Shown in pieces: positions 1-64,000 of a DNA stretch of 64,000 bases. The position numbers and the translations under genes are program-made. Below the pieces are notes generated by a model. The model saw nothing but the letters and a program-made list of their open reading frames with translations, searched no databases and had not been told where the DNA came from. Position 1 is the stretch's first letter; the number at the start of each line of letters is the position of its first letter. This stretch comes from Pseudomonas chlororaphis subsp. chlororaphis (GTDB taxonomy: Bacteria > Pseudomonadota > Gammaproteobacteria > Pseudomonadales > Pseudomonadaceae): the NCBI RefSeq assembly GCF_003945765.1, contig NZ_CP027712.1, forward strand, positions 2,790,001 through 2,854,000, written 5' to 3'.

Positions 1-455
1 GTCGTCTTGAAGTGCTGGATGAAAGCCGCTTCGTCGTCCAGGTCGAACACATGCAGCAGCAGGATGCTGCGGTCCAGGGACAGCTCGGACCACACCGTGC
101 CCGGCACCACCGTGGTGATGGTCGAGAGCGCGGCCAGGCCGTTGGCGTCGCGCAGCTCCAGGGGGATCTTGACGAAGCGCGAGCGCGGCGGACGGCGCCC
201 TGCGTTGAGCACGCCCCAGGCCACGGCCAGGTTCGACAGCAGCACATCGCGACCGACCACCAGCAACAGGCGCAGGATGGTCGCGGGGCGGCGGATGCGG
301 ATCGGCAGCGGGCGCAGCGGCCGCATCATCAAGGGCGCGCAGAACCCCAGCAGCGCGCCGAGCAGCAGGTTACCGGGGCTGACGGACAGGTTCAGCACCA
401 GCCACAGCAGCCACAGCGCCAGCGACAACCAGGGGGCGGGGAACAGGCGCTTCAT
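1..455 (-). CDS. mrpE: Mrp-type Na+/H+ antiporter subunit E (partial, runs off left edge)
   Basis: This is the small membrane subunit E of the multi-subunit Mrp/Sha/Pha monovalent cation/proton antiporter in the inner membrane. The reverse frame starts MKRLFPAPWLSLALW, with two hydrophobic segments at the N-terminus and a cytoplasmic tail containing PLELRDANGLAALSTI, which fits MnhE/MrpE. The ATG (453-455) overlaps the TGA of subunit D (452-454), so the two are translationally coupled. About 151 codons are visible and the C-terminus lies outside the window. Subunits F and G are expected next, to the left. Confidence 0.9.
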   Translation of the reverse strand, partial: MKRLFPAPWLSLALWLLWLVLNLSVSPGNLLLGALLGFCAPLMMRPLRPLPIRIRRPATILRLLLVVGRDVLLSNLAVAWGVLNAGRRPPRSRFVKIPLELRDANGLAALSTITTVVPGTVWSELSLDRSILLLHVFDLDDEAAFIQHFKT

Positions 456-2137
456 GGCTGCACCTCCTGCAACGCCGCCTGGGCTTCGGGGCTGGGGACC
501 GCCCGGGTGCCGAGCACGGCCATCACATATTGCTGCGGATCGTTGAGGCTGTCGGCGGCGGCCTGGGTAAAGCGCAGCAGCGGCTCGGCCTTGACGGTCA
601 GTAGCATGCACAGCCCGAGCAGGGCGATGATCGGCACGCACTCGAAGCGCCGCAGCAGTGGCGAGGGCCGCTCTTCCGGGGCCCAGAAGCGCCGGATGCC
701 CAGGCGCGAAAAGGCGATCAGCGACGCCAGGCCTGAGAGGATCAGCAAGGCCAGCAGGCCCCAGGCGGCGCCGGACAGCGGCGCATCCGTGGCCTGGCCC
801 AGCCCCAGCGGGTTGAGCAGGGCGCCGATCAGGCTCAGCTTGCCGATGAAACCCGACAGCGGCGGCATGCCGATGATCAGCAGCGCGCAGGCGATGAAAC
901 TCAGGCCGAGGAAGGCCATGGTCCAGGGAATCACTTGGCCGACCACGGCTTTGCGCTCGTCGTCCAGGTTGGTGCCCGGTGGCGGTTGCAGCGACTCCTG
1001 GGGCCGGGGCAGGGTTTCGACTTCATCCTCCAGGGGGATCTCGTTGGCCGAACGCGAACGCTCGATCAGTTCGGCCAGCAAAAACAGCGCGCTCAGGGCC
1101 AGGGTCGAGCTGACCAGGTAGAACAGTGCGCCGGCAATCAGCCTGGGCTGGGCGAAGCCGATCGCCGCCAGGAGTATCCCGGCCGAGACCAGGATGCTCA
1201 GGCTGGCCATGCGCTCCAGGCGTTGCGCGGCGAGGATCGCCAGGGCCGCGCCGACGATGGTCGCCATGCCGCCGTAGATCAGCCAGTCGCCGCCGAAGTA
1301 GGCCGAGGCCCCGGCCTGGCCGGAGAACAGCAGGGTCCACAGGCGCAGCAGGGTGTAGACGCCGACCTTGGTCATGATCGCGAACATCGCCGCCACCGGC
1401 GCGCTGGCCGAGGAGTAGGCCGGCACCAGCCAGAAGTTCAGCGGCCACATGCCGGCCTTGGCCAGGAACGCGGTGGCCAGGATCGCCGCGCCGGCGTGCA
1501 GCAGGCCACGGTCGGCTTCCGGCACCAGCGGGATCTTCAGCGCCAGGTCGGCCATGTTCAGGGTGCCGGTGACGCCGTAGATCAGCGCCGCGCCGATCAG
1601 GAACAGCGACGAGGCCAGCAGGTTGATCGCCACGTAGTGCAGGCCGGCGGACACCCGCGCCCGCCCCGAGCCGTGCAGCATCAGGCCGTAGGAGGCGGCC
1701 AGCAGCACTTCGAAGAACACGAACAGGTTGAACAGGTCGGCGGTCAGGAAGGCACCGTACAGGCCCATCAGCTGGATCTGGAACAGCGCGTGGAAACTGG
1801 CCCCGGCGCGGTCCCAGCGGGCCATGGCGAACAGCAGGGCGCTGACGCCAATGATTCCGGTGAGCACCAGCATCAGCGCCGACAGACGATCGACCACCAG
1901 CACGATGCCGAACGGCACCTGCCAGTTGCCCGGCAGGTACACGCCGACGGAACCGGGCACGCCGGTCTGCTGGGTCCAGCACAGCAACAGCACGGAGATG
2001 CCCAGGCCGAGCATGCTGGAGAACAGGTTGATCCTGGCTTTGAGCGGGCGATGTTTCTCGCCGAGCATCAGCATCACCGCGGCGGTCAGCAGCGGCAGCA
2101 GGATGGGCGCGACGATCAGGTGCGGCATCAGGTTCAT
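452..2137 (-). CDS. mrpD: Mrp-type Na+/H+ antiporter subunit D
   Basis: A 561-residue polytopic membrane protein of the NuoL/M/N proton-antiporter family, the D subunit of an Mrp antiporter. It starts MNLMPHLIVAPILLPLLTAAV and has the family's dense run of transmembrane helices with charged residues inside helices (FEVLLAASYGLMLHG, LAKAGMWPLNFWLVPAY). A hydrophilic acidic loop (NEIPLEDEVETLPRPQE) near residue 370 is typical of pseudomonad versions. The ATG at 2135-2137 overlaps the stop of subunit C. A longer open frame extends upstream but runs through mrpC, so this start is preferred. Role: cation/proton exchange for Na+ and pH homeostasis. Confidence 0.95.
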   Translation of the reverse strand: MNLMPHLIVAPILLPLLTAAVMLMLGEKHRPLKARINLFSSMLGLGISVLLLCWTQQTGVPGSVGVYLPGNWQVPFGIVLVVDRLSALMLVLTGIIGVSALLFAMARWDRAGASFHALFQIQLMGLYGAFLTADLFNLFVFFEVLLAASYGLMLHGSGRARVSAGLHYVAINLLASSLFLIGAALIYGVTGTLNMADLALKIPLVPEADRGLLHAGAAILATAFLAKAGMWPLNFWLVPAYSSASAPVAAMFAIMTKVGVYTLLRLWTLLFSGQAGASAYFGGDWLIYGGMATIVGAALAILAAQRLERMASLSILVSAGILLAAIGFAQPRLIAGALFYLVSSTLALSALFLLAELIERSRSANEIPLEDEVETLPRPQESLQPPPGTNLDDERKAVVGQVIPWTMAFLGLSFIACALLIIGMPPLSGFIGKLSLIGALLNPLGLGQATDAPLSGAAWGLLALLILSGLASLIAFSRLGIRRFWAPEERPSPLLRRFECVPIIALLGLCMLLTVKAEPLLRFTQAAADSLNDPQQYVMAVLGTRAVPSPEAQAALQEVQP

Positions 2138-2477
2138 TCCTTGGGCTCCCGGCCATCCACATGGTCGGTGCCGGTCAGGCCCCTGGACGCCAGCAGCACC
2201 ACCAGGAACAGCGCGGTCATGGCGAAGCTGATGACGATCGCCGTGAGTACCAGCGCCTGGGGCAGCGGGTCGGTGTAGTGCAGCAGGTCCTGGGGCACGC
2301 CGTCCTTGATGATCGGCTCCTTGCCGATGAACAGGCTGCCCATGCTGAAGATGAACAGGTTGACCCCGTAGGACAGCAGGCACAGGCCCATCACCACCTG
2401 GAAGGTCCGTGGCCGCAGCACCAGCCAGACGCCGGAGGCCGCCAGCACACCAATGGCGATTGCAATGACTTCTTCCA

Positions 2478-2478
<1 letters not shown>
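2134..2478 (-). CDS. mrpC: Mrp-type Na+/H+ antiporter subunit C
   Basis: A 114-residue NuoK-like subunit with three transmembrane helices, starting MEEVIAIAIGVLAASGVWLVL and carrying LCLLSYGVNLFIFSMG in helix 2. The size matches MnhC/MrpC. The start codon (2476-2478) overlaps the stop of the AB fusion gene by one base, and its own stop overlaps the mrpD start, so A-C-D-E forms one tightly coupled operon. It acts in the inner membrane as part of the antiporter complex. Confidence 0.93.
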
Positions 2479-5381
<2,903 letters not shown>

Positions 5382-5625
5382 AGGCTTCTAATCTGCGGGA
5401 AATTGTGATGCATCATACGTGCCGACTCTGTGATCACCAACCTTGAAGCTGTGGCAGGATCCTACAAAACCCCTTCGGCCAGCCGTCAAGGCAGGGGATA
5501 AGAACCGGCTTGGCCGAAAGCCCTGGCAGTTTGCCCGGGGTGAATGACAACAAAGCGCTGCGCGCGGTGTTATGGTCGCGCCCCTCGGCAACGGACCCGC
5601 TTGAAAGGAAGCAGACAGGCCCTTT

Positions 5626-6069
5626 ATGACCCTCGGACCCTTTACCCGCAAAACCCTCGCCAGCCTGCTGTTGATGGCCTTCGGCGGCTGGATCGTCTGG
5701 CTGTGGCTGACCCTGGCCGGGCCCACTGCCGGCATGAGCCGCTTCAAGACCCTGGAACCCTTGTCGATCGAGGGGCAAACAGCGGCGGCCTTGCCCGCCG
5801 GCACCGTGCTCTATTACGACACCGGCTTTGCCGAGGGCCATGGCCGTTACCTGGTGTACTTCTATCACAAGGGCGTCATTGCCCAGGAAGCCTTGCCCAA
5901 GGCCTTCTGGCCGGGACAGGAGCGGATCAGCCCCTTGTGGTTGTGGAATATCGATCCCGAGCAGGTCCCGGATAAAACCATGACGCGAGAAGACATTGTC
6001 GCCGCCATACAGGCCGGCCAGCTGTCCCGGCAGGAGCTGGCGGCCATCCTCCAATCGTTGCCGCGCTAG
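5626..6069 (+). CDS. Small hypothetical membrane-anchored protein
   Basis: 147 residues, family not recognised. The N-terminus has one strong hydrophobic helix (residues 10-32, LASLLLMAFGGWIVWLWLTL), followed by a soluble part with GTVLYYDTGFAEGHGRYLVYFYHKGVI and a C-terminal helix-rich stretch (TREDIVAAIQAGQLSRQELAAILQSL). It may be an inner-membrane-anchored or exported periplasmic protein. It stands alone between the divergent mrp operon and the convergent EamA gene, whose stop lies 2 bp away. AAGGAAG lies about 16 bases upstream, further than an ideal ribosome binding site, so the exact start is uncertain. Confidence 0.6.
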   Translation: MTLGPFTRKTLASLLLMAFGGWIVWLWLTLAGPTAGMSRFKTLEPLSIEGQTAAALPAGTVLYYDTGFAEGHGRYLVYFYHKGVIAQEALPKAFWPGQERISPLWLWNIDPEQVPDKTMTREDIVAAIQAGQLSRQELAAILQSLPR

Positions 6070-6070
6070 C

Positions 6071-7018
6071 TCAGCGTTGCGAGTCCGCGGTCTCATCCAG
6101 CCGATCCGCCTCGACCACTTCGCCGCTCTTACCCTTGGTCTTCAACTCGCTGACGATCACCGCCGCGACGATCAGCGCGCCGCCCAGCAGGGCCAGGGCC
6201 GGCAGGCGTTCGCCGGCGATGCGCCCGACCAGCCCGGCCCATACCGGTTCGCCGGCGTAGATCAGGGTGGCGCGGGTCGGCGAGACGCTTTTCTGCGCCC
6301 AGTTCATCGCTACCTGGATCGCCGCGCTGGCGGCGCCCAGGCCCAGGGCGCTGGCCAGCAGCAGCCAGGAAAAGTCCGGGATGGCTTCCTGGGTCGGCAC
6401 TACCATCAGGAACGACAGCACCGAGGTCGCGGCCAGTTGTACTACTGTGACCCGGCGCACATCGACCTGGCCGGCATAGGTGCTGATCAGGATGATTTCC
6501 GCGGCGATGGCCACGGTGCTGATCAGGGTGGCGATTTCCCCCGGGCTGAAGTCCAGCGCGGCGCCGCTGGGCCCGGAGAGCAGCATCAGGCCGGTGAAGG
6601 CCAGCATGATGCCGATGCTCGGCATCAGCCCCGGGCGCTTGCCCATGAACAGCCATTGCAGCAGCGGCACGAAGGGCACGTACAGCGCGGTGATAAAGGC
6701 CGACTGGCTGCTGGGAATGGTTTGCAGGCCCACGGTCTGCAGGCCGTAGCCAAGCATGATGGCGGTGCCGATGAAGACCCCGGCCTTGAGTTCGAACAGG
6801 GTCAGCCCGCGCAGGCTGCGCAGGGAGAACAGCCCGACGATGCAGGCCGCCGCGGCGAACCGCAGGCCGACAAAGAACATCGGGCCGCTGACGGTCATGG
6901 CGTGCTGCACCGTGAGAAAGGTGCCGCCCCAGACCATGGTGATCAGCACCAGCGCGCACTCGGCTTTGCTCAGTTTGAGGAAGAAGGAAGAAGATTTGCA
7001 GGAGTTCACCGACGTCAT
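6071..7018 (-). CDS. EamA/DMT-family transporter
   Basis: A 315-residue inner-membrane transporter of the drug/metabolite superfamily with about ten helices and two EamA repeats. The first is marked by ECALVLITMVWGGTFLTVQHA and the second by the region around AALDFSPGEIATLISTVAIAAE. The start MTSVNSCKSS at 7016-7018 is chosen because frames starting further upstream would run across the operator-bearing intergenic space and the regulator's start. Family members export amino acids or other small metabolites; the substrate here is unknown. It is divergent from the XRE/cupin regulator at 7092 and probably controlled by it. Confidence 0.85.
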   Translation of the reverse strand: MTSVNSCKSSSFFLKLSKAECALVLITMVWGGTFLTVQHAMTVSGPMFFVGLRFAAAACIVGLFSLRSLRGLTLFELKAGVFIGTAIMLGYGLQTVGLQTIPSSQSAFITALYVPFVPLLQWLFMGKRPGLMPSIGIMLAFTGLMLLSGPSGAALDFSPGEIATLISTVAIAAEIILISTYAGQVDVRRVTVVQLAATSVLSFLMVVPTQEAIPDFSWLLLASALGLGAASAAIQVAMNWAQKSVSPTRATLIYAGEPVWAGLVGRIAGERLPALALLGGALIVAAVIVSELKTKGKSGEVVEADRLDETADSQR

Positions 7019-7066
7019 GCCCTTGCGTGCTACCCGGGGCGGCCGCACAATGCGCCGCGAAGTTGG

Positions 7067-7107
7067 GCAGTATACTGCGCAAACCCATACAGTGAGCAAT
7101 ATAGTGC
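7067..7107. promoter_or_regulatory. Paired palindromic operator between divergent transporter and regulator
   Basis: GCAGTATACTGC at 7067-7078 is a perfect 12-bp palindrome. A related imperfect copy, GCAATATAGTGC, lies at 7096-7107, 29 bp centre to centre. Both sit in the short divergent space between the EamA exporter and the XRE/cupin regulator, and the second overlaps the likely regulator start. This is the expected position of an autoregulatory operator for the neighbouring HTH protein. Function is inferred. Confidence 0.5.
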
Positions 7108-7667
7108 ACAAAGATCCTGGGCAGCGCGCTTCCGTGCTGCAGCATGTCAGTCACAACGTCCGGCGCCTGCGCCACGCCGCCGAGCTGAGCCAGAGCGCCC
7201 TGGCGGAAAAGTCCGGGGTCAGCCGGCGCATGCTGGTGGCCATCGAGGCCGGTGAGAAGAATGTCAGCCTCAGCACCCTGGACCGGGTGGCCGAAGCCCT
7301 GGACGTGGCCTTCAGCGACCTGATCCAGGCCCCCGATGCCCGCGACCCGAGCCGGATCAACGAGCTGGCCTGGGCCGGGCTGATTCCCGGGAGCAAGGCG
7401 GTGCTGCTGGCCAAGGCCAACGCCTGCCGCGAAGTGGAGCTGTGGGAGTGGCGCCTGGAGCCGGGCGAGCAATACCTGTCGGAACCGGACGCCGAAGGCT
7501 GGAGCGAGCAGCTGTATGTCTTCGAGGGTTGCCTGACCCTGGTCCTGGGTGAACAGGAGCGGCGCCTGGACAGCGGCGAGTTCTTCATGTTCGCCAGCAA
7601 CCTGCCGCATGCCTATCGCAACGATGGGGCGGTGGCGGTGCGTTTTGTGCGCAACGTGGTGATCTGA
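7092..7667 (+). CDS. XRE-family HTH regulator with C-terminal cupin domain
   Basis: About 191 residues. The N-terminal XRE helix-turn-helix contains VRRLRHAAELSQSALAEKSGVSRRMLVAIEAG. The C-terminal single cupin domain (LEPGEQYLSEPDAEGWSEQLYVFEGCLTLVLG) probably senses a small ligand. Such regulators often control an adjacent exporter or catabolic gene; here the EamA transporter is divergent. There is no ATG with a ribosome site: GTG at 7092 or GTG at 7104 are the likely starts, and an ATG at 7050 would place the first operator inside the gene. Weak Shine-Dalgarno sequence suggests leaderless or poorly translated mRNA. Confidence 0.8.
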   Translation: MSNIVHKDPGQRASVLQHVSHNVRRLRHAAELSQSALAEKSGVSRRMLVAIEAGEKNVSLSTLDRVAEALDVAFSDLIQAPDARDPSRINELAWAGLIPGSKAVLLAKANACREVELWEWRLEPGEQYLSEPDAEGWSEQLYVFEGCLTLVLGEQERRLDSGEFFMFASNLPHAYRNDGAVAVRFVRNVVI

Positions 7668-7692
7668 GCACTGTTGCCTGGGCAACAGTGCT
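7667..7692. promoter_or_regulatory. 12-bp-arm palindrome, likely enhancer (UAS) of the sfnB sigma54 promoter
   Basis: AGCACTGTTGCC and its exact reverse complement are separated by TG, and the palindrome overlaps the regulator's stop codon. No U-tract follows on either strand, so an intrinsic terminator is less likely. Its centre (7679.5) is about 119 bp upstream of the start predicted from the -24/-12 promoter at 7774-7787, a normal distance for a sigma54 activator such as SfnR. The TGTTGC/GCAACA core resembles sites of that activator class. The assignment is inferred. Confidence 0.45.
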
Positions 7693-7773
7693 TGAACATT
7701 TTGCCTGTTTTCAATTGATGCTATTTCTTATGAGTGTAAATCAACTTATTGATTTATAAGACTTATAGTCTTC

Positions 7774-7787
7774 GGCACGACTTCTGC
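7774..7787 (+). promoter_or_regulatory. Putative sigma54 (-24/-12) promoter of the sfnB operon
   Basis: GGCACGACTTCTGC gives GG-N10-GC with a GGCAC core at -24 and TGC at -12, close to the TGGCAC-N5-TTGC consensus. It lies 53 bp upstream of the sfnB ATG. Sulfone-utilisation (sfn) genes in Pseudomonas are known to need sigma54 and the activator SfnR, which supports the call. Confidence 0.6.
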
Positions 7788-7839
7788 AATCTCCAGGTCA
7801 GAACGGATCTTCCGCATTCGACAGGACCTGGAGTCGGCC

Positions 7840-9042
7840 ATGACAGCCACTGCTCAACCCACCCGAACCGCCCACATCATCCACTCCGACGCCGAGGCCA
7901 TCGCCGTCGCCCGGACCCTGGCCGAACGTTTCGCCGTCGAGGCCAGCGTGCGCGATCGCGAGCGGCGCCTGCCGTTCGCCGAGCTGGATGAGTTCTCCGC
8001 CAGCGGCCTGTGGGGCATCACCATTCCCAAGGCTTACGGGGGCGCCGGGGTGTCCTACGTGACGGTGGCGGAGGTGATCAAGATCATTTCCGCCGCCGAC
8101 TCGTCCCTTGGCCAGCTGCCGCAGAACCACCTGGGTGTGCTCGACATCCTGCTGCAGACCGCCAGCGAGGAGCAGAAGCGCTATTACTTCGCCAAGGTGC
8201 TGCAGGGTTATCGCTTCGGCAATGCGTTCTCCGAAGCCGGCAGCAAGCATGCCGGCGCCTTCGAGACCCGCATTCGTTTCAACGGCGACGGCGCGCGGAT
8301 CGACGGCGAGAAGTTCTACTGCACCGGTGCCTTGTTCGCCCACATCGTGCCGGCGGTGGCGGTCGACGAAGAGAACAAGGCGTTCATCGCCTTTATCGAG
8401 CGGGACAACCCCGGCCTGACGGTGATCGACAGCTGGGACGGTTTCGGCCAGCGCACCACCGCCAGCGGCGGCGTCACCCTCGACGCGGTGCAGGTGCCGC
8501 TGAGCGCGGTGATCCCGGCCCATCGCGCGTTCGACGAACCCACCGCCGACGGGCCGATCTCGCAGATCATCCAGGCGGCGGTGGACACCGGCCTGGCAGT
8601 CGGCGCCCTGGAAGAAGCCAAGCGCCACGCGCGCCAGTCGCGTCCCTGGATCGACAGTGGCCAGGATCATGGCTGGCAGGACCCGTTCACTATCGCCGCC
8701 ATCGGTGACCTGGAATGGCGGGTGCACGGCACCGAGGCGATCCTGGAAAAAGCCGGCCTGGCCATCGACCGGGCACTGCGCGAACCCAACGAAGACAGCG
8801 TGGCCCAGGCCTCGGTGGTGGTGGCGCAAGCCAAGGTGCTGTCGGCACAAAGCGCCTTGCTCGCCAGCAGCAAGCTGTTCGAGCTGGCCGGCACCCGCTC
8901 GGTGCTGGGCAAGTACAACCTCGACCGCTACTGGCGCAACGCGCGGACCCACACCCTGCACGACCCGGCGCGCTGGAAATACCACCTGATCGGCAACTTC
9001 CTGCTCAACGGCGTCAAGCCGGCCCGCCACGCCTGGAACTGA
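7840..9042 (+). CDS. sfnB: SfnB-family sulfur acquisition oxidoreductase (acyl-CoA dehydrogenase fold)
   Basis: 400 residues, flavin-dependent acyl-CoA dehydrogenase fold of the SfnB/DszC class, linked in Pseudomonas to use of sulfones and other organosulfur compounds under sulfur limitation. Typical family motifs are LWGITIPKAYGGAGVSYV, NAFSEAGSKH, and a C-terminus with ELAGTRSVLGKYNLDRYWRNARTHTLHDP followed by RWKYHLIGNFLLNG. The ATG follows GACCTGGAG. It is the first gene of an operon with two further flavin-type genes. It lies downstream of a sigma54-type promoter, as known for sfn genes. The exact substrate cannot be read from sequence. Confidence 0.88.
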   Translation: MTATAQPTRTAHIIHSDAEAIAVARTLAERFAVEASVRDRERRLPFAELDEFSASGLWGITIPKAYGGAGVSYVTVAEVIKIISAADSSLGQLPQNHLGVLDILLQTASEEQKRYYFAKVLQGYRFGNAFSEAGSKHAGAFETRIRFNGDGARIDGEKFYCTGALFAHIVPAVAVDEENKAFIAFIERDNPGLTVIDSWDGFGQRTTASGGVTLDAVQVPLSAVIPAHRAFDEPTADGPISQIIQAAVDTGLAVGALEEAKRHARQSRPWIDSGQDHGWQDPFTIAAIGDLEWRVHGTEAILEKAGLAIDRALREPNEDSVAQASVVVAQAKVLSAQSALLASSKLFELAGTRSVLGKYNLDRYWRNARTHTLHDPARWKYHLIGNFLLNGVKPARHAWN

Positions 9043-9052
9043 GGAATCGCCC

Positions 9053-9529
9053 ATGAACGCATTGAGCCAAGCCACCGCCCATGAAACACCCGCCGATGAA
9101 CAGGCCGAGCACAGCCACGACGACCTGCGCCGCGCCCGCGAGCTGCTGCAATCGACCCTCAAGTTTGTCCGTGAGCAGGCCAAACCCTGGCCCGGCAGCG
9201 GCCTGGCCCGAGCCAGCGACGACCCTTATGTGATCAGCCGCTTTGGCGACCTGCTGATCCGTATCGAAGTCGCCGCCGCCTTGCAGGAACGGGCGCAATC
9301 GCTGCTCGCCAGGGAGCACGACGTCGCCGAAATCGGCGTGGCCCAGGCCGAGGCGGCCATCGCCAGCCGCGAGGCCTTGCTCGCGGTGAGCAACGCCGAG
9401 TTCGAGCTGACCGGCCGGCGCAGCCCGCTGCCCGCCGCGCAGGGTGAGCCCTTGCGCTGGAAATACCCGTTGATCGGCAACTACCGCCTCAACGGCGTGG
9501 TGCCGCCCAGTTTCAGGAGTGCGGTTTGA
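9053..9529 (+). CDS. Short acyl-CoA-dehydrogenase-related protein
   Basis: 158 residues. The end (LRWKYPLIGNYRLNGVVPP) copies the C-terminal signature of SfnB next door (RWKYHLIGNFLLNGVKP), and the helical part (LLIRIEVAAALQERAQSLL, VAQAEAAIASREALLAVSNAEFELTGRRS) matches the C-terminal four-helix domain of acyl-CoA dehydrogenases. The N-terminal and beta domains that hold most of the FAD site are absent, so it is unlikely to be an active oxidoreductase by itself. It lies 10 bp after sfnB and overlaps the next gene (TGA/ATG). It has its own start and an intact frame. It may be a partner or regulatory subunit rather than a decayed gene. Confidence 0.75.
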   Translation: MNALSQATAHETPADEQAEHSHDDLRRARELLQSTLKFVREQAKPWPGSGLARASDDPYVISRFGDLLIRIEVAAALQERAQSLLAREHDVAEIGVAQAEAAIASREALLAVSNAEFELTGRRSPLPAAQGEPLRWKYPLIGNYRLNGVVPPSFRSAV

Positions 9530-10947
9530 TGGCCCGGGAAATCCGTCTCAACGCGTTCGACATGAACTGTGTCGGCCATCAGTCGCCGGGCCTGTGGGCC
9601 CACCCCCGGGATCGCTCCTGGCAATACAAGGACCTCGAATACTGGACCGACCTGGCACGGATCCTCGAACGCGGCAAGTTCGATGGCCTGTTTATCGCCG
9701 ATGTGCTGGGCATCTACGACGTCTACCAGGGCAACGGCGAGGCGGCGATCCGCCAGGCGGCCCAGGTGCCGGTCAACGACCCGCTGCAACTGATCCCGCC
9801 CATGGCCCTGGTCACCGAGCACCTGGGCTTCGGCCTGACCGCGTCGCTGTCGTTCGAGCATCCCTATCCCTTCGCCCGGCGTCTTTCCACACTCGACCAC
9901 CTGACCCGCGGCCGCGCTGGCTGGAACATCGTCACCTCCTACCTGGAAAGCGGGGCGAAGAACCTGGGGCAGAAAGCCCAGACCGAGCACGACGCTCGCT
10001 ACGACTACGCCGAGGAATACCTGGAGGTTTGCTACAAGCTCTGGGAAGGCAGCTGGGAAGAGGGCGCGGTGCTGCGCGACCGGGAACGGCGGATCTTCAG
10101 CGACCCGAGCAAGATCCATGAGATCCGCCACGTCGGCCCACACTTCCAGGTGCCGGGCATCCACCTCTGCGAGCCTTCGCCGCAACGCACCCCGGTGCTC
10201 TACCAGGCCGGGGCGTCGAGCCGTGGCAAGCAGTTCGCCGCCGAACAGGCCGAGTGCGTGTTTGTCGCCGCGCCGTCCAAGGTGCTGCTGAAGAAGACCG
10301 TGGCCGATATCCGCCGCCGCGCCGCCGAGGCCGGGCGCGATCCGGCGCAGATCCTGATCTTCAACCTGCAGACGGTGATCCTCGGCGAGACCGACGCCAA
10401 GGCCAGGGCCAAGTTCGAGGAGTACAAGTCCTGGGTCAGCTACGAGGGCGCCATGGCGCTGATTTCCGGCTGGACCGGCATCGACTTCAGCCAGTTCAAG
10501 CCTGATGAGCCGCTCAAGCATGTGCACACCAACGCCATCCAGTCGGCGGTGGAGGCCTTCTCCACGGCCGACCCGAACAAGGTCTGGACGCCCCATGAGC
10601 TGGCGGACTGGGTCGGCATCGGCGGCTTCGGCCCGCTGTTCGTCGGCAGCCCGGAAACCGTGGCCGACCTGCTCCAGGAGTGGGTCGAGGACACCGATGT
10701 GGACGGCTTCAACCTGGCCTACGCGCTGACCCACGAAACCTTTGTCGATGCCGTCGAACTGCTGGTCCCCGAGTTGCAGAAGCGCGGCGTGTACAAGACC
10801 GAATACGCCCCCGGCACCTTGCGCGAGAAACTGTTCGGCGCCGGGCCGCGCTTGCCGCAGAACCATCCGGGCAGTGCTTATCGCGATCTGGCGGCCTGGC
10901 ATCGCCAGGAGCAGCAGGTGGCCTCCATCCGGATACCGTCCCTGTAG
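9529..10947 (+). CDS. FMN-dependent monooxygenase, NtaA/SnaA/DszA (DmoA) family
   Basis: 472 residues, two-component luciferase-like monooxygenase of the NtaA/SnaA/DszA/DmoA family, which uses FMNH2 from a separate reductase to oxidise sulfides, sulfones or aminopolycarboxylates. Family features: N-terminal REIRLNAFDMNCVGHQSPGLWAHP, DHLTRGRAGWNIVTSY, and VLYQAGASSRGKQFAAEQAECVF. The ATG at 9529 overlaps the preceding stop. Placement after sfnB points to C-S bond cleavage during sulfur starvation. No flavin reductase is encoded here, so it must come from elsewhere. The stop codon TAG lies inside the repeat that follows. Confidence 0.88.
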   Translation: MAREIRLNAFDMNCVGHQSPGLWAHPRDRSWQYKDLEYWTDLARILERGKFDGLFIADVLGIYDVYQGNGEAAIRQAAQVPVNDPLQLIPPMALVTEHLGFGLTASLSFEHPYPFARRLSTLDHLTRGRAGWNIVTSYLESGAKNLGQKAQTEHDARYDYAEEYLEVCYKLWEGSWEEGAVLRDRERRIFSDPSKIHEIRHVGPHFQVPGIHLCEPSPQRTPVLYQAGASSRGKQFAAEQAECVFVAAPSKVLLKKTVADIRRRAAEAGRDPAQILIFNLQTVILGETDAKARAKFEEYKSWVSYEGAMALISGWTGIDFSQFKPDEPLKHVHTNAIQSAVEAFSTADPNKVWTPHELADWVGIGGFGPLFVGSPETVADLLQEWVEDTDVDGFNLAYALTHETFVDAVELLVPELQKRGVYKTEYAPGTLREKLFGAGPRLPQNHPGSAYRDLAAWHRQEQQVASIRIPSL

Positions 10948-11042
10948 CCGCTGCCACAGGCTGCGATAGGTCCGAAGGACCTTCAGCGTCAGTGTGATCG
11001 TCACGACCTGTCGGTCGATCGCAGCCTGCGGCAGCGGCTACA
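10943..11042. repeat. REP-like intergenic inverted repeat, copy 1
   Basis: A 100-bp element whose ends are a 25-bp inverted repeat with one mismatch, beginning TGTAGCCGCTGCC and ending GGCAGCGGCTACA. An inner hairpin AGGTCC-GAA-GGACCT is present. The same end sequence recurs at 18396-18511. The TAG stop of the monooxygenase lies in the first bases of the element. Confidence 0.85.
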
Positions 11043-11113
11043 GGTGCAGTGCAAGCCAAAAAACCAGCCAGCGGACCACCGCACGCTTTTGCCCAAGGAA
11101 TCGAGGTCAGTCC

Positions 11114-12103
11114 ATGAGCGTGCATGAACTCAAGCGTTCGCCCCCGGCGGACGCGCGAACACCGGAAAATACTGTGCTGCTGCCCGCGGCCCTGGAGCTG
11201 TTGCAGCACTGGGCGCAGGTCAGCCCGCTGGCCAGCGCGTTGCGTCACAAGCGCCACGGCCATTGGTACAACTGGCGCTGGATCGACGCCGCGCGGGATG
11301 TCGAGCGCCTGGCCGACGGCCTGCGCCAACAGGGTTTCGACGAAGGCTCGCGACTGGCGTTGAGCGGCCTGTTCGAGCCCAACCTGCTGCTCCTGGCCCT
11401 GGCCGCGCAACGGGTGGGCGGCCAGGTGCTGACCCTGAGCGACGAACTCGACCCGCAAGCCCTGCGCCAGGCCCTGTGGAACCTGCGCCCCAGCCATGCC
11501 TTCGTGCATTCGCGCCAGCAGTTGCTGCGTTGGGTCGCGGCCGGTGAAAACAGTATTGCCCCGCAATTGTTGATTGCCCATCAGCCTGTTCCGCGTCTGC
11601 CGCAGGGTTCGCGCCAGCCGGTGCTGGCCTTCGGCGACCTGCTCGGCAGCCGGGAAAAGCCCCAGCGCCAGAACCACTGGCGGCATCCGGCCCATGCCGC
11701 GCAGCTGTGGAGCGAGGAGGGCACGCACTGGCCGGAAGGCCTGAGGGTCTTGCTGCACCAGTGGCTGCACAGCGGCCATAGCCTGGCCTTCCCGGAAAGC
11801 CGCGGTTCGGCCAGCCGCGACCGCCGCGATGTCGCCCCCAGCGGCCTGCTGCTCTCGGGGCCTTGCCTGCAACGCCTGGCCGACGACATCGAAAGCCGCC
11901 TGGCGCCCGTGGGCAGTTGGCGCCGCCGCCTGTGCGACTGGGCCATTGCCCAGCCGCACCGCCCCCTGCAACGGCTGCTGAAGAACCGGGTGCGCCGGCT
12001 CCTGGGGTTCCAGCGCCTGGATTACATCTGGCAGGCCCCCGGCAACCCCTCGACACCTTCGGCGCCGGTGTGGCTGGCCGAATTCAAACGGAATATCGCA
12101 TGA
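11114..12103 (+). CDS. Truncated/degenerate AMP-dependent ligase-like protein
   Basis: 329 residues. Residues 25-135 or so resemble the N-terminal part of AMP-dependent acyl-CoA ligases (RHKRHGHWYNWRWIDAARDVERLADGLRQQGF, AAQRVGGQVLTLSDELDP). The defining adenylation motifs (the Ser/Thr/Gly-rich loop, the YGATE-type motif and the C-terminal lysine region) are not seen. The remaining sequence is Arg/Pro-rich without recognised domains. It directly overlaps the Liv ATPase gene (ATGA). Full-length acyl-CoA-ligase-like genes head related Liv-type operons in other proteobacteria, as far as I recall. This copy looks eroded although its frame is open and it has a ribosome site (AATCGAGGTC). Confidence 0.6.
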   Translation: MSVHELKRSPPADARTPENTVLLPAALELLQHWAQVSPLASALRHKRHGHWYNWRWIDAARDVERLADGLRQQGFDEGSRLALSGLFEPNLLLLALAAQRVGGQVLTLSDELDPQALRQALWNLRPSHAFVHSRQQLLRWVAAGENSIAPQLLIAHQPVPRLPQGSRQPVLAFGDLLGSREKPQRQNHWRHPAHAAQLWSEEGTHWPEGLRVLLHQWLHSGHSLAFPESRGSASRDRRDVAPSGLLLSGPCLQRLADDIESRLAPVGSWRRRLCDWAIAQPHRPLQRLLKNRVRRLLGFQRLDYIWQAPGNPSTPSAPVWLAEFKRNIA

Positions 12104-12876
12104 GCGCCGCCGACCCCATCCTGCAAGTCAATGCCATCTCCCTGTCGTTCAAGGGGGTGAAGGCGATCAACCAGCTGTCCTTCGCGGTCGCGCGCGGCGA
12201 GATCTGCGCGCTGATCGGGCCCAACGGCGCCGGCAAGAGCTCCTTGCTCAATATCCTCAATGGCGTCTATCGCTTCGACGCCGGCTCGATTGTCTTCGAC
12301 CGCGAGGCGTTCCAGCGCATCGACCCCTTGCAGGCCGCGCGCCGGGGTATCGGCCGCACCTTCCAGAACAACGCGCTGTTCAAGAAGATGAGCGTGATCG
12401 ACAACCTGCTCAGCGGCCTGTCGCGGCACACCCGCGCCCGCTTTATCGAACAGGCCCTGGGGCTGCCCCGGGCGCGGCGCGAGGCCGAGGCCCATCGGCA
12501 ACTGGCCCAGGGCATTCTCGAGTTCCTCGAGTTGCAGGCGCAGCGCGATGTGCCGGTGGGCAACCTGTCCTACGGCCTGCAAAAGCGCGTCGAGCTGGGC
12601 CGGGCCCTGATCGCCGGGCCCAGCCTGTTGCTGCTGGACGAGCCCATGGCCGGGATGAACGCCGAGGAAAAACAGGACATGGCGCGTTTCATCGCCGACA
12701 TCAACCGCGACCTCGGCACCACGGTGGTGCTGATCGAGCACGATATGAACGTGGTCATGGACCTGTCCGACCATGTGGTGGTGCTGGACTACGGGCGCAA
12801 GGTCGGCGACGGCACCCCGGCCGAAGTGCAGGCCGACCCCGAGGTGATCGCCGCCTACCTGGGGGCGGTGCACTGA
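12100..12876 (+). CDS. Branched-chain amino acid-type ABC transporter ATP-binding protein (LivG-like)
   Basis: 258 residues. ABC ATPase with Walker A GPNGAGKS (from residue 40), signature region LSYGLQKRVELGRAL, Walker B LLLLDEPMAGM and the H-loop LIEHDMNVVM. The LivG-type insert and the C-terminal TPAEVQADPEVIAAYLG ending are typical. It overlaps the preceding gene by four bases and the permease by one. With the LivF-like ATPase at 16182 it should power uptake of an amino acid or other carboxylate. The substrate is unknown. Position next to sulfur genes leaves open an organosulfur ligand. Confidence 0.92.
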   Translation: MSAADPILQVNAISLSFKGVKAINQLSFAVARGEICALIGPNGAGKSSLLNILNGVYRFDAGSIVFDREAFQRIDPLQAARRGIGRTFQNNALFKKMSVIDNLLSGLSRHTRARFIEQALGLPRARREAEAHRQLAQGILEFLELQAQRDVPVGNLSYGLQKRVELGRALIAGPSLLLLDEPMAGMNAEEKQDMARFIADINRDLGTTVVLIEHDMNVVMDLSDHVVVLDYGRKVGDGTPAEVQADPEVIAAYLGAVH

Positions 12877-13757
12877 TGAGCTTTTTCTTCGAAACCCTGC
12901 TCGGCGGCCTGCTGGCCGGCACCCTGTATTCGCTGGTGGCCATCGGCTTCGTGCTGATCTACAAGGCCAGCGGCGTGTTCAATTTCGCCCAGGGCGCGAT
13001 GTTGCTGTTCGCCGCACTGACCTTCGTCAGCCTGCACGACCAGGGCGTGCCCTTTGTCCTGGCGCTGCTGGCGACGGTGCTGGTGATGATCGCCGGCGCC
13101 TGGCTGATCGAGCGGCTGGTGCTGCGGCCATTGGTCAATCGTTCGCAGATCACCCTGTTCATGGCCACCCTGGGCCTGTCGTTCATCATCGAAGGCTTGG
13201 CTCAGGGGCTCATGGGCTCCCAGGTCAGGGCGCTGGACCTGGGCATCGACGACGTGCCGCTGTTCCTCGGGCCGCTGATGCTCAGCCAGTTCGACCTGAT
13301 CGCCGCGACCACGGCGGTGGTGCTGGTGACGGTGCTGGCGCTGCTGTTCAACAAGACCCGGATCGGTGTGTCGCTGCGGGCGGTGGCCGACGACACCACG
13401 GCCGCGCTGTCGATCGGCATCAACCTCAACCGCATCTGGCAGATCGTCTGGGCGGTGGCCGGCATTGTCGGGCTGGTGGCCGGGCTGCTCTGGGGCGCGC
13501 GCCAGGGCGTGCAGTTCTCGCTGTCGCTGGTGGTGCTCAAGGCTTTGCCGGTGCTGATCATCGGCGGCTTCACCTCGATCGGCGGGGCGATAGTCGGCGG
13601 GCTGATCGTCGGCGCCGCGGAGAATCTGGCCGAGGTCTACATCGGCCCGCTGATCGGCGGCGGCATCACCCCCTGGTTCGCCTATGTGCTGGCCCTGGCC
13701 TTCCTTTATATCCGTCCCGCCGGCCTGTTCGGCGAGCGCGCCATCGAGCGAGTCTGA
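12876..13757 (+). CDS. Branched-chain amino acid-type ABC transporter permease (LivH-like)
   Basis: 293 residues, inner-membrane permease of the LivH type with about eight helices. It starts FFFETLLGGLLAGTLYSLVAIGFVLIYKASGVFNFAQG, a highly conserved LivH N-terminus, and contains LRAVADDTTAALSIGINLNRIW and IIGGFTSIGGAIVGGLIVG. The start overlaps the ATPase stop (TGATG). It forms the translocation pore with the LivM-like protein that follows. Confidence 0.93.
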   Translation: MSFFFETLLGGLLAGTLYSLVAIGFVLIYKASGVFNFAQGAMLLFAALTFVSLHDQGVPFVLALLATVLVMIAGAWLIERLVLRPLVNRSQITLFMATLGLSFIIEGLAQGLMGSQVRALDLGIDDVPLFLGPLMLSQFDLIAATTAVVLVTVLALLFNKTRIGVSLRAVADDTTAALSIGINLNRIWQIVWAVAGIVGLVAGLLWGARQGVQFSLSLVVLKALPVLIIGGFTSIGGAIVGGLIVGAAENLAEVYIGPLIGGGITPWFAYVLALAFLYIRPAGLFGERAIERV

Positions 13758-13761
13758 ACCC

Positions 13762-14811
13762 ATGTCCATTCCCCTGACCCAGGCCACCGCGCCTGTGCTG
13801 TTGATCCCGCGCCGCCTGCCCTGGGGCCTGGGCGGCCTGCTGTTGCTGGCCCTGGTCGGCGTGCCCCTGGTGGGCAACGACTATTGGCTCAACGCCATTC
13901 TGATCCCGTTCCTGGTGCTGTCCCTGGCCGGGCTCGGCCTCAACCTGCTCACCGGTTACACCGGCCAGACCTCGGTCGGCGCCGCCGGCTTCATGGCGGT
14001 CGGGGCCTTCGCCACTTATGGCTTCCTGCTGCGCCTGCCGGAGCTGGGCCTGCCCCTGGCGCTGCTCGGCGGCGGCTTGATCAGCGCGGCGGTGGGCTGG
14101 CTGTTCGGCCTGCCCAGTTCGCGGATCAAGGGCTTCTACCTGATGGTCACCACCCTGGCGGCGCAATTCTTCCTGGAGTGGCTGTTCGTCAAGTTTCCCT
14201 GGTTCTACAACTACGGCTCCTCGGGGACCATTTCGGCGCCCCGGCTGAGCCTGTTCGGCCATGACCTCAATACCCCGGTCGGGCGTTACCTGCTGACCCT
14301 GGCCTGCGTGCTGCTGTTGACCTGGGTCGCGCTGAACCTGGTGCGCAGCCAGGTCGGGCGCAACTGGATGGCGATTCGCGACATGGACACCGCGGCGGCG
14401 GTGATCGGCATTCCGGTGGCGCGCTACAAGCGCCTGGCGTTCGCCGTCAGTTCCTTCTACCTGGGCATCGCCGGCGCCCTGTGGGCCTTCGCCTACCTGG
14501 GCACCGCCAGCGCCAGCAGCTTCGATATCAATCGTTCGTTCCAGATCCTGTTCATCATCATTATCGGCGGCATGGGCAGCGTGGCCGGCAACTTCGTCGG
14601 CGCGGCCTTTATCAGCCTGCTGCCGATCCTGTTGAGCCACGCCGGGCAAGCCCTGTCGGGTGGTGCGGTGGATGCCGGGCAGTTGCAGAACCTGCAGAAA
14701 ATCATCTTCGGCGTGCTGATCATCCTGTTCCTGATCAAGGAGCCGGAGGGCCTGGTCCGGCTGTTGGGCAATCTCCGTCAACGGCTGGGTCACTGGCCGC
14801 TGCGCTTCTGA
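13762..14811 (+). CDS. Branched-chain amino acid-type ABC transporter permease (LivM-like)
   Basis: 349 residues, LivM-type permease. Core motifs are LAGLGLNLLTGYTGQTSVGAAGFMAVGA near residue 50 and NWMAIRDMDTAAAVIGIPVARYKRLAFAVSSFY near residue 200, then IIIIGGMGSVAGNFVGAAFI. The start at ATG 13762, four bases after the livH stop, is preferred over upstream in-frame codons inside livH. Partner of the LivH-like permease in the inner membrane. Confidence 0.93.
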   Translation: MSIPLTQATAPVLLIPRRLPWGLGGLLLLALVGVPLVGNDYWLNAILIPFLVLSLAGLGLNLLTGYTGQTSVGAAGFMAVGAFATYGFLLRLPELGLPLALLGGGLISAAVGWLFGLPSSRIKGFYLMVTTLAAQFFLEWLFVKFPWFYNYGSSGTISAPRLSLFGHDLNTPVGRYLLTLACVLLLTWVALNLVRSQVGRNWMAIRDMDTAAAVIGIPVARYKRLAFAVSSFYLGIAGALWAFAYLGTASASSFDINRSFQILFIIIIGGMGSVAGNFVGAAFISLLPILLSHAGQALSGGAVDAGQLQNLQKIIFGVLIILFLIKEPEGLVRLLGNLRQRLGHWPLRF

Positions 14812-14837
14812 ATTCCACTCCTGAGTAGAGAGAAGAT

Positions 14838-16178
14838 ATGCGTGCATCCTTGAAACGTTCCCTGGCCGGCGTCGCGGTGGCGCTGGCGATCCTCGGCGGC
14901 GCGGCGCCCGTGGCGCAGGCCGCGGCGGACCAGCAGTTCTTTCCGCTGGCCACTTACCGGGTCGGCGCCTATGCCTCCAGCGGGGTGCAGGTGTGGGCCG
15001 GCATGATCGACTACCTGAACTACATCAATCAGGTGGAAGGCGGGATCAACGGGGTCAAGCTGGTCTGGCAGGAGTGCGAGACCGAGTGGACGGCGGAGAA
15101 GGGCATCGAGTGCTACGAGCGCTTCAAGAACGGCCTGGATGGCGCGCCGGTGGCGGTCTACCAGCCCAACGGCGCACCGGCGGCCTATGCCCTGAGCGAG
15201 CGTGCCGAGGTCGACAAGATCCCGCTGATCACCCTGGGTTACGGCCGTACCGAAGCCACCGACGGCACGCTGTTTCCCTATAACTTTCCGGTGATGCTGA
15301 CCTTCTACAGCGAGGCGTCGACCCTGGTGAACTACATCGCCGAGCGCGAGGGCGGCTTCGACAAGCTCAAGGGCAAGAAGATCGCCACGGTCTACCACGA
15401 TTCGGCCTATGGCCGGGAAACCCTCGGCCCGCTGAAACTGCTGGCGCAGAAGTACGGCTTCGAGAACATCCAGATTCCGGTGGCCGATCCGGGTAACGAG
15501 CAGTCGGCGCAATGGCGCCAGGTGCGCCAGCAGAACCCCGACTGGGTGTTCCTGCGCACCTGGGGCGTCTCGACCCCGGTGGCGGTGAAGACCGCCGCGC
15601 GCTTCGGCTTCCCGGTGGACCACATCATCGGCGACATCTGGGCCAGCTCCAGCGAAGATGTATTGCCGGCCGGCGCGGCGGCCAAAGGCTACCTGGCGTT
15701 GACGCCTTATCCTGCGGGAAGCGATTTCGAGATCCACCGGCGCCTCAAGCAACACATCCTCGACCAGGGCAAGAGCGACCTTGCGGACCTGAAGAACTTC
15801 GGCAGCGTGTACTACAACTCCGGGCTGGTGAACGCCGCGGTGGCGGTCGAGGCGATCCGCACCGCCCAGGGCAAGTTCGGCCAGCGCCCGCTCAATGGCG
15901 AAGAAGGCCGCTGGGGCCTGGAGCACCTGAACATCGACGACGCCCGGCTCAAGGACATGGGTTACCTGGGGTTGATGCAGAACCTCAAGCTGTCCTGCCG
16001 CGATCACGAGGGCGGCGGTTCGGCGCGGGTGCAGCAGTGGGACGGCGCCCACTGGACCCTGATCAGCGACTGGATCGCCGCCGACCGCGCCTTGCTGCGG
16101 CCGCTGATCGACGAGAAGTCGGCAGCCTTCGCCAAGGAGAAGAACCTCACGCCACGCAGCTGCACCGGGGATGAATGA
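14838..16178 (+). CDS. Periplasmic substrate-binding protein of Liv-type ABC transporter
   Basis: 446 residues, type I periplasmic binding protein (Peripla_BP_6 type). A signal peptide (RASLKRSLAGVAVALAILGG, cleavage after AQAAA) precedes the mature protein. Motifs such as VQVWAGMIDYLNYINQVEGGINGVKLVWQ and PLITLGYGRTEATDG fit the family. A strong ribosome site (AGTAGAGAGAAGA) precedes the ATG. It captures the ligand and delivers it to the LivHM-like pore. The ligand is not deducible from sequence alone. Confidence 0.92.
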   Translation: MRASLKRSLAGVAVALAILGGAAPVAQAAADQQFFPLATYRVGAYASSGVQVWAGMIDYLNYINQVEGGINGVKLVWQECETEWTAEKGIECYERFKNGLDGAPVAVYQPNGAPAAYALSERAEVDKIPLITLGYGRTEATDGTLFPYNFPVMLTFYSEASTLVNYIAEREGGFDKLKGKKIATVYHDSAYGRETLGPLKLLAQKYGFENIQIPVADPGNEQSAQWRQVRQQNPDWVFLRTWGVSTPVAVKTAARFGFPVDHIIGDIWASSSEDVLPAGAAAKGYLALTPYPAGSDFEIHRRLKQHILDQGKSDLADLKNFGSVYYNSGLVNAAVAVEAIRTAQGKFGQRPLNGEEGRWGLEHLNIDDARLKDMGYLGLMQNLKLSCRDHEGGGSARVQQWDGAHWTLISDWIAADRALLRPLIDEKSAAFAKEKNLTPRSCTGDE

Positions 16179-16181
16179 AGC

Positions 16182-16949
16182 ATGAGCCAGACCGCTCCGG
16201 CCGCCACGGCCGACGACCTGTTGCAGGTGCGCGATATCGAGGTGATCTACGACGGTGCGATTCTCGCGGTGGCCGGGGTCTCCCTGAGCGTGCCCGAGGG
16301 TGGCATAGTCGCCTTGCTGGGGGCCAACGGCGCCGGCAAGAGCACCAGCCTCAAGGCGATCTCCGGGCTGCTGCGCGCCGAGCGGGCCGAGGTCAGCCGT
16401 GGCTCGATCGCCTTTCTCGGCCAGGACAGTGCCGGCGTCGATCCCAGCCAGCGGGTGCGCCAGGGCATGGTCCATGTGCTGGAGGGGCGCCATGTGTTCC
16501 CGCAGTTGACGGTGGAGGACAACCTGCGCAGCGGCGGTTTTGTCCGTGGCTTGAGCCGCCGGGAACTGGCCGCCGACCTGGAACGTATCTACGCCTGGTT
16601 CCCGCGCCTGAAGACCAGGCGCGGCACCCGCGCCGGCCTGACCTCGGGCGGCGAGCAGCAGATGGTTGCCCTCGGCCGCGCGCTGATGACCCGGCCGCGC
16701 CTGGTGCTGCTGGACGAGCCGTCCATGGGGCTGGCGCCGATCATCGTCCAGGAGATTTTCGAAATTGTCGCGCAACTCAATCGCGAGGCGCGGGTGAGCT
16801 TCCTGATCGCTGAACAAAACATTAATGTGGCGCTCAAGTACGCCTCCAGGGCCTACGTGCTCGACACCGGGCGCGTGGCCTGGTCCGGCACGGCCGATGA
16901 ACTGCTGGCCCGGGGCGATCTGCATGACTTCTACCTAGGCAGGCACTGA
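16182..16949 (+). CDS. Branched-chain amino acid-type ABC transporter ATP-binding protein (LivF-like)
   Basis: 255 residues. ABC ATPase with Walker A GANGAGKST, signature region TSGGEQQMVALGRAL, Walker B LVLLDEPSMGLAP and H-loop-like FLIAEQNINVALK, all LivF hallmarks. It begins three bases after the binding-protein stop. With the LivG-like ATPase it completes a full five-component importer. Confidence 0.92.
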   Translation: MSQTAPAATADDLLQVRDIEVIYDGAILAVAGVSLSVPEGGIVALLGANGAGKSTSLKAISGLLRAERAEVSRGSIAFLGQDSAGVDPSQRVRQGMVHVLEGRHVFPQLTVEDNLRSGGFVRGLSRRELAADLERIYAWFPRLKTRRGTRAGLTSGGEQQMVALGRALMTRPRLVLLDEPSMGLAPIIVQEIFEIVAQLNREARVSFLIAEQNINVALKYASRAYVLDTGRVAWSGTADELLARGDLHDFYLGRH

Positions 16950-16963
16950 CCCGTGAGAACCCC

Positions 16964-18400
16964 ATGAGCCAAACACCCAACGGACAGGCGAGCGGCGCCA
17001 CCCGTGATGCCGATGTGCTGATCGTCGGTGGCGGCCTGAGTGGCGCCTTGCTCGCCGCCCAACTGCTGCGCCTGCCGGGCCGGCGCCAGGTGCTGGTGAT
17101 CGAGCCGCGCAGCGAGCTGGGGCGCGGCGAGGCCTACAGCGCCGTCGAACTGGGCCACACCCTGAACGGCAACGCCGCGCGCATGAGCGTCGACCCGGAC
17201 AACGCCGACGACCTGACTCAATGGCTGACCGATTACATCGCCGCCGGCGGCTGGCCGGAATCGAAGCAGCAGCCCGTGCCCATCAGCGAGCTGTTTCCTC
17301 CGCGCGGAATCTTCGGCCTGTATGTCCAGCAGCGGCTGGCCGAGGCCCAGGCGATGGGCGCCTCGCAGGGCTCGACGGTGGCGCATGTGCGCGCCGAGGT
17401 GGTGGACTTGCAGGCCGATGCCGAGGGTGCCTGGCTGACCCTCAACGACGGTCAGCAACTACGCGGTGCCTTTGCCGTGCTGGCCACCGGCATGTTCCCG
17501 GCGGCACGTACGCCGCAGACCGAATCCAGCGGCCTCAACGCCGCCGCGCTGGACCCCTGGGACGTTTCGGCCATGAGCCGGCTCGACCCGCAGGCCACGG
17601 TGCTGATCATCGGCTCCGGGCTGACCATGGTCGACGCCGTGGTGTCCCTGGAGCAGGCCGGGCATCGCGGGCCGATCGAGGTGTTCTCGCGCCACGGCCT
17701 GTTGCCCCATGTGCGGCGCCAGCCACCGGCCTGGGTCGACTTCCTCGCCGAGGATCCCAGCCTGCGCAGCCCGCGCCAGTTGCTGCGCGAGTTGCGTCGG
17801 CAATGTCGCCAGGCGCTGGCGGAGGGCGTGGACTGGCAGGCGCCGCTGGACACGGTGCGCGCCCATATCGGGCGCTTGTGGAGCCAGGCCACGGACGTGC
17901 AGCGCCGGCAGTTCGTGCGCCATGTGCGGCCGTGGTGGGAAAGCCATCACCACCGTTCGCCGCCGCTGAGCGCCGAGCTGGTGGCGCGTTTGCACGGGGA
18001 AGGGCGGTTGCGCATCCAGGCGGCCTCGTTCAAGGGCCTGGAGCCTTCGGCGGATGGGCGTCTGGCGATTGGCATCCGTCGCCGTGGCGAAGCGCAAACC
18101 CGCTGGGTCGCGGGGGATGCGCTGATCAACTCCAGCGGCATCGAATACGACTGGCGCCGGGTCGCCCGGCCGTTGCCGCAGCAACTGCTGGCCCGTGGCC
18201 TGATCACGCCGGGGCCGCTGGCCCTGGGGATTTGGGCCGACAGCGGTGGCGCGGTGGTGGATGCCGAAGGGCAGGTTGCCCGCCGGCTGTTCGCCATGGG
18301 CCCGCCGTTGCGCGGCATGTGGTGGGAAAGCACCGCGGTGACCGACGTGGCCAGCCAGGCCAAGGCGTTGGCCGCACGTCTAGCGGTATTACCCTTGTAG
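16964..18400 (+). CDS. FAD/NAD(P)-binding protein (lysine/ornithine monooxygenase-like fold)
   Basis: 478 residues. An N-terminal Rossmann dinucleotide site VLIVGGGLSGALLAAQLL (G22-G24-G27), a second site VLIIGSGLTMVDAVVSLE near residue 210, and the ELGRGEAYS segment place it in the FAD-NAD(P)-binding family (PF13454-like), whose members are poorly characterised. It is the last gene of the Liv operon, 14 bp after livF, so it may act on the imported compound. Its last codons TTG-TAG merge into the repeat at 18396. Reaction unknown. Confidence 0.8.
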   Translation: MSQTPNGQASGATRDADVLIVGGGLSGALLAAQLLRLPGRRQVLVIEPRSELGRGEAYSAVELGHTLNGNAARMSVDPDNADDLTQWLTDYIAAGGWPESKQQPVPISELFPPRGIFGLYVQQRLAEAQAMGASQGSTVAHVRAEVVDLQADAEGAWLTLNDGQQLRGAFAVLATGMFPAARTPQTESSGLNAAALDPWDVSAMSRLDPQATVLIIGSGLTMVDAVVSLEQAGHRGPIEVFSRHGLLPHVRRQPPAWVDFLAEDPSLRSPRQLLRELRRQCRQALAEGVDWQAPLDTVRAHIGRLWSQATDVQRRQFVRHVRPWWESHHHRSPPLSAELVARLHGEGRLRIQAASFKGLEPSADGRLAIGIRRRGEAQTRWVAGDALINSSGIEYDWRRVARPLPQQLLARGLITPGPLALGIWADSGGAVVDAEGQVARRLFAMGPPLRGMWWESTAVTDVASQAKALAARLAVLPL

Positions 18401-18511
18401 CCGCTGCCGCAGGCTGCGAACGGCTGCGCAGCAGACGCCGCGATCCTGAGGCCGCCAAGCAAGCTCCTGCGGACCTTTTTGCAGCTTCGCCTTGGCTCAG
18501 CAGCGGCTACA
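18396..18511. repeat. REP-like intergenic inverted repeat, copy 2
   Basis: The element begins TGTAGCCGCTGCC and ends AGCAGCGGCTACA, the same ends as copy 1 at 10943. It fills the whole space between two convergent genes and contains both of their TAG stop codons (18398-18400 on +, 18507-18509 on -). Its GC-rich hairpin may also act as a bidirectional transcription stop. Confidence 0.85.
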
Positions 18512-19613
18512 GGGTCACCCAGCGCTGTTCGGCGGCGGCAAGGCGAATCGCCGCCGCCAGGCGCTCGACCTGCCAGGCCTCGGCGAAATCCGTCCCGCCT
18601 TGCCCCTGGCCGCCCAGCGCCATGATCAGCTCATGCACCTCCAGGGTCTTGAGCTCGTTGTAGCCCAGTTGATGCCCCGGGGCCGGGCTGAAGGCGGCGT
18701 AGCCGGGCAGGGCGGGCCCGGCCAGCAGGCGTTGAAAGCCGCTATCACCGGCACGGTACAGGCGCAGTTCGTTGAGACGCTCCTGGTCGAAGGCCAGGGT
18801 GCCGCGGGTGCCGCTGATCTCGAAACTCAGGTGGTTCTTGTAGCCATGCTTGAGCCAGCTGCTGCTGAAGGTCCCGCGGGCACCGCTGGCGAAACGCAGC
18901 AGGGCATGGGCCTGGTCGTCCACGGTGATCGGGCGCTGCTCCTGGCTGCCGGCGCTGGCCGGGCGCTGGTGGTGCACGGTCTGGCTGTCGGCGCAGACCG
19001 CCTCGACCTCGCCCAGCAGATAACGCGCCATGGCCAGCAGGTGGCTGCCCAGGTCGGCCAGGGCGCCGCCGGCGTGCTGCGGGTCGCAGCGCCAGGAGAA
19101 GGGCGAGGCCGGGTCGGCCATGAAGTCTTCGCTGAACTCGCCCTGGAAGCTGACGATCTGTCCCAGTTCGCCGCTGTCGATCAGCGCCTTGGCCTGCACG
19201 ATCATCGGGTTGTGCTGGTAGTTGTAGCCGACCCGGGTGACTACCCCGGCGGCCTGGGCCGCGTGCTGCATTTGCTGCGCCTGTTCGACGCTGACCGCCA
19301 GGGGCTTTTCGCAATACACCGCCTTGCCGGCCTTCAGGGCGGCCATGGCCATGGGGAAGTGCAGGTGATTGGGTGTGGTGATCGCCACCAGGTCGACCCT
19401 GGGGTCGTCGATCAACCGTTGCCAGTCGCCGTGGGCCTGGGCAAAACCCCAGGCCGCGGCGCAACGTTCGGCGCGCTGGCGATCGGCATCGGCCAGCGCC
19501 GCCAGGTGCAGGCGCACCGGCAACTCGAACACCGCGCTGACATTACGGAACGCCAACGCATGGGCCCGGCCCATGAAGCCCGTGCCGATCAAGCCTATTC
19601 CCAGTTCACCCAT
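18507..19613 (-). CDS. Gfo/Idh/MocA-family oxidoreductase
   Basis: 368 residues, NAD(P)-dependent sugar or inositol dehydrogenase family. The N-terminus has the Rossmann motif GIGLIGTGFMGRAHALAF, followed by LVAITTPNHLHFPMAMAALKAGKAVYCEKPLAV (the EKP motif) and VGYNYQHNPM. The region YNYQHNP and a later GSHLLAMARYL include likely catalytic Lys/Tyr/His positions of the family. The gene stands alone, convergent with the FAD gene. Two IolR-like operator sequences lie upstream, hinting at inositol or a related polyol. Substrate unproven. Confidence 0.88.
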   Translation of the reverse strand: MGELGIGLIGTGFMGRAHALAFRNVSAVFELPVRLHLAALADADRQRAERCAAAWGFAQAHGDWQRLIDDPRVDLVAITTPNHLHFPMAMAALKAGKAVYCEKPLAVSVEQAQQMQHAAQAAGVVTRVGYNYQHNPMIVQAKALIDSGELGQIVSFQGEFSEDFMADPASPFSWRCDPQHAGGALADLGSHLLAMARYLLGEVEAVCADSQTVHHQRPASAGSQEQRPITVDDQAHALLRFASGARGTFSSSWLKHGYKNHLSFEISGTRGTLAFDQERLNELRLYRAGDSGFQRLLAGPALPGYAAFSPAPGHQLGYNELKTLEVHELIMALGGQGQGGTDFAEAWQVERLAAAIRLAAAEQRWVTL

Positions 19614-19657
19614 CGCCGACCCCTTGCAGAATTGTTGTTGTAAGGAATGCTCTTTAT

Positions 19658-19700
19658 GGAATAAAAATTCCGTAATTGCAATCTATGGAATAAATTTTCA
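19658..19700. promoter_or_regulatory. Two IolR/RpiR-like operator sites upstream of the Gfo/Idh/MocA gene
   Basis: GGAATAAAAATTCC at 19658-19671 is a perfect GGAA-N6-TTCC palindrome. GGAATAAATTTTCA at 19687-19700 is a near copy 29 bp away. GGAA-N6-TTCC is the recognition pattern described for the inositol repressor IolR in Sinorhizobium. The sites lie 45-87 bp upstream of the gene's ATG. The regulator is not in this window. Confidence 0.5.
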
Positions 19701-19750
19701 GCGACGCGCCGCTGCTGCTCGGCAACCCGGCCGGGAAAAGCCGAAGGGCG

Positions 19751-19787
19751 TAAATAAAAAAGGGTGCAATGAACAGTCATTGCACCC
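19751..19787 (-). terminator. Rho-independent terminator of the autotransporter gene
   Basis: A perfect 11-bp stem (GGGTGCAATGA, 19762-19772, with TCATTGCACCC, 19777-19787) and a 4-base loop. On the minus strand it is followed by TTTTTTATTT. It lies 24 bp beyond the autotransporter stop codon. Confidence 0.9.
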
Positions 19788-19810
19788 ATGGGCCGATCAC
19801 CTGGACAGGG

Positions 19811-22800
19811 TCAGAACTGGAAGGTGAACCCCAGGTTGACCGAGCTGCCACCGCCATGGTCGGACACCAGCCCGGTGTAGTTCAGCGACACCAGGGTGTC
19901 TTTGCTCATGGCCATTTCCGCAGCGGCCTTGACCACCGCGCCATCGCGAGACACCGGCACGCCGTTCACCGCAAAGGCCGCCGCACTGCCGGCAAATTTC
20001 AATGAGGTTTCACGATCCAGGTCGCCGTACTGGTGTTCCCAGCCCAGCTCGCCACGCAAGGTCACCGAGCGGGTGGCGCTCACCGGCAATTGCGTATGAC
20101 CTCGCAGGCCAAGGGTCGAGAGCGTGGCGTCCTGGCTTTGCTTGCTGCCATGCAAGGCTGCTGCCCCGCCGCGTTCCTTGAACGAGTCATTCTGGAAGTT
20201 GATGTAGCTGAGGTTGGCGAAGGGCTCGAAAGCCGCCCACCGGGTGTAGCCGATTTCGCCGAACACCTGATCGGTACGCGCGTTGTAGTTGGCTTTTTCA
20301 TGGCTCGACTGGTTGCCGTACGCCACGTCACGGGAAGTGTCGAAGCGGTGCCAGGTGGTGGCTCCGCCGAGGCGCAGGGCGATGCTGTCGAAACGTTTGC
20401 CGCCATAGATCGACAGGTGATAGTTGTCGCTGTCGGCGGAAGTCCTGGAGGCTCCGTTCAGATCGGTCCTGGTGTAGCCGGTTGCCGCACCGACGCGCCA
20501 GCCATCGCCGACGTCGGTGTCCAGGCCGAGCAGGACGCCGGTGGTGGAAGTGTTGTAGCGCGTGGCGTTGTGATCGGCGTCGACTTGCCTGTGGCCGCCG
20601 AGCAATTGTACCCAGCCACCATTGCTGCTGGCCTGGATATCCATATCGGTATCCAGGACCTGAGCCTGTTGCAGGCGGCCGTTGACTGCGTCACGCAGGT
20701 AACGGCTGTCAGCGATCTGCGCAGCGGCGATGTCGGAGTGCACCTGGCCATCGAGCTGGTTGAAGGCTTGTCGCGCCAGTTCCGCCGAGTCGGAGGCCAG
20801 GATGCTCTCGTACACCGGATTACCTGCGCTCAATGTGTCGATGGCGCTGGCGACGGCACGCTCGTTACGGGTCAAGGCTACGCTGGCGAACGCGGTCTGG
20901 TTGCGGTAGATGCCCAGGTTCAGCTGGTTCGGCTGGTAGTTCAGGCGGGTGTCGAGGAACAAGAAACTGGGGGCGACGGAAGCGAACTGGCCGTTGATAC
21001 CCTGGCTGGCGCTGAGGATGTTGAACTGCTGGCCCAGGTAGCTGCTGGCCTGGGCCGCAGACAGCAGGTTGGGGCTGTTTTCCATGGAGAGGGTGACCTG
21101 TCCGCCGTTGAGAGTAGCCACGCCCGTGCTCTGGAGGGTGTCGGTCTGCCCGTTGGCGGCGACTTCCACCGCGTACACCGAACCCGGGTTGAACGTGACG
21201 TCGCCGGTGTGCAGGGTGCCGACCGAATGGCCGGGGGCCACGGTACCGCCGTTGTTCACCAGCAGGGTGCCGATGCTGCCGTTACCCGCCAGGGTGCCGC
21301 CGATACGGGTGACCACCTGGTTATTGGCATCGACGGTGCCCACGGCGCTGCCATCGACCGTCACGCTGGAGGTCAATCTGCCGTCCACCGAGAGCTTGCC
21401 GCCACGGACCCAGGTACTGCCCGAATAGCTGCTTTGACCGTCGAGTACCAGTTCCCCATCCCCGGACTTTGTCAGGCTGCCGACATAGGTCTGGCCGGTC
21501 AGCGGGTCCAGGCCGCGGGTCAGCGTTGCCTGTTCCCGGGCCATGCCGATCTGGTACTGGAATTGATCGTCCGCCGAGGCCCCGGCCGGTAGACCGTTGA
21601 CCCAGCCTTTGTGCTGCTTGATCGCGCTCCAGGTGGCCTGTTCGGCGGCGTCTTCGCTGCGTCGGGCACGGATCGCTTCGTCGGAGATGTCGTTGGCCCA
21701 GATATCGCGGGTGCCGGCGGGCAGCGCCACGGCCAGTGCACCGACGAACTGTCCCGGGCCCTGCATGGCCTTTTTCAGGTTGGGCAGGCCCCAGCCGTTG
21801 ACCACCCCTGGCACCTGCGGGGTGCCGGGAGCGGCGTCGTGCACCGGTTGCAGGTTGTCGTAGGTGCGTCCGCCCGTCCGGTCGCCGACCGGGGTGTCGG
21901 GGCCGTCCGGGGTTTGCAGGGTGGAGGTGGTCAGCAAGACATCGCGGGCCTGGCTCGCGGTCATGTAGGGAAAGCGCTGGATCACCAGGGCCAGTGCGCC
22001 GGAAACGCTGGGGGCGGCCGCCGAGGTGCCGTTGGCGTTGGGGATGATCTCGCCTTCCGGTCCTGCGGACGGAATGCCGGAAACCCCCATGACGCACCAC
22101 CACTTGGAAGTGCCGCAGCGGTTGTAGACCTGGGCGCCGCTCTCGTCATAACCGGTGATGGACAGCCACTTGGATTCCAGGTCCGGCTTGAAATAGGGGA
22201 GGTTGGCGTTGGTGTCCGGGTTGGCGCCATGGCTGTCGTTGCCGGCGGAGATGATCTGGATGAACGAGTACTGCCGGCCGGCGTCGGCCATGGCATCCAT
22301 CCAGGTCTTCTGGCCCGCGTGGGCCTTGTCCCAGAACGGCCGGTAGGCGGCGGTCATGTCCCTGAGGATAGCCTCCGGGCTGTCGCCGACAGTGCCGAAG
22401 TGGTTCTCTACGTCATTACGCGAGTTCTGCCCCCAGCTCTGGTTGACGATCGACACTTTTTTCGCCGCCAGCGCGTCGTAGCTGGCCATGAAGGCGTTGT
22501 AGTCGAGGTCGTTGGAGCCTTGATAACGGTCGTTGTCGCTGCCGCCGGTGTTGGCCACGAACAGATTGGCGTCGAAGGCGATGCCGTGCATGCCGGTACC
22601 ATTGCGACTGGCCGCCAGTACTCCGGACATTTCCGTGCCGTGGCCGTCGTTGAAGCTCGGGTCGTACTCACCCGCAATACTGAAGTGCTCACCTTTGTGG
22701 AACTCGCCGGCCGGCACCTCCAACCGATAGCGCGGATGGGTTGCGTAGTATTCGCCGGTAGAGGTGACCGCCTGCACACGGTTTTCGCCTGTGGCGTTCT

Positions 22801-23542
22801 TGCCCTGGAATTCCGAATGTTCACTGAGGATGCCCGAGTCCAGCACGCCGACGTTTACCCCTTTCCCGGTGATACCCAGGGCATAGGCGTAATAGGCGTT
22901 GGTCCGGTCCAGGCCGGAGTTGACCTGGGCTTCCGGAGTCTTCCAGGTTTGCGCGTTATTGCTCCAGTTGCCGGTCGCGGCGGACCATGACTGTCCGGCA
23001 TTGAGTTGTTTGTGCAGGTCCGTGGCCACGCCCGGCTCTATATAGGTATAAGGTTGGGCCGCCGGCAGGTTGGCAATAATCGCTTGGGCGAAGTCGAATA
23101 TGTTCTGGGTATAACGGCCGGAGTTGCTGAACAGGCGGCTTTTATAACGATCCAGATTGTTGTTGTAATCAAGTGGCTTGCTCGTATCGCCGAGCATTGC
23201 ACTGATCGACAGGTTTTCCGTCTGCAACTCGTAGTTCTGCTGGAGCAGCGAGTCGAACTTTGTCGATTGTGCGGCAAACTCTTTGGCTGCCAGGTCCAGG
23301 GTATTGCCTACACCAAAACGCAAGTTGGTATACACGGCGGTACCCGGCGCGAACGACGCAGCGGCTTTCCTGAATGCAGCCTCCAAGACCTGGGGTGTAT
23401 AGGGCGAGCCGGTGGGCGGATTATCTGCCAGAGCCATCTGGCCCTGACCCAGCCACAAGGCGATGGCCATTGCGACAGGGCTCAGGGAAGCTGGTTTTAA
23501 GCGGTTGCTGCGTTTGTCTGAATCGATACCTGCTACGTCCAT
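19811..23542 (-). CDS. Autotransporter subtilisin-like serine protease
   Basis: 1243 residues, type V secreted S8 protease. An extended signal region ends near LADNPP (residue 40). The catalytic triad is visible: Asp235 (VGVLDSGIL), His301 (NDGHGTEMSGV) and Ser507 (NGTSAAAPSVSGALA). A passenger-associated repeat follows around residues 690-740 (SLTKSGDGELVLDGQSSYSG). The C-terminal 270 residues form the beta-barrel and end in Phe (LGFTFQF). It should be translocated to the cell surface and perhaps released by self-cleavage. Relatives act in proteolysis, biofilm or virulence; the role here is unknown. Cys486 and Cys483 lie close to the catalytic Ser and are unusual for the class. Confidence 0.92.
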   Translation of the reverse strand: MDVAGIDSDKRSNRLKPASLSPVAMAIALWLGQGQMALADNPPTGSPYTPQVLEAAFRKAAASFAPGTAVYTNLRFGVGNTLDLAAKEFAAQSTKFDSLLQQNYELQTENLSISAMLGDTSKPLDYNNNLDRYKSRLFSNSGRYTQNIFDFAQAIIANLPAAQPYTYIEPGVATDLHKQLNAGQSWSAATGNWSNNAQTWKTPEAQVNSGLDRTNAYYAYALGITGKGVNVGVLDSGILSEHSEFQGKNATGENRVQAVTSTGEYYATHPRYRLEVPAGEFHKGEHFSIAGEYDPSFNDGHGTEMSGVLAASRNGTGMHGIAFDANLFVANTGGSDNDRYQGSNDLDYNAFMASYDALAAKKVSIVNQSWGQNSRNDVENHFGTVGDSPEAILRDMTAAYRPFWDKAHAGQKTWMDAMADAGRQYSFIQIISAGNDSHGANPDTNANLPYFKPDLESKWLSITGYDESGAQVYNRCGTSKWWCVMGVSGIPSAGPEGEIIPNANGTSAAAPSVSGALALVIQRFPYMTASQARDVLLTTSTLQTPDGPDTPVGDRTGGRTYDNLQPVHDAAPGTPQVPGVVNGWGLPNLKKAMQGPGQFVGALAVALPAGTRDIWANDISDEAIRARRSEDAAEQATWSAIKQHKGWVNGLPAGASADDQFQYQIGMAREQATLTRGLDPLTGQTYVGSLTKSGDGELVLDGQSSYSGSTWVRGGKLSVDGRLTSSVTVDGSAVGTVDANNQVVTRIGGTLAGNGSIGTLLVNNGGTVAPGHSVGTLHTGDVTFNPGSVYAVEVAANGQTDTLQSTGVATLNGGQVTLSMENSPNLLSAAQASSYLGQQFNILSASQGINGQFASVAPSFLFLDTRLNYQPNQLNLGIYRNQTAFASVALTRNERAVASAIDTLSAGNPVYESILASDSAELARQAFNQLDGQVHSDIAAAQIADSRYLRDAVNGRLQQAQVLDTDMDIQASSNGGWVQLLGGHRQVDADHNATRYNTSTTGVLLGLDTDVGDGWRVGAATGYTRTDLNGASRTSADSDNYHLSIYGGKRFDSIALRLGGATTWHRFDTSRDVAYGNQSSHEKANYNARTDQVFGEIGYTRWAAFEPFANLSYINFQNDSFKERGGAAALHGSKQSQDATLSTLGLRGHTQLPVSATRSVTLRGELGWEHQYGDLDRETSLKFAGSAAAFAVNGVPVSRDGAVVKAAAEMAMSKDTLVSLNYTGLVSDHGGGSSVNLGFTFQF

Positions 23543-24044
23543 GTTCCTTTTCCTTGAGATATGTCCTTGGTCGAAACTGATGTTTCGATCTCTTGTAATA
23601 GGCAGGGCTTAAATGATGGGCTGAAACAAAGGTGCTGTTTAGAAGCACGTGGTGTGCTTATTGTTTTTTACTGAGCAATAGCAAGTTCAGTCTCGGTTAT
23701 CGTTACTGTATCGCTTGATACTCACTAGGTGGTACATATTGGGAAGTCGATAATCAACGAATGGTCAGTTGTTGATCCTCAAGTTGTTTTTCTTTAAGGC
23801 ACACATCAATCTCCGCTGTTTTCAAACAATGGTTTTCATATGAGTGGTGTTGCAGAAAAATAACTGCGAGAGGGTTATAGCATGACAAATGAGCTTGTAA
23901 CAAAATATTTATAGAGTGCTACGAGCTTGATACCAGAACTGTGACAGGCTTGGTTTTCTGTTTGAGAAAGGTTGGGGCGAGGTGTGGGTACCGGGCAATA
24001 AAAAGGCAGCCCGAAGGCTGCCTTTGTTGTACGGCGAAGGTCGA
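23543..24044. other. AT-rich intergenic region upstream of the autotransporter
   Basis: About 500 bp with no convincing gene. It holds the leader and promoter of the autotransporter on the minus strand. A weak sigma70-like candidate is TTGTTA (23898-23903) and TATAAC (23874-23879) with 18-bp spacing, about 325 bp before the ATG, giving a long untranslated leader. The base composition is clearly richer in AT than the flanking genes. The terminator of the SDR gene occupies the right end. Confidence 0.4.
24002..24025 (-). terminator. Terminator hairpin after the SDR gene
   Basis: Stem AAAGGCAGCC / GGCTGCCTTT with CGAA loop. On the minus strand the stem ends in a U-rich run (TTTTTATTG), 20 bp after the SDR stop. 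The near-symmetrical A/T tails could also stop transcription in the other direction. Confidence 0.8.
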
Positions 24045-24812
24045 TCAGGACAGGAAACCGCCGTCCACGTTCAGCGATATGCCCGTGGTGTAGCTCGAGG
24101 CATCGCTGGCCAGGTAGAGCACGGCGCCGGCCATTTCGCTCGGGTCGGCCACGCGCTTGAGGGGGATCTGCGCCAGGGCGGTCTTGAGGATGGCGTCGTT
24201 CTTCACCAGCGCCGAGGCGAACTTGGTGTCGGTCAGGCCCGGTAGCAGGGCGTTGCAGCGGATGCCGAACTGCGCGCATTCCTTGGCGAAGACCTTGGTC
24301 ATGTTGATCACCGCGGCCTTGCTCACCGAGTAGATGCCCTGGAAGATGCCGGGGGACACGCCGTTGATCGAGGCCACGTTGATGATGCTGCCGCCGCCGT
24401 TGTCGCGCATCAGCTTGCCGGCTTCCACCGACATGAAGAAGTAGCCGCGGATGTTCACGTCGACGGTCTTCTGGAAGGCGCCCAGGTCAGTGTCCAGCAC
24501 GTTGCAGAACTGCGGGTTGGTGGCGGCGTTGTTGACCAGGATGTCCAGGCGCCCGAACTGTTCGCGGATGCCGGCGAACACCTGGCTGATCTGCTCCATC
24601 TCGCCGATATGGCAGGCGATGGCGGTGGCCTTGCCGCCGGCGGCGACGATGGCGTCGGCCACATGCTGGCAGCCTTCGAGCTTGCGGCTCGAGACGATCA
24701 CATGGGCGCCTTGCTGGGCCAGTAGCTTGGCGATGGCTTCACCGATGCCGCGGCTGGCGCCGGAGACGAAAGCGATCTTGCCGTCGAGGTCGAACAACTG
24801 AGTCTTGGACAT
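24045..24812 (-). CDS. SDR-family NAD(P)-dependent oxidoreductase
   Basis: 255 residues, classical short-chain dehydrogenase/reductase. Cofactor motif SGASRGIGEA (from residue 18), NNAAT motif at 94-98, catalytic Ser148, Tyr161 and Lys165 (YSVSK), and the C-terminal SYTTGISLNVDGGFL. It lies 38 bp after the phosphotransferase gene. The pairing of an APH-like phosphotransferase with an SDR and acyl-CoA dehydrogenases is common in fatty-acid and acyl-CoA catabolic loci, so a hydroxyacyl substrate is plausible but unproven. Confidence 0.9.
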   Translation of the reverse strand: MSKTQLFDLDGKIAFVSGASRGIGEAIAKLLAQQGAHVIVSSRKLEGCQHVADAIVAAGGKATAIACHIGEMEQISQVFAGIREQFGRLDILVNNAATNPQFCNVLDTDLGAFQKTVDVNIRGYFFMSVEAGKLMRDNGGGSIINVASINGVSPGIFQGIYSVSKAAVINMTKVFAKECAQFGIRCNALLPGLTDTKFASALVKNDAILKTALAQIPLKRVADPSEMAGAVLYLASDASSYTTGISLNVDGGFLS

Positions 24813-24849
24813 GGTTTTTCCTTATTGTGTGCCTGGCGCGTCGGGACGA

Positions 24850-25917
24850 TCAGAGGCTGGATTTCTTGATGACTTGCAGGCTCATCTGCTCCAGCAACTT
24901 GTTCATGTGAATGAACTGCGCGAAGCGTTTGTCCTGGGTCTGGCCATGGAAGAAGCGGTAGTAGATCTGTTGCACGATGCCGGCCAGGCGGAACAGGCCG
25001 TAGGTGTAGTAGAAGTCGAAATTGCCAATCTGGATGCCGGCGCGTTCGGCGTAATAGTCGACGAACTGCTGGCGAGTCAGCATGCCCGGGGCGTTGCTCG
25101 GCTGGCGGCGCATCAGTTGCACCGGCGCCGGGTCGCCCGCTTCGATCCAGTAGGCCAGGGTGTTGCCCAGGTCCATCAGCGGATCGCCGAGGGTGGTCAG
25201 TTCCCAGTCCAGCACGCCGATGATCTGCATCGGGTTGGCCGGGTCGAGGATCACGTTGTCGAAGCGGTAGTCGTTGTGCACGATGCTGGAGGTCGGGTGA
25301 TCGGCCGGCATCTTGTCGTTGAGCCAGGCCTTGACCGCTTCCCACTTGGGCGCATCCGGGGTCAGGGCTTTCTCGTAGCGGTCGCTCCAGCCCTTGATCT
25401 GGCGTTGCACGTAACCTTCGGGCTTGCCCAGGTCGCTCAGGCCGCAGGCCTTGTAGTCGACGCGGTGCAGCTCGACGAACTTGTCGATGAAGCTCTTGCA
25501 CAGGGCTTCGGTCCTGGCCGCGTCGAAACCCAGCTCCGGCGGCAGGTCGGAGCGCAGGATGATGCCCTTGACCCGCTCCATCACATAGAACTCGGCGCCG
25601 ATCACCGATTCGTCGGTGCAGTGCACATAGGCTTTCGGGCAATACGGAAAGCCGTCCTTGAGCTGGTTGAGGATGCGGTATTCGCGGCCCATGTCGTGGG
25701 CCGACTTGGCCTTGTGGCCGAAGGGCGGGCGGCGCAGGACGAATTCCTGTCCCGGGTATTCCAGCAGGTAGGTCAGGTTCGAAGCGCCGCCCGGAAACTG
25801 GCTGATCTGCGGGGTGCCGGTCAGGCCCGGAATATGCGCCTTGAGGTACGGATCGATCAGGTTGGCATCGAGTTCCTCGCCGGAGCGAGTACGGGTGGAC
25901 TGGTCAGTAAGCGCCAT
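24850..25917 (-). CDS. APH-family phosphotransferase (ACAD10/11-like kinase)
   Basis: 355 residues, protein-kinase-like aminoglycoside phosphotransferase fold. The catalytic loop is SSIVHNDYRFDNVILDP and the metal site IGVLDWELTTLGDPLMDLG. The N-terminal nucleotide-binding part contains QFPGGASNLTYLLEYPGQEFVLRRPP, typical of the bacterial homologues of the ACAD10/11 kinase domain, which phosphorylate 4-hydroxyacyl-CoAs. It is followed by the SDR gene in the same direction and likely co-transcribed. It is not expected to give antibiotic resistance. Confidence 0.85.
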   Translation of the reverse strand: MALTDQSTRTRSGEELDANLIDPYLKAHIPGLTGTPQISQFPGGASNLTYLLEYPGQEFVLRRPPFGHKAKSAHDMGREYRILNQLKDGFPYCPKAYVHCTDESVIGAEFYVMERVKGIILRSDLPPELGFDAARTEALCKSFIDKFVELHRVDYKACGLSDLGKPEGYVQRQIKGWSDRYEKALTPDAPKWEAVKAWLNDKMPADHPTSSIVHNDYRFDNVILDPANPMQIIGVLDWELTTLGDPLMDLGNTLAYWIEAGDPAPVQLMRRQPSNAPGMLTRQQFVDYYAERAGIQIGNFDFYYTYGLFRLAGIVQQIYYRFFHGQTQDKRFAQFIHMNKLLEQMSLQVIKKSSL

Positions 25918-26199
25918 GCTTATCCCTTCTGCTTATTCTGGAGGCCAGAGATTATTGGCTAATCTAATGCGCCCACCTGAGCGCCACAATCGCCGCAGGC
26001 CTTTATAGGTGAGCGTGTTGCCGGGCAATCATTGCTTTTGATACAAGCGTTTGAATGGGCCCGGCTTCACTCTAGTCCAGTTCGCCGGGCCTGAATGAGC
26101 ATTCCGACCGGAGCGGCGCACGGCACTGTTTCTGCCTAGCGCCGAAGGCGCCCAGCGCGGGGCATGGCCTGCGTGGCGTCTGTGGCCACGGCGCCTGAT

Positions 26200-27150
26200 T
26201 CAGTTCGGGGCAGGCAGGGCGATGGGGGTCAACAGCGGCTGGCCGCTGAAGTGGGCGACGAGGTTCTTGCCCACCAGCTCCACGGTGGCCTGGGTCGCTT
26301 CCGGCGACAGCCCGGCGACGTGGGGCGTCAGCACCACATTGTTCAGGGTCTTCAAGGCGTCCGGTACCCGCGGTTCGTCGTCGAATACGTCCAGGGCTGC
26401 GCCGGCGATGCTGCGTTGCTCCAGGGCCTGCAGCAGGTCGGCGGTATTCACCACGCTGGCGCGGGCGATGTTCACCAGGAAACCCTCCGGCCCCAGGGCC
26501 TGCAGCACGGCTTTGTCGATCAGCTGGCGAGTGCCTATGCCGCCAGGCGTGGCGACCACCAGGAAGTCCGAGTGCCGCGCCAGTTCGGTCGGGGTCGGGC
26601 AGAAGCTGTAGGGCACGTCGCTGCGGATCTGCCGGTTGTGGTAGCTGACGCTCATGTCGAAGCCGTTGGCGCAGCGCTTGGCGATGGCCAGGCCGACGGC
26701 GCCGAGGCCGAGGACACCCAGGCGCTTGCCGGCCAGGGACGGGCGCATGACTTTCGGCCATTCGCCGCGCCGCACGGCGGCATCGGCACGGGGGATGTCA
26801 CGCACCAGCGACAGCAACAGGGCCATGGCATGGTCGGCCACCGACGAGGCGTTGACCCCGGCGCCGTTGCTCACCGCTATGCCACGGTTGCTCGCCGCCT
26901 GCAGGTCGACCTGCTCGTAGCCGGCGCCGATCACACAGATGATTTCCAGGTGCGCCAAGGCGGCGATTTCTTCGGCGCTCAGGCCCAGCGGACCACGGGT
27001 GAGCACCGCGTTGATCTGCCCGGCATGGGCCTTGATGGCGGCCGCCCGTTCGCTGGGCGTCGGCGCGAGGATCAGGTGGAAGCCCTGGTTTTCCAGAATC
27101 CACAGGTAGTCATTGATGGTTTCGACGAGGACCAGAACGGTGGCGGGCAT
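26200..27150 (-). CDS. D-isomer-specific 2-hydroxyacid dehydrogenase
   Basis: 316 residues. NAD(P)-dependent D-2-hydroxyacid dehydrogenase (glyoxylate/hydroxypyruvate reductase-like). Visible elements: VLGLGAVGLAIAKR dinucleotide site, NIARASVVNTADLLQALE with the substrate Arg, DVFDDEPRVPD with the catalytic Glu, and LTPHVAGLS with the catalytic His. The start is the ATG at 27148-27150, preceded by a clear AGGAG; longer frames upstream lack support. Reduces a 2-oxoacid to a D-hydroxyacid or the reverse; the substrate is unknown. Confidence 0.9.
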   Translation of the reverse strand: MPATVLVLVETINDYLWILENQGFHLILAPTPSERAAAIKAHAGQINAVLTRGPLGLSAEEIAALAHLEIICVIGAGYEQVDLQAASNRGIAVSNGAGVNASSVADHAMALLLSLVRDIPRADAAVRRGEWPKVMRPSLAGKRLGVLGLGAVGLAIAKRCANGFDMSVSYHNRQIRSDVPYSFCPTPTELARHSDFLVVATPGGIGTRQLIDKAVLQALGPEGFLVNIARASVVNTADLLQALEQRSIAGAALDVFDDEPRVPDALKTLNNVVLTPHVAGLSPEATQATVELVGKNLVAHFSGQPLLTPIALPAPN

Positions 27151-27290
27151 GCGTGTCTCCTGAAGGACTGAAGAGGGACGGACGGCGTACGGCGCAGCGA
27201 TGGCAACCGGCGTACGGCTCAGGGAGCTGCTGTACCGTGATAAACCACTCAAGCGCTCAAGATTGCGGATTGCAGGGCGCTTTGGCAAGG

Positions 27291-27410
27291 CGCGGTCGCG
27301 GGTTTTTCCCGCGACCGCGGCCTGGAGAGCGTCGCCGTTCTCGAGGGCCTGATCGCCAGCAAGCTTGGCTCCTACAGAAGCAGCGGCGTGCCTGACACTG
27401 CTCCTACAAG
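27291..27410. repeat. Perfect 12-bp hairpin plus REP-like sequence
   Basis: CGCGGTCGCGGG (27291-27302), a TTTTT loop and the exact complement (27308-27319), followed by REP-type sequence with GCCAGCAAGCTTGGCTCCTACAG. This lies between the hydroxyacid dehydrogenase and hydrolase genes, downstream of the latter. Possible mRNA-stabilising or terminating structure. Confidence 0.65.
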
Positions 27411-27418
27411 GAGGGCAT

Positions 27419-27958
27419 TCAGAAGCGAATATCAGCAGTTTTCACTCGCCGGACAAAGGCGCCGTCCAGGGTCGCATTGTGGTGGTCGATGATCGCCCGG
27501 GCCGGGAGCGCCGGGGTGTCCATGCAGGTATGGGCATCCTCCGCCAGTACGGCGGCGAACCCCAGGTCCAGGGTGGCGCGGCAGGTGGCGTCGATGCAGT
27601 ACTGGGTTTTCATGCCGACGATCACCAGCTCATCGACCTGCGCCGCCCGCAGGTGTTCGGCCAGCCCGGTGCCGACAAAACAATTGGGGCGGGTTTTGTC
27701 CAGCCGCCGGTCGCTGGCCTCGAGCTGCAATTGCGGCAGCAGTTGCCACGGCGCGCTGCCGGCGGCGATGGGCGAACCTTGCGGGCCGGTATGGCGCACG
27801 GCGATCACCGGCGCGCCGGCCTGCCGGGCGCGGTGGATCAACTGGTTGATATTGTCGAGCACGCGCTGCCCCTCGAAGGGCTGCTCTGGTCCGTGAAACA
27901 GGCCGACCTGCATGTCGACGATCAGCAGGGCGGGGCGCTGGGCCTGGGGTGACGGCAT
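27419..27958 (-). CDS. Isochorismatase-family cysteine hydrolase
   Basis: 179 residues, nicotinamidase/isochorismatase fold. Likely catalytic triad: Asp15 (LLIVDMQVGLF), Lys88 (RRLDKTRPNCF) and Cys121 (MKTQYCIDATC). It hydrolyses an amide or vinyl-ether bond in a small molecule; the substrate is not identified. The ATG (27956-27958) follows AGGAGAAACACC. The gene is preceded by an intrinsic terminator and a short frame with five successive Thr codons in the same direction, so expression is probably attenuated in response to charged tRNA-Thr. That would tie this enzyme to threonine or isoleucine supply, which is not a known link for the family. Confidence 0.85.
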   Translation of the reverse strand: MPSPQAQRPALLIVDMQVGLFHGPEQPFEGQRVLDNINQLIHRARQAGAPVIAVRHTGPQGSPIAAGSAPWQLLPQLQLEASDRRLDKTRPNCFVGTGLAEHLRAAQVDELVIVGMKTQYCIDATCRATLDLGFAAVLAEDAHTCMDTPALPARAIIDHHNATLDGAFVRRVKTADIRF

Positions 27959-27992
27959 GGTGTTTCTCCTGTGGGCCAGCTGGACGGAGAAA

Positions 27993-28024
27993 CAAAAGGC
28001 CCCGTCCATTGCTGGCGGGGCCTT
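27993..28024 (-). terminator. Attenuator terminator in the leader of the isochorismatase-family gene
   Basis: Stem AAGGCCCCG (27996-28004) with CGGGGCCTT (28016-28024), followed on the minus strand by TTTTGTTT. It lies 38 bp upstream of the hydrolase ATG, pointing into the gene, and no complete gene ends before it. Its 5' arm includes CCCGCC, able to pair instead with GGCGGG in the leader, forming an antiterminator. Confidence 0.75.
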
Positions 28025-28043
28025 GGGTTCGACTGTGCTGTTG

Positions 28044-28124
28044 TCAGCTCATGCAGCGACCACACGACCCGCCGGAAGCGGTCGTGGTGGTCGTGCGGGT
28101 GAGATGGCACGGGAAGAGATTCAT
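28044..28124 (-). CDS. Candidate threonine-rich leader peptide (attenuation)
   Basis: A 26-codon frame, MNLFPCHLTRTTTTTASG and so on to TGA, ending 20 bp before the terminator. Residues 11-15 are five consecutive Thr codons (28080-28094), with another Thr at residue 9. The Thr codons (CGACCACCACGACC) are complementary to the following GGTCGTGTGGTCG, forming the pause hairpin 1:2. GGCGGG in segment 2 can pair with CCCGCC of the terminator. This is the layout of amino-acid attenuators such as thrL. Weakness: no good ribosome site. A TTGACA about 30 bp upstream suggests a start near the ATG, possibly leaderless. Confidence 0.6.
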   Translation of the reverse strand: MNLFPCHLTRTTTTTASGGSCGRCMS

Positions 28125-28413
28125 GGCGCCGATCTTGGGGCTGGGGGTCAGGTACTGTCAATGCGCTGTGCGGCTTGTCTGCAAAGCCCAGGGATCCAGG
28201 CAGCCCACGGCGGTGCGCAGACTCAAACGATGGAGCGGGTTCATCCGGTGCTCATTTTCGGTTTTTCGACAAGTTGGATGAGCTTGAGGCAAGAAGCGTC
28301 ATTGCGTGCGCATGCGTGGATTGCATTGTAAGTATTCATTGAATGCATTGGTCGGAACATTCTGGTTTATGAAATATTTGTGACAGCCCTGGGGTGAGTC
28401 AGAAGGATCTGTA

Positions 28414-28563
28414 ATGCGTGGTTCCAAACACAAGGAAGCGTCGAGCGGTTTGCTTTCCGAGCGTTTTATGGCTTTTAAGCAATCGATGGCTGCTGTTGTA
28501 TTTTATCTTTTGCCATTCGTTTATCGAGTCAATACGCAAGCAGGCATATATGATCGTGGATGA
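28414..28563 (+). CDS. 49-residue peptide at the head of the 28-36 kb cluster
   Basis: ATG preceded at ideal spacing by AGAAGGA. The product begins MRGSKHKEASSGLLSERF, a polar, basic N-terminal half, continues with a hydrophobic stretch (MAAVVFYLLPFVYRV) and ends NTQAGIYDRG. The stop (28561-28563) lies 14 bases inside the next gene, so translation would be coupled. It has no recognised family. Options are a precursor peptide for the downstream modifying enzymes, a small membrane peptide, or a coupling leader for the nucleotidyltransferase. The AT-rich upstream region contains a TGCATT/AATGCA inverted repeat (28322-28347) that could be an operator. Confidence 0.5.
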   Translation: MRGSKHKEASSGLLSERFMAFKQSMAAVVFYLLPFVYRVNTQAGIYDRG

Positions 28564-29653
28564 ACGAGCAAATAATATGCTGCTGTTGGCCTTGTCCGCC
28601 GGTATGGCGTCGATAGATGAGGATGAAACAAGAGGTTATGTCAAATATCTTCTGAGCTGTATCGACAGGCTCTGGTTGAATGAAAATCAGGAGCTTGTTG
28701 TGCAGTTCATGCACAAGACGAAGATGGTGTCGTTTGTCGACAGTATTTTTCCATTCGTTGAAAGTTGTCGGCTTTTCAAATTGGCGAAACTTTATCATGC
28801 GCTGGTTGCAGTGACCGCCGTCAGGCGTTCAATGCTGGAGCCGGTATTCAAGGCTCTCAAGTCTCGCAATGTTGACGTCATGCCTTATAAAGGTGTGGAC
28901 TTTATTTATAACTACCGTAGTCGCGCGGCCCATCGCTTTATCTCCGATGTGGATTTGATCGTCAGACGTGATCAGTTGCCTCTTGCGCTTGACGTGTTTG
29001 AAAACCAGGGTTTTTTCCAGGCTCAGGTCAGCAAAAACAAGTTGTCGCCCGATGGACAGTCCTTATATGTACAGCCATGGGCGTCGAAGTCCATGGCCGC
29101 ATGGCGGAACGAGCAGGATATCCGACCGTATATCAAGGTGGCGAAAGTAGAGGCTTTGCAAGTCCATCAGGAAATACTTTCCGAATATACGGTTATTTAT
29201 CTGTCGGGGCAGCCGATGGTGATTGCCTATATCGATCTGGAGTTTTCCGTGCTGCCGGGGGGCGATGAACTGGATGTCTGGAGGCGGACACGAAATGCCA
29301 GGGTCGCCGGCAATGCTTACCCCGGGCTTTGCCGCGAACTCTATGTTTGTTCATTGCTCCAGAGGGCCTGTAGCGTATCGAACATTCTAGAGGGGGCGGC
29401 TGTTTATCCCTTCGTGGATGCACTCAGAGTGCTGGTCGCCGGAGGCATCGACTGGGATTACCTCTGGACGCTGGCGCAGAGATACCAGCTCGTTGTAGTC
29501 GTTTCTCGCGGCCTGATCGAAGTGGCCGGCATGGTGAGGTCCGCGATACCGGCGCACGTGTTCAGCCGATGCCGTAAAAACCTGCAAGCCCATGAAGCAT
29601 CCCATGTTCCGCCGCTATTGGAATGGCTGGGGACGATCAATGCTGTCCGCTAG
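28550..29653 (+). CDS. NTP_transf_5-type nucleotidyltransferase
   Basis: 367 residues. The core signature is VMPYKGVDFIYNYRSRAAHRFISDVDLIVRR, with K114-G115 and the metal-binding pair D133-x-D135, as in the NTP_transf_5 family of minimal nucleotidyltransferases. Members occur in peptide and polysaccharide clusters, including lasso peptide loci, where they are thought to act with HPr-kinase-like proteins. ATG 28550 is chosen over an upstream frame because the peptide gene with a strong ribosome site covers that space. Clearly AT-richer codon use than the surrounding chromosome suggests horizontal origin. The acceptor substrate is unknown. Confidence 0.75.
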   Translation: MIVDERANNMLLLALSAGMASIDEDETRGYVKYLLSCIDRLWLNENQELVVQFMHKTKMVSFVDSIFPFVESCRLFKLAKLYHALVAVTAVRRSMLEPVFKALKSRNVDVMPYKGVDFIYNYRSRAAHRFISDVDLIVRRDQLPLALDVFENQGFFQAQVSKNKLSPDGQSLYVQPWASKSMAAWRNEQDIRPYIKVAKVEALQVHQEILSEYTVIYLSGQPMVIAYIDLEFSVLPGGDELDVWRRTRNARVAGNAYPGLCRELYVCSLLQRACSVSNILEGAAVYPFVDALRVLVAGGIDWDYLWTLAQRYQLVVVVSRGLIEVAGMVRSAIPAHVFSRCRKNLQAHEASHVPPLLEWLGTINAVR

Positions 29654-29713
29654 TTGATGGTGTCTGGTGTCTGGTGTCCGGGGTACGGGTTAAACAACAA
29701 GGACGATGTGCAC

Positions 29714-30628
29714 ATGTGGATCAACACACCGAAGTCGAATGCCGGCCGTCTTTGCGTGATCGGAGGTACCGGTCAGGTCGGACAGTCTCTGATGTCATTG
29801 CTGGGAAGCTGCGAAAACTGGGAGGTGGTGTTCTATGTTGAAAGCCATGAACAAGCCTGTCGGCTGGAATGCAGCTTTCAAGATCATCTGGCGCAGAACT
29901 GGAAGATATCCTTCGATCGGGCCTCCATAGCTAATAGCCATACCGTTCTTTTTATCGCCGGTACCAAAACTGCTGCGCAGGGCAGTAAAAATGATTTGTT
30001 TGCCGACAACAAGAAGATTATCGATCGTTATCTGGAGTTGATGCGTGGGAAAAATATCATCCTGGTGACGAATCCCTGCACTCGGTTGGGTTGGTATGTC
30101 GAATCGACTATCGATGCTTTCACCATTGGCGTCGGCGTACAGAACGACTATAACCGCTTGTCTTATCAGAAACCTGATATCGATTATATTTTTGGGGCGC
30201 ACAATATACAGGAGCAAGTGTTCTACGATGTTCGAGAAGAGTGCGTGTTCGACGGATTTTCCAATGCGCAGCTCTATAGGTATCATCGTGAGACTCAAGA
30301 TAAATATGTGAGCGCGCAACTGTTTGACTTGCTCAGGGAGGAACTGAGCCAGGATGAATATTTTAAATGGTGGAAGATGCAGCGCTATCACTCGATTGCG
30401 AATCTCTCCAGTTATTCTTGTGCTCGCGCGATTGTTCAAACGCTCGATTATATCGGCGGGGCTCGAGCCACAAAGATCCATGGGGAAGTCAGGGTGAGAC
30501 TGGCTTCGGGTGACAGCGTCTTTGTCGGTGTGCCCATTTGCAATGACCAACTTTATTGCACTTCTCGATCACTTGAATCGTTTTTAAAGGCCAAGGACGA
30601 ATACTTTGAGAAATACAGGCTGGCGTGA
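29714..30628 (+). CDS. LDH/MDH-fold NAD-dependent dehydrogenase-like protein
   Basis: 304 residues. The Rossmann motif RLCVIGGTGQVGQSLMSLL lies at residues 12-30. SKNDLFADNKKIIDRYLELM followed by NIILVTNPCTRLG matches the lactate/malate dehydrogenase segment normally ending NPVD. The catalytic-type residues seem kept: Asp and Arg of NDYNRLSY and His of FGAHN. The Arg of the mobile loop appears replaced by Lys. It may reduce an unusual 2-oxoacid, such as the product of the KdsA paralogue downstream. The start follows AAGGACG. AT-rich like its upstream neighbour, with a 23-bp overlap with the next gene. Confidence 0.65.
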   Translation: MWINTPKSNAGRLCVIGGTGQVGQSLMSLLGSCENWEVVFYVESHEQACRLECSFQDHLAQNWKISFDRASIANSHTVLFIAGTKTAAQGSKNDLFADNKKIIDRYLELMRGKNIILVTNPCTRLGWYVESTIDAFTIGVGVQNDYNRLSYQKPDIDYIFGAHNIQEQVFYDVREECVFDGFSNAQLYRYHRETQDKYVSAQLFDLLREELSQDEYFKWWKMQRYHSIANLSSYSCARAIVQTLDYIGGARATKIHGEVRVRLASGDSVFVGVPICNDQLYCTSRSLESFLKAKDEYFEKYRLA

Positions 30629-31577
30629 GTTCGATTTGAATTACTATGGTTTGGTCGACTTGAGGGTCTGCTGTACGGGCCAGCAGGATGCCGAACTATT
30701 CGAAGGCGTCCTTAAGGATTATCTGCTGCCGTTCCTGCAGTTGAAGCAACCTGCTGGCCAACCTCATTACACAATTGTGTTGCGCCAAGGGGTTTTTACT
30801 CAGGTCGGACCCGATTGGCAGCCCATGACGTTCTTGTTGGATGACGCTGTTTCGGACTTTCGTTTTGGCAAGATAAAACAGTACTCCCCGTCAAGGCGCG
30901 ACATATTCAATCCTCTGAATGGAACGCTATTCAGCATTTCCGGCACCCAGATCGAGATTGTTTATGTGACCGAGGAGGCCTTGATCAAGGATGTTCAGCG
31001 GGTCATCAAACAACTGCTGATCACTGAAATAGAAAACACCGGCGGTGCCGTGCTGCATGCCTCCGCTTTTTCGTTGGCCGGTAGAGCCATTTGTTATGTC
31101 GGAGAGAAGGGGCAGGGCAAGACTACTTGCTTGTTGGAATCGCTGAAGGCCGAGGGTGCCCGGTACATCACCAATGACCGTTTGCTCCTCATACCGATTG
31201 CCGGGGCGTTCCATGTATTGGGGTGGTTCGAGGAGCTGCGGCTGGTTCAGCCCTCTGGCGGCAGGAAGAAGAAGGTAAGGGTCTCGCAACTGTGTGAGCC
31301 CTCGCAGATAGAGACGTGGCCGGTGCTGCCCAAACTTATCGTATTGCCCGACTGCCAGAGCAGGCTGGCGGGCGAGAGTGACGATCGGAAGGTGATAGCA
31401 GGGCAGTTGTTGACGCCTGTCGATCCACAGCGCCCGAAGTGGCTTGGGTATTCGAAGTCGCTGAGCTTTGACAGCAATGCCTTGCTCGACCCCCTCCCGG
31501 TAAAGCGTCTTGAGTGGCAATTCGAGGAGCGAGAGACGCTGCTTAGCAAGATCCGAGAGGTTGTTGCCAGTGTATGA
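30606..31577 (+). CDS. HPr-kinase-like protein (HprK C-terminal fold)
   Basis: 323 residues. The C-terminal half has GGAVLHASAFSLAGRAICYVGEKGQGKTTCLLESL: an LHAS strand followed by a P-loop G166-EKGQGKT-173, then YITNDRLLLIP with Asp191, as in HPr kinase/phosphorylase relatives. The N-terminal 120 residues are unassigned. Relatives phosphorylate serine residues in proteins or lasso peptides; others sit in polysaccharide operons. It starts with TTG at 30606 (AAGGA upstream), overlapping the LDH-like gene, and its stop overlaps the sulfotransferase. The phosphoacceptor is unknown. Confidence 0.75.
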   Translation: MRNTGWREFDLNYYGLVDLRVCCTGQQDAELFEGVLKDYLLPFLQLKQPAGQPHYTIVLRQGVFTQVGPDWQPMTFLLDDAVSDFRFGKIKQYSPSRRDIFNPLNGTLFSISGTQIEIVYVTEEALIKDVQRVIKQLLITEIENTGGAVLHASAFSLAGRAICYVGEKGQGKTTCLLESLKAEGARYITNDRLLLIPIAGAFHVLGWFEELRLVQPSGGRKKKVRVSQLCEPSQIETWPVLPKLIVLPDCQSRLAGESDDRKVIAGQLLTPVDPQRPKWLGYSKSLSFDSNALLDPLPVKRLEWQFEERETLLSKIREVVASV

Positions 31578-32292
31578 CCTCGTGCTGGTCGTCGGTCCTT
31601 GTAGGAGCGGGACTACTTTTGTCTTCAACGCTTTGTCGCACAGCGACTTCGTGGGTTTTTTCCAACCCTTGAAGCATCAGATCCGCTGCGCCCTCAGCGG
31701 GACGTCGAGCGAGACGCGACTGGAGCGTTATGCAGGGAGGCGCGTTGTGGTCAAGGAGGCATTTGGCCCCTACCGCCTGGAGGAGGCGGACTACGACCCG
31801 GTTCGCAAGGCTATCGATATTTTCCAGGCCGAAAAAGTCTTGCTCGTGCTGGTCTTGCGTTCGCCGGTGCAATGCCTGGCGTCATGGGAAAAAGCCTTTT
31901 ATCCCGACAGCCCTGTCAACGATCAAGTGTTCAACCAGGCCTATCTGAACACCCTGCGACTGCAGCGTAAGTATGCGCAGGTCTTGGACGTTGAAACCCT
32001 GATCCTGGAGCAGGAACAACCCTTCATTCGCACCCTGGACGAGATCAGGGCCAGGCTCGGAGGTACGGATGCGAGCCAGCGTTATAGCGACTATGTGAAA
32101 CCCCGGGACCCGCGTCGATACGAGGTTCGTGGCCTGCTGGACAAGGCGCTGCAGGGCAAGGACTACAACGCCGCTTACGTCTCGAAAGAGGCGGCAAGCG
32201 TGGACATGTCGCGAATAGCCGTGGCGTTGCAATGCTACGGCACCGCCCAGCGTGGCTGGAACGAACCGAGCGAGAACTTTCATGAGCTATGA
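31570..32292 (+). CDS. PAPS-dependent sulfotransferase
   Basis: 240 residues. The 5'-phosphosulfate loop VYDLVLVVGPCRSGTTFVFN lies at the N-terminus and the 3'-phosphate motif VLVLRSPVQCLASWEKAF near residue 100. These are the two PAPS-binding hallmarks of sulfotransferases. The GTG start at 31570 is preceded by GAGAGG and overlaps the kinase stop. The APS kinase encoded 1.5 kb downstream would supply PAPS. This suggests that the cluster product, or an intermediate, carries a sulfate ester or amide. The acceptor is unknown. Confidence 0.8.
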   Translation: MYDLVLVVGPCRSGTTFVFNALSHSDFVGFFQPLKHQIRCALSGTSSETRLERYAGRRVVVKEAFGPYRLEEADYDPVRKAIDIFQAEKVLLVLVLRSPVQCLASWEKAFYPDSPVNDQVFNQAYLNTLRLQRKYAQVLDVETLILEQEQPFIRTLDEIRARLGGTDASQRYSDYVKPRDPRRYEVRGLLDKALQGKDYNAAYVSKEAASVDMSRIAVALQCYGTAQRGWNEPSENFHEL

Positions 32293-33130
32293 AGTGCTGC
32301 ATAAGCTGTTTCCTGAGCGTCGCCAAGGGATTCGTGAGAACGAACTGTTTATCTTTGCCGGTCCCTGCGTGGTCGAAAATGAAAGCGTCACGTTCCGGAT
32401 TGCCGAAGAACTGGCGCAAGTTCGCCAGGCCTGCGGGATTGATATCGTATTCAAGGCGAGTTTCGTGAAGGCGAACCGAACCTCCAAGGACAGTTTCACC
32501 GGGCTGGCTCTGGACCAGTCGCTGAGCATCCTGCAGGCGGTCAAGACCCGCTTTGGCTTGAAGGTCCTGAGCGACGTGCACGAGTACACCAACCTCGACG
32601 AGATAGCCGACGTCGTCGATGTGTTGCAGACCCCGGCCTTTCTGGTGAGACAGACCGAATTCCTGAGGCGGGTAGCCGCTGCCGGTAAACCGATAAACAT
32701 CAAGAAGGGCCAGTTCCTGAGTCCGACGGAAATGATCAGTGCCGTCGACAAGATCCTGTCCTTTGGTAATAGCGACTTGTTGGTATGCGAGCGCGGCAGC
32801 TCATTTGGCTACAACTACCTGGTCAACGATTTTCGAGGGATGCAGCAGTTGATGCAGAGGGCGCAACCATTGGTATTCGACGCCACGCATTCCGTTCAGC
32901 GCCCCGGCGCTTTGGGTGATAGTTCCGGTGGGGACGCCAGGTACGCGCCGAGGCTGGCCAAGGCGGCAGTGGCGGCGGGCGTGGATGGCATCTTTATGGA
33001 AACCCACCCGGACCCCGCCGCGGCGCTGAGCGACGGTCCCAACATGATCCCTTTGGCTCTCGTCAAGCGCTTGCTGGGCGAGTTGAAGGAGCTTCATCAA
33101 GTGGTCAAAGGGCAATCTGCCTATATCTGA
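32282..33130 (+). CDS. KdsA paralogue (3-deoxy-8-phosphooctulonate synthase-like PEP aldolase)
   Basis: 282 residues, full length for KDO-8-phosphate synthase, which condenses PEP with arabinose 5-phosphate. Conserved parts: FAGPCVVENE, FKASFVKANRTS, VLSDVHEY, NIKKGQFLSPTEM, ERGSSFGYNYLV, VFDATHSVQ and METHPDPAAALSDGPNM. The common FDKANR Asp is Val here. The gene overlaps the sulfotransferase stop. No kdsB, kdsC, kdsD or lipopolysaccharide transferase is nearby, so it is probably not the housekeeping enzyme. It may make a 3-deoxy-ulosonate for the cluster product, possibly from another aldehyde. Confidence 0.85.
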   Translation: MSYEVLHKLFPERRQGIRENELFIFAGPCVVENESVTFRIAEELAQVRQACGIDIVFKASFVKANRTSKDSFTGLALDQSLSILQAVKTRFGLKVLSDVHEYTNLDEIADVVDVLQTPAFLVRQTEFLRRVAAAGKPINIKKGQFLSPTEMISAVDKILSFGNSDLLVCERGSSFGYNYLVNDFRGMQQLMQRAQPLVFDATHSVQRPGALGDSSGGDARYAPRLAKAAVAAGVDGIFMETHPDPAAALSDGPNMIPLALVKRLLGELKELHQVVKGQSAYI

Positions 33131-33174
33131 TACAGGTCTGATCGTACCGATCAATCCAGCAAAAGGAGCTCGCT

Positions 33175-33828
33175 GTGAATTGGCAAAGTTGGCATGAGAA
33201 CTACCGGGATTTTTCGCCACTGCAAGCACGACTTGTGGAAGTCAGTCGGCAGGTCGCGGAGGCGATCGACTCGATGGCGTCACCGCATGTGCAGATATTG
33301 AGTCTGTGCGCAGGCGATGGGCGTGATCTATTGCAGGCCTTGTCGTCGGTGCAGGCGGGCAAAGCGGTGGACGCGACCTTGATCGAGTTCGATCAGGCGT
33401 TGGTTGACCAGGGCCGAAGAGCATTCGCCGCTCAGGGGTGGGGCGACAGCGTGCGGTTTCGCTGCGCGGATGCGACGTTGTTTTCCACCTACCGGGATTT
33501 GCCCAAGGTCGAGCTGGTCATGGTGTGCGGAGTATTCGGCAATGTACGCAACGAGCATGTGCAGAGGCTGATAGGTGCGTTGCCGGGGTTTTGCCGTCCC
33601 GGGGCCCGGGTCGTGTGGACCCGAAGCCTCAATGAATTCGACGATGGGGAAGCGGCCGCAGACCACATAAGGCGCTGTTTTGCGCGCTCTGGTTTTCGCG
33701 AGGCGGTGTTCGCGCGGACCCCGGAAGGTACATTTGCCGTCGGCAGTTTCATTTATGAAGGGGAGCAAGAATGTCTGCCGGCTACGGGGCAGATGTTCGA
33801 GTTTTCTGCATTCTGGGATCGGCACTGA
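33175..33828 (+). CDS. Class I SAM-dependent methyltransferase-like protein
   Basis: 217 residues. SAM-binding motif I is VQILSLCAGDGRDLLQAL (residue 40 on), followed by the acidic ATLIEFDQALVDQG and ELVMVCGVFGNV. The GTG start at 33175 has a perfect AAAGGAG. The stop overlaps the APS kinase start. It probably O- or N-methylates the cluster product, but the acceptor cannot be read. Confidence 0.75.
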   Translation: MNWQSWHENYRDFSPLQARLVEVSRQVAEAIDSMASPHVQILSLCAGDGRDLLQALSSVQAGKAVDATLIEFDQALVDQGRRAFAAQGWGDSVRFRCADATLFSTYRDLPKVELVMVCGVFGNVRNEHVQRLIGALPGFCRPGARVVWTRSLNEFDDGEAAADHIRRCFARSGFREAVFARTPEGTFAVGSFIYEGEQECLPATGQMFEFSAFWDRH

Positions 33829-34451
33829 TGGCGGATAGACAGATGCTCGCTCAGAACCTGACCTGGCACGGCAGCTCGGTAACGCCCGAGATGCGGGCGA
33901 TATTGTCGGCGCAACGCCCTTTGACACTGTGGTTCACCGGATTGAGCGCCGCGGGCAAGAGCACGCTGGCCTTCAACCTGGAGAGCTTGCTGGTCGCCAA
34001 ACGCATTCATTGCTGCGTCCTCGATGGCGACAATGTCCGTCATGGCCTGTGCCGCGACCTGGGTTTCGACAGTCAGGGTAGGACTGAGAATATACGGCGG
34101 GTGGCGGAAGTCGCGCGGCTGATGAACGATGCCGGGCTGGTCGTCATGGCGGCTTTCATTTCTCCCTATCGGCGGGATCGGGAGCTGGCCAGGAGCATTA
34201 TCGGGGTGGAGCGCTTTCAGGAAGTGCATGTCAGCGCCCCGCTTCATGTCTGCGAAAGCCGGGACCCGAAGGGGCTTTACAGGAAAGCACGCAGGGGCGA
34301 GCTAAGTGGCTTTACCGGTGTCGATGACCCCTATGAAGTACCGGACTGTCCGCACGTTTACCTAGACACCTCCCGTACTTCTTTGTCTGAGTGTCTCGAA
34401 CGGCTGTCCGGGTTGGTAACCGTTCGTCCGCACCACGACGCGCAGGGATAA
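33828..34451 (+). CDS. cysC: Adenylylsulfate (APS) kinase
   Basis: 207 residues, full-length APS kinase that phosphorylates APS to PAPS. Motifs: P-loop GLSAAGKST (from residue 38), LDGDNVRHGLCRDLGF, RTENIRRVAEVARLMNDAG, AAFISPYRRDRE and RDPKGLYRKARRG. All expected active-site positions are present; the P-loop has Ala where Gly/Ser is common. No ATP sulfurylase lies in the cluster, so APS must come from the housekeeping pathway. With the sulfotransferase it forms a self-contained PAPS module. The ATG overlaps the methyltransferase stop. Confidence 0.9.
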   Translation: MADRQMLAQNLTWHGSSVTPEMRAILSAQRPLTLWFTGLSAAGKSTLAFNLESLLVAKRIHCCVLDGDNVRHGLCRDLGFDSQGRTENIRRVAEVARLMNDAGLVVMAAFISPYRRDRELARSIIGVERFQEVHVSAPLHVCESRDPKGLYRKARRGELSGFTGVDDPYEVPDCPHVYLDTSRTSLSECLERLSGLVTVRPHHDAQG

Positions 34452-34498
34452 ATGCTGTGGCTGCGGGCACTTGGCCACGGAATGGGGCAGGCATCTGA

Positions 34499-35644
34499 TT
34501 GATTGCGTTCGTATTGTTTTGGGCTCAGTTCCTGGTCGTTGGCAATCTCCTCATCATGCCGGTGTTATTGCTGGGCGTGCGTGACGGGTTTTCCCTGGAC
34601 GCCTGTTCAATGGGGCTGTTGCTGGCTGCGTTTCCCTTGATGGCATTGATTGGCAACCTGTTCGTCGGGCGGTTCATCGATAAAGTCGGTCGGCCCCTGA
34701 GCCTGCAACTGGGGCTCTGCATGAGTGCTGCCTGCTTTCTCCTCATGTTCTTTGCCGAGAACGGCAGCGCCGCCATTGTCTCGCGGGGCCTGACAGGTCT
34801 GTGCATGCCCCTGATAGGGGCGAGCCTGTATGCGGTGATCGCGGATGTCTATGCCGGCCAGGCGCGTCGGCGAGTCACCGCGCTGGTCAGCACCGCCGCT
34901 TCATTGGCGGGACTGGTCATTCTGCCGCTGGGGATAGGCTTCTCTACCGCGGCGAGATGGCATTACGTTTTTCTGGCGTTCGCCATGGCCAGCCTTGGCC
35001 TGGGAGTGATCAGCTACTTTTCATACTATCGCCGCTATGCCCCCGCGCGGGCGGAGGCGGCCGGTGTCAGGCAAGGTGCCGCGAGGCTTTATCTGGATGA
35101 TGGGGTATTACGCAGCTATGCCTTGTTGTACTGGTTTCAGGGCTTTGCCTATTTCGCATTGATTTCATGGATGCCGTCATATTTTCAACGGCTGCTGGAC
35201 GACGGCGAGTCGTCCATGGCGCTGTTTTTCGGCGGAGCCGGGGCTGTGCTGGGGGCATGGTGCCTGACGGCGTTGGCAGGCAGGCGAGCGAAGACGTTCT
35301 ACGTGGTGCTTGGGATCAACGGTATCGCCGTCCTGAGTCTTGCAGCTTCCACCCTGGGCTTGTGGGCCGCCTGTGCGGCCTGGTTCGTCTACAACGCCTG
35401 TCGCCAGTTGTTGTCCGCGCATATCCTCTCGGGAGCGAACGCGCATTGCGGCAATTCCGACCGCGGGACCTTGAACGCGACGATGAACGTGGGATACCAG
35501 GCGGTGGGAGCCGTTGCCGCATTCGTCGTCGCGCAACTGCCTTTCGTGCCTGATTCCATTTCGATCATTTGCATCATGGCGACGCTGATGTTGTTGCCGG
35601 GTTTTTACTTTTATAAAAGCCTCGGCCGTTCGGATGCATTGTGA
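34499..35644 (+). CDS. MFS exporter of the cluster
   Basis: 381 residues with about 11-12 transmembrane helices. The loop 2-3 motif GNLFVGRFIDKVGRPLSLQLG is diagnostic for the major facilitator superfamily. A TTG start at 34499 is required by an in-frame TGA directly upstream; translation initiation may therefore be weak. It is the last gene of the cluster, 47 bp after cysC, and likely exports the finished product. The substrate is unknown. Confidence 0.8.
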   Translation: MIAFVLFWAQFLVVGNLLIMPVLLLGVRDGFSLDACSMGLLLAAFPLMALIGNLFVGRFIDKVGRPLSLQLGLCMSAACFLLMFFAENGSAAIVSRGLTGLCMPLIGASLYAVIADVYAGQARRRVTALVSTAASLAGLVILPLGIGFSTAARWHYVFLAFAMASLGLGVISYFSYYRRYAPARAEAAGVRQGAARLYLDDGVLRSYALLYWFQGFAYFALISWMPSYFQRLLDDGESSMALFFGGAGAVLGAWCLTALAGRRAKTFYVVLGINGIAVLSLAASTLGLWAACAAWFVYNACRQLLSAHILSGANAHCGNSDRGTLNATMNVGYQAVGAVAAFVVAQLPFVPDSISIICIMATLMLLPGFYFYKSLGRSDAL

Positions 35645-36337
35645 GTCATGAAGGGGTGCATGTGAGGGGGTGAGAGATATGGCACCCAAGGCAACGGGTG
35701 GGAAGAATACGGAAGTCGCCGGATAAAACAGGATGGCCCCCAAGAATACTGGGCTTTATGAGGCTATTCGGGGGGCGAGTTTCTTTCGGTGCCAAACACG
35801 TTGCAGGATGCATACTTAAGAAGAATGAGCGGATGGCTCGTTTCTCGTGGGCTGTTTGGCATTTCGACTACGTGCTAGTCGTTTGCATGAAGTGGCCGGT
35901 TTCAAAGGATTACATGTCTATTTGGCGATTCAGTTTGCTATCTGGACGTGGGGCATAGGAAACGAACAAAGACCGAAGCGCTCGCCGGTCCGGCTCGGCC
36001 TATTAAAGCGCTGCATCAACGAGCCGGGCGGGCGGGTAATCGATGGGGCCTGTGGACTACGCTGAGCTTGCTTGAGTGTCTTGAACGGGTGCGGGTCAGC
36101 GCTCCTGACCAGCAGGTCGCTTTCAGGACACGATGGGTCGCCTGGGTGCAATCGCCGGACCATGGCGATGGGCAAGCTTCCAGGATGCCCCGGACCCGGT
36201 GCGCCAAGACACTTGGCCGGAGAGCAAGAATGGCGACCGAGGATCCACGCCTCCGTGACGTGGCCGGGCGCTGCAGCCGAAGACTCCGGACGGCTACCGC
36301 TATATAGCGATGTCGTTCGAGATGCCGAGGTACGTTT
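35645..36337. other. Intergenic region between the cluster and the formate dehydrogenase genes
   Basis: About 690 bp without a convincing gene. Two tiny frames with similar starts are present. One is at 35679-35726 (MAPKATGGKNTEVAG, preceded by GAGGGGGTGAG) and the other at 35733-35819 (28 codons, MAPKNTGLYEAIRG then a Cys-containing tail). The left 250 bp are AT-rich like the cluster start. The right part is chromosomal-like and should hold the fds promoter, but no clear consensus was seen. Confidence 0.35.
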
Positions 36338-36820
36338 ATGTCTGATGACACGCTTCACCTGCCTCTGATTCACAGCGTATTGGAGCGCGAAAAGGACACT
36401 CCCGGTGCCTTGTTGCCCATTCTCCACGCCATTCAGGACGGTTGCGGGTACATCCCCGACACCGCCATCCCCGAGATCGCCCATGCCCTCAACCTCAGCC
36501 TGGCTGAAGTGCACGGCGTGATCAGCTTCTACCACGATTTCCGTACCACGCCGCCCGCGCGCCATACCCTGCGCCTGTGCCGGGCCGAGTCCTGCCAGAG
36601 CCGGGGCGCCGAAGGCCTGGCCGCGCAGCTGCGCGAACAACTGTTGCTGGACGACCATGGCACCACGGCCGATGGCAGTATCAACTTGCGACCGGTCTAT
36701 TGCCTGGGGGCCTGCGCCTGTTCGCCGGCCCTGGAACTGGACGGCGAACTGCACGCCCGGATCACCCCCGAGCGCCTGCGCCAGCTGGTGAGTGGCTGCC
36801 TGGAGGATGGCGCATGCTGA
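36338..36820 (+). CDS. fdsG: NAD-dependent formate dehydrogenase gamma subunit
   Basis: 160 residues, NuoE-like [2Fe-2S] subunit. Cluster ligands are in LCRAESCQSRGAEG and YCLGACACSPAL (C-x4-C and C-x3-C). The N-terminal helical part LLPILHAIQDGCGYIPDTAIPEIAHALNLSLAEVHGVISFYHDF is typical. First gene of fdsGBAD; its stop overlaps the fdsB ATG. The complex oxidises formate to CO2 and reduces NAD+ in the cytoplasm, and fdsG links the electron path to the FMN subunit. Confidence 0.93.
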   Translation: MSDDTLHLPLIHSVLEREKDTPGALLPILHAIQDGCGYIPDTAIPEIAHALNLSLAEVHGVISFYHDFRTTPPARHTLRLCRAESCQSRGAEGLAAQLREQLLLDDHGTTADGSINLRPVYCLGACACSPALELDGELHARITPERLRQLVSGCLEDGAC

Positions 36821-38373
36821 AGCTCTATATCCCCCGCGATTCGGTGGCCCGTGCCGTGGGCGCGGACAAGGTGGCCGTGGCGCTGGTGCGTGAGGCCGAG
36901 CGTCGACAATTGCCGTTGGAGCTGCGCCGCACCAGCTCCCGTGGCCTCTATTGGCTGGAGCCGCTGCTGGAAGTGGACAGCGCCGACGGCCGGCTGGGTT
37001 TCGGCCCCCTCACTCCGGAGGACGTGCCGAGCCTGCTCGACGCCCTGGCGGGCGACCCCGGCAGCCATCCGTTGGCCCTGGGGCCGGTGGAGCAGATCCC
37101 TTATCTGCAGAGCCAGCAGCGCCTGCTGTTCGCTCGGGCCGGCATCACTCAACCGCTGTCCCTGGACGACTACCGCGCCCAGGGCGGTTTCCAGGGCCTG
37201 GCCCGGGCCATCCAGATGGAGGGCGCGCAGGTGGTCGCCAGCGTGCTCGACTCCGGCCTGCGCGGCCGGGGAGGCGCGGCCTTTCCGGCGGGGATCAAGT
37301 GGCGCACCGTGCGCGAAGCCGCGGGTGCCCAGAAATACGTGGTCTGTAACGCCGATGAAGGCGACTCTGGCACCTTCGCCGACCGCATGCTGATGGAAGG
37401 CGACCCCTTCCTGCTGATCGAAGGCATGATCATCGCCGGCATCGCGGTGGGGGCCAGCAAGGGCTATATCTACGTGCGCTCGGAATACCCGGACGCCATC
37501 GGCACCCTGAACGAGGCCCTGCGCATCGCCCGCGAAGCCGGTTACCTGGGGGCGAATGTCGGCGGTAGCGGCCGCCCCTTCGACCTGGAGGTGCGGGTCG
37601 GGGCCGGCGCCTACATCTGCGGTGAGGAAACGGCGCTGCTGGAGTCCCTCGAGGGCAAGCGCGGCACGGTTCGCGCCAAGCCGCCGCTGCCGGCCCTGCA
37701 GGGCCTGTTCGGCTTGCCAACGCTGGTGCACAACGTGCTGACCCTGGCTTCGGTGCCGATCATCCTGGAGAAGGGCGCGCAGTTCTATCGCGACTTCGGC
37801 ATGGGGCGTTCCCTGGGCACCATGCCGTTCCAGCTGGCCGGCAACGTCCGCCAGGCGGGCCTGGTGGAACGCGCCTTCGGCCTGAGCCTGCGTGAGCTGG
37901 TGGAAGGTTATGGCGGGGGTACCGCCAGCGGCCGGCCACTGAAGGCGGCGCAAGTGGGTGGGCCGCTGGGGGCCTGGGTGCCCCCCGCGCAGTTCGATAC
38001 GCCGCTGGACTACGAAGCGTTCGCCGCCATGGGCGCGATGCTCGGCCACGGCGGCGTGGTGGTCGCCGACGACAGCCTGGACATGGCCCACATGGCCCGT
38101 TTCGCCTTGCAGTTCTGCGCCGAGGAGTCCTGCGGCAAGTGCACGCCGTGCCGGATCGGCTCGACCCGTGGAGTGGAGGTGGTGGACCGTTTGATCGCCA
38201 GCACCGACGCCGCGGCCCGTGAGGAACAGGCGCTGCTGCTGCAAGACCTTTGCGACACCCTGCAATACGGCTCGCTCTGTGCCCTGGGCGGGATGACTTC
38301 CTACCCTGTCGCCAGCGCCCTCAAGCACTTTCCCGCCGACTTCGGTCTGGCGACCACGGAGGCCGACCAATGA
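36814..38373 (+). CDS. fdsB: NAD-dependent formate dehydrogenase beta subunit
   Basis: 519 residues, NuoF-like subunit with FMN and NAD sites and a [4Fe-4S] cluster. Motifs: LRGRGGAAFPAGIKW, VVCNADEGDSGTFADR, GAGAYICGEETALLESLEG, and the cluster EESCGKCTPCRIGSTR with a later LCALGG. An extra N-terminal 120 residues (LKLYIPRDSVARAVGADKVA) is the thioredoxin-like part typical of FdsB. The ATG at 36814 overlaps the fdsG stop. It passes hydride electrons to NAD+. Confidence 0.94.
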   Translation: MLKLYIPRDSVARAVGADKVAVALVREAERRQLPLELRRTSSRGLYWLEPLLEVDSADGRLGFGPLTPEDVPSLLDALAGDPGSHPLALGPVEQIPYLQSQQRLLFARAGITQPLSLDDYRAQGGFQGLARAIQMEGAQVVASVLDSGLRGRGGAAFPAGIKWRTVREAAGAQKYVVCNADEGDSGTFADRMLMEGDPFLLIEGMIIAGIAVGASKGYIYVRSEYPDAIGTLNEALRIAREAGYLGANVGGSGRPFDLEVRVGAGAYICGEETALLESLEGKRGTVRAKPPLPALQGLFGLPTLVHNVLTLASVPIILEKGAQFYRDFGMGRSLGTMPFQLAGNVRQAGLVERAFGLSLRELVEGYGGGTASGRPLKAAQVGGPLGAWVPPAQFDTPLDYEAFAAMGAMLGHGGVVVADDSLDMAHMARFALQFCAEESCGKCTPCRIGSTRGVEVVDRLIASTDAAAREEQALLLQDLCDTLQYGSLCALGGMTSYPVASALKHFPADFGLATTEADQ

Positions 38374-41246
38374 TCAATATCTTCGACCCTACCAGTGATA
38401 TCGACCTCGGCACCCCGGCCCGCGAAAGCGCGGTACAGGTCAGCCTGACCATCGACGGCCGGGAAATCAGTGTCGCTTCCGGCACCTCGGTGATGCGCGC
38501 CGCGGCGTTGCTCGGCACCACTATCCCCAAACTCTGCGCCACCGACAGCCTGGAAGCCTTTGGCTCCTGCCGCATGTGCCTGGTGGAGATCGAGGGCATG
38601 CGCGGCTATCCGGCCTCCTGCACTACGCCTGTGACCGAGGGCATGGTCGTCCACACCCAGACTTCCAAGCTCGCCAGCCTGCGGCGCAACGTGATGGAGC
38701 TGTATATCTCCGACCACCCGCTGGACTGCCTGACCTGCTCGGCCAACGGCAATTGCGAGTTGCAGACGGTGGCGGGGCAGGTGGGCCTGCGGGAAGTGCG
38801 CTACGGCTATGAGGGCGCCAACCACCTGGACGAACAGAAGGATGTCTCCAACCCCTATTTCGACTACGACCCGAGCAAGTGCATCGTCTGCAACCGCTGC
38901 GTGCGTGCCTGCGAGGAAACCCAGGGCACCTTCGCCCTGACCATCAGCGGGCGCGGCTTCGATTCCCGGGTGGCGGCGGCCGGCGGCGACAATTTCCTCG
39001 ACTCCGAGTGCGTGTCCTGCGGCGCCTGCGTGCAGGCCTGCCCGACCGCCACCCTGATGGAAAAGAGCGTGGTGGAAATCGGCCAGCCCGAGCGCAGCGT
39101 CATCACCACCTGCGCCTACTGTGGCGTGGGCTGCTCTTTCCGCGCGGAAATGAAAGGCGAGCAACTGGTGCGCATGGTCCCGGACAAGAACGGCCAGGCC
39201 AACCACGGCCATTCCTGCGTCAAGGGCCGCTTCGCCTGGGGCTACGCCACCCACCCGGACCGCATCACCAAGCCGATGATCCGCAAGCACATCAGCGATC
39301 CGTGGCAGGAAGTCAGCTGGGAAGAGGCGGTCACCTACGCGGCCAGCGAGTTGCGCCGCATCCAGCTGAAATACGGGCGCGACTCGATCGGCGGCATCAC
39401 CTCCAGCCGTTGCACCAACGAAGAGACCTACCTGGTGCAGAAGCTGGTGCGCACCGCCTTTGGCAACAACAACGTCGACACCTGCGCCCGGGTCTGCCAT
39501 TCGCCCACCGGCTACGGCCTCAAGCAGACGCTGGGCGAATCCGCTGGCACCCAGAGTTTCGACTCGGTGATGCAGGCCGACGTCATCCTGGTGATGGGTG
39601 CCAACCCTACCGACGCGCACCCGGTATTCGGCTCCCAGCTCAAGCGCCGCCTGCGCCAGGGCGCGCGGCTGATCGTCATCGACCCACGGCGCATCGACCT
39701 GGTGGATTCGCCCCATGCCCGTGCCGACCTGCATTTGCAGCTGCGTCCGGGCACCAACGTGGCGATGCTCAACGCATTGGCCCATGTGATCGTCACCGAG
39801 GGCCTGGTCAACCAGCTTTTCGTCGATCAGCGCTGCGAAGCGGCGGACTTCGCCCGCTGGCGCGATTTCGTCAGCCTGGCGGAAAACTCCCCCGAGGTCC
39901 TGGGGCCGATCTGCGGCGTGCCCGCCAGGCAGATCCGCGACGCCGCGCGGCTTTACGCCACCGGGGGCAATGCGGCCATCTACTACGGCCTGGGCGTCAC
40001 CGAGCACAGCCAGGGCAGCACCTCGGTGATGGGCATCGCCAACCTGGCGATGGTCACCGGCAACATCGGCCGCGAGGGTGTCGGGGTCAACCCGCTGCGC
40101 GGGCAGAACAACGTCCAGGGCTCCTGCGACATGGGGTCCTTCCCCCACGAGCTGCCTGGCTATCGGCATATTTCCAACGAGGCGGTGCGCGCCGAGTTCG
40201 AACAGGCCTGGAACGTGACCCTGCAACCCGACCCGGGCCTGCGCATTCCCAATATGTTCGAGGCGGCCCTGGACGGCACCTTCAAGGCGCTCTACTGCCA
40301 GGGCGAGGACATTGCCCAGAGCGACCCCAACACCCAGCACGTGACCGCCGCCCTGACGGCCATGGAGTGCGTGGTGGTGCAGGACATCTTCCTCAACGAG
40401 ACGGCCAAGTTCGCCCATGTGTTCCTGCCGGGCAGCTCCTTCCTCGAGAAGGACGGCACCTTCACCAACGCCGAGCGCCGTATCTCGCGGGTGCGCAAGG
40501 TGATGGAGCCGCTGGCCGGCAAGGCCGACTGGGAAGCCACCATCGCCCTGGCCGAGGCCCTGGGCTACAAAATGCAGTACAACCACCCGTCGGAGATCAT
40601 GGATGAGATCGCGCGCCTGACGCCGACCTTCCACCGCGTCAGCTACACCGAGCTGGACCGGCACGGCAGCCTGCAATGGCCGTGCAACGATGCCGCTCCG
40701 GACGGCACGCCGACCATGCACATCGATGAATTCGTGCGCGGCAAGGGCCGCTTCATGCTCACCGGCTACGTGCCCACCGAGGAGAAGGTCAACAGCCGCT
40801 ACCCGTTGCTGCTGACCACCGGGCGCATCCTCAGCCAGTACAACGTCGGCGCCCAGACCCGGCGCACCGACAACGTGGCCTGGCACGAGGAGGACCGCCT
40901 GGAAATCCACCCGACCGACGCCGAGAACCGCGGCATCGTCGATGGCGACTGGGTCGGTATCGGCAGTCGCGCCGGGCAGACAGTGCTGCGGGCCAAGGTC
41001 AGCGAGCGGGTGGCGCCGGGGGTGGTCTACACCACCTTCCACTTCCCGGAATCGGGCGCCAACGTGATCACCACCGACAACTCCGACTGGGCCACCAACT
41101 GCCCGGAATACAAGGTGACGGCGGTAGAGGTGGTGCGGGTCAACCAGCCTTCCGAATGGCAGAAGCGTTATCAGGCGTTCAGTGATGAACAGGGGCGCCT
41201 GCTGCGGGAGCGTCGTCACGCCGAGAAAGCCGAGGTGCGCCGATGA
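38370..41246 (+). CDS. fdsA: NAD-dependent formate dehydrogenase alpha (catalytic) subunit
   Basis: 958 residues, molybdenum bis-MGD formate dehydrogenase. N-terminal [2Fe-2S] region (FGSCRMCLVEIEG), His/Cys cluster (DHPLDCLTCSANGNCELQ), two ferredoxin-type clusters (CIVCNRCVRACEE, CVSCGACVQACPTATL) and the FdhF-type cluster CAYCGVGCSFRAEM. The active-site Cys lies in NNNVDTCARVCHSPTG, so it is a Cys, not selenocysteine, enzyme. The ATG 38370 overlaps the fdsB stop. Maturation needs an FdhD-type sulfurtransferase, which is not encoded in this window. Confidence 0.95.
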   Translation: MINIFDPTSDIDLGTPARESAVQVSLTIDGREISVASGTSVMRAAALLGTTIPKLCATDSLEAFGSCRMCLVEIEGMRGYPASCTTPVTEGMVVHTQTSKLASLRRNVMELYISDHPLDCLTCSANGNCELQTVAGQVGLREVRYGYEGANHLDEQKDVSNPYFDYDPSKCIVCNRCVRACEETQGTFALTISGRGFDSRVAAAGGDNFLDSECVSCGACVQACPTATLMEKSVVEIGQPERSVITTCAYCGVGCSFRAEMKGEQLVRMVPDKNGQANHGHSCVKGRFAWGYATHPDRITKPMIRKHISDPWQEVSWEEAVTYAASELRRIQLKYGRDSIGGITSSRCTNEETYLVQKLVRTAFGNNNVDTCARVCHSPTGYGLKQTLGESAGTQSFDSVMQADVILVMGANPTDAHPVFGSQLKRRLRQGARLIVIDPRRIDLVDSPHARADLHLQLRPGTNVAMLNALAHVIVTEGLVNQLFVDQRCEAADFARWRDFVSLAENSPEVLGPICGVPARQIRDAARLYATGGNAAIYYGLGVTEHSQGSTSVMGIANLAMVTGNIGREGVGVNPLRGQNNVQGSCDMGSFPHELPGYRHISNEAVRAEFEQAWNVTLQPDPGLRIPNMFEAALDGTFKALYCQGEDIAQSDPNTQHVTAALTAMECVVVQDIFLNETAKFAHVFLPGSSFLEKDGTFTNAERRISRVRKVMEPLAGKADWEATIALAEALGYKMQYNHPSEIMDEIARLTPTFHRVSYTELDRHGSLQWPCNDAAPDGTPTMHIDEFVRGKGRFMLTGYVPTEEKVNSRYPLLLTTGRILSQYNVGAQTRRTDNVAWHEEDRLEIHPTDAENRGIVDGDWVGIGSRAGQTVLRAKVSERVAPGVVYTTFHFPESGANVITTDNSDWATNCPEYKVTAVEVVRVNQPSEWQKRYQAFSDEQGRLLRERRHAEKAEVRR

Positions 41247-41464
41247 GCAGCGAAAGCCTGATCAAGATGGCCAACCAGATTGCCCAGTTCTTCGCCAGCG
41301 AGCCGGACAAGGCCCAGGCAGTGCGTAGCGTGCGTCAGCACCTGAAAAGCTTCTGGACGCCGGCCATGCGCAGAGAGTTGACCGCCTGGGAGGTGACACA
41401 CCCCGGCGCGGCGCTGCACCCCCTGGTGCAGGCGGCGTTGAAGGAAGAGGAAGCGCAGATCTAG
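41243..41464 (+). CDS. fdsD: Formate dehydrogenase delta subunit
   Basis: 73 residues with the typical FdsD pattern LIKMANQIAQFFASEPDKAQAVRSVRQHLKSFWTPAMRRELTAWE. It overlaps the fdsA stop by four bases. The subunit is needed for maturation or stability of the Mo-bis-MGD enzyme in other bacteria. Confidence 0.9.
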   Translation: MSSESLIKMANQIAQFFASEPDKAQAVRSVRQHLKSFWTPAMRRELTAWEVTHPGAALHPLVQAALKEEEAQI

Positions 41465-41849
41465 CGTTTGCCCATGGCGGCAAACCTTGAACCGGACCGC
41501 CTCGTTGCAACCAACCAGAAGCCAGGGCCTTGCCCTGGCTTCTGCGTTTGATGGGCACACCTGCTGTCTTCAGGGGCATGCCGATGGGGATGATGATCCG
41601 CGCGCCCGGCACGCAGGCCAGTCGAACCCCGGGAGCAGCGCTTGCCACAGATCAATGAAACCTTGTGCCTGACCCCGCAAAACCGCGCTCCAGACATCTG
41701 CACCGGCAAACCGTTCCTCAGCTAAGTCTTTGCTTCTGGTGAGTAATCCCGGACAATCGCGCCCCTGTTTCGGCGAGGGCTCTGTCTGTCGGGTACTCCG
41801 ACGCGCCCTGGCCGAGTGGCAAATGACCGGAATGTGGAGATCCCACCGG
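41465..41849. other. Intergenic region between fdsD and the permease
   Basis: 385 bp without a convincing gene. It contains the hairpin at 41517-41543 described separately. The right part holds the permease leader and a weak GGAGA ribosome site before 41850. Confidence 0.5.
41517..41543 (+). terminator. Hairpin downstream of the fds operon
   Basis: Perfect 12-bp stem AGAAGCCAGGGC / GCCCTGGCTTCT with a CTT loop, 53 bp after fdsD. Only a weak T-rich tail (GCGTTTG) follows, so it is a modest intrinsic terminator or an mRNA 3' protecting structure. Confidence 0.55.
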
Positions 41850-43130
41850 ATGAATGATCAGGCCAACAGCGTTGATCAACGCTTTGAAGCGGCAGCCCCA
41901 GCGACCCTAGCTAGCTGGAATCGCCAAGACACTACCTGGATGCTGGGCCTGTTCGGCACCGCCATCGGCGCGGGCACCCTGTTTTTACCGATCAACGCCG
42001 GCCTGGGCGGCTTCTGGCCGCTGCTGGTCCTGGCGCTGCTGGCGTTCCCGATGACCTTCTTCGCCCACCGTGGCCTGACCCGCTTCGTGCTTTCCGGGCG
42101 TGACGGCGCGGACATCACCGAAGTGGTGGAAGAGCATTTCGGGATCAAGGCCGGCGCCCTGATCACCTTGCTGTACTTCTTCGCCATCTTCCCGATCCTG
42201 CTGATCTACAGTGTGGCCCTGACCAACACCGTGGGCAGCTTCATGGAGCACCAGCTGCACATCATGCCGCCACCGCGCGCCGTGCTGTCGCTGGTGCTGA
42301 TCCTCGGCCTGCTGGCCGTGGTGCGCTGCGGCGAGCAGGTGATCGTCAAGGCCATGAGCCTGATGGTCTACCCGTTCATCGTCGCCTTGCTGTTCCTCGC
42401 GGTGTTCCTGATTCCGCACTGGAACGGCGGCATCCTCAGCACCGCCAGTACCCTGCCTGAGCCTTCGGCGTTCCTGCACACCCTGTGGCTGGCGATCCCG
42501 GTCATGGTGTTCTCGTTCAACCACTCGCCGATCATCTCGGCCTTTGCCGTGGACCAGAAGCGCCGGTATGGCGCCCACGCCGAAGAGCGCAGCTCGCAGA
42601 TCCTGTCCCGCGCCCACCTGCTGATGGTGGCGATGGTGCTGTTCTTCGTCTTCAGCTGCGTGCTGACCCTGTCGCCGGCCCAACTGGCCGAAGCCAAGGC
42701 GCAGAACCTGTCGATCCTGTCGTACCTGGCCAACCACTTCAGCAACCCGACCATCGCCTTCGCCGCGCCGTTGATCGCGTTCGTGGCCATCGCCAAGTCG
42801 TTCCTGGGCCACTACATCGGCGCCAGTGAAGGCCTCAAGGGGCTGATCGTGAAAAGCGGCCGTCGCCCGGGCGCCAAGGCCCTGGACCGCATGACCGCGG
42901 CCTTCATGCTGGTGGTGTGCTGGATCGTCGCCACGCTCAACCCGAGCATCCTCGGGATGATCGAAACCCTGGGTGGCCCGGTCATCGCGGCCATCCTGTT
43001 CCTGATGCCGATGTACGCCATCCGCAAGGTGCCGGCCATGGCCCGCTACCGCGGCCAGGCTTCCAACGTGTTCGTCACCCTGGTCGGCCTGGTGGCGATC
43101 ACCGCGCTGGTCTACTCCCTGAGCGCCTGA
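41850..43130 (+). CDS. HAAAP-family serine/threonine permease
   Basis: 426 residues with eleven predicted helices. NRQDTTWMLGLFGTAIGAGTLFLPINAGLGGFWPL is the hallmark N-terminus of SdaC/TdcC/YhaO-type proton-coupled amino acid permeases, and FSFNHSPIISAFAVDQKRRYG is the conserved central loop. The ATG at 41850 follows GGAGATCCCACC; upstream in-frame starts are less conserved. Its last 19 bp overlap the convergent luxI-type gene. Likely imports L-serine or related amino acids. Confidence 0.88.
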   Translation: MNDQANSVDQRFEAAAPATLASWNRQDTTWMLGLFGTAIGAGTLFLPINAGLGGFWPLLVLALLAFPMTFFAHRGLTRFVLSGRDGADITEVVEEHFGIKAGALITLLYFFAIFPILLIYSVALTNTVGSFMEHQLHIMPPPRAVLSLVLILGLLAVVRCGEQVIVKAMSLMVYPFIVALLFLAVFLIPHWNGGILSTASTLPEPSAFLHTLWLAIPVMVFSFNHSPIISAFAVDQKRRYGAHAEERSSQILSRAHLLMVAMVLFFVFSCVLTLSPAQLAEAKAQNLSILSYLANHFSNPTIAFAAPLIAFVAIAKSFLGHYIGASEGLKGLIVKSGRRPGAKALDRMTAAFMLVVCWIVATLNPSILGMIETLGGPVIAAILFLMPMYAIRKVPAMARYRGQASNVFVTLVGLVAITALVYSLSA

Positions 43131-43771
43131 CCCGGCGGCGGCCCACCGCACGTTGGTGGTGGGTTGCCGCGCAGAAATGCCTGATTCAGCGAAGCCACGG
43201 CCGCTGACTGCGTATAAAGCGTGGCGCGGCCGTTTTTCTGGTAGGCCGCAAAGTCCAGGGCCAGCAAGTGGTCGCGGTTGACCCGTTGTGGCTGGCCGAG
43301 CCGGCTCAGCGCCACGCCATGGCGCAGGAAATAACGCTCCAGCGCCGGCGTGGTCACCGCCACCACCGAGTTCGCCCCCAGGGCCCAGGCGGTGTGCAGG
43401 GTGTGCCAGAACACCCGCATCGGCAGCTTGCCGCCTTCCAGCGCCGAGGCGGCGAAACGCGAGATTTCCCAGGTGTCGTGCTGGCGCGGCAAGGGCCGGT
43501 CGCAGAGAAAACCGAACACCTCCGCCAGCAGATAGGGCTGGGTGGTCGGCAGCAGCCGGGCGCAGCCGTGGATCTTTTCCTCGCTGTCCAGCGCCAGGGT
43601 GTAGCGGGTGTCGGCGTGATCGAACTGATCGAGTTCCTGCCCGCACTGGCTGGCGCTGGAGGGCAGTCGCCAACCCAATTGCTTGATGAAGACCGCATGG
43701 CGATAGCGGCCGAGGTCGTCGCGCAGGGCCGGCGAAAGCTGGCTTTCATGCCGTGAAATCACAGTGATCAT
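43112..43771 (-). CDS. LuxI-family acyl-homoserine-lactone synthase
   Basis: 219 residues. All diagnostic LuxI positions are seen: Arg24, Phe28 and Trp34 (RYRHAVFIKQLGW), Asp48 and Asp51 (ELDQFDHAD), Arg72 (GCARLLPT), Glu102 and Arg105 (WEISRFA). It makes N-acyl-homoserine lactones from SAM and acyl-ACP. AAGGAT precedes the ATG. It is 30 bp downstream of the LuxR gene, in tandem. The 3' end overlaps the convergent permease by 19 bp. P. chlororaphis carries several such pairs (PhzIR, CsaIR, AurIR); I cannot decide which one this is. Confidence 0.93.
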   Translation of the reverse strand: MITVISRHESQLSPALRDDLGRYRHAVFIKQLGWRLPSSASQCGQELDQFDHADTRYTLALDSEEKIHGCARLLPTTQPYLLAEVFGFLCDRPLPRQHDTWEISRFAASALEGGKLPMRVFWHTLHTAWALGANSVVAVTTPALERYFLRHGVALSRLGQPQRVNRDHLLALDFAAYQKNGRATLYTQSAAVASLNQAFLRGNPPPTCGGPPPGQALRE

Positions 43772-43801
43772 GGGGCGATATCCTTATCGTCGGGTGAAGC
43801 G

Positions 43802-44527
43802 TCAGATCAGCCCCAGGACGGCGGCGTAGGCGGCGGCCAGGGTCTTGTTGGCCGCGCCGAATTTCTTCTGGATGACCTTGAGGTGAAAGTTCACGGTATT
43901 CACCGAGATGCCCAGGATCAGGGCAATCTCCCCGGAACTCTTGCCGTCGGCCGTCCATTGCAGGATTTCCCGCTCGCGCGCGCTCAGCTCCAGCTGTTCG
44001 GCCTGGCTGCTGGGGTGCCCGAGTTCGCCGAGGCGCACGGTCGCCAGTTCGATGATGCAGCGCAGGCGCAGGCGGATTTCTTCCAGTTCCACGGCGCTGA
44101 TCGCCGTGCATTCACGGGCCACCGACAACACGCTCAGGGCGCTGTCGGGCGTGTGGATGGGCAAGGTGGCGCCCACCCGCAAGCCCCATTCCCGGGCCTC
44201 GCCCCACAACACCGAGCCTTTGCCGAACAAGGCGTCGCTCCAGACCACCATTTCCGTGGAGCGCAGGCCGTTGAGGATCGTCGGGTCGATCGCGGCGTAG
44301 TTCTGTTGCTGGTAACGCTCCACCCAGGCTGGCGGATAAGAGCCATAGATGTCGATTTTCGGGCGGGTGAAGGGGATCGAATGCCTGACTCCGTAAGCGT
44401 AAAAATCAAACCCCAGGGACCGGACCTCCCGTTCCAGCAGCGCAAAGACCTGTGCGCTCTCCTGTTGCTTGAGCATCTCCATGCGCAGGTCGTTCCACCA
44501 GTGCATGAAATCCTGTCGTTTCTCCAT
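43802..44527 (-). CDS. LuxR-family quorum-sensing regulator
   Basis: 241 residues, the length of PhzR. The N-terminal autoinducer domain has the conserved aromatic/Asp set (FYAYGVRH, DIYGSYPPAWVERY, YAAIDPTI, VVWSD). The C-terminal LuxR helix-turn-helix is LSAREREILQWTADGKSSGEIALILGISVNTVNFHLKVIQKKFGA. The ATG at 44525-44527 is preferred to one 75 bases upstream because a TTGACA promoter occupies that space. It pairs with the downstream synthase, and the strong lux/phz box at 45369 is the likely target. Which acyl chain it binds is unknown. Confidence 0.92.
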   Translation of the reverse strand: MEKRQDFMHWWNDLRMEMLKQQESAQVFALLEREVRSLGFDFYAYGVRHSIPFTRPKIDIYGSYPPAWVERYQQQNYAAIDPTILNGLRSTEMVVWSDALFGKGSVLWGEAREWGLRVGATLPIHTPDSALSVLSVARECTAISAVELEEIRLRLRCIIELATVRLGELGHPSSQAEQLELSAREREILQWTADGKSSGEIALILGISVNTVNFHLKVIQKKFGAANKTLAAAYAAVLGLI

Positions 44528-44558
44528 GGCGTTCGCCTTGATTCCTTGCACGTCAGGG

Positions 44559-44586
44559 AATCTAGTCCAGGGCAATACGCTGTCAA
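44559..44586 (-). promoter_or_regulatory. Sigma70 promoter of the luxR-type gene
   Basis: On the minus strand TTGACA (44586-44581), 16 bp, then TAGATT (44564-44559). The predicted start is near 44552, about 25 bp upstream of the chosen ATG. The perfect -35 box settles the start codon choice for the regulator. Confidence 0.65.
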
Positions 44587-44598
44587 CATTCATGAAAT

Positions 44599-44814
44599 TC
44601 ATAGAAAACCCCGCAGTTGCCCTGATCCGGCGCTCTGCACCAGGCCATCCGGGTGCGGGGCCGGCAATTGGGGCGGTGGTAGGCGTGGAGGGGGCTCATG
44701 GCCAAGGCTGGCCTGCGGTGCTATGTCACTGTGTGGCGGGGTGCCGCAAAGGCACTGGCCTGGCCGATAAGGGCAAAAGACGTCCCCGGCAAAACCGCTG
44801 GCGAGCATGCGCAT
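44599..44814 (-). CDS. Possible small protein between the orphan gene and luxR
   Basis: 71 codons, beginning MRMLASGFAGDVFCPYRPGQ, Pro-rich in the second half (HEPPPRLPPPQLPAPHPDG), with AAGGA at acceptable spacing. The family is not recognised. Its 3' end overlaps the luxR promoter region. High-GC composition makes chance frames common, so this is only a candidate. Confidence 0.25.
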   Translation of the reverse strand: MRMLASGFAGDVFCPYRPGQCLCGTPPHSDIAPQASLGHEPPPRLPPPQLPAPHPDGLVQSAGSGQLRGFL

Positions 44815-44868
44815 AACTCTTTTCCTTGAGTGTTCTGGCCGTCTCTGGCCAAGGGGCAGGGGACAGCT

Positions 44869-45138
44869 TCAGGCAAAGCGCAGGCGGGTGATGGGTTCCA
44901 CAGCGGTGGCTGGCTCGCGGGCTGCGCGGGCGCTCGGCAGCAACTGGGCGAGCCGGGCGCGGTGCACGCCGTCGGCGGCGGTTCTCGATTCCAGGTCGAG
45001 AAAATGCCCGCTGCCCTCGATCGCCGCGAAGCTGCGATCGCGCACATGAGTCTTGCGCTGCGGGTCGTTGCCCGGTTGTTCGACGTGCCCGGGGTAGTCG
45101 TTGAACGCGTTCTCGATCACACAATGGTTACGCCACAT
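44869..45138 (-). CDS. Small orphan protein downstream of the lux/phz box
   Basis: 89 residues, MWRNHCVIENAFNDYPGHVEQPG at the start, hydrophilic, with no membrane helix and no recognised family. GGAGG at 7-bp spacing precedes the ATG (45136-45138), making translation very likely. It is the first gene on the minus strand after the lux/phz box at 45369-45386. It points toward luxR-luxI, so it is the prime candidate for quorum-sensing control. Function unknown. Confidence 0.6.
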   Translation of the reverse strand: MWRNHCVIENAFNDYPGHVEQPGNDPQRKTHVRDRSFAAIEGSGHFLDLESRTAADGVHRARLAQLLPSARAAREPATAVEPITRLRFA

Positions 45139-45339
45139 AACACACCTCCATTTGTTGCTTTTGACGGGGCGAAAGAATCCGCGGCAGCTGAGATCCAGCT
45201 GTCGTGCGCGGAATGTTTTTATAGTCGTGTGAGCGCTTCGAACGATCGGCGCGGGTTGACAGCTGTCATCCCAAGGCCGTTGCAAGCAGGCAGCGTTCGA
45301 CATTCGGGCGAGTGCCGGGCGCCGTTGGCAGTGGCGTGA

Positions 45340-45345
45340 TTTTTA
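45340..45345 (-). promoter_or_regulatory. Putative -10 of the LuxR-activated promoter
   Basis: TAAAAA on the minus strand, within CTAAAAAT. It places the start near 45333 and the lux box centre at about -44, which is class II spacing. No good -35 exists, as expected for an activated promoter. Confidence 0.45.
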
Positions 45346-45368
45346 GCAAGGGCGGGGGAGGGCTAACA

Positions 45369-45386
45369 ACTACCAGATCTGGTAGG
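45369..45386. promoter_or_regulatory. lux/phz box (LuxR-type operator)
   Basis: ACTACCAGATCTGGTAGG, containing the perfect 16-bp palindrome CTACCAGATCTGGTAG. It differs at two positions from the known phz box of P. chlororaphis (ACTACAAGATCTGGTAGT) and fits las/rhl-type boxes. It lies 231 bp upstream of the 89-residue gene, in the direction of the luxR-luxI pair. Confidence 0.8.
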
Positions 45387-45440
45387 TAAAGACGCCTGGC
45401 GTTCTGCCGCCAGAGCGACTAGCGAGCGGATCGCCGGGAT

Positions 45441-45478
45441 AAAAAAACGCCGCGTATCGTCGTGGGATACGCGGCGTT
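45441..45478 (-). terminator. Rho-independent terminator of acnB
   Basis: 13-bp stem AACGCCGCGTATC / GATACGCGGCGTT with a 7-base loop. On the minus strand the stem runs into TTTTTTT. It lies 18 bp after the acnB stop. Confidence 0.92.
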
Positions 45479-45496
45479 CTTCATTGCCTTGCAGCC

Positions 45497-48097
45497 TTAG
45501 GCTTGAACCACCGGAATCTTGGCGTTTGCGGCAGCCTCACGGAACTCGGCGATCTGGTCGAAGCTCAGGTAGCGGTACACGTCCGCGGCCATGCTGTCGA
45601 TCTTGCCGGCGTATTCCATGTACTCCTCGACGGTCGGCAGGCGACCCAGGATGGACGCAACGGACGCCAGCTCGGCCGAAGCCAGGTAGACGTTCGCGCC
45701 GTCACCCAGACGGTTCGGGAAGTTACGGGTCGAAGTCGAAACCACGGTGGAGTTCGGTTCGACGCGGGCCTGGTTACCCATGCACAGCGAGCAGCCCGGC
45801 ATTTCCATGCGCGCGCCAGCCTTGCCGTAGATGCCGTAGTAGCCTTCTTCGGTCAGTTGGTGAGCGTCCATCTTGGTCGGCGGCGACAGCCACAGACGGG
45901 TTGGCAGCTGGCCCTTGACCTGATCCAGCAGCTTGCCGGCAGCGCGGAAGTGACCGATGTTGGTCATGCAGGAACCGATGAACACTTCGTCGATCTTCTC
46001 GCCAGCGACGCTGGAGAGCAGGCGAGCGTCGTCCGGGTCGTTCGGCGCGCAGAGCACAGGCTCCTTGACGTCGGCCAGGTCGATCTCGATGACTTCGGCG
46101 TACTCGGCGTCCTTGTCGGCTTCCAGCAGCTCAGGGTTGGCCAGCCAGGCTTCCATCGCCTGGGCGCGACGCTCCAGGGTACGGGCATCGCCGTAGCCTT
46201 CGCCGATCATCCAGCGCAGCAGGGTGATGTTCGACTGCAGGTATTCGGCGATCGACTCTTTGGACAGCTTGATGGTGCAACCGGCAGCCGAACGTTCGGC
46301 CGAGGCGTCGGACAGTTCGAAGGCTTGCTCGACGGTCAGGGTTTCCAGACCTTCGATCTCCAGGATGCGGCCGGAGAAGGCGTTCTTCTTGCCTTTCTTC
46401 TCGACGGTCAGCAGGCCTTTCTGGATCGCGTAGTAAGGGATGGCATGGACCAGGTCACGCAGGGTGACGCCAGGCTGCAGCTTGCCCTTGAAACGGACCA
46501 GGATCGATTCCGGCATGTCCAGCGGCATGACGCCGGTGGCGGCGGCGAAGGCCACCAGGCCGGAACCGGCCGGGAACGAGATGCCGATCGGGAAACGGGT
46601 GTGGGAGTCGCCACCGGTGCCGACGGTGTCCGGCAGCAGCATGCGGTTCAGCCAGCTGTGGATGATGCCGTCGCCCGGACGCAGGGACACGCCGCCACGG
46701 GTCATGATGAAGTCAGGCAGGGTGTGGTGGGTGGTGACGTCGATCGGCTTCGGATAGGCCGCGGTGTGGCAGAACGACTGCATCACCAGATCGGTGGAGA
46801 AGCCCAGGCAAGCCAGGTCCTTCAGTTCGTCACGGGTCATCGGGCCAGTGGTGTCCTGGGAGCCGACGGTGGTCATCTTCGGTTCGCAGTAGGTGCCTGG
46901 ACGCACGCCAGTCACGCCGCACGCCTTGCCGACCATTTTCTGCGCCAGGGTGAAGCCCTTGGTGCTTTCGGCCGGCGCTTCCGGCTTCTTGAACAGGTCC
47001 GAAGGTGGCAGGCCCAGTTCGGTACGGGCCTTCTCGGTCAAGCCACGGCCGATGATCAGCGGGATACGGCCGCCGGCACGGACTTCGTCGAGCAGGACCG
47101 GGGTCTTCATTTCGAAGGTGGCCAGGACTTCGTCGCTGTTGTGCTTGGTGACTTTACCGGCGTGCGGGTACAGGTCGATCACGTCGCCCATGTTCATCTT
47201 CGACACGTCGAATTCGATCGGCAGGGCGCCGGCGTCTTCCATGGTGTTGTAGAAGATCGGTGCGATCTTGCTGCCGAAGCAGAAGCCACCTGCGCGCTTG
47301 TTCGGCACGTAAGGAACGTCGTCGCCGAAGAACCACAGCACGGAGTTGGTTGCCGATTTACGGGACGAACCGGTACCGACCACGTCGCCGACGTAGGCGA
47401 TCGGGAAGCCCTGGCCGCGCATTTCCTCGATCTGCTTCATCGGGCCGGTCTTGCCTTGCTCGTCCGGAACGATGCCGTCACGGGCCATTTTCAGCATGGC
47501 CAGGGCGTGCAGCGGGATGTCAGGACGGGACCAGGCATCGGGGGCAGGGGACAGGTCGTCGGTGTTGGTTTCGCCCGTCACCTTGAACACGCGCAGGCTG
47601 ATCTTGTCGGCCAGTACCGGGCGGTTCTTGAACCACTCGCCGTCGGCCCAGGATTGCAGTACGCCCTGGGCGTGAACGTTGCCGTTCTTGGCTTTTTCCG
47701 CGACGTCGTGGAAGGCATCGAACATCAGCAGGGTGTGCTTGAGCTGTGCGGCCGCGACCGGCGCCAGCTCGGCGTCGTCCAGCAGCTCGACCAGGGTCAC
47801 GATGTTGTAGCCGCCCTGCATGGTGCCCAGCAGTTCAACGGCGCGCTTCTTGTCCAGCAGAGGGGATTTGGCTTCGCCTTTGGCCAGCGCGGAGAGGAAA
47901 CCGGCCTTCACATAGGCGGCTTCGTCGACTCCTGGCGGAACGCGATTGGTGATCAGGTCAACGAGGAAGGCTTCTTCGCCAGCGGGGGGATTCTTCAGCA
48001 GCTCGACCAGGCCTGCAGTTTGTTCGGCGTTTAGCGGCTGGGGAACGATACCCAGGGCTGCACGCTCTTCGATATGTTTGCGGTAGGCTTCAAGCAC
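45497..48097 (-). CDS. acnB: Bifunctional aconitate hydratase 2 / 2-methylisocitrate dehydratase
   Basis: 866 residues, full-length AcnB, the main TCA-cycle aconitase, which interconverts citrate and isocitrate with a [4Fe-4S] cluster. It starts with GTG (48095-48097), giving [29 protein letters not shown], preceded by GAGGG. The N-terminal HEAT-like domain precedes the swivel domain (residues 160-370, [20 protein letters not shown]) and the catalytic part with [35 protein letters not shown], and [13 protein letters not shown]. In pseudomonads acnB is a target of iron-responsive small RNAs. A large structured element sits upstream. Confidence 0.97.
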
Positions 48098-48504
48098 AGT
48101 ATTACCCTCATCAGTGGTCCCAAATGGGTGTCCGGGACGCTCATCCCGAAATTGCCGTACTCATGCGCTGCGTGACGTTGTGGGTCGCTTAGCCAGAATT
48201 ACCGGCAATTCCTTACAGAAGCTGCTTTCAAAGTTTTACGCCTGCAGAACGGGAGCTGATGAGGGTTGGCGCTGGGCTTTCCCCGCTGGAAAGACCCATC
48301 GCCAACACCGCTCTGAAGGAACGACTGTGCTCGTGACGCTTTGAAAACAGCTTCTAACGGACATTGGCGCCTAAAAAGGCTGGCTGATTCTACGGCAAAA
48401 AAAAAATTAAGGTAAGTTCGCCCCCGAAGTTTGAGGGGTGATCAATGTTAGACAAAGGGCTAACATGCGGACCTGTTTCGCTTTTTTCCGCCAATTGCCT
48501 ACTT
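48098..48504. other. Intergenic region between divergent acnB and the DUF1289 gene
   Basis: 407 bp. It holds the large inverted-repeat element at 48218-48356 (separate entry), the acnB ribosome site, a hairpin-prone GGGATGAGCGTCCC near acnB and a poly-A tract near 48395. No gene is supported. Promoters for both genes must lie here, but no strong consensus was recognised. Confidence 0.5.
48218..48356. ncRNA. Long inverted-repeat element upstream of acnB (structured RNA or MITE)
   Basis: The ends AGAAGCTGCTTTCAAAG (48218-48234) and CTTTGAAAACAGCTTCT (48340-48356) pair over 17 bp with one mismatch. Inside is a long hairpin built from GTTGGCG.TGGG.CTTTCC and its complement. On the minus strand it lies about 120 nt upstream of the acnB start codon, and may be part of its leader. 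It does not match a riboswitch I know. It could equally be a small non-autonomous repeat inserted here. Confidence 0.45.
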
Positions 48505-48975
48505 ATGCCCAATCAGACCATCAAGACCCCCTGCGTCGGCCTCTGCTCCACTGTCTACGGTGACCTGGTGTGCCGTGGCTGCAAGCGTTTCCACCATGAA
48601 GTGATCCACTGGAACGGCTACAACGAGGAAGAAAAGCACGCGGTGTGGCTGCGTCTCGAGCAATTGCTGGTGCAGGTGATGGCGGCCAAGCTGGAAGTCT
48701 TCGACCCCCAGCGGCTGCGCGAGCAACTGGAGCAGCGCAAGATCCGCTTCGTGCCGCATCAGTCGGAATATTGCTGGGCCTATCAGCTGATCGCCCGCGG
48801 GGCGCGGGTGATCAACCAGCTGGAAGCCTATGGGATGGTGTTGCTGCCGGAGTTTCGCGACTGGGAACTGCCGGAATTGCGCGATGCCATCGATCGGGAG
48901 TTTTTCCTCCTGTCGGAAGCCCACTACCAGCGTTATATCGCCCCGGGGTTCCTCAAGGACGCCTTTGGCGCCTGA
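48505..48975 (+). CDS. DUF1289-family protein
   Basis: 156 residues. The N-terminal TPCVGLCSTVYGDLVCRGCKRFHHEVIHWNGY carries the DUF1289 Cys pattern (C-x3-C, C-x2-C), a small metal or Fe-S type site. A longer helical C-terminal part follows. The ATG at 48505 fits the family N-terminus; an upstream in-frame start adds an unrelated 20 residues. Function unknown; common in Pseudomonas as a single gene. Confidence 0.85.
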   Translation: MPNQTIKTPCVGLCSTVYGDLVCRGCKRFHHEVIHWNGYNEEEKHAVWLRLEQLLVQVMAAKLEVFDPQRLREQLEQRKIRFVPHQSEYCWAYQLIARGARVINQLEAYGMVLLPEFRDWELPELRDAIDREFFLLSEAHYQRYIAPGFLKDAFGA

Positions 48976-48982
48976 CCGCTAA

Positions 48983-49072
48983 AAGCATCGCGGGCAAGCC
49001 TCGCTCCTACAGAAGCACACATTCATCTGTAGGAGCGAGCGGGCGGCGATCCGACTTGCCCGCGATAGCGTT
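48983..49072. repeat. REP/REPIN-type inverted repeat
   Basis: ATCGCGGGCAAGCCTCGCTC followed by CTACAG, then CTGTAGGAGCGAG and CTTGCCCGCGAT. This is the characteristic Pseudomonas REP pair in inverted orientation. It sits between two convergent genes and probably forms a stable 3' hairpin. Confidence 0.85.
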
Positions 49073-49091
49073 TTCTCTGCTAACCCATCCC

Positions 49092-49955
49092 TCAATGCTT
49101 GCCGGCCACCTCTTCCAGGTGGTCCATGATGTCCTCCGGCTTGAGCACCAGCACGTCGCTTTCCAGGGCATCGAGCACCACTTCCGCGGTGTTGCCGATC
49201 AGCGCCCCGGAAATCCCGGTGCGCGCCACGGTGCCGATGATTGTCAGCGCCGCCTGCAGCTCATGGGCGGTGTGCGGGATCAGCACGTCCGCCGGGCCTT
49301 CCTCTATATGCAGGTGGGTATCGTCGATGTCGAACTCGGCCTGGAACGCCTTGCACTGCTCGCGGTAGCGCGCCTCGATGGTTTCCTTGAGCTGGAACAC
49401 CGGGTCGGACGCCGACAGCATCGGCGACGGATGGGCGCTGATCACATGCAACTGCGCCTTGGCCAGGCTGGCGATGTCGAAACCATGGTCGATGATGCTG
49501 GCATGCAGGGTACGGTGCTCGCCGTCGGTGTTGCCGACATCGATGGCCGCCAGGATCACGCCGCCGGTCCAGGGCTTGGCGGTTTTCACCAGCAGCACCG
49601 GGCTTGGGCAGTAGCGCAGCAGTTTCCAGTCGGCGGGGGTGAGCAGGGCCTTTTTCAGCGGGTTGTCGGCAAAGTGCTGCTTGATCACCAGGCCACAGCC
49701 TTCGGCCTGCTGCACGTCGATGATGGTGCTGTGCAGGCTGTCGTTCCAGGCCTGCTCGGTGGTCACGCTGTAGCCCTCGCTCAGCAGGCTGCTCTTGAGC
49801 ACACTCAACAGCGCCGAATGCTCGTGCTTCTTGTCGCACACCAGCAGGTGCAGATGGGCCTGGGTCACCCCGGCGATCAGCTTGGCGCGCTTGAGCGCGA
49901 GGCTTTCGGAATGCTCGGGCTCGATGACCACCAGGATGCTGCGGATGGCTTGCAT
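49092..49955 (-). CDS. Tandem universal stress protein
   Basis: 287 residues with two Usp domains. The first starts MQAIRSILVVIEPEHSESLALKRAKLIAG. The second begins around residue 150 (VILAAIDVGNTDGEH) and ends with the ATP-binding-type IIGTVARTGISGALIGNTAEVVLDAL. The start at 49953-49955 agrees with an Anr box and -10 just upstream, so expression is expected under low oxygen. Such E-type Usp proteins help anaerobic survival in Pseudomonas. Cytoplasmic. Confidence 0.9.
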   Translation of the reverse strand: MQAIRSILVVIEPEHSESLALKRAKLIAGVTQAHLHLLVCDKKHEHSALLSVLKSSLLSEGYSVTTEQAWNDSLHSTIIDVQQAEGCGLVIKQHFADNPLKKALLTPADWKLLRYCPSPVLLVKTAKPWTGGVILAAIDVGNTDGEHRTLHASIIDHGFDIASLAKAQLHVISAHPSPMLSASDPVFQLKETIEARYREQCKAFQAEFDIDDTHLHIEEGPADVLIPHTAHELQAALTIIGTVARTGISGALIGNTAEVVLDALESDVLVLKPEDIMDHLEEVAGKH

Positions 49956-49995
49956 GGTCGGGATCTCCAGAGAGGGATGAAGGCTATGTTGCACA

Positions 49996-50038
49996 ACTAT
50001 AGTTGCTGCGCGTCGCCGTGGCTGTTGACGCACATCAA
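49996..50038 (-). promoter_or_regulatory. Anr/Dnr-dependent promoter of the universal stress gene
   Basis: The FNR-type box TTGATGTGCGTCAA (minus strand, 50038-50025; TTGAT-N4-GTCAA) is followed by the -10 TATAGT (50001-49996). The predicted start is near 49989, placing the box centre at about -42, as in class II FNR/Anr activation. The gene's ATG is 34 bp further on. Confidence 0.7.
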
Positions 50039-50070
50039 GCGCCGCGGCTGGTGGTCTGTGGCGCGGCCGG

Positions 50071-50076
50071 TATAAT
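50071..50076 (+). promoter_or_regulatory. -10 element of the miaE promoter
   Basis: A perfect TATAAT lies 119 bp upstream of the miaE ATG. The -35 at proper distance is weak. The 5' leader would be about 110 nt. Confidence 0.45.
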
Positions 50077-50194
50077 CGGCGCCCTTCGCCGTGAACCCTT
50101 ATGCCGTGAGCCCCATGTTATCGATCCCTGAAGTCGCCACCGTCCTGCCTTGCGCGCTCATTTCCTTGAAGGCTGCCCTGAAGGACGAACGACC

Positions 50195-50800
50195 ATGAAC
50201 CTGCCGGAAATTCACGAGTTCCTCGGCTGCCCCACGCCGGATGCCTGGGTTCAGGCGGCCCTGGCGGATCAGGAAACCCTGCTGATCGACCACAAGAACT
50301 GCGAGTTCAAGGCGGCCAGCACGGCCCTGAGCCTGATCGCCAAGTACCACTCCCATGTCGACCTGATCAACATGATGTCGCGCCTGGCCCGGGAGGAACT
50401 GGTGCACCACGAACAGGTCATGCGCCTGATGAAGCGGCGCAAGATCGAACTGCGCCAGTTGTCGGCTGGGCGTTATGCCTCGGGCCTGCGCAAGGTGGTG
50501 CGCAGCCACGAACCGGTGAAGCTGGTGGACACCCTGGTGGTCGGCGCCTTTATCGAGGCCCGCAGCTGCGAGCGTTTCGAGGCGCTGGTACCGCACCTGG
50601 ACGAAGAGCTGGGCAAGTTCTACTTCGGCCTGCTGAAAAGCGAGGCCCGGCACTTCCAGGGTTACCTGAAGCTGGCCTATCAGTACGGCGACGCCAAGGA
50701 CATCGCCCAGGTGATCGAGAAGGTGCGCGCCGCCGAGCGTGAACTGATCGAGTCGCCGGACGTGGAGTTCCGCTTCCACAGCGGCGTGCCTACTCTGTAA
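50195..50800 (+). CDS. miaE: tRNA-(ms2io6A) hydroxylase
   Basis: 201 residues. A diiron, ferritin-like monooxygenase that hydroxylates the isopentenyl group of 2-methylthio-isopentenyladenosine at tRNA position 37, using O2. Diiron ligands are visible in LIDHKNCEFKAASTAL, REELVHHEQVM, EARSCERFEAL and SEARHFQGYLKL (ExxH pattern). The ATG at 50195 follows AAGGACGAACGACC. A single gene with its own terminator. Confidence 0.95.
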   Translation: MNLPEIHEFLGCPTPDAWVQAALADQETLLIDHKNCEFKAASTALSLIAKYHSHVDLINMMSRLAREELVHHEQVMRLMKRRKIELRQLSAGRYASGLRKVVRSHEPVKLVDTLVVGAFIEARSCERFEALVPHLDEELGKFYFGLLKSEARHFQGYLKLAYQYGDAKDIAQVIEKVRAAERELIESPDVEFRFHSGVPTL

Positions 50801-50868
50801 AACGGCCCAAGTCGGTTCAAAACTACGGGCAAATTGTAAAAAACTCTTAAAAGCATGAAACATCATTG

Positions 50869-50894
50869 AAAACCGGCCATCTGGGCCGGTTTTT
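50869..50894 (+). terminator. Rho-independent terminator of miaE
   Basis: 10-bp stem AAAACCGGCC / GGCCGGTTTT with an ATCTG loop, running into TTTTT, 68 bp after the miaE stop. Confidence 0.9.
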
Positions 50895-50931
50895 GCTGTC
50901 TGCCCTGGTCTCAGACTTATCCGATGCCGCC

Positions 50932-50937
50932 TATAAT
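50932..50937 (+). promoter_or_regulatory. -10 element of the two-component operon promoter
   Basis: TATAAT 36 bp upstream of the response-regulator ATG; no consensus -35. This gives a short leader. Confidence 0.45.
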
Positions 50938-50972
50938 GCGCGCCCCAATTGTGCGCACTCAGACTGGTATTT

Positions 50973-51680
50973 ATGGATAACCCGGGTCTTGGCAAAGTAT
51001 TGCTGGTGGAAGATGACGAGAAGCTCGCCGGGCTGATCGCGCACTTCCTGTCCCAACACGGTTTCGAGGTCCTGACGGTACATCGTGGCGATGTGGCGCT
51101 GGCGGCCTTTCTCGAGTTCAAGCCGAAAATCGTCGTCCTCGACCTGATGCTGCCGGGCCAGAGCGGCCTGCACGTGTGCCGGGAGATCCGCAATGTGGCG
51201 GACACGCCCATCGTCATTCTCACTGCCAAGGAAGACGACCTGGACCATATCCTCGGTCTTGAGTCCGGCGCCGACGACTACGTGATCAAACCGATCAAGC
51301 CGCCGGTGCTGCTGGCCCGCCTGCGCGCCCTGCAACGGCGCCAGGTGCCGGAACCGACGGTGCGCGGCGCGCTGGAGTTCGGCAGCCTGACCCTCGACCG
51401 CAGTTGCCGGGAAGTGCGCCTGGCCGGCGAGCTGATCGAGCTGACTACCATGGAGTTCGAGCTGCTGTGGCTGCTGGCCAGTTCGGCGGGCAAGATCCTC
51501 TCCCGCGACGACATCCTCAACCGCATGCGCGGCATCGCCTTCGACGGGCTCAACCGCAGCGTCGACGTGTATATCAGCAAGCTGCGCAGCAAGCTCAATG
51601 ACAATCCCCGGGAGCCGGTGTGCATCAAGACCATCTGGGGCAAGGGCTACCTGTTCAATCCATTCGCCTGGGAGCTCTAG
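50973..51680 (+). CDS. OmpR-family response regulator (RstA-like)
   Basis: 235 residues. The receiver domain has the acidic pair E14-D15 (LLVEDDEK) and phosphoacceptor Asp57 (VVLDLMLPGQSG), with Lys of DYVIKPIKPP. The C-terminal winged helix (EFGSLTLDRSCREVRLAGELIELTTMEFELLWLL) ends KTIWGKGYLFNPFAWEL. The RstA type of the OmpR/PhoB class. It is followed directly by its sensor kinase. Signal and targets are not known from sequence. Confidence 0.92.
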   Translation: MDNPGLGKVLLVEDDEKLAGLIAHFLSQHGFEVLTVHRGDVALAAFLEFKPKIVVLDLMLPGQSGLHVCREIRNVADTPIVILTAKEDDLDHILGLESGADDYVIKPIKPPVLLARLRALQRRQVPEPTVRGALEFGSLTLDRSCREVRLAGELIELTTMEFELLWLLASSAGKILSRDDILNRMRGIAFDGLNRSVDVYISKLRSKLNDNPREPVCIKTIWGKGYLFNPFAWEL

Positions 51681-52955
51681 ATGCTGCGGCTGTTTCTGCG
51701 TCTGTACATCATCCTGGCCCTGGGGCTGGCGGGGGCCATCTGGGCGGTCAACTACACCTTTTCCGAGCTGTTGCCGGACGCCAACGAAACCTACAACCGC
51801 GAGGCCATGCGCGGGCCGGGATACAGCCTGGTCAACCAACTGTCGCCGGTCACGGGGGCGGCGCGCGAGCAGCGGCTGGCCGAGCTGCAACAACACTACG
51901 GCATGCGCCTGAGGCTGTTGCAGGCGGATGAGCTGGGCCTGTCCGAGCGCGAACGCCAGCTGCTGGCCGAGAACAAACTGGTGGTGCGCGGCGACTTCAG
52001 CGAGTTCATCGCCAACCTCGACGGCGGCCCGCAGTTGCTGAGCATCCGCCTGCCGGAAGAGCCCAAGTGGCTGTATTTCTGGGCCTATGCCTTTCTCGGG
52101 GCCAGCCTGGCGCTGGTCCTGTATTTCTGGGTACGCCCGCATTGGCGCGACCTGGAGCTGATCCGCCTGGCGGCCCAGCGCTTCGGCAATAACGACCTGG
52201 GCTCGCGCATCCGCCTGCCGCGGCGCTCCAACGTGCGCGACCTGGCGCAGCACTTCAACCAGATGGCCAGCCGCATCGAAGGCCTGATCGCCAATCAGCG
52301 CGAGCTGACCAACGCGGTGTCCCATGAGTTGCGCACGCCCATCGCCCGCTTGTCGTTCGAGCTCGACCAGCTCAAGCAGTCCGACCCGCGGCAGAGCCGC
52401 GAGCTGATCGCCGACATGTACGCCGACCTCGGCGAGCTGGAGGAAATGGTTTCCGAACTGCTGACCTACGCCAGCCTGGAACACGGCGCCACGGTGATCA
52501 ACCGCGAGACCATCCAGGCCCGCAACTGGCTCGACAGCGTGGTCGGCAGTGTCGCCCTGGAGGCGGAAGTGGCGGGGGTGCAGATGGCGATCCGGGCCTG
52601 TGAGGTCGAGTACATCAGTATCGAACCGCGGTTCATGGCGCGGGCGGTGATCAACCTGCTGCGCAATGCCATTCGCTACGCCGAACGGCGCGTCGAGGTG
52701 TCCCTGGTGCAGGTCGGGCAGGGTTATGAGGTCCAGGTCAACGACGACGGCCCGGGCGTGCCGGTGGCAGGGCGGGCGAAGATCTTCGAGCCGTTCTCCC
52801 GGCTCGACGCCAGCCGCGACCGCCGCACCGGCGGCTTCGGCCTTGGCCTGGCGCTGGTGCGGCGGGTGTCGCAGTCCCACGGCGGCCAAGTCGAGGTGAC
52901 GGATTCGCAATGGGGCGGCGCGTCGTTTCGCATGACCTGGGCGCAGGTCGAATAG
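51681..52955 (+). CDS. Sensor histidine kinase (RstB-like)
   Basis: 424 residues. The first helix (residues 4-26) and a second near 130-150 bracket a periplasmic domain of about 105 residues. A HAMP linker follows, then the phosphoacceptor His215 (NAVSHELRTPIARLSFEL) and the ATP-binding boxes (NLLRNAIRYAE, VNDDGPGVPV, RRTGGFGLGLALV). The arrangement matches RstB. It begins right after the regulator's stop. The periplasmic stimulus is unknown. Confidence 0.93.
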   Translation: MLRLFLRLYIILALGLAGAIWAVNYTFSELLPDANETYNREAMRGPGYSLVNQLSPVTGAAREQRLAELQQHYGMRLRLLQADELGLSERERQLLAENKLVVRGDFSEFIANLDGGPQLLSIRLPEEPKWLYFWAYAFLGASLALVLYFWVRPHWRDLELIRLAAQRFGNNDLGSRIRLPRRSNVRDLAQHFNQMASRIEGLIANQRELTNAVSHELRTPIARLSFELDQLKQSDPRQSRELIADMYADLGELEEMVSELLTYASLEHGATVINRETIQARNWLDSVVGSVALEAEVAGVQMAIRACEVEYISIEPRFMARAVINLLRNAIRYAERRVEVSLVQVGQGYEVQVNDDGPGVPVAGRAKIFEPFSRLDASRDRRTGGFGLGLALVRRVSQSHGGQVEVTDSQWGGASFRMTWAQVE

Positions 52956-52999
52956 CCCAGGCAGCTTGCGCGCGATAACGTCAGAACGGCCAACACCGC

Positions 53000-53815
53000 T
53001 TAAAAGCTGTACTCCAGCGTGGTCGCCAGCGACGTCTGCAGCCGCCGCTCGACAATCGGGCTGTCCGCCGCCTCCCGCCCCAGGTACTGCAGCGCCAGCA
53101 CCGTCGATACGTTCATCTGTTCGTCGACCGGCACGGTCCAGGTCAGGTCGCCGCCCCGGCTGAGAAAACCGCCCTTGGGCCGATAGGCGCCGAAGCGGGT
53201 CCTGCCGGCCTGGGCGCTGCTGACGCCATACCAGGTGCGCAGGTAGTCGCCGTCGCCGAACTGGCTGTTGAGGCTGCCCTCGAGGCGCCCGTACCGGCCC
53301 TCATACAGCGTGCTGCCGATGCTCAACTGCAGGTGGTTGTAGGCCGAGCCAGTGTCGTGATCATCGTTCTTCTTCAGCGCGTGCTGCAGCGTGGCCCCGA
53401 GCTCCACGGTGCCCAGGGTGTAGCCCAGGTGAGCGCCAAACTGCGCGCGGGACTTGATCGAGCCCATGCCGTCGAGATGGTCCGAACCCTTGTAGCCGTG
53501 CTTGCGGTCCTTGCGTGCCGCGCTGGGGCCGACCCAGGCGCTGAACGCCAGGTCGCCCCATTCATTGCCCCAGCCAAGGCCCTGTTCGGTATTGAGGAAA
53601 ACCCCGTAGGGGCTGACGATTGCGCCGCCCAGGATCGGGACGACGCTGCGTTCGTCGCTGCCGCTGTAGCGCGGCAGGCTGGCCACGCCGGCTTGCAGCT
53701 GGTACTGCCAGTCCGCGGCGTAGAGCGGGCCGCAGGGCGTCAGCAGGCACAGCGAAGCCAGAGGTAGCGACGCAAGGGACAGGCACAAGGTTTTCGGACG
53801 GATCGAGGTCTTCAT
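53000..53815 (-). CDS. MipA/OmpV-family outer-membrane protein
   Basis: 271 residues. A signal peptide (cleavage near LYAADWQ) is followed by DWQYQLQAGVASLPRYSGSDERSVVPILGG, the MipA/OmpV start, and the protein ends LATTLEYSF with the terminal Phe of outer-membrane beta-barrels. It is convergent with the two-component system; in other bacteria RstAB-like systems and MipA homologues are often adjacent, so control by the kinase pair is likely. The role is in the cell envelope, possibly scaffolding murein enzymes. Confidence 0.9.
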   Translation of the reverse strand: MKTSIRPKTLCLSLASLPLASLCLLTPCGPLYAADWQYQLQAGVASLPRYSGSDERSVVPILGGAIVSPYGVFLNTEQGLGWGNEWGDLAFSAWVGPSAARKDRKHGYKGSDHLDGMGSIKSRAQFGAHLGYTLGTVELGATLQHALKKNDDHDTGSAYNHLQLSIGSTLYEGRYGRLEGSLNSQFGDGDYLRTWYGVSSAQAGRTRFGAYRPKGGFLSRGGDLTWTVPVDEQMNVSTVLALQYLGREAADSPIVERRLQTSLATTLEYSF

Positions 53816-53820
53816 CGCGG

Positions 53821-54066
53821 CTAGAAACTCAGCAGGGTGTGGGAGTGGTCGTTGGCTTTGGAATAGGAACTGCCCAGGCCATCGCGCGGGCGCTGGGCGA
53901 CCTTGCGCGCCGGGGCGACAGGGGCCGGCTTGGCGCGGAGGGCGGTCTCGGGTGGCGTGGCGATTTCAGGCGGCGGTTCGACGCTGGGCTTCGGGGGCGG
54001 CGTGCCCTGGCAGCTGAGGCCGCCGAGCAGCACACCAATGAAGAGCGTGAAGAACCGACCGTACAT
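53821..54066 (-). CDS. Small proline-rich exported protein
   Basis: 81 residues. A short hydrophobic N-terminus (FFTLFIGVLLGG) leads to a possible lipobox (GLSC, imperfect), then a Pro/Ala-rich tail (TPPPKPSVEPPPEIATPPE) and a polar end with SKANDHSHTLLSF. It is just upstream of the MipA-like gene in the same direction (5 bp) and probably co-transcribed. It may be a lipoprotein or periplasmic linker. Family not recognised. Confidence 0.6.
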   Translation of the reverse strand: MYGRFFTLFIGVLLGGLSCQGTPPPKPSVEPPPEIATPPETALRAKPAPVAPARKVAQRPRDGLGSSYSKANDHSHTLLSF

Positions 54067-54170
54067 GACGCACCCGTGGGGAAATGGATGCGCTCATGCT
54101 AGGGACGCGGGCGCGGGCAATCTTTGGCAGCTTTGTCGCAAAACTGTCAAAGACTGTGAATGCCCGGCGC

Positions 54171-54656
54171 TTAGCGTTCCAGGTCCAGGCGCTCATGCCA
54201 CTGAGCAATGGATTCCTCGGGGTAGTGGGCGAATTGCAGGTCGTGGGGATGCCAGTCGATTTCCACCCAGGGCGCCCTGGAGTCGAGCATCAGGTGGGTG
54301 TGTTCCGGCGGTATCGGCAGCGGCGTATCAATGGCCGAGGCGAAGGGATGGATCAGCTCCGGCCACTCTGGGCTGAACAGCCACAACCCGGAGCTGCAGC
54401 GGCTGCAGAAATGCCGTTCGGCGCTGCTGCGTCGGGCACGTTTGCCGGGTTCCCTGAGCAGCGCGTGGTAGATCGAGATGTGCTGGCGGCCGCGGACTTT
54501 CAGGCTGGCGGCGTCGCCGCCGAGGTTGATCGCATACCCGCCGCCGCCCTGGGTCTTGCGGCAGATCGAGCAGTAGCAGCGTTGATAGGGGTAAGGGTGG
54601 GCGCTGTCCAGGCTGAAGTGGACAGCGCCGCAATGGCAGGAACCTTCGAGTTGCAT
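54171..54656 (-). CDS. GFA-family (glutathione-dependent formaldehyde-activating-like) protein
   Basis: 161 residues with the zinc-binding Cys pattern of the GFA/CENP-V fold: GSCHCGAVHF near the start, CYCSICRKTQGG around residue 28, and HFCSRCSSGLW around residue 83. Most family members have no proven glutathione/formaldehyde activity, so the function is open. A single gene. Confidence 0.9.
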   Translation of the reverse strand: MQLEGSCHCGAVHFSLDSAHPYPYQRCYCSICRKTQGGGGYAINLGGDAASLKVRGRQHISIYHALLREPGKRARRSSAERHFCSRCSSGLWLFSPEWPELIHPFASAIDTPLPIPPEHTHLMLDSRAPWVEIDWHPHDLQFAHYPEESIAQWHERLDLER

Positions 54657-54803
54657 GACGACCTCCGATGATCCATGGGCTATGACCGTCAGCCTAGCCG
54701 CTGTCGGCTGGAGCGTTCGCCATGGGCGCTGGTCGGCGCCGGGTTGACCCTATAGCTACTTCAGGCTTTTTACTGGCGACTCTCTTTATCAGGAGTGATC
54801 GAC

Positions 54804-55094
54804 ATGAGCTTTTTCGAACGTTTGCTGGGCGGTCATCGTGGCCGTGGGCATGGCGGCTCCCAGGGCGGGCACCAGGGTGACAGGCATGGTGGCGGACATG
54901 GCCGGCACTCCGGTGGCGCAGCGCCGCCCGCGGGCGGCCCGCTGTGTCCGGACTGCGGGGCGAGCAACGCGGCCAAGGCGCGTTTTTGCCAGCAGTGCGG
55001 GACCTCGCTGCAACCCGCCGCGTGCCGCCAGTGCGGCAACACGCTGGCCGCCGGCGCGCGGTTTTGCGCGCAGTGTGGCGGGGCGGCGGGCTGA
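54804..55094 (+). CDS. Small zinc-ribbon protein
   Basis: 96 residues. N-terminus SFFERLLGGHRG, a His/Gly-rich linker (residues 13-40, GHGGSQGGHQGDRHGGG), then two double zinc ribbons: LCPDCGASNAAKARFCQQCG and CRQCGNTLAAGARFCAQCG. The ribosome site AGGAG lies 10 bp before the ATG. The His-rich part could bind metal. Function unknown; possibly a protein-protein adaptor. Confidence 0.75.
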   Translation: MSFFERLLGGHRGRGHGGSQGGHQGDRHGGGHGRHSGGAAPPAGGPLCPDCGASNAAKARFCQQCGTSLQPAACRQCGNTLAAGARFCAQCGGAAG

Positions 55095-55101
55095 AGCCGG
55101 C

Positions 55102-55668
55102 CTACAGCGCCAGGTGGTAACGGACCTGGGTCGCGTCGTCCGGGTCGATGGCGCGGTGGAAACCCAGGGTCGCGGCCAGTTCGCGCATGCGGTGATTGGC
55201 CGGGCAATCCAGGGAGTACATCTGCTTGAAGCCCTGGTCCTTGGCCCGGTCGACCAGATGGCGCATCAGCAAGGCGTCCAGGCCCTTGTGCTGCCATTCG
55301 TCGGCCACGGTGACGGCGAACTCACAGGTGTCCGCGTCGGCGCCGATGGTGGCATAGCGGCTGATGCCGATTTCCCGCAGCGAGCCGTTGTCGTGGACCA
55401 GGGCCACGTAAGCCACGCGCTCGCAGCCATCGACATCCATCAACTGGCTGAGCAGGGCCTCGCCGACTTCTTTCACCTCACCCAGGAAGCGGTGGTGCCG
55501 GGTGGTCGGCGAGAGGTTCTCGATAAAGGCCTTTTCCCGCTCGCGGTCTTCGGCGCGCAACGGGCGGATCAGCACCGGGCTGCCGTCGTTGAGGGCGTCT
55601 ATCCAGTGTTCGCCTTTGTACCGGGCGAAGGCAGCCAGGGCGGGCGTATGGAGGGCGGTGCTGGTCAT
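55102..55668 (-). CDS. GNAT-family N-acetyltransferase
   Basis: 188 residues. The acetyl-CoA-binding region is FAVTVADEWQHKGLDALLMRHLVDRAKDQGF (residues 115-145), with a degenerate QxxG-x-G/A motif as in Pat-like relatives. The N-terminal DGSPVLIRPLRAEDREREKAFIENLSPTTRHHRFL resembles the acetyltransferase domain of Pat-type protein acylases. GGAGA precedes the ATG at 55666-55668. It is convergent with the zinc-ribbon gene. Substrate unknown. Confidence 0.85.
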   Translation of the reverse strand: MTSTALHTPALAAFARYKGEHWIDALNDGSPVLIRPLRAEDREREKAFIENLSPTTRHHRFLGEVKEVGEALLSQLMDVDGCERVAYVALVHDNGSLREIGISRYATIGADADTCEFAVTVADEWQHKGLDALLMRHLVDRAKDQGFKQMYSLDCPANHRMRELAATLGFHRAIDPDDATQVRYHLAL

Positions 55669-55802
55669 GGGCAAGTCTCCGTGAAGGTGCAGAGGTTTGC
55701 CTGAACATTCACACCTGTCAGGCGCCGGGCCCTTGATTCAGGTCAACGGGCGGCGGTGTCGCAGAGGGTTTTGCGCCAGGAGGCAGATTGGCCTCCGAGC
55801 GA

Positions 55803-56690
55803 TCAGGCCTCGGGCATCAGGGTGGCGATCAGCGCCCGCACGCTGCCAGGCAGGGCCTCCAGCTCACGGACAATGATGCTGCGCTCGCGCACCGCCCAGG
55901 CCTCGTCGAGTTTCACCGTCACCAGCTGCATGGTGTGGCTGTGCCGGATCGCGGCCGATTCGGGAATGATGCCGATGCCCACGCCGGCCTCGACCATGCG
56001 GCAGATCGCTTCGAAGCTCGACACCTGGATCCGCAGCGACAGCTGCTTGCCAGTGCGCTCCACGTGTTCGCGCAAAAAACTCAGCAAGGTGCTGCCTTCG
56101 TGCAGGCCGATGTGCTGGTAGGCCAGGGTCTGCTCCAGGGTCACCGCCGGCTGCGTCGCCAGCGGGTGGTCGACCGGCAGGATCAGCACCAGGTGGTCGG
56201 TGCTGAAATGCAGGACCTGCAGGCCGCTGGCCTCCACCGGGCCGGCGATGATGCCCATGTCGGCGGTGCCGTCGAGCACGCCACGCACGATGTCGCGGGA
56301 CAGGCGTTCCTGCAGGTCCACCGTGACCCCCGGGCGTTTCGACAGAAAGCCGGCGAGGATCTCCGGGAGGAACTCGGTCACCGCCGTGGTGTTGGCGAAG
56401 ATGCGCATATGCCCGGTGGAATCGCCGCCGTACTGGGTGAACTCGCTTTTCAGGTAGTCCACCTGGCGCATGATCAGCCGCGCATGCTGTAACAGGCGCT
56501 CGCCCGCCGGAGTGACTTCGACGCCGCGGCTGTCGCGGTACAGCAGGCGGGTCTCGAGTTGGCTTTCCAGGGCCTTGATCCGCGCGCTGGCCGCCGCCGG
56601 CGAGAGAAAGGCGCGCTTGGCGCCCTGGGTCAGGCTCGGCGATTCGGCGATATGGATAAACAGGCGCAGGTCGGCCAGATCGAAATGCAT
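55803..56690 (-). CDS. LysR-family regulator of the itaconate genes (RipR/ItcR-like)
   Basis: 295 residues. N-terminal winged helix (DLADLRLFIHIAESPSLTQGAKRAFLSPAAASARIKALE) and a LysR effector domain. It is divergent from the ich-ACAD-mmgE-ict-ccl genes, exactly as PA0877 is placed next to the itaconate genes of P. aeruginosa. The ATG at 56688-56690 fits the family start. Likely inducer: itaconate or its CoA ester. The shared promoter lies in 56691-56826. Confidence 0.9.
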   Translation of the reverse strand: MHFDLADLRLFIHIAESPSLTQGAKRAFLSPAAASARIKALESQLETRLLYRDSRGVEVTPAGERLLQHARLIMRQVDYLKSEFTQYGGDSTGHMRIFANTTAVTEFLPEILAGFLSKRPGVTVDLQERLSRDIVRGVLDGTADMGIIAGPVEASGLQVLHFSTDHLVLILPVDHPLATQPAVTLEQTLAYQHIGLHEGSTLLSFLREHVERTGKQLSLRIQVSSFEAICRMVEAGVGIGIIPESAAIRHSHTMQLVTVKLDEAWAVRERSIIVRELEALPGSVRALIATLMPEA

Positions 56691-56826
56691 GGGCGGCTCC
56701 TGGGAGGGAAGAGGGGCAAAGCTGCGTTCAGCATAACCGAACGCCGGTTTATTGAAATGCAAATTCTCAGAACGCGCAGCGGCTTGCATGATCGGGCTCA
56801 CCACCACCGCAACAGGACCCGACCCG

Positions 56827-57666
56827 ATGAGCGTGACCGACCCCAGCGCCTGGACAGGCCGTAGCCAGCAAGCCCGAGACCTGCTCAGCGACAACCTGCT
56901 CAAGCGCATCGCCGCGACCTTTGGCGAACCCGTGCCGGCCCCTGGCGCGGCCTTGCCGCCGCTGTGGCAATGGTGCTTTTTCCAGGAGCCCCTGGCCGAA
57001 AGCGCCCTGGGTGGCGACGGCCATCCGGCCCGTGGCGGCTTCCTGCCGCCGGCGGCCAATCGCAACCGCATGTGGGCCGGTGGCCGGCTGGAGTTCTTCG
57101 AGCCGCTGCGTGCTGGGTTCGAGGCGCAGTGCGTGTCGACCATCAGCCAGGTCGAGGAAAAGACCGGGCGCACCGGCGCGCTGTTGTTCGTCACGGTACG
57201 CCATGAGTATTCCCAGGACGGTCGCCTGGCGATTCGCGAGGAACAGGACATCGTCTACCGCGAACCGACCCCGCCCAAGCAGGCCAGCGGCGAGCCGCTG
57301 ATCCAGGGCGACTGGCGCGAAACCGTCGAACCCAGCCCGACCCTGTTGTTCCGCTACAGCGCCGTGACCTTCAACGGCCATCGCATCCATTACGACTTTC
57401 CCTACGTCACCGCGACCGAAGGTTATCCGGGGCTGGTGGTCCACGGCCCATTGATCGCCACCCTCAGCCTGCGCGCTTTCTGCCGCGCCCACCCCGGAGC
57501 CCGGCTGCGGCGGTTTTCTTATCGCGGCCTGCGGCCCTTGATCGCGCCGCAGTCGTTCGAGGTCGGCGGGCGCATCGTCCGCCCCGGCGTCGCCGAGCTC
57601 TGGGCCGGCAACGACGCCGGCCTGGCCCAGCGCGGCGAAGTGCTGTTCGACGCCATCCCGGAATGA
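56827..57666 (+). CDS. ich: Itaconyl-CoA hydratase (MaoC/HTD2-like)
   Basis: 279 residues, double hot-dog hydratase resembling mesaconyl-C4-CoA hydratase. Residues LPPLWQWCFFQEPLAESALGGDGHPARGGFLPP and HYDFPYVTATEGYPGLVVHGPLIATL (catalytic Asp/His region) are typical. In P. aeruginosa the homologue (PA0878) hydrates itaconyl-CoA to (S)-citramalyl-CoA. First gene of the operon, 137 bp from the divergent LysR gene. Confidence 0.85.
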   Translation: MSVTDPSAWTGRSQQARDLLSDNLLKRIAATFGEPVPAPGAALPPLWQWCFFQEPLAESALGGDGHPARGGFLPPAANRNRMWAGGRLEFFEPLRAGFEAQCVSTISQVEEKTGRTGALLFVTVRHEYSQDGRLAIREEQDIVYREPTPPKQASGEPLIQGDWRETVEPSPTLLFRYSAVTFNGHRIHYDFPYVTATEGYPGLVVHGPLIATLSLRAFCRAHPGARLRRFSYRGLRPLIAPQSFEVGGRIVRPGVAELWAGNDAGLAQRGEVLFDAIPE

Positions 57667-57706
57667 CCCCATCCCAGCACAATAACCACAGGCGGAGAGC
57701 CGTTCG

Positions 57707-58870
57707 ATGAACCCCAACAGCAACGAAGAATTGAATGCCATCCGTGAAGGCGTGCGCGCCCTGTGCGCCGAGTTCGATGCCGCCTACTGGCGCAAGATCG
57801 ATGAAGAAAAAGGTTTCCCGGAACGCTTCGTCAAGGCCCTGACCGACGCCGGCTGGCTGGCGGCGATGATCCCGGCCGAATACGGCGGCTCGGGCCTGGG
57901 CCTGGCCGAAGCCTCGGTGATCCTGGAGGAGGTGAACCGCTGCGGCGGCAACTCCGGCACCGTGCACGGGCAGATGTACAACATGTTCACCCTGCTGCGG
58001 CACGGCAGCGAAGCGCAGAAGCGTTTCTACCTGCCCAAGCTCGCCAGCGGCGAACTGCGCCTGCAATCGATGGGCGTCACCGAGCCCACCACCGGCACCG
58101 ACACCACCAAGATCAAGACCACCGCGATCAAGCATGGCGACAAGTACCTGATCAACGGGCAGAAGGTGTGGATCTCGCGGATCCAGCATTCCGACCTGAT
58201 GATCCTGTTGGCGCGCACCACGCCGCTGGCCGAGGTCAAGAAGAAATCCGAAGGCATGTCGATCTTCCTGGTCGACCTGCGTGAGGCCATCGGCCACGGC
58301 CTGACCGTGCAGCCGATCGCCAACATGGTCAACCACGAGACCAACGAGCTGTTCTTCGACAACCTGGAAATCCCCGCCGACAGCCTGATCGGCGAGGAGG
58401 GCAAGGGCTTCAAGTACATCCTCGACGGCCTCAACGCCGAGCGCACGCTGATTGCCGCCGAGTGCATCGGCGACGGCCGCTGGTTTATCGAAAAGGCCAG
58501 CCAGTACGCCCGCGACCGCGTGGTGTTCGGCCGGCCCATCGGGCAGAACCAGGGCGTGCAGTTCCCCATCGCCGAAGCCCATGTCGAGATCGAGGCCGCC
58601 GACCTGATGCGTTGGCGCGCCTGTGAGGAATACGACAGCGGCGGCAACGCCGGGGCCAGCGCCAACATGGCCAAGTACCTGGCGGCCAAGGCCTCGTGGG
58701 AGGCGGCCAACGCCTGCCTGCAGACCCATGGCGGTTTCGGCTTCGCCTGCGAATACGACGTCGAGCGCAAGTTCCGCGAGACCCGCCTGTACCAGGTGGC
58801 GCCGATCTCCACCAACCTGATCCTGTCCTATGTGGCCGAGCACCTGCTCGAACTGCCGCGCAGCTTCTGA
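57707..58870 (+). CDS. Acyl-CoA dehydrogenase of the itaconate cluster
   Basis: 387 residues, full-length FAD-dependent acyl-CoA dehydrogenase. Motifs: AAMIPAEYGGSGLGLAEAS, GVTEPTTGTDTTKIKTTA, RDRVVFGRPIGQNQGVQFPIA and ACLQTHGGFGFACEYDVER. The P. aeruginosa itaconate locus has a homologue at the same place (PA0879). It is not needed for the three-step itaconate route, so it may feed a related dicarboxylic acyl-CoA (for example a methylsuccinyl-type ester) into it. Inferred. Confidence 0.88.
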   Translation: MNPNSNEELNAIREGVRALCAEFDAAYWRKIDEEKGFPERFVKALTDAGWLAAMIPAEYGGSGLGLAEASVILEEVNRCGGNSGTVHGQMYNMFTLLRHGSEAQKRFYLPKLASGELRLQSMGVTEPTTGTDTTKIKTTAIKHGDKYLINGQKVWISRIQHSDLMILLARTTPLAEVKKKSEGMSIFLVDLREAIGHGLTVQPIANMVNHETNELFFDNLEIPADSLIGEEGKGFKYILDGLNAERTLIAAECIGDGRWFIEKASQYARDRVVFGRPIGQNQGVQFPIAEAHVEIEAADLMRWRACEEYDSGGNAGASANMAKYLAAKASWEAANACLQTHGGFGFACEYDVERKFRETRLYQVAPISTNLILSYVAEHLLELPRSF

Positions 58871-58880
58871 GGAGCCGAGC

Positions 58881-60230
58881 ATGAGCCATACCCAAGCCTT
58901 GGCCGGGTTCCTTGCCGGCCTGAGTTACCCGCAGTTGCCCGACAGCGTGCTGGCGCGCACCGAAGAGCTGTTCCTCGACTGGCTCGGCTCGGCCCTGGCC
59001 AGCCAGGGCGCGCATCCGATCCCGTTGTTCGAGCGTTACGCCCAGCAGATGGGCCCAGCCGATGGTCCGGCGCGGATCCTGGTCAACGGCCGCGGCAGCT
59101 CGGCCTATTTCGCCGCCCTGGTGAACGCCGCGTCTTCCCATCTGGTGGAGCAGGACGACCTGCACAACAGCTCGGTATTGCACCCGGCCACCGTGGTGTT
59201 CCCGGCCGCGTTGGCGGCGGCCCAGGACCTGGGCAAGTCCGGCCAGGAGCTGCTGCTGGCGGCGGTGGCCGGCTACGAGGCGGGGATTCGCATTGGCGAG
59301 TTCATGGGGCGTTCCCATTACCGGATCTTCCACACCACGGCCACCGTCGGCACACTCGCCGCGGCGGTGGCGGTGGGCAAGTTGATGGACTTCGACCAGG
59401 CGCAATTCATCAACCTGCTGGGCAGCGCCGGGACCCAGGCCGCCGGCCTCTGGGAGTTTTTGCGCGACGCCGCGGACTCCAAGCAGCTGCACACGGCCAA
59501 GGCCGCGGCCGACGGGCTGCTCGCCGCCTACCTGACCCGCGACGGACTGACCGGCGCGCGCAATATTCTCGAAGGCGAGCAGGGCATGGCCGCGGGTATG
59601 TCCCGGGATGCCGAGCCGGCGCGCCTGTCCGACCGTCTGGGCAGTCGCTGGGCCTTGCTGGAAACCTCGTTCAAGTTCCACGCCTCCTGCCGCCATACCC
59701 ACCCGGCCGCCGACGCCTTGCTGGCGCTGATGCAGGGCGAAGGCCTGAGCCATGGGCAGATCGTCAGCGTGGAAACCCGCGTGCACCAGGGCGCCATCGA
59801 TGTGCTGGGGCGGGTGAGCGTGCCGCAGACCGTGCACCAGGCCAAGTTCTCCATGGGCACCGTGCTCGGCCTGATCGCCGTGCATGGCAAGGCCGGGCTT
59901 CCGGAGTTCCATGAGCTGGCGCTGAACGACCCGGCGGTGGCGGCGTTTCGCGACAAGGTGTCGATGCTCCTCGACCCCGAGGTCGATCGTGCCTATCCGC
60001 AGCGTTGGCTGGGCCGTGTAGTGGTCAGCACCGACGATGGCCGCACCCTGCACGGTGCCATCGACGAGCCCAAGGGCGATCCGGGCAACGGCCTGTCGCG
60101 GGCCGAGTTGGCGGACAAGTTCCAGCGCCTGCTGCGCTTCTCCGGCGCGCGTACCCCGGAGCAGGGCGCGGCCCTGATCCGCCAGGTATGGAATCTGCGC
60201 GACACCGCGCGACTGAACGAATTGCTCTGA
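58881..60230 (+). CDS. MmgE/PrpD-family protein of the itaconate cluster
   Basis: 449 residues. The family includes 2-methylcitrate dehydratase and cis-aconitate decarboxylase. Seen motifs: LFLDWLGSALASQGAHP, VNAASSHLVEQDDLHNSSVLHPATVVFPAALAAAQ and FKFHASCRHTHPAADALLALM. An ATG at 58881 is preceded by GAGGAGCCGAGC. Its position corresponds to PA0881. It could act on a tricarboxylate or branched dicarboxylate linked to itaconate. The exact reaction is not established. Confidence 0.85.
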   Translation: MSHTQALAGFLAGLSYPQLPDSVLARTEELFLDWLGSALASQGAHPIPLFERYAQQMGPADGPARILVNGRGSSAYFAALVNAASSHLVEQDDLHNSSVLHPATVVFPAALAAAQDLGKSGQELLLAAVAGYEAGIRIGEFMGRSHYRIFHTTATVGTLAAAVAVGKLMDFDQAQFINLLGSAGTQAAGLWEFLRDAADSKQLHTAKAAADGLLAAYLTRDGLTGARNILEGEQGMAAGMSRDAEPARLSDRLGSRWALLETSFKFHASCRHTHPAADALLALMQGEGLSHGQIVSVETRVHQGAIDVLGRVSVPQTVHQAKFSMGTVLGLIAVHGKAGLPEFHELALNDPAVAAFRDKVSMLLDPEVDRAYPQRWLGRVVVSTDDGRTLHGAIDEPKGDPGNGLSRAELADKFQRLLRFSGARTPEQGAALIRQVWNLRDTARLNELL

Positions 60231-60250
60231 GCCCGCCCCGAGGACGCCTT

Positions 60251-61456
60251 ATGACACTCAATACCGCACAACCCCGGCCGCTGGACGGCATCACCGTGGT
60301 CAGCCTGGAACACGCCATCGCCGCGCCGTTCTGCACCCGCCAACTGGCCGACCTGGGCGCCCGGGTGATCAAGGTCGAGCGCCCCGGCAGCGGCGATTTT
60401 GCCCGTGGCTACGACGAGCGCGTGCGCGGCCTGGCCTCGCATTTCGTCTGGACCAACCGTTCCAAGGAAAGCCTGACCCTGGACCTCAAGCAGGACGCCG
60501 CCGGCGACATTCTTGAACGCCTGCTGGCCCAGGCCGACGTGCTGGTGCAGAACCTCGCGCCGGGCGCGGCGGCGCGCATGGGCCTGTCGTTCGAGGCGCT
60601 GCATGAACGCTTTCCGCGGCTGATCGTCTGCGACATTTCCGGGTATGGCGAGGGCGGCCCCTATGAGAAGAAAAAGGCCTACGACCTGCTGATCCAGAGC
60701 GAGGGTGGGTTCCTGTCGGTGACCGGCGGCCCGGGCGAGGAGCAACTGGCCAAGGCCGGCTGCTCGATCGCCGACATCGCCGCCGGCATGTACGCCTACA
60801 GCGGCATCCTCTCGGCGCTGTTGCTGCGCGGCAGGACCGGGCAGGGCAGCCGCATCGACGTGAGCATGCTGGAAAGCCTGGTGGAGTGGATGGGCTACCC
60901 GATGTACTACGCCTTCGACGGCGCGCCGCCACCGCCCCGGGCCGGCGCGGCGCACTCGACCATCTACCCCTACGGGCCGTTCCCGGCGGGGGATGGCGGC
61001 ACGGTGATGCTCGGCCTGCAGAACGAGCGCGAATGGGCGGCGTTCTGCGACAAGGTGCTGCTGATGCCGGAGCTGGCCGGTGACGAACGCTTCTCGGCCA
61101 ACTTCAAGCGCTCGGCCAATCGCGAGGCGCTGCGGCAGATCATCGTCGACAGCTTCGCCCGGCTGACGGTGGAGGCGGTGATCGAGCGGCTGGAGCAGGC
61201 GCAGATCGCCAGCGCCCGGGTCAACGACATGCAGGGCGTGTGGCAGCACCCGCAGCTCAAGGCCCGCGACGGCTGGCGCGAGGTCGACAGCCCGGCCGGC
61301 AAGCTGCCGTCGCTGCTGCCGCCGGCGCGCAATGCCGCGTTCGAACCGCGCATGGACGGCGTTCCCGGGCTGGGCCAGCACAGCGGCGCGATCCTCGCCG
61401 AACTGGGCCTGTCCAGCGATGCCATCGAGCAGCTGCAGGCCAATGGCGTGATCTGA
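60251..61456 (+). CDS. ict: Itaconate CoA-transferase (class III)
   Basis: 401 residues, CaiB/BaiF-type CoA-transferase. N-terminal LDGITVVSLEHAIAAPFCTRQLADLGARVIKVERP and the likely catalytic Asp in GCSIADIAAGMYAYSG (the glutamyl/aspartyl-CoA anhydride residue). The P. aeruginosa homologue (PA0882) transfers CoA from succinyl-CoA to itaconate, starting degradation. 20 bp after the MmgE/PrpD gene. Confidence 0.88.
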   Translation: MTLNTAQPRPLDGITVVSLEHAIAAPFCTRQLADLGARVIKVERPGSGDFARGYDERVRGLASHFVWTNRSKESLTLDLKQDAAGDILERLLAQADVLVQNLAPGAAARMGLSFEALHERFPRLIVCDISGYGEGGPYEKKKAYDLLIQSEGGFLSVTGGPGEEQLAKAGCSIADIAAGMYAYSGILSALLLRGRTGQGSRIDVSMLESLVEWMGYPMYYAFDGAPPPPRAGAAHSTIYPYGPFPAGDGGTVMLGLQNEREWAAFCDKVLLMPELAGDERFSANFKRSANREALRQIIVDSFARLTVEAVIERLEQAQIASARVNDMQGVWQHPQLKARDGWREVDSPAGKLPSLLPPARNAAFEPRMDGVPGLGQHSGAILAELGLSSDAIEQLQANGVI

Positions 61457-61469
61457 AACCCCTCGTTCC

Positions 61470-61600
61470 TACAGGGGCTGGCACGGATAGGTCCGTTGAC
61501 GTGGGTGGCCCCTCTGTAGGAGCCAAGCTTGCTGGCGAAGGGGCCCTTGAGATCGGCATCGCCCTCAAGGGCCTCTCGCGGGCAAGCATGCGCCGTCAAG
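61470..61600. repeat. REP-like sequences between ict and ccl
   Basis: Inverted fragments TTCCTACAGGGGCTGGC and CTGTAGGAGCCAAGCTTGCTGGCGAA, followed by a second GGGCCC-rich arm and TCTCGCGGGCAAGC. Typical REP debris; it interrupts the otherwise tight operon and may lower ccl expression or protect mRNA. Confidence 0.6.
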
Positions 61601-61650
61601 GCACAGATAATCCGGTCCGCGGACCTCGCATCACTTACAAGGAATTCAAC

Positions 61651-62466
61651 ATGTCCAACCCTATTGCCCGCTCTGCCTTGTTCGTCCCGGGCAGCCGTCC
61701 CGAGCGTTTCGGCAAGGCCCTGGCCAGCGGCGCCGACGCGGTGATCGTCGATTTCGAGGATGCGGTGGAAGAGCCGCTCAAGCGCCAGGCCCGGGACAAC
61801 CTCGGCCAGTTCCTCAACAGCCAGCCCCAGGTCCGGTTGTGGGTGCGGGTCAATGCCCCGGAACATGCCGAACATGCCGCCGACCTGGGGTTCTGCAAAG
61901 CCCAGGCCGGGGTGGTCGGCATCCTGCTGCCCAAGGTCGAAAGCGCCGCCCAGGTGGCGGCCGTGGCGGCCACCGGCAAGCAGATCTGGCCGATCATCGA
62001 AAGCGCGCGCGGGCTCTTGGCTTTGGCGGAAATCGCCCGGGCTCCTGCGGTGCAGCGCCTGTCTTTCGGCGGCCTGGACCTGGCGCTGGACCTCAACCTG
62101 TGCAGCGGTTCGGCGGCGGCGCAGTTCGCCCTCGACCAGGCGCGGCTGGCGCTGATCCTGCATTCGCGCGCCGCCGGCCTGGTGCCGCCATTGGATGGCG
62201 TGCACCCGGCCATCGACGACCCCGAGGGTTTGCGCCAGTCCATTCGCCACGCCTATGAAATGGGTTTTGCCGGCGCTTTGTGCATCCACCCGAAACAGGT
62301 GCCGGTGATCCACCAGGCCCTGGCCCCCAGCGCCGAAGACCTGGCCTGGGCGCAACGGGTGGTGGACGCCGGCAGCCACGGCGCCGGCGCCTACCAGATC
62401 GACGGCCAGATGGTCGACGCGCCGGTGCTGCTGCGGGCCCAGCGCTTGCTGGCGCTGAAGGAGTGA
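61651..62466 (+). CDS. ccl: Citramalyl-CoA lyase (CitE-like)
   Basis: 271 residues, HpcH/HpaI-CitE-type lyase. RSALFVPGSRPERFGKALASGADAVIVDFEDAVEE (metal and substrate binding), VNAPEH, ESARGLLALAEIARA and ALCIHPKQVPVIHQAL. The P. aeruginosa homologue (PA0883) cleaves (S)-citramalyl-CoA to acetyl-CoA and pyruvate, the last step of itaconate breakdown. AAGGAATTCAAC precedes the ATG. The usual downstream TRAP dicarboxylate transporter genes are absent. Confidence 0.88.
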   Translation: MSNPIARSALFVPGSRPERFGKALASGADAVIVDFEDAVEEPLKRQARDNLGQFLNSQPQVRLWVRVNAPEHAEHAADLGFCKAQAGVVGILLPKVESAAQVAAVAATGKQIWPIIESARGLLALAEIARAPAVQRLSFGGLDLALDLNLCSGSAAAQFALDQARLALILHSRAAGLVPPLDGVHPAIDDPEGLRQSIRHAYEMGFAGALCIHPKQVPVIHQALAPSAEDLAWAQRVVDAGSHGAGAYQIDGQMVDAPVLLRAQRLLALKE

Positions 62467-62485
62467 AAGCAAAGTCCGGCTCTCT

Positions 62486-63892
62486 TCAAGGTAAGGGGGG
62501 AATCTGAAGATGTTTTCCCTCACCATTAGCTATCCAGTACCACCAATTTTCGGTTGAGTACTCAGCGTTGTAATAGATGATTTTTTCTGCTTTGCGTGCC
62601 TCATATTTTTCGTCGCTTCGACCAAATACTTCCATTGGGTATGGATTGGGAGTTGTATCGAGGAGCTCGAAGTCGGGGAAAACTGTGTGAAGGCTGGCAT
62701 CGTATCGAAGGGGTTTGCGGAAAGTCCGTTCTTTCTCCACTAGCATCTCGGCGATCAGGCGCTCATAGCTACTGGCGTAAGGTATCCAGTCGGCAGTAAC
62801 AGGCATGATTGCAGCGTCGAGTACTTCAGCGTTGATATATCCATTGGATATAGGTTTCAGATATGCCAAGCAGCATACGATAGCCTTCGGAGATCTATCC
62901 CAGTTCTTTTTAGCTTGTTCAAACTCTTCGCTTTTCGATTCAAGGGCTGTCTGTGTTTCGGATGGCTTCTGTTGATTTCGTGGTTGTTTTCTTGCTTGCT
63001 CACGATAGGCATCCGAGGCTTGCTGGTATAGGTTGGCGGCGGTCAGCGCTTGAGCTGAAATGCCACCTGGCACTTTCAGGCTATCGGCAAGGGCCAGCTC
63101 AATTTTTAGTGTCAATTTCAGTCTTTTTGCGCTAGTACAGACGAGTTTATAGTCTTCGACATTATCCAACAGCGTGACAATTACGCTCAGACGCCTTTCA
63201 TGACTATCCTTAGGGTTGACTTGGTTTTTATGTAACTCATTCAGCCGATTTTTTTCCCAGTCACCCGGCTTTTCCGGTAAGGCTAAGAAGTGATCGCTGA
63301 GAGTATGGGAGCCCACTGTGATGGTCTCAGCAGTCCTGTGCAGAAGGTTGATGACTCTATAGTCATTGCGACTTCCGCTGAGTTGGGGGGACCAACTATT
63401 GAGTCCAGCCCTCTCCCAGAGCAAATTGAGAAAACCCAGCGCAGACATACTTTTCAAGCGAGAAGAAGATGGGTGCGTAGGAATAAGAGGGGATTGTCTT
63501 CGAGGGGCATTACCTCCTGCCCCGGCCTTCCACACCAATGGATAGTCCAGCGCGACTTTCACTCCATTCTCTGTGTTAGAGATAACTTCGTCGGTGTAAC
63601 CATTCAAGCCGCACTTATTCTTTTCAGGTTTGTAAAAAAAACAACCGATATGGTTCGACGCACTATCAGCGAAACGTACGATATGAAACCACGTCGTACC
63701 GTTAGCTCTGGTCGTTTTTCGAATTGTTAAATGGACCTTGGGTGTAGCTTTGCAGCTGCACTCAATAGGTTTCTCTTTAACCCTTGGGTGGGCTTTTTCC
63801 AAGGCTTTCTGAAAAGCTGCCGATGTCTTTCCATCGCTGCCTTGCATGCAAAGTGTTTCGCCGGTAGGCAGAGTTACTTTGGTGTTAAACAT
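62486..63892 (-). CDS. DUF1173-family protein
   Basis: 468 residues. The N-terminal IECSCKATPKVHLTIRKTTRANGTTWFHIVRFADSASNHIGCFFYKPE, with Cys/His residues that could bind zinc, is the DUF1173 pattern, a family carried on integrative conjugative elements and plasmids. The body has KPISNGYINAEVLDAAIMPVTADWIPYASSYERLIAEMLV. Base composition is clearly more AT-rich than the genes to the left, which points to acquired DNA. It ends 19 bp after ccl, so it marks the edge of an element whose bulk is to the right. Function unknown. Confidence 0.75.
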   Translation of the reverse strand: MFNTKVTLPTGETLCMQGSDGKTSAAFQKALEKAHPRVKEKPIECSCKATPKVHLTIRKTTRANGTTWFHIVRFADSASNHIGCFFYKPEKNKCGLNGYTDEVISNTENGVKVALDYPLVWKAGAGGNAPRRQSPLIPTHPSSSRLKSMSALGFLNLLWERAGLNSWSPQLSGSRNDYRVINLLHRTAETITVGSHTLSDHFLALPEKPGDWEKNRLNELHKNQVNPKDSHERRLSVIVTLLDNVEDYKLVCTSAKRLKLTLKIELALADSLKVPGGISAQALTAANLYQQASDAYREQARKQPRNQQKPSETQTALESKSEEFEQAKKNWDRSPKAIVCCLAYLKPISNGYINAEVLDAAIMPVTADWIPYASSYERLIAEMLVEKERTFRKPLRYDASLHTVFPDFELLDTTPNPYPMEVFGRSDEKYEARKAEKIIYYNAEYSTENWWYWIANGEGKHLQIPPLP

Positions 63893-64000
63893 AGCGTCCT
63901 GGCCATTTGAAAAGGTGGTCGCAGTAGATCAAATCTTTTAGGACGGTAGCAAGGCGCAGTCTTGTGCCCTTTCTTGCCTGAAGCGTGTTCGTCTGCGCCG

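What the first reader, a model, noticed from the sequence alone, without database searches (positions are those of the whole stretch)
28414..35644. Uncharacterised biosynthetic-type operon: peptide, nucleotidyltransferase, LDH-like, HprK-like, sulfotransferase, KdsA paralogue, methyltransferase, APS kinase, MFS exporter
Nine same-strand genes, mostly overlapping or within a few tens of bases, form one unit with an exporter at the end. The combination of a PEP-condensing KdsA paralogue, a 2-oxoacid-dehydrogenase fold, a PAPS module, two phospho/nucleotidyl-transfer proteins and a methyltransferase matches no pathway I know. The first genes are AT-rich, suggesting transfer. A working model is a 3-deoxy-ulosonate-like or peptide scaffold that is reduced, methylated, phosphorylated or nucleotidylated, sulfated and exported.
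Basis: partly seen in the sequence, partly recalled or inferred. Interest (0 to 1): 0.85.

Follow-up and report, generated by a model that had tools for sequence, protein, structure and literature searches.

The report
Mobile eight-gene operon, product unknown
A compact set of eight genes that has moved between soil bacteria as one block and probably makes and exports an unknown phosphorylated and sulfated molecule; its core of three unusual enzymes recurs elsewhere with other partners, once beside a small glycine-rich peptide.

Summary
The operon is real; its first 'peptide gene' is not supported. Eight same-strand genes (28550-35644) overlap or nearly abut. All eight recur in the same order in Azotobacter vinelandii (sulfotransferase-like gene split by an insertion) and in one other same-genus genome, with pairwise dN/dS 0.05-0.24 against the latter. 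The block is mobile: three of four same-genus genomes read at the flank lack it, with other short sequence in its place, and one genome has it without the neighbouring formate-dehydrogenase-like block. A further relative keeps seven genes, without KdsA; another keeps only the LDH-like, HprK-like and sulfotransferase-like genes, behind a different nucleotidyltransferase, a membrane protein and a 35-residue glycine-rich peptide frame. So that trio is the invariant core and KdsA an accessory. LDH-like and HprK-like proteins are rare: 11 clusters each among 5.8 billion sequences. Best reading: a mobile biosynthesis-and-export cassette for a phosphorylated, sulfated acidic metabolite; whether its scaffold is Kdo8P, a peptide or something else stays open. 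It lacks the lasso protease and is no capsule/LPS fragment by the tests made. The sulfotransferase and methyltransferase assignments are weak.

The parts
   Evidence: Shine-Dalgarno AGAAGGA and frame shared with L022, but no codon-position bias and random-change test not significant
28550..29653 (+). NT: PF14907 nucleotidyltransferase with SDVDLIV motif; start at ATG 28550, since the upstream extension holds two stops in L022
   Evidence: PF14907 49 bits against cut-off 31.2; alignment A5; stops
29714..30628 (+). LDH-like: Rossmann oxidoreductase of lactate/malate dehydrogenase type with conserved D145, R148, H163
   Evidence: Pfam hits below cut-off; profile against PDB malate dehydrogenase E 1.4e-8, aligned part residues 11-149; alignments A2, A3
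30606..31577 (+). HprK-like P-loop protein, invariant H151, GxxGxGKT loop with K172, N190-D191
   Evidence: alignment A1, 11 rows; HprK_rel_B 20.2 bits and FomB kinase 16.3 bits, both far below cut-off; no Pfam family
31570..32292 (+). ST: sulfotransferase-like, GPCRSGTTF P-loop and R-x-P-x(5)-S motif; probable GTG start overlapping the HprK-like stop (ORF opens at TTG 31510)
   Evidence: alignment A4; start read; homologue L024:7685-8404 passes PF00685, 23.6 bits against 22; window copy only 13.4 bits to PF13469
32282..33130 (+). KdsA paralogue, 3-deoxy-8-phosphooctulonate synthase, AGPC type; ATG start inside the ST-like end
   Evidence: TIGR01362 338.5 bits against cut-off 314; 42% identical to the genome's other copy, which reads GGMN; start
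33175..33828 (+). MT: methyltransferase-like
   Evidence: PF12147 34.2 bits against cut-off 21; alignment A6
33771..34451 (+). APS kinase (CysC-like); an ATG at 33828, overlapping the MT stop by one base, is a likely start
   Evidence: TIGR00455 229.7 bits against cut-off 138.7; PDB APS kinases; alignment A7; start
34499..35644 (+). MFS exporter
   Evidence: PF07690 107.2 bits against cut-off 33.4
28147..35654 (+). approximate limits of the inserted block; not resolved to the base
   Evidence: left limit from the end of similarity to L052, L054, L055, right limit from L022, where 35654 is followed about 40 bases later by 41711

Best explanation
A horizontally mobile biosynthesis-and-export cassette. 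Shown: eight-gene unit, conserved order, discrete insertion, purifying selection, and a LDH-like/HprK-like/ST-like core common to the five loci read. Inferred: the LDH-like enzyme interconverts a 2-oxo and a 2-hydroxy acid, the HprK-like protein phosphorylates a hydroxyl, the nucleotidyltransferase acts on that phosphate or the same acceptor, the APS kinase raises PAPS and the ST-like protein sulfates, the methyltransferase caps, and the MFS protein exports. In the branch with KdsA, the dedicated synthase would supply Kdo8P or a like 2-oxo-3-deoxy sugar acid as the acid that the LDH-like enzyme reduces; branches without it would use another acid or the cell's own Kdo8P.
For: All eight genes in order in L022 and A. 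vinelandii L003; seven without KdsA in L023, the trio in L024. Block absent at the site in 3 of 4 fetched genomes; the fourth stretch shows no right flank. dN/dS 0.05-0.24 against L022. D145, R148 and H163 of the LDH-like family invariant in 12 of 12 rows. H151, K172 and D191 of the HprK-like family invariant in 11 of 11 rows. KdsA and APS kinase pass curated cut-offs.
Against: No enzyme has been assayed and no product is known. The LDH-like match to solved structures ends near residue 149, and its histidine lies 15 residues after the arginine, closer than in LDH/MDH as I recall them. The window's ST passes no Pfam cut-off and has no NCBIfam match, and the ST profile finds no sulfotransferase in the PDB. 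The HprK-like profile finds nothing in the PDB, the NT profile only chance matches. The methyltransferase homologue in L023 matches no methyltransferase family. The genome has four other APS-kinase-like matches, so the extra copy is not strictly needed for PAPS.
Confidence: 0.5

Rival explanations
1. The trio is a tailoring module for a ribosomal peptide or peptide-tethered intermediate, as HprK-like kinases, nucleotidyltransferases and perhaps putative sulfotransferases are in some lasso clusters; in the window the precursor is the 49-aa frame or lies elsewhere.
For: In L024 the trio lies downstream, on the same strand, of a 35-codon glycine-rich peptide frame with a Shine-Dalgarno site. That peptide family recurs in 4 of 398 genomes of the genus. 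In L033 homologues of L024's nucleotidyltransferase (39% identity) and membrane protein (47%) lie 1-4 kb from the peptide, on the other strand. Lasso clusters with kinase, nucleotidyltransferase and putative sulfotransferase genes are described in passages of PMC8498205 and, for the first two, PMC9266682.
Against: The peptide was not found in the window's genome, G307 or G361. The 49-aa frame shows no constraint. No Transglut_core3 (lasso B2 by recall) in the genome and one PqqD match only, 3.4 Mb from the window. The other three genomes with the peptide (G037, G055, G169) were not among the 4 of 398 with the LDH-like protein.
Confidence: 0.22
2. The operon makes a sulfated, methylated Kdo derivative only, KdsA being the first committed step, and the KdsA-less relatives draw on housekeeping Kdo8P.
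For: KdsA is kept under strong purifying selection (dN/dS 0.074 against L022, 0.084 against L003), passes the equivalog cut-off, and differs at the active site from the genome's other copy.
Against: Not in the 20-kb stretches L023 and L024. No CMP-Kdo synthetase, Kdo8P phosphatase or glycosyltransferase among the eight proteins.
Confidence: 0.18
3. A regulatory, stress or defence module that modifies a host protein or RNA and makes no secreted metabolite.
For: Nucleotidyltransferases and HprK-like kinases modify proteins in other systems (general knowledge); mad2 match of the methyltransferase, 33.8 bits.
Against: The only other defence-model match among the eight is 14.3 bits; KdsA, APS kinase and an MFS exporter fit metabolism.
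Confidence: 0.1

Closest known systems
Phosphorylated and phosphoglycosylated lasso peptide clusters (paeninodin, pseudomycoidin)
   Same: HprK-like kinase with a nucleotidyltransferase and, in some clusters, a putative sulfotransferase gene (passages of PMC8498205 and PMC9266682)
   Different: No Transglut_core3 match in the genome, no supported precursor; the His-Lys-Asp-Asp motif of lasso kinases (passage of PMC9266682) reads, by eye and without a lasso kinase in the alignment, H-K-N-D here in 11 of 11 rows; extra LDH-like, KdsA, APS kinase, MFS
Lactate/malate dehydrogenase superfamily
   Same: N-terminal Rossmann part and D, R, H residues that I read as the catalytic ones (roles recalled)
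   Different: Window copy below Pfam cut-offs; similarity to solved structures ends near residue 149; 11 protein clusters found
Kdo8P synthase of the AGPC (metal) class
   Same: Passes TIGR01362; KANRTS and AGPC regions align to a solved Kdo8P synthase; class assignment by Cys is recalled
   Different: Sits in a mobile operon, not with LPS genes
APS kinase and PAPS-dependent sulfotransferases
   Same: APS kinase clear; ST motifs present
   Different: ST family divergent, no PDB sulfotransferase match
Pantoea agglomerans Eh318 seven-gene cluster (passage of PMC4010436)
   Same: Has an MFS transporter and a sulfotransferase
   Different: Other named genes (carbamoyltransferase, ATP-grasp, aminotransferase); no LDH-like, HprK-like or KdsA named; whether its sulfotransferase is related to ST was not tested

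Membership tests
Lasso peptide cluster | lasso B2 protease (Transglut_core3, by recall) in the genome | tested here: not met
   0 matches in own genome; control rang in 2 of 14 genomes, over the cut-off in 1
Lasso peptide cluster | asparagine-synthetase-like C protein in the operon | tested here: not met
   none among the eight proteins; the rest of the genome was not searched for it
Lasso-type HprK-like kinase | His-Lys-Asp-Asp catalytic motif (PMC9266682 passage) | tested here: inconclusive
   H151, K172, N190, D191 in 11 of 11 rows; matched by eye, no lasso kinase was aligned
Kdo8P synthase | equivalog profile score | tested here: met
   TIGR01362 338.5 against 314
APS kinase | profile score and P-loop | tested here: met
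   TIGR00455 229.7 against 138.7; alignments
PAPS-dependent sulfotransferase | family profile | tested here: inconclusive
   L024 homologue passes PF00685; window and L023 copies do not; no PDB sulfotransferase match
Lactate/malate dehydrogenase | Rossmann match and catalytic D, R, H | tested here: inconclusive
   profile E 1.4e-8, aligned to residue 149; D145, R148, H163 invariant; window copy below Pfam cut-off
PF14907 nucleotidyltransferase | profile score and acidic motif | tested here: met
   49 against 31.2 bits; D133 and D135 invariant in 4 rows
Methyltransferase (PF12147) | profile score | tested here: met
   34.2 against 21 bits for the window copy; the L023 homologue has no such match
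Capsule or LPS locus | glycosyltransferases, flippase or polymerase in the block | tested here: not met
   none among the eight; flanking frames are of other kinds by eye

The most novel reading that the evidence does not exclude
LDH-like, HprK-like and ST-like form a portable redox-phosphate-sulfate module that is re-docked on different scaffolds: in one lineage on a ribosomal glycine-rich peptide of an undescribed RiPP-like family, in another on a sugar acid made by a dedicated Kdo8P synthase, giving a sulfated ulosonate-type metabolite class not seen before.
Probability: 0.15. Interest if true: 0.85.

Novelty: new variant of a known kind. Interest (0 to 1): 0.6.

Why it matters
It defines a rare, mobile operon whose core enzymes matched no described pathway in the searches made, gives a conserved gene set to test, and links a new LDH-like enzyme family to a peptide family that may mark undescribed ribosomal natural products in Pseudomonas. 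If the KdsA branch does use Kdo8P, that precursor would have a use outside the cell envelope.

Tried and rejected
The 49-aa peptide as precursor: tested by codon positions and by random change placement, not supported. NT start at GTG 28418: rejected, stops in L022. PqqD-like domain in the L024 nucleotidyltransferase: only E 0.086, not seen in its homologue in L033, and not returned by the PqqD search of G125; dropped. Lasso cluster: not supported. Defence system: no support beyond one methyltransferase match. Rfam families in 27000-37000: none at gathering scores. Promoter and terminator scan: 3 promoter-like sites (shuffles 5.4) and 11 terminator-like sites (shuffles 9.3), so nothing above chance. 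Plasmids, searched with the Pantoea relative P0022, and phages, searched with the window's LDH-like protein: no match. Viral contigs with the LDH-like alignment: 20 stretches matched a pattern, none confirmed. HprK-like search in the class: 13 of 369 genomes, but 12 are short P-loop matches; with the alignment in relatives: 4 of 115, 3 of them short matches. LDH-like alignment in 239 genus genomes: 5 of 239, namely G361, G125 and three short matches near E 1e-4; no new member. A Pantoea relative of the LDH-like protein (P0022) could not be placed in a genome. Literature: searches returned no paper; some searches returned lists, in which no title names this operon; of these I saw passages of PMC8498205, PMC9266682, PMC4010436 and PMC8719888 and only the listing of the rest. 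The one sulfotransferase passage of PMC8719888 concerns an NRPS cluster.
Full report
Observation. The stretch 28414-35644 holds eight long same-strand genes. Family searches name them as PF14907 nucleotidyltransferase (NT), LDH/MDH-like protein, HprK-like protein, sulfotransferase-like protein (ST), KdsA, methyltransferase (MT), APS kinase and MFS exporter; the LDH-like, HprK-like and ST names rest on sub-threshold matches, motifs and homologues. Several overlap: the HprK-like frame opens 23 bases before the end of the LDH-like gene, ST can start at GTG 31570 in the HprK-like stop, KdsA at ATG 32282 inside the ST end, and APS kinase at ATG 33828 on the MT stop. The first 'peptide' of 49 aa is not supported: its 24 differences to L022 fall 7, 8, 9 on the codon positions of 45 codons, and random placement of the same changes keeps the frame open in 46% of trials, 39% of which have as few residue changes.

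Conservation. L023 (G307, whose contig length equals that listed for a P. vanderleydeniana protein) has seven, without KdsA; its NT and MFS are only 28% and 27% identical. L024 (G125, contig length as listed for P. bijieensis) has of the eight only LDH-like, HprK-like and ST. The LDH-like protein was found in 4 of 398 genomes of the genus, the window's own included; in the protein database it gave 8 clusters of about 5.8 billion sequences, 11 with a profile, one of them named Pantoea. The HprK-like protein gave 11 clusters. ST was not searched there. LDH-like and HprK-like entries share contig lengths for four further records and adjacent locus tags for one of them; shared length suggests one contig but does not prove it, and several entries stay unpaired. 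dN/dS is 0.05-0.24 for the eight against L022; against L003 it is 0.075-0.19 for seven genes, saturated for the LDH-like gene (pN/pS 0.133), and for ST rests on one piece of 132 codons.

A mobile block. G+C is 55.5% in 28401-35654 against 64.7% for the window outside 28147-41710. Of four same-genus genomes fetched for the flank (L052-L055), three have similarity to window 28137-28147 followed, after 0.7-1.2 kb, by window 41696-41710; L053 shows only the left flank in the stretch fetched. The gap in those three is not empty: it holds other short ORFs, so the junctions are not resolved and the site looks variable. In L022 the operon end (35654) is followed about 40 bases later by window 41711. 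So the operon and the formate-dehydrogenase-like block (36338-41246, named by eye) appear to be separate insertions at one site.

Enzymes. KdsA passes the Kdo8P synthase equivalog cut-off, is 42% identical to the genome's other copy, and has AGPC where that copy has GGMN; that these mark metal-dependent and metal-independent classes is recalled. The LDH-like family keeps D145, R148 and H163 in all 12 rows, which I read as the LDH catalytic residues (recalled); the best profile match to a PDB malate dehydrogenase (E 1.4e-8) ends at residue 149. The HprK-like family keeps H151, the P-loop K172 and D191, with N190 before the last (11 of 11 rows). ST keeps a GPCRSGTTF loop and an R-x-P-x(5)-S motif in 4 of 4 rows, but only the L024 member passes a sulfotransferase cut-off and the PDB search found none. 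MT passes PF12147 in the window, its L023 homologue matches no methyltransferase family, and the MT profile has only weak PDB matches. The APS kinase is clear; four other APS-kinase-like matches lie in the genome.

Peptide lead. In L024 a 35-codon frame with a Shine-Dalgarno site (12960-13067, minus strand) precedes a nucleotidyltransferase (Polbeta match below cut-off), a membrane protein (by eye; no Pfam match) and then the trio, all on one strand. The peptide recurs in 4 of 398 genomes, five places; those read share IRVL..(Q/K)EQ and a glycine-rich end. In L033 homologues of the L024 nucleotidyltransferase and membrane protein lie 1-4 kb away on the other strand; L034 and L035 hold other enzymes nearby. 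It was not found in G000, G307 or G361. This is a reason to consider a ribosomal scaffold for the L024 operon, not for the window.

Verdict. Most likely a mobile operon for an exported phosphorylated and sulfated acidic metabolite (0.5). A peptide-scaffold reading (0.22) and a pure Kdo reading (0.18) remain. Lasso and capsule/LPS membership fail features that were tested. No title in the literature lists names this operon (none returned by 39, 57, 58, 79).

Noticed in passing
L024 12960-13067 (-), L033 9924-10034 (+), L035 172-285 (-), L034 505-603 region (+): A family of 35-37 residue peptides sharing IRVL..(Q/K)EQ and a glycine-rich end (7-8 glycines in a row in L024, L033, L035; GGGHGGG in L034), a second L035 copy cut by the contig end, lying near varied enzyme genes (thymidylate-kinase, HisG, AIRS, TauD matches; others by eye); possibly an undescribed RiPP-like family.
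   Followed up: partly
L003 11490-12518 (-) and 16459-17490 (+): Two very similar transposase-like ORFs (by eye) in A. vinelandii: one splits the sulfotransferase-like gene, the other lies just after the MFS gene.
   Followed up: no
window 36338-41246: Formate-dehydrogenase-like block (by eye), absent from L022 at the same site: probably a second insertion.
   Followed up: partly
window 19811-23542 (-): 1243-aa ORF that looks like a subtilase-type autotransporter (by eye, no family search).
   Followed up: no
window 23001-24000 and 63001-64000: Two further low G+C stretches (0.49) outside the operon.
   Followed up: no
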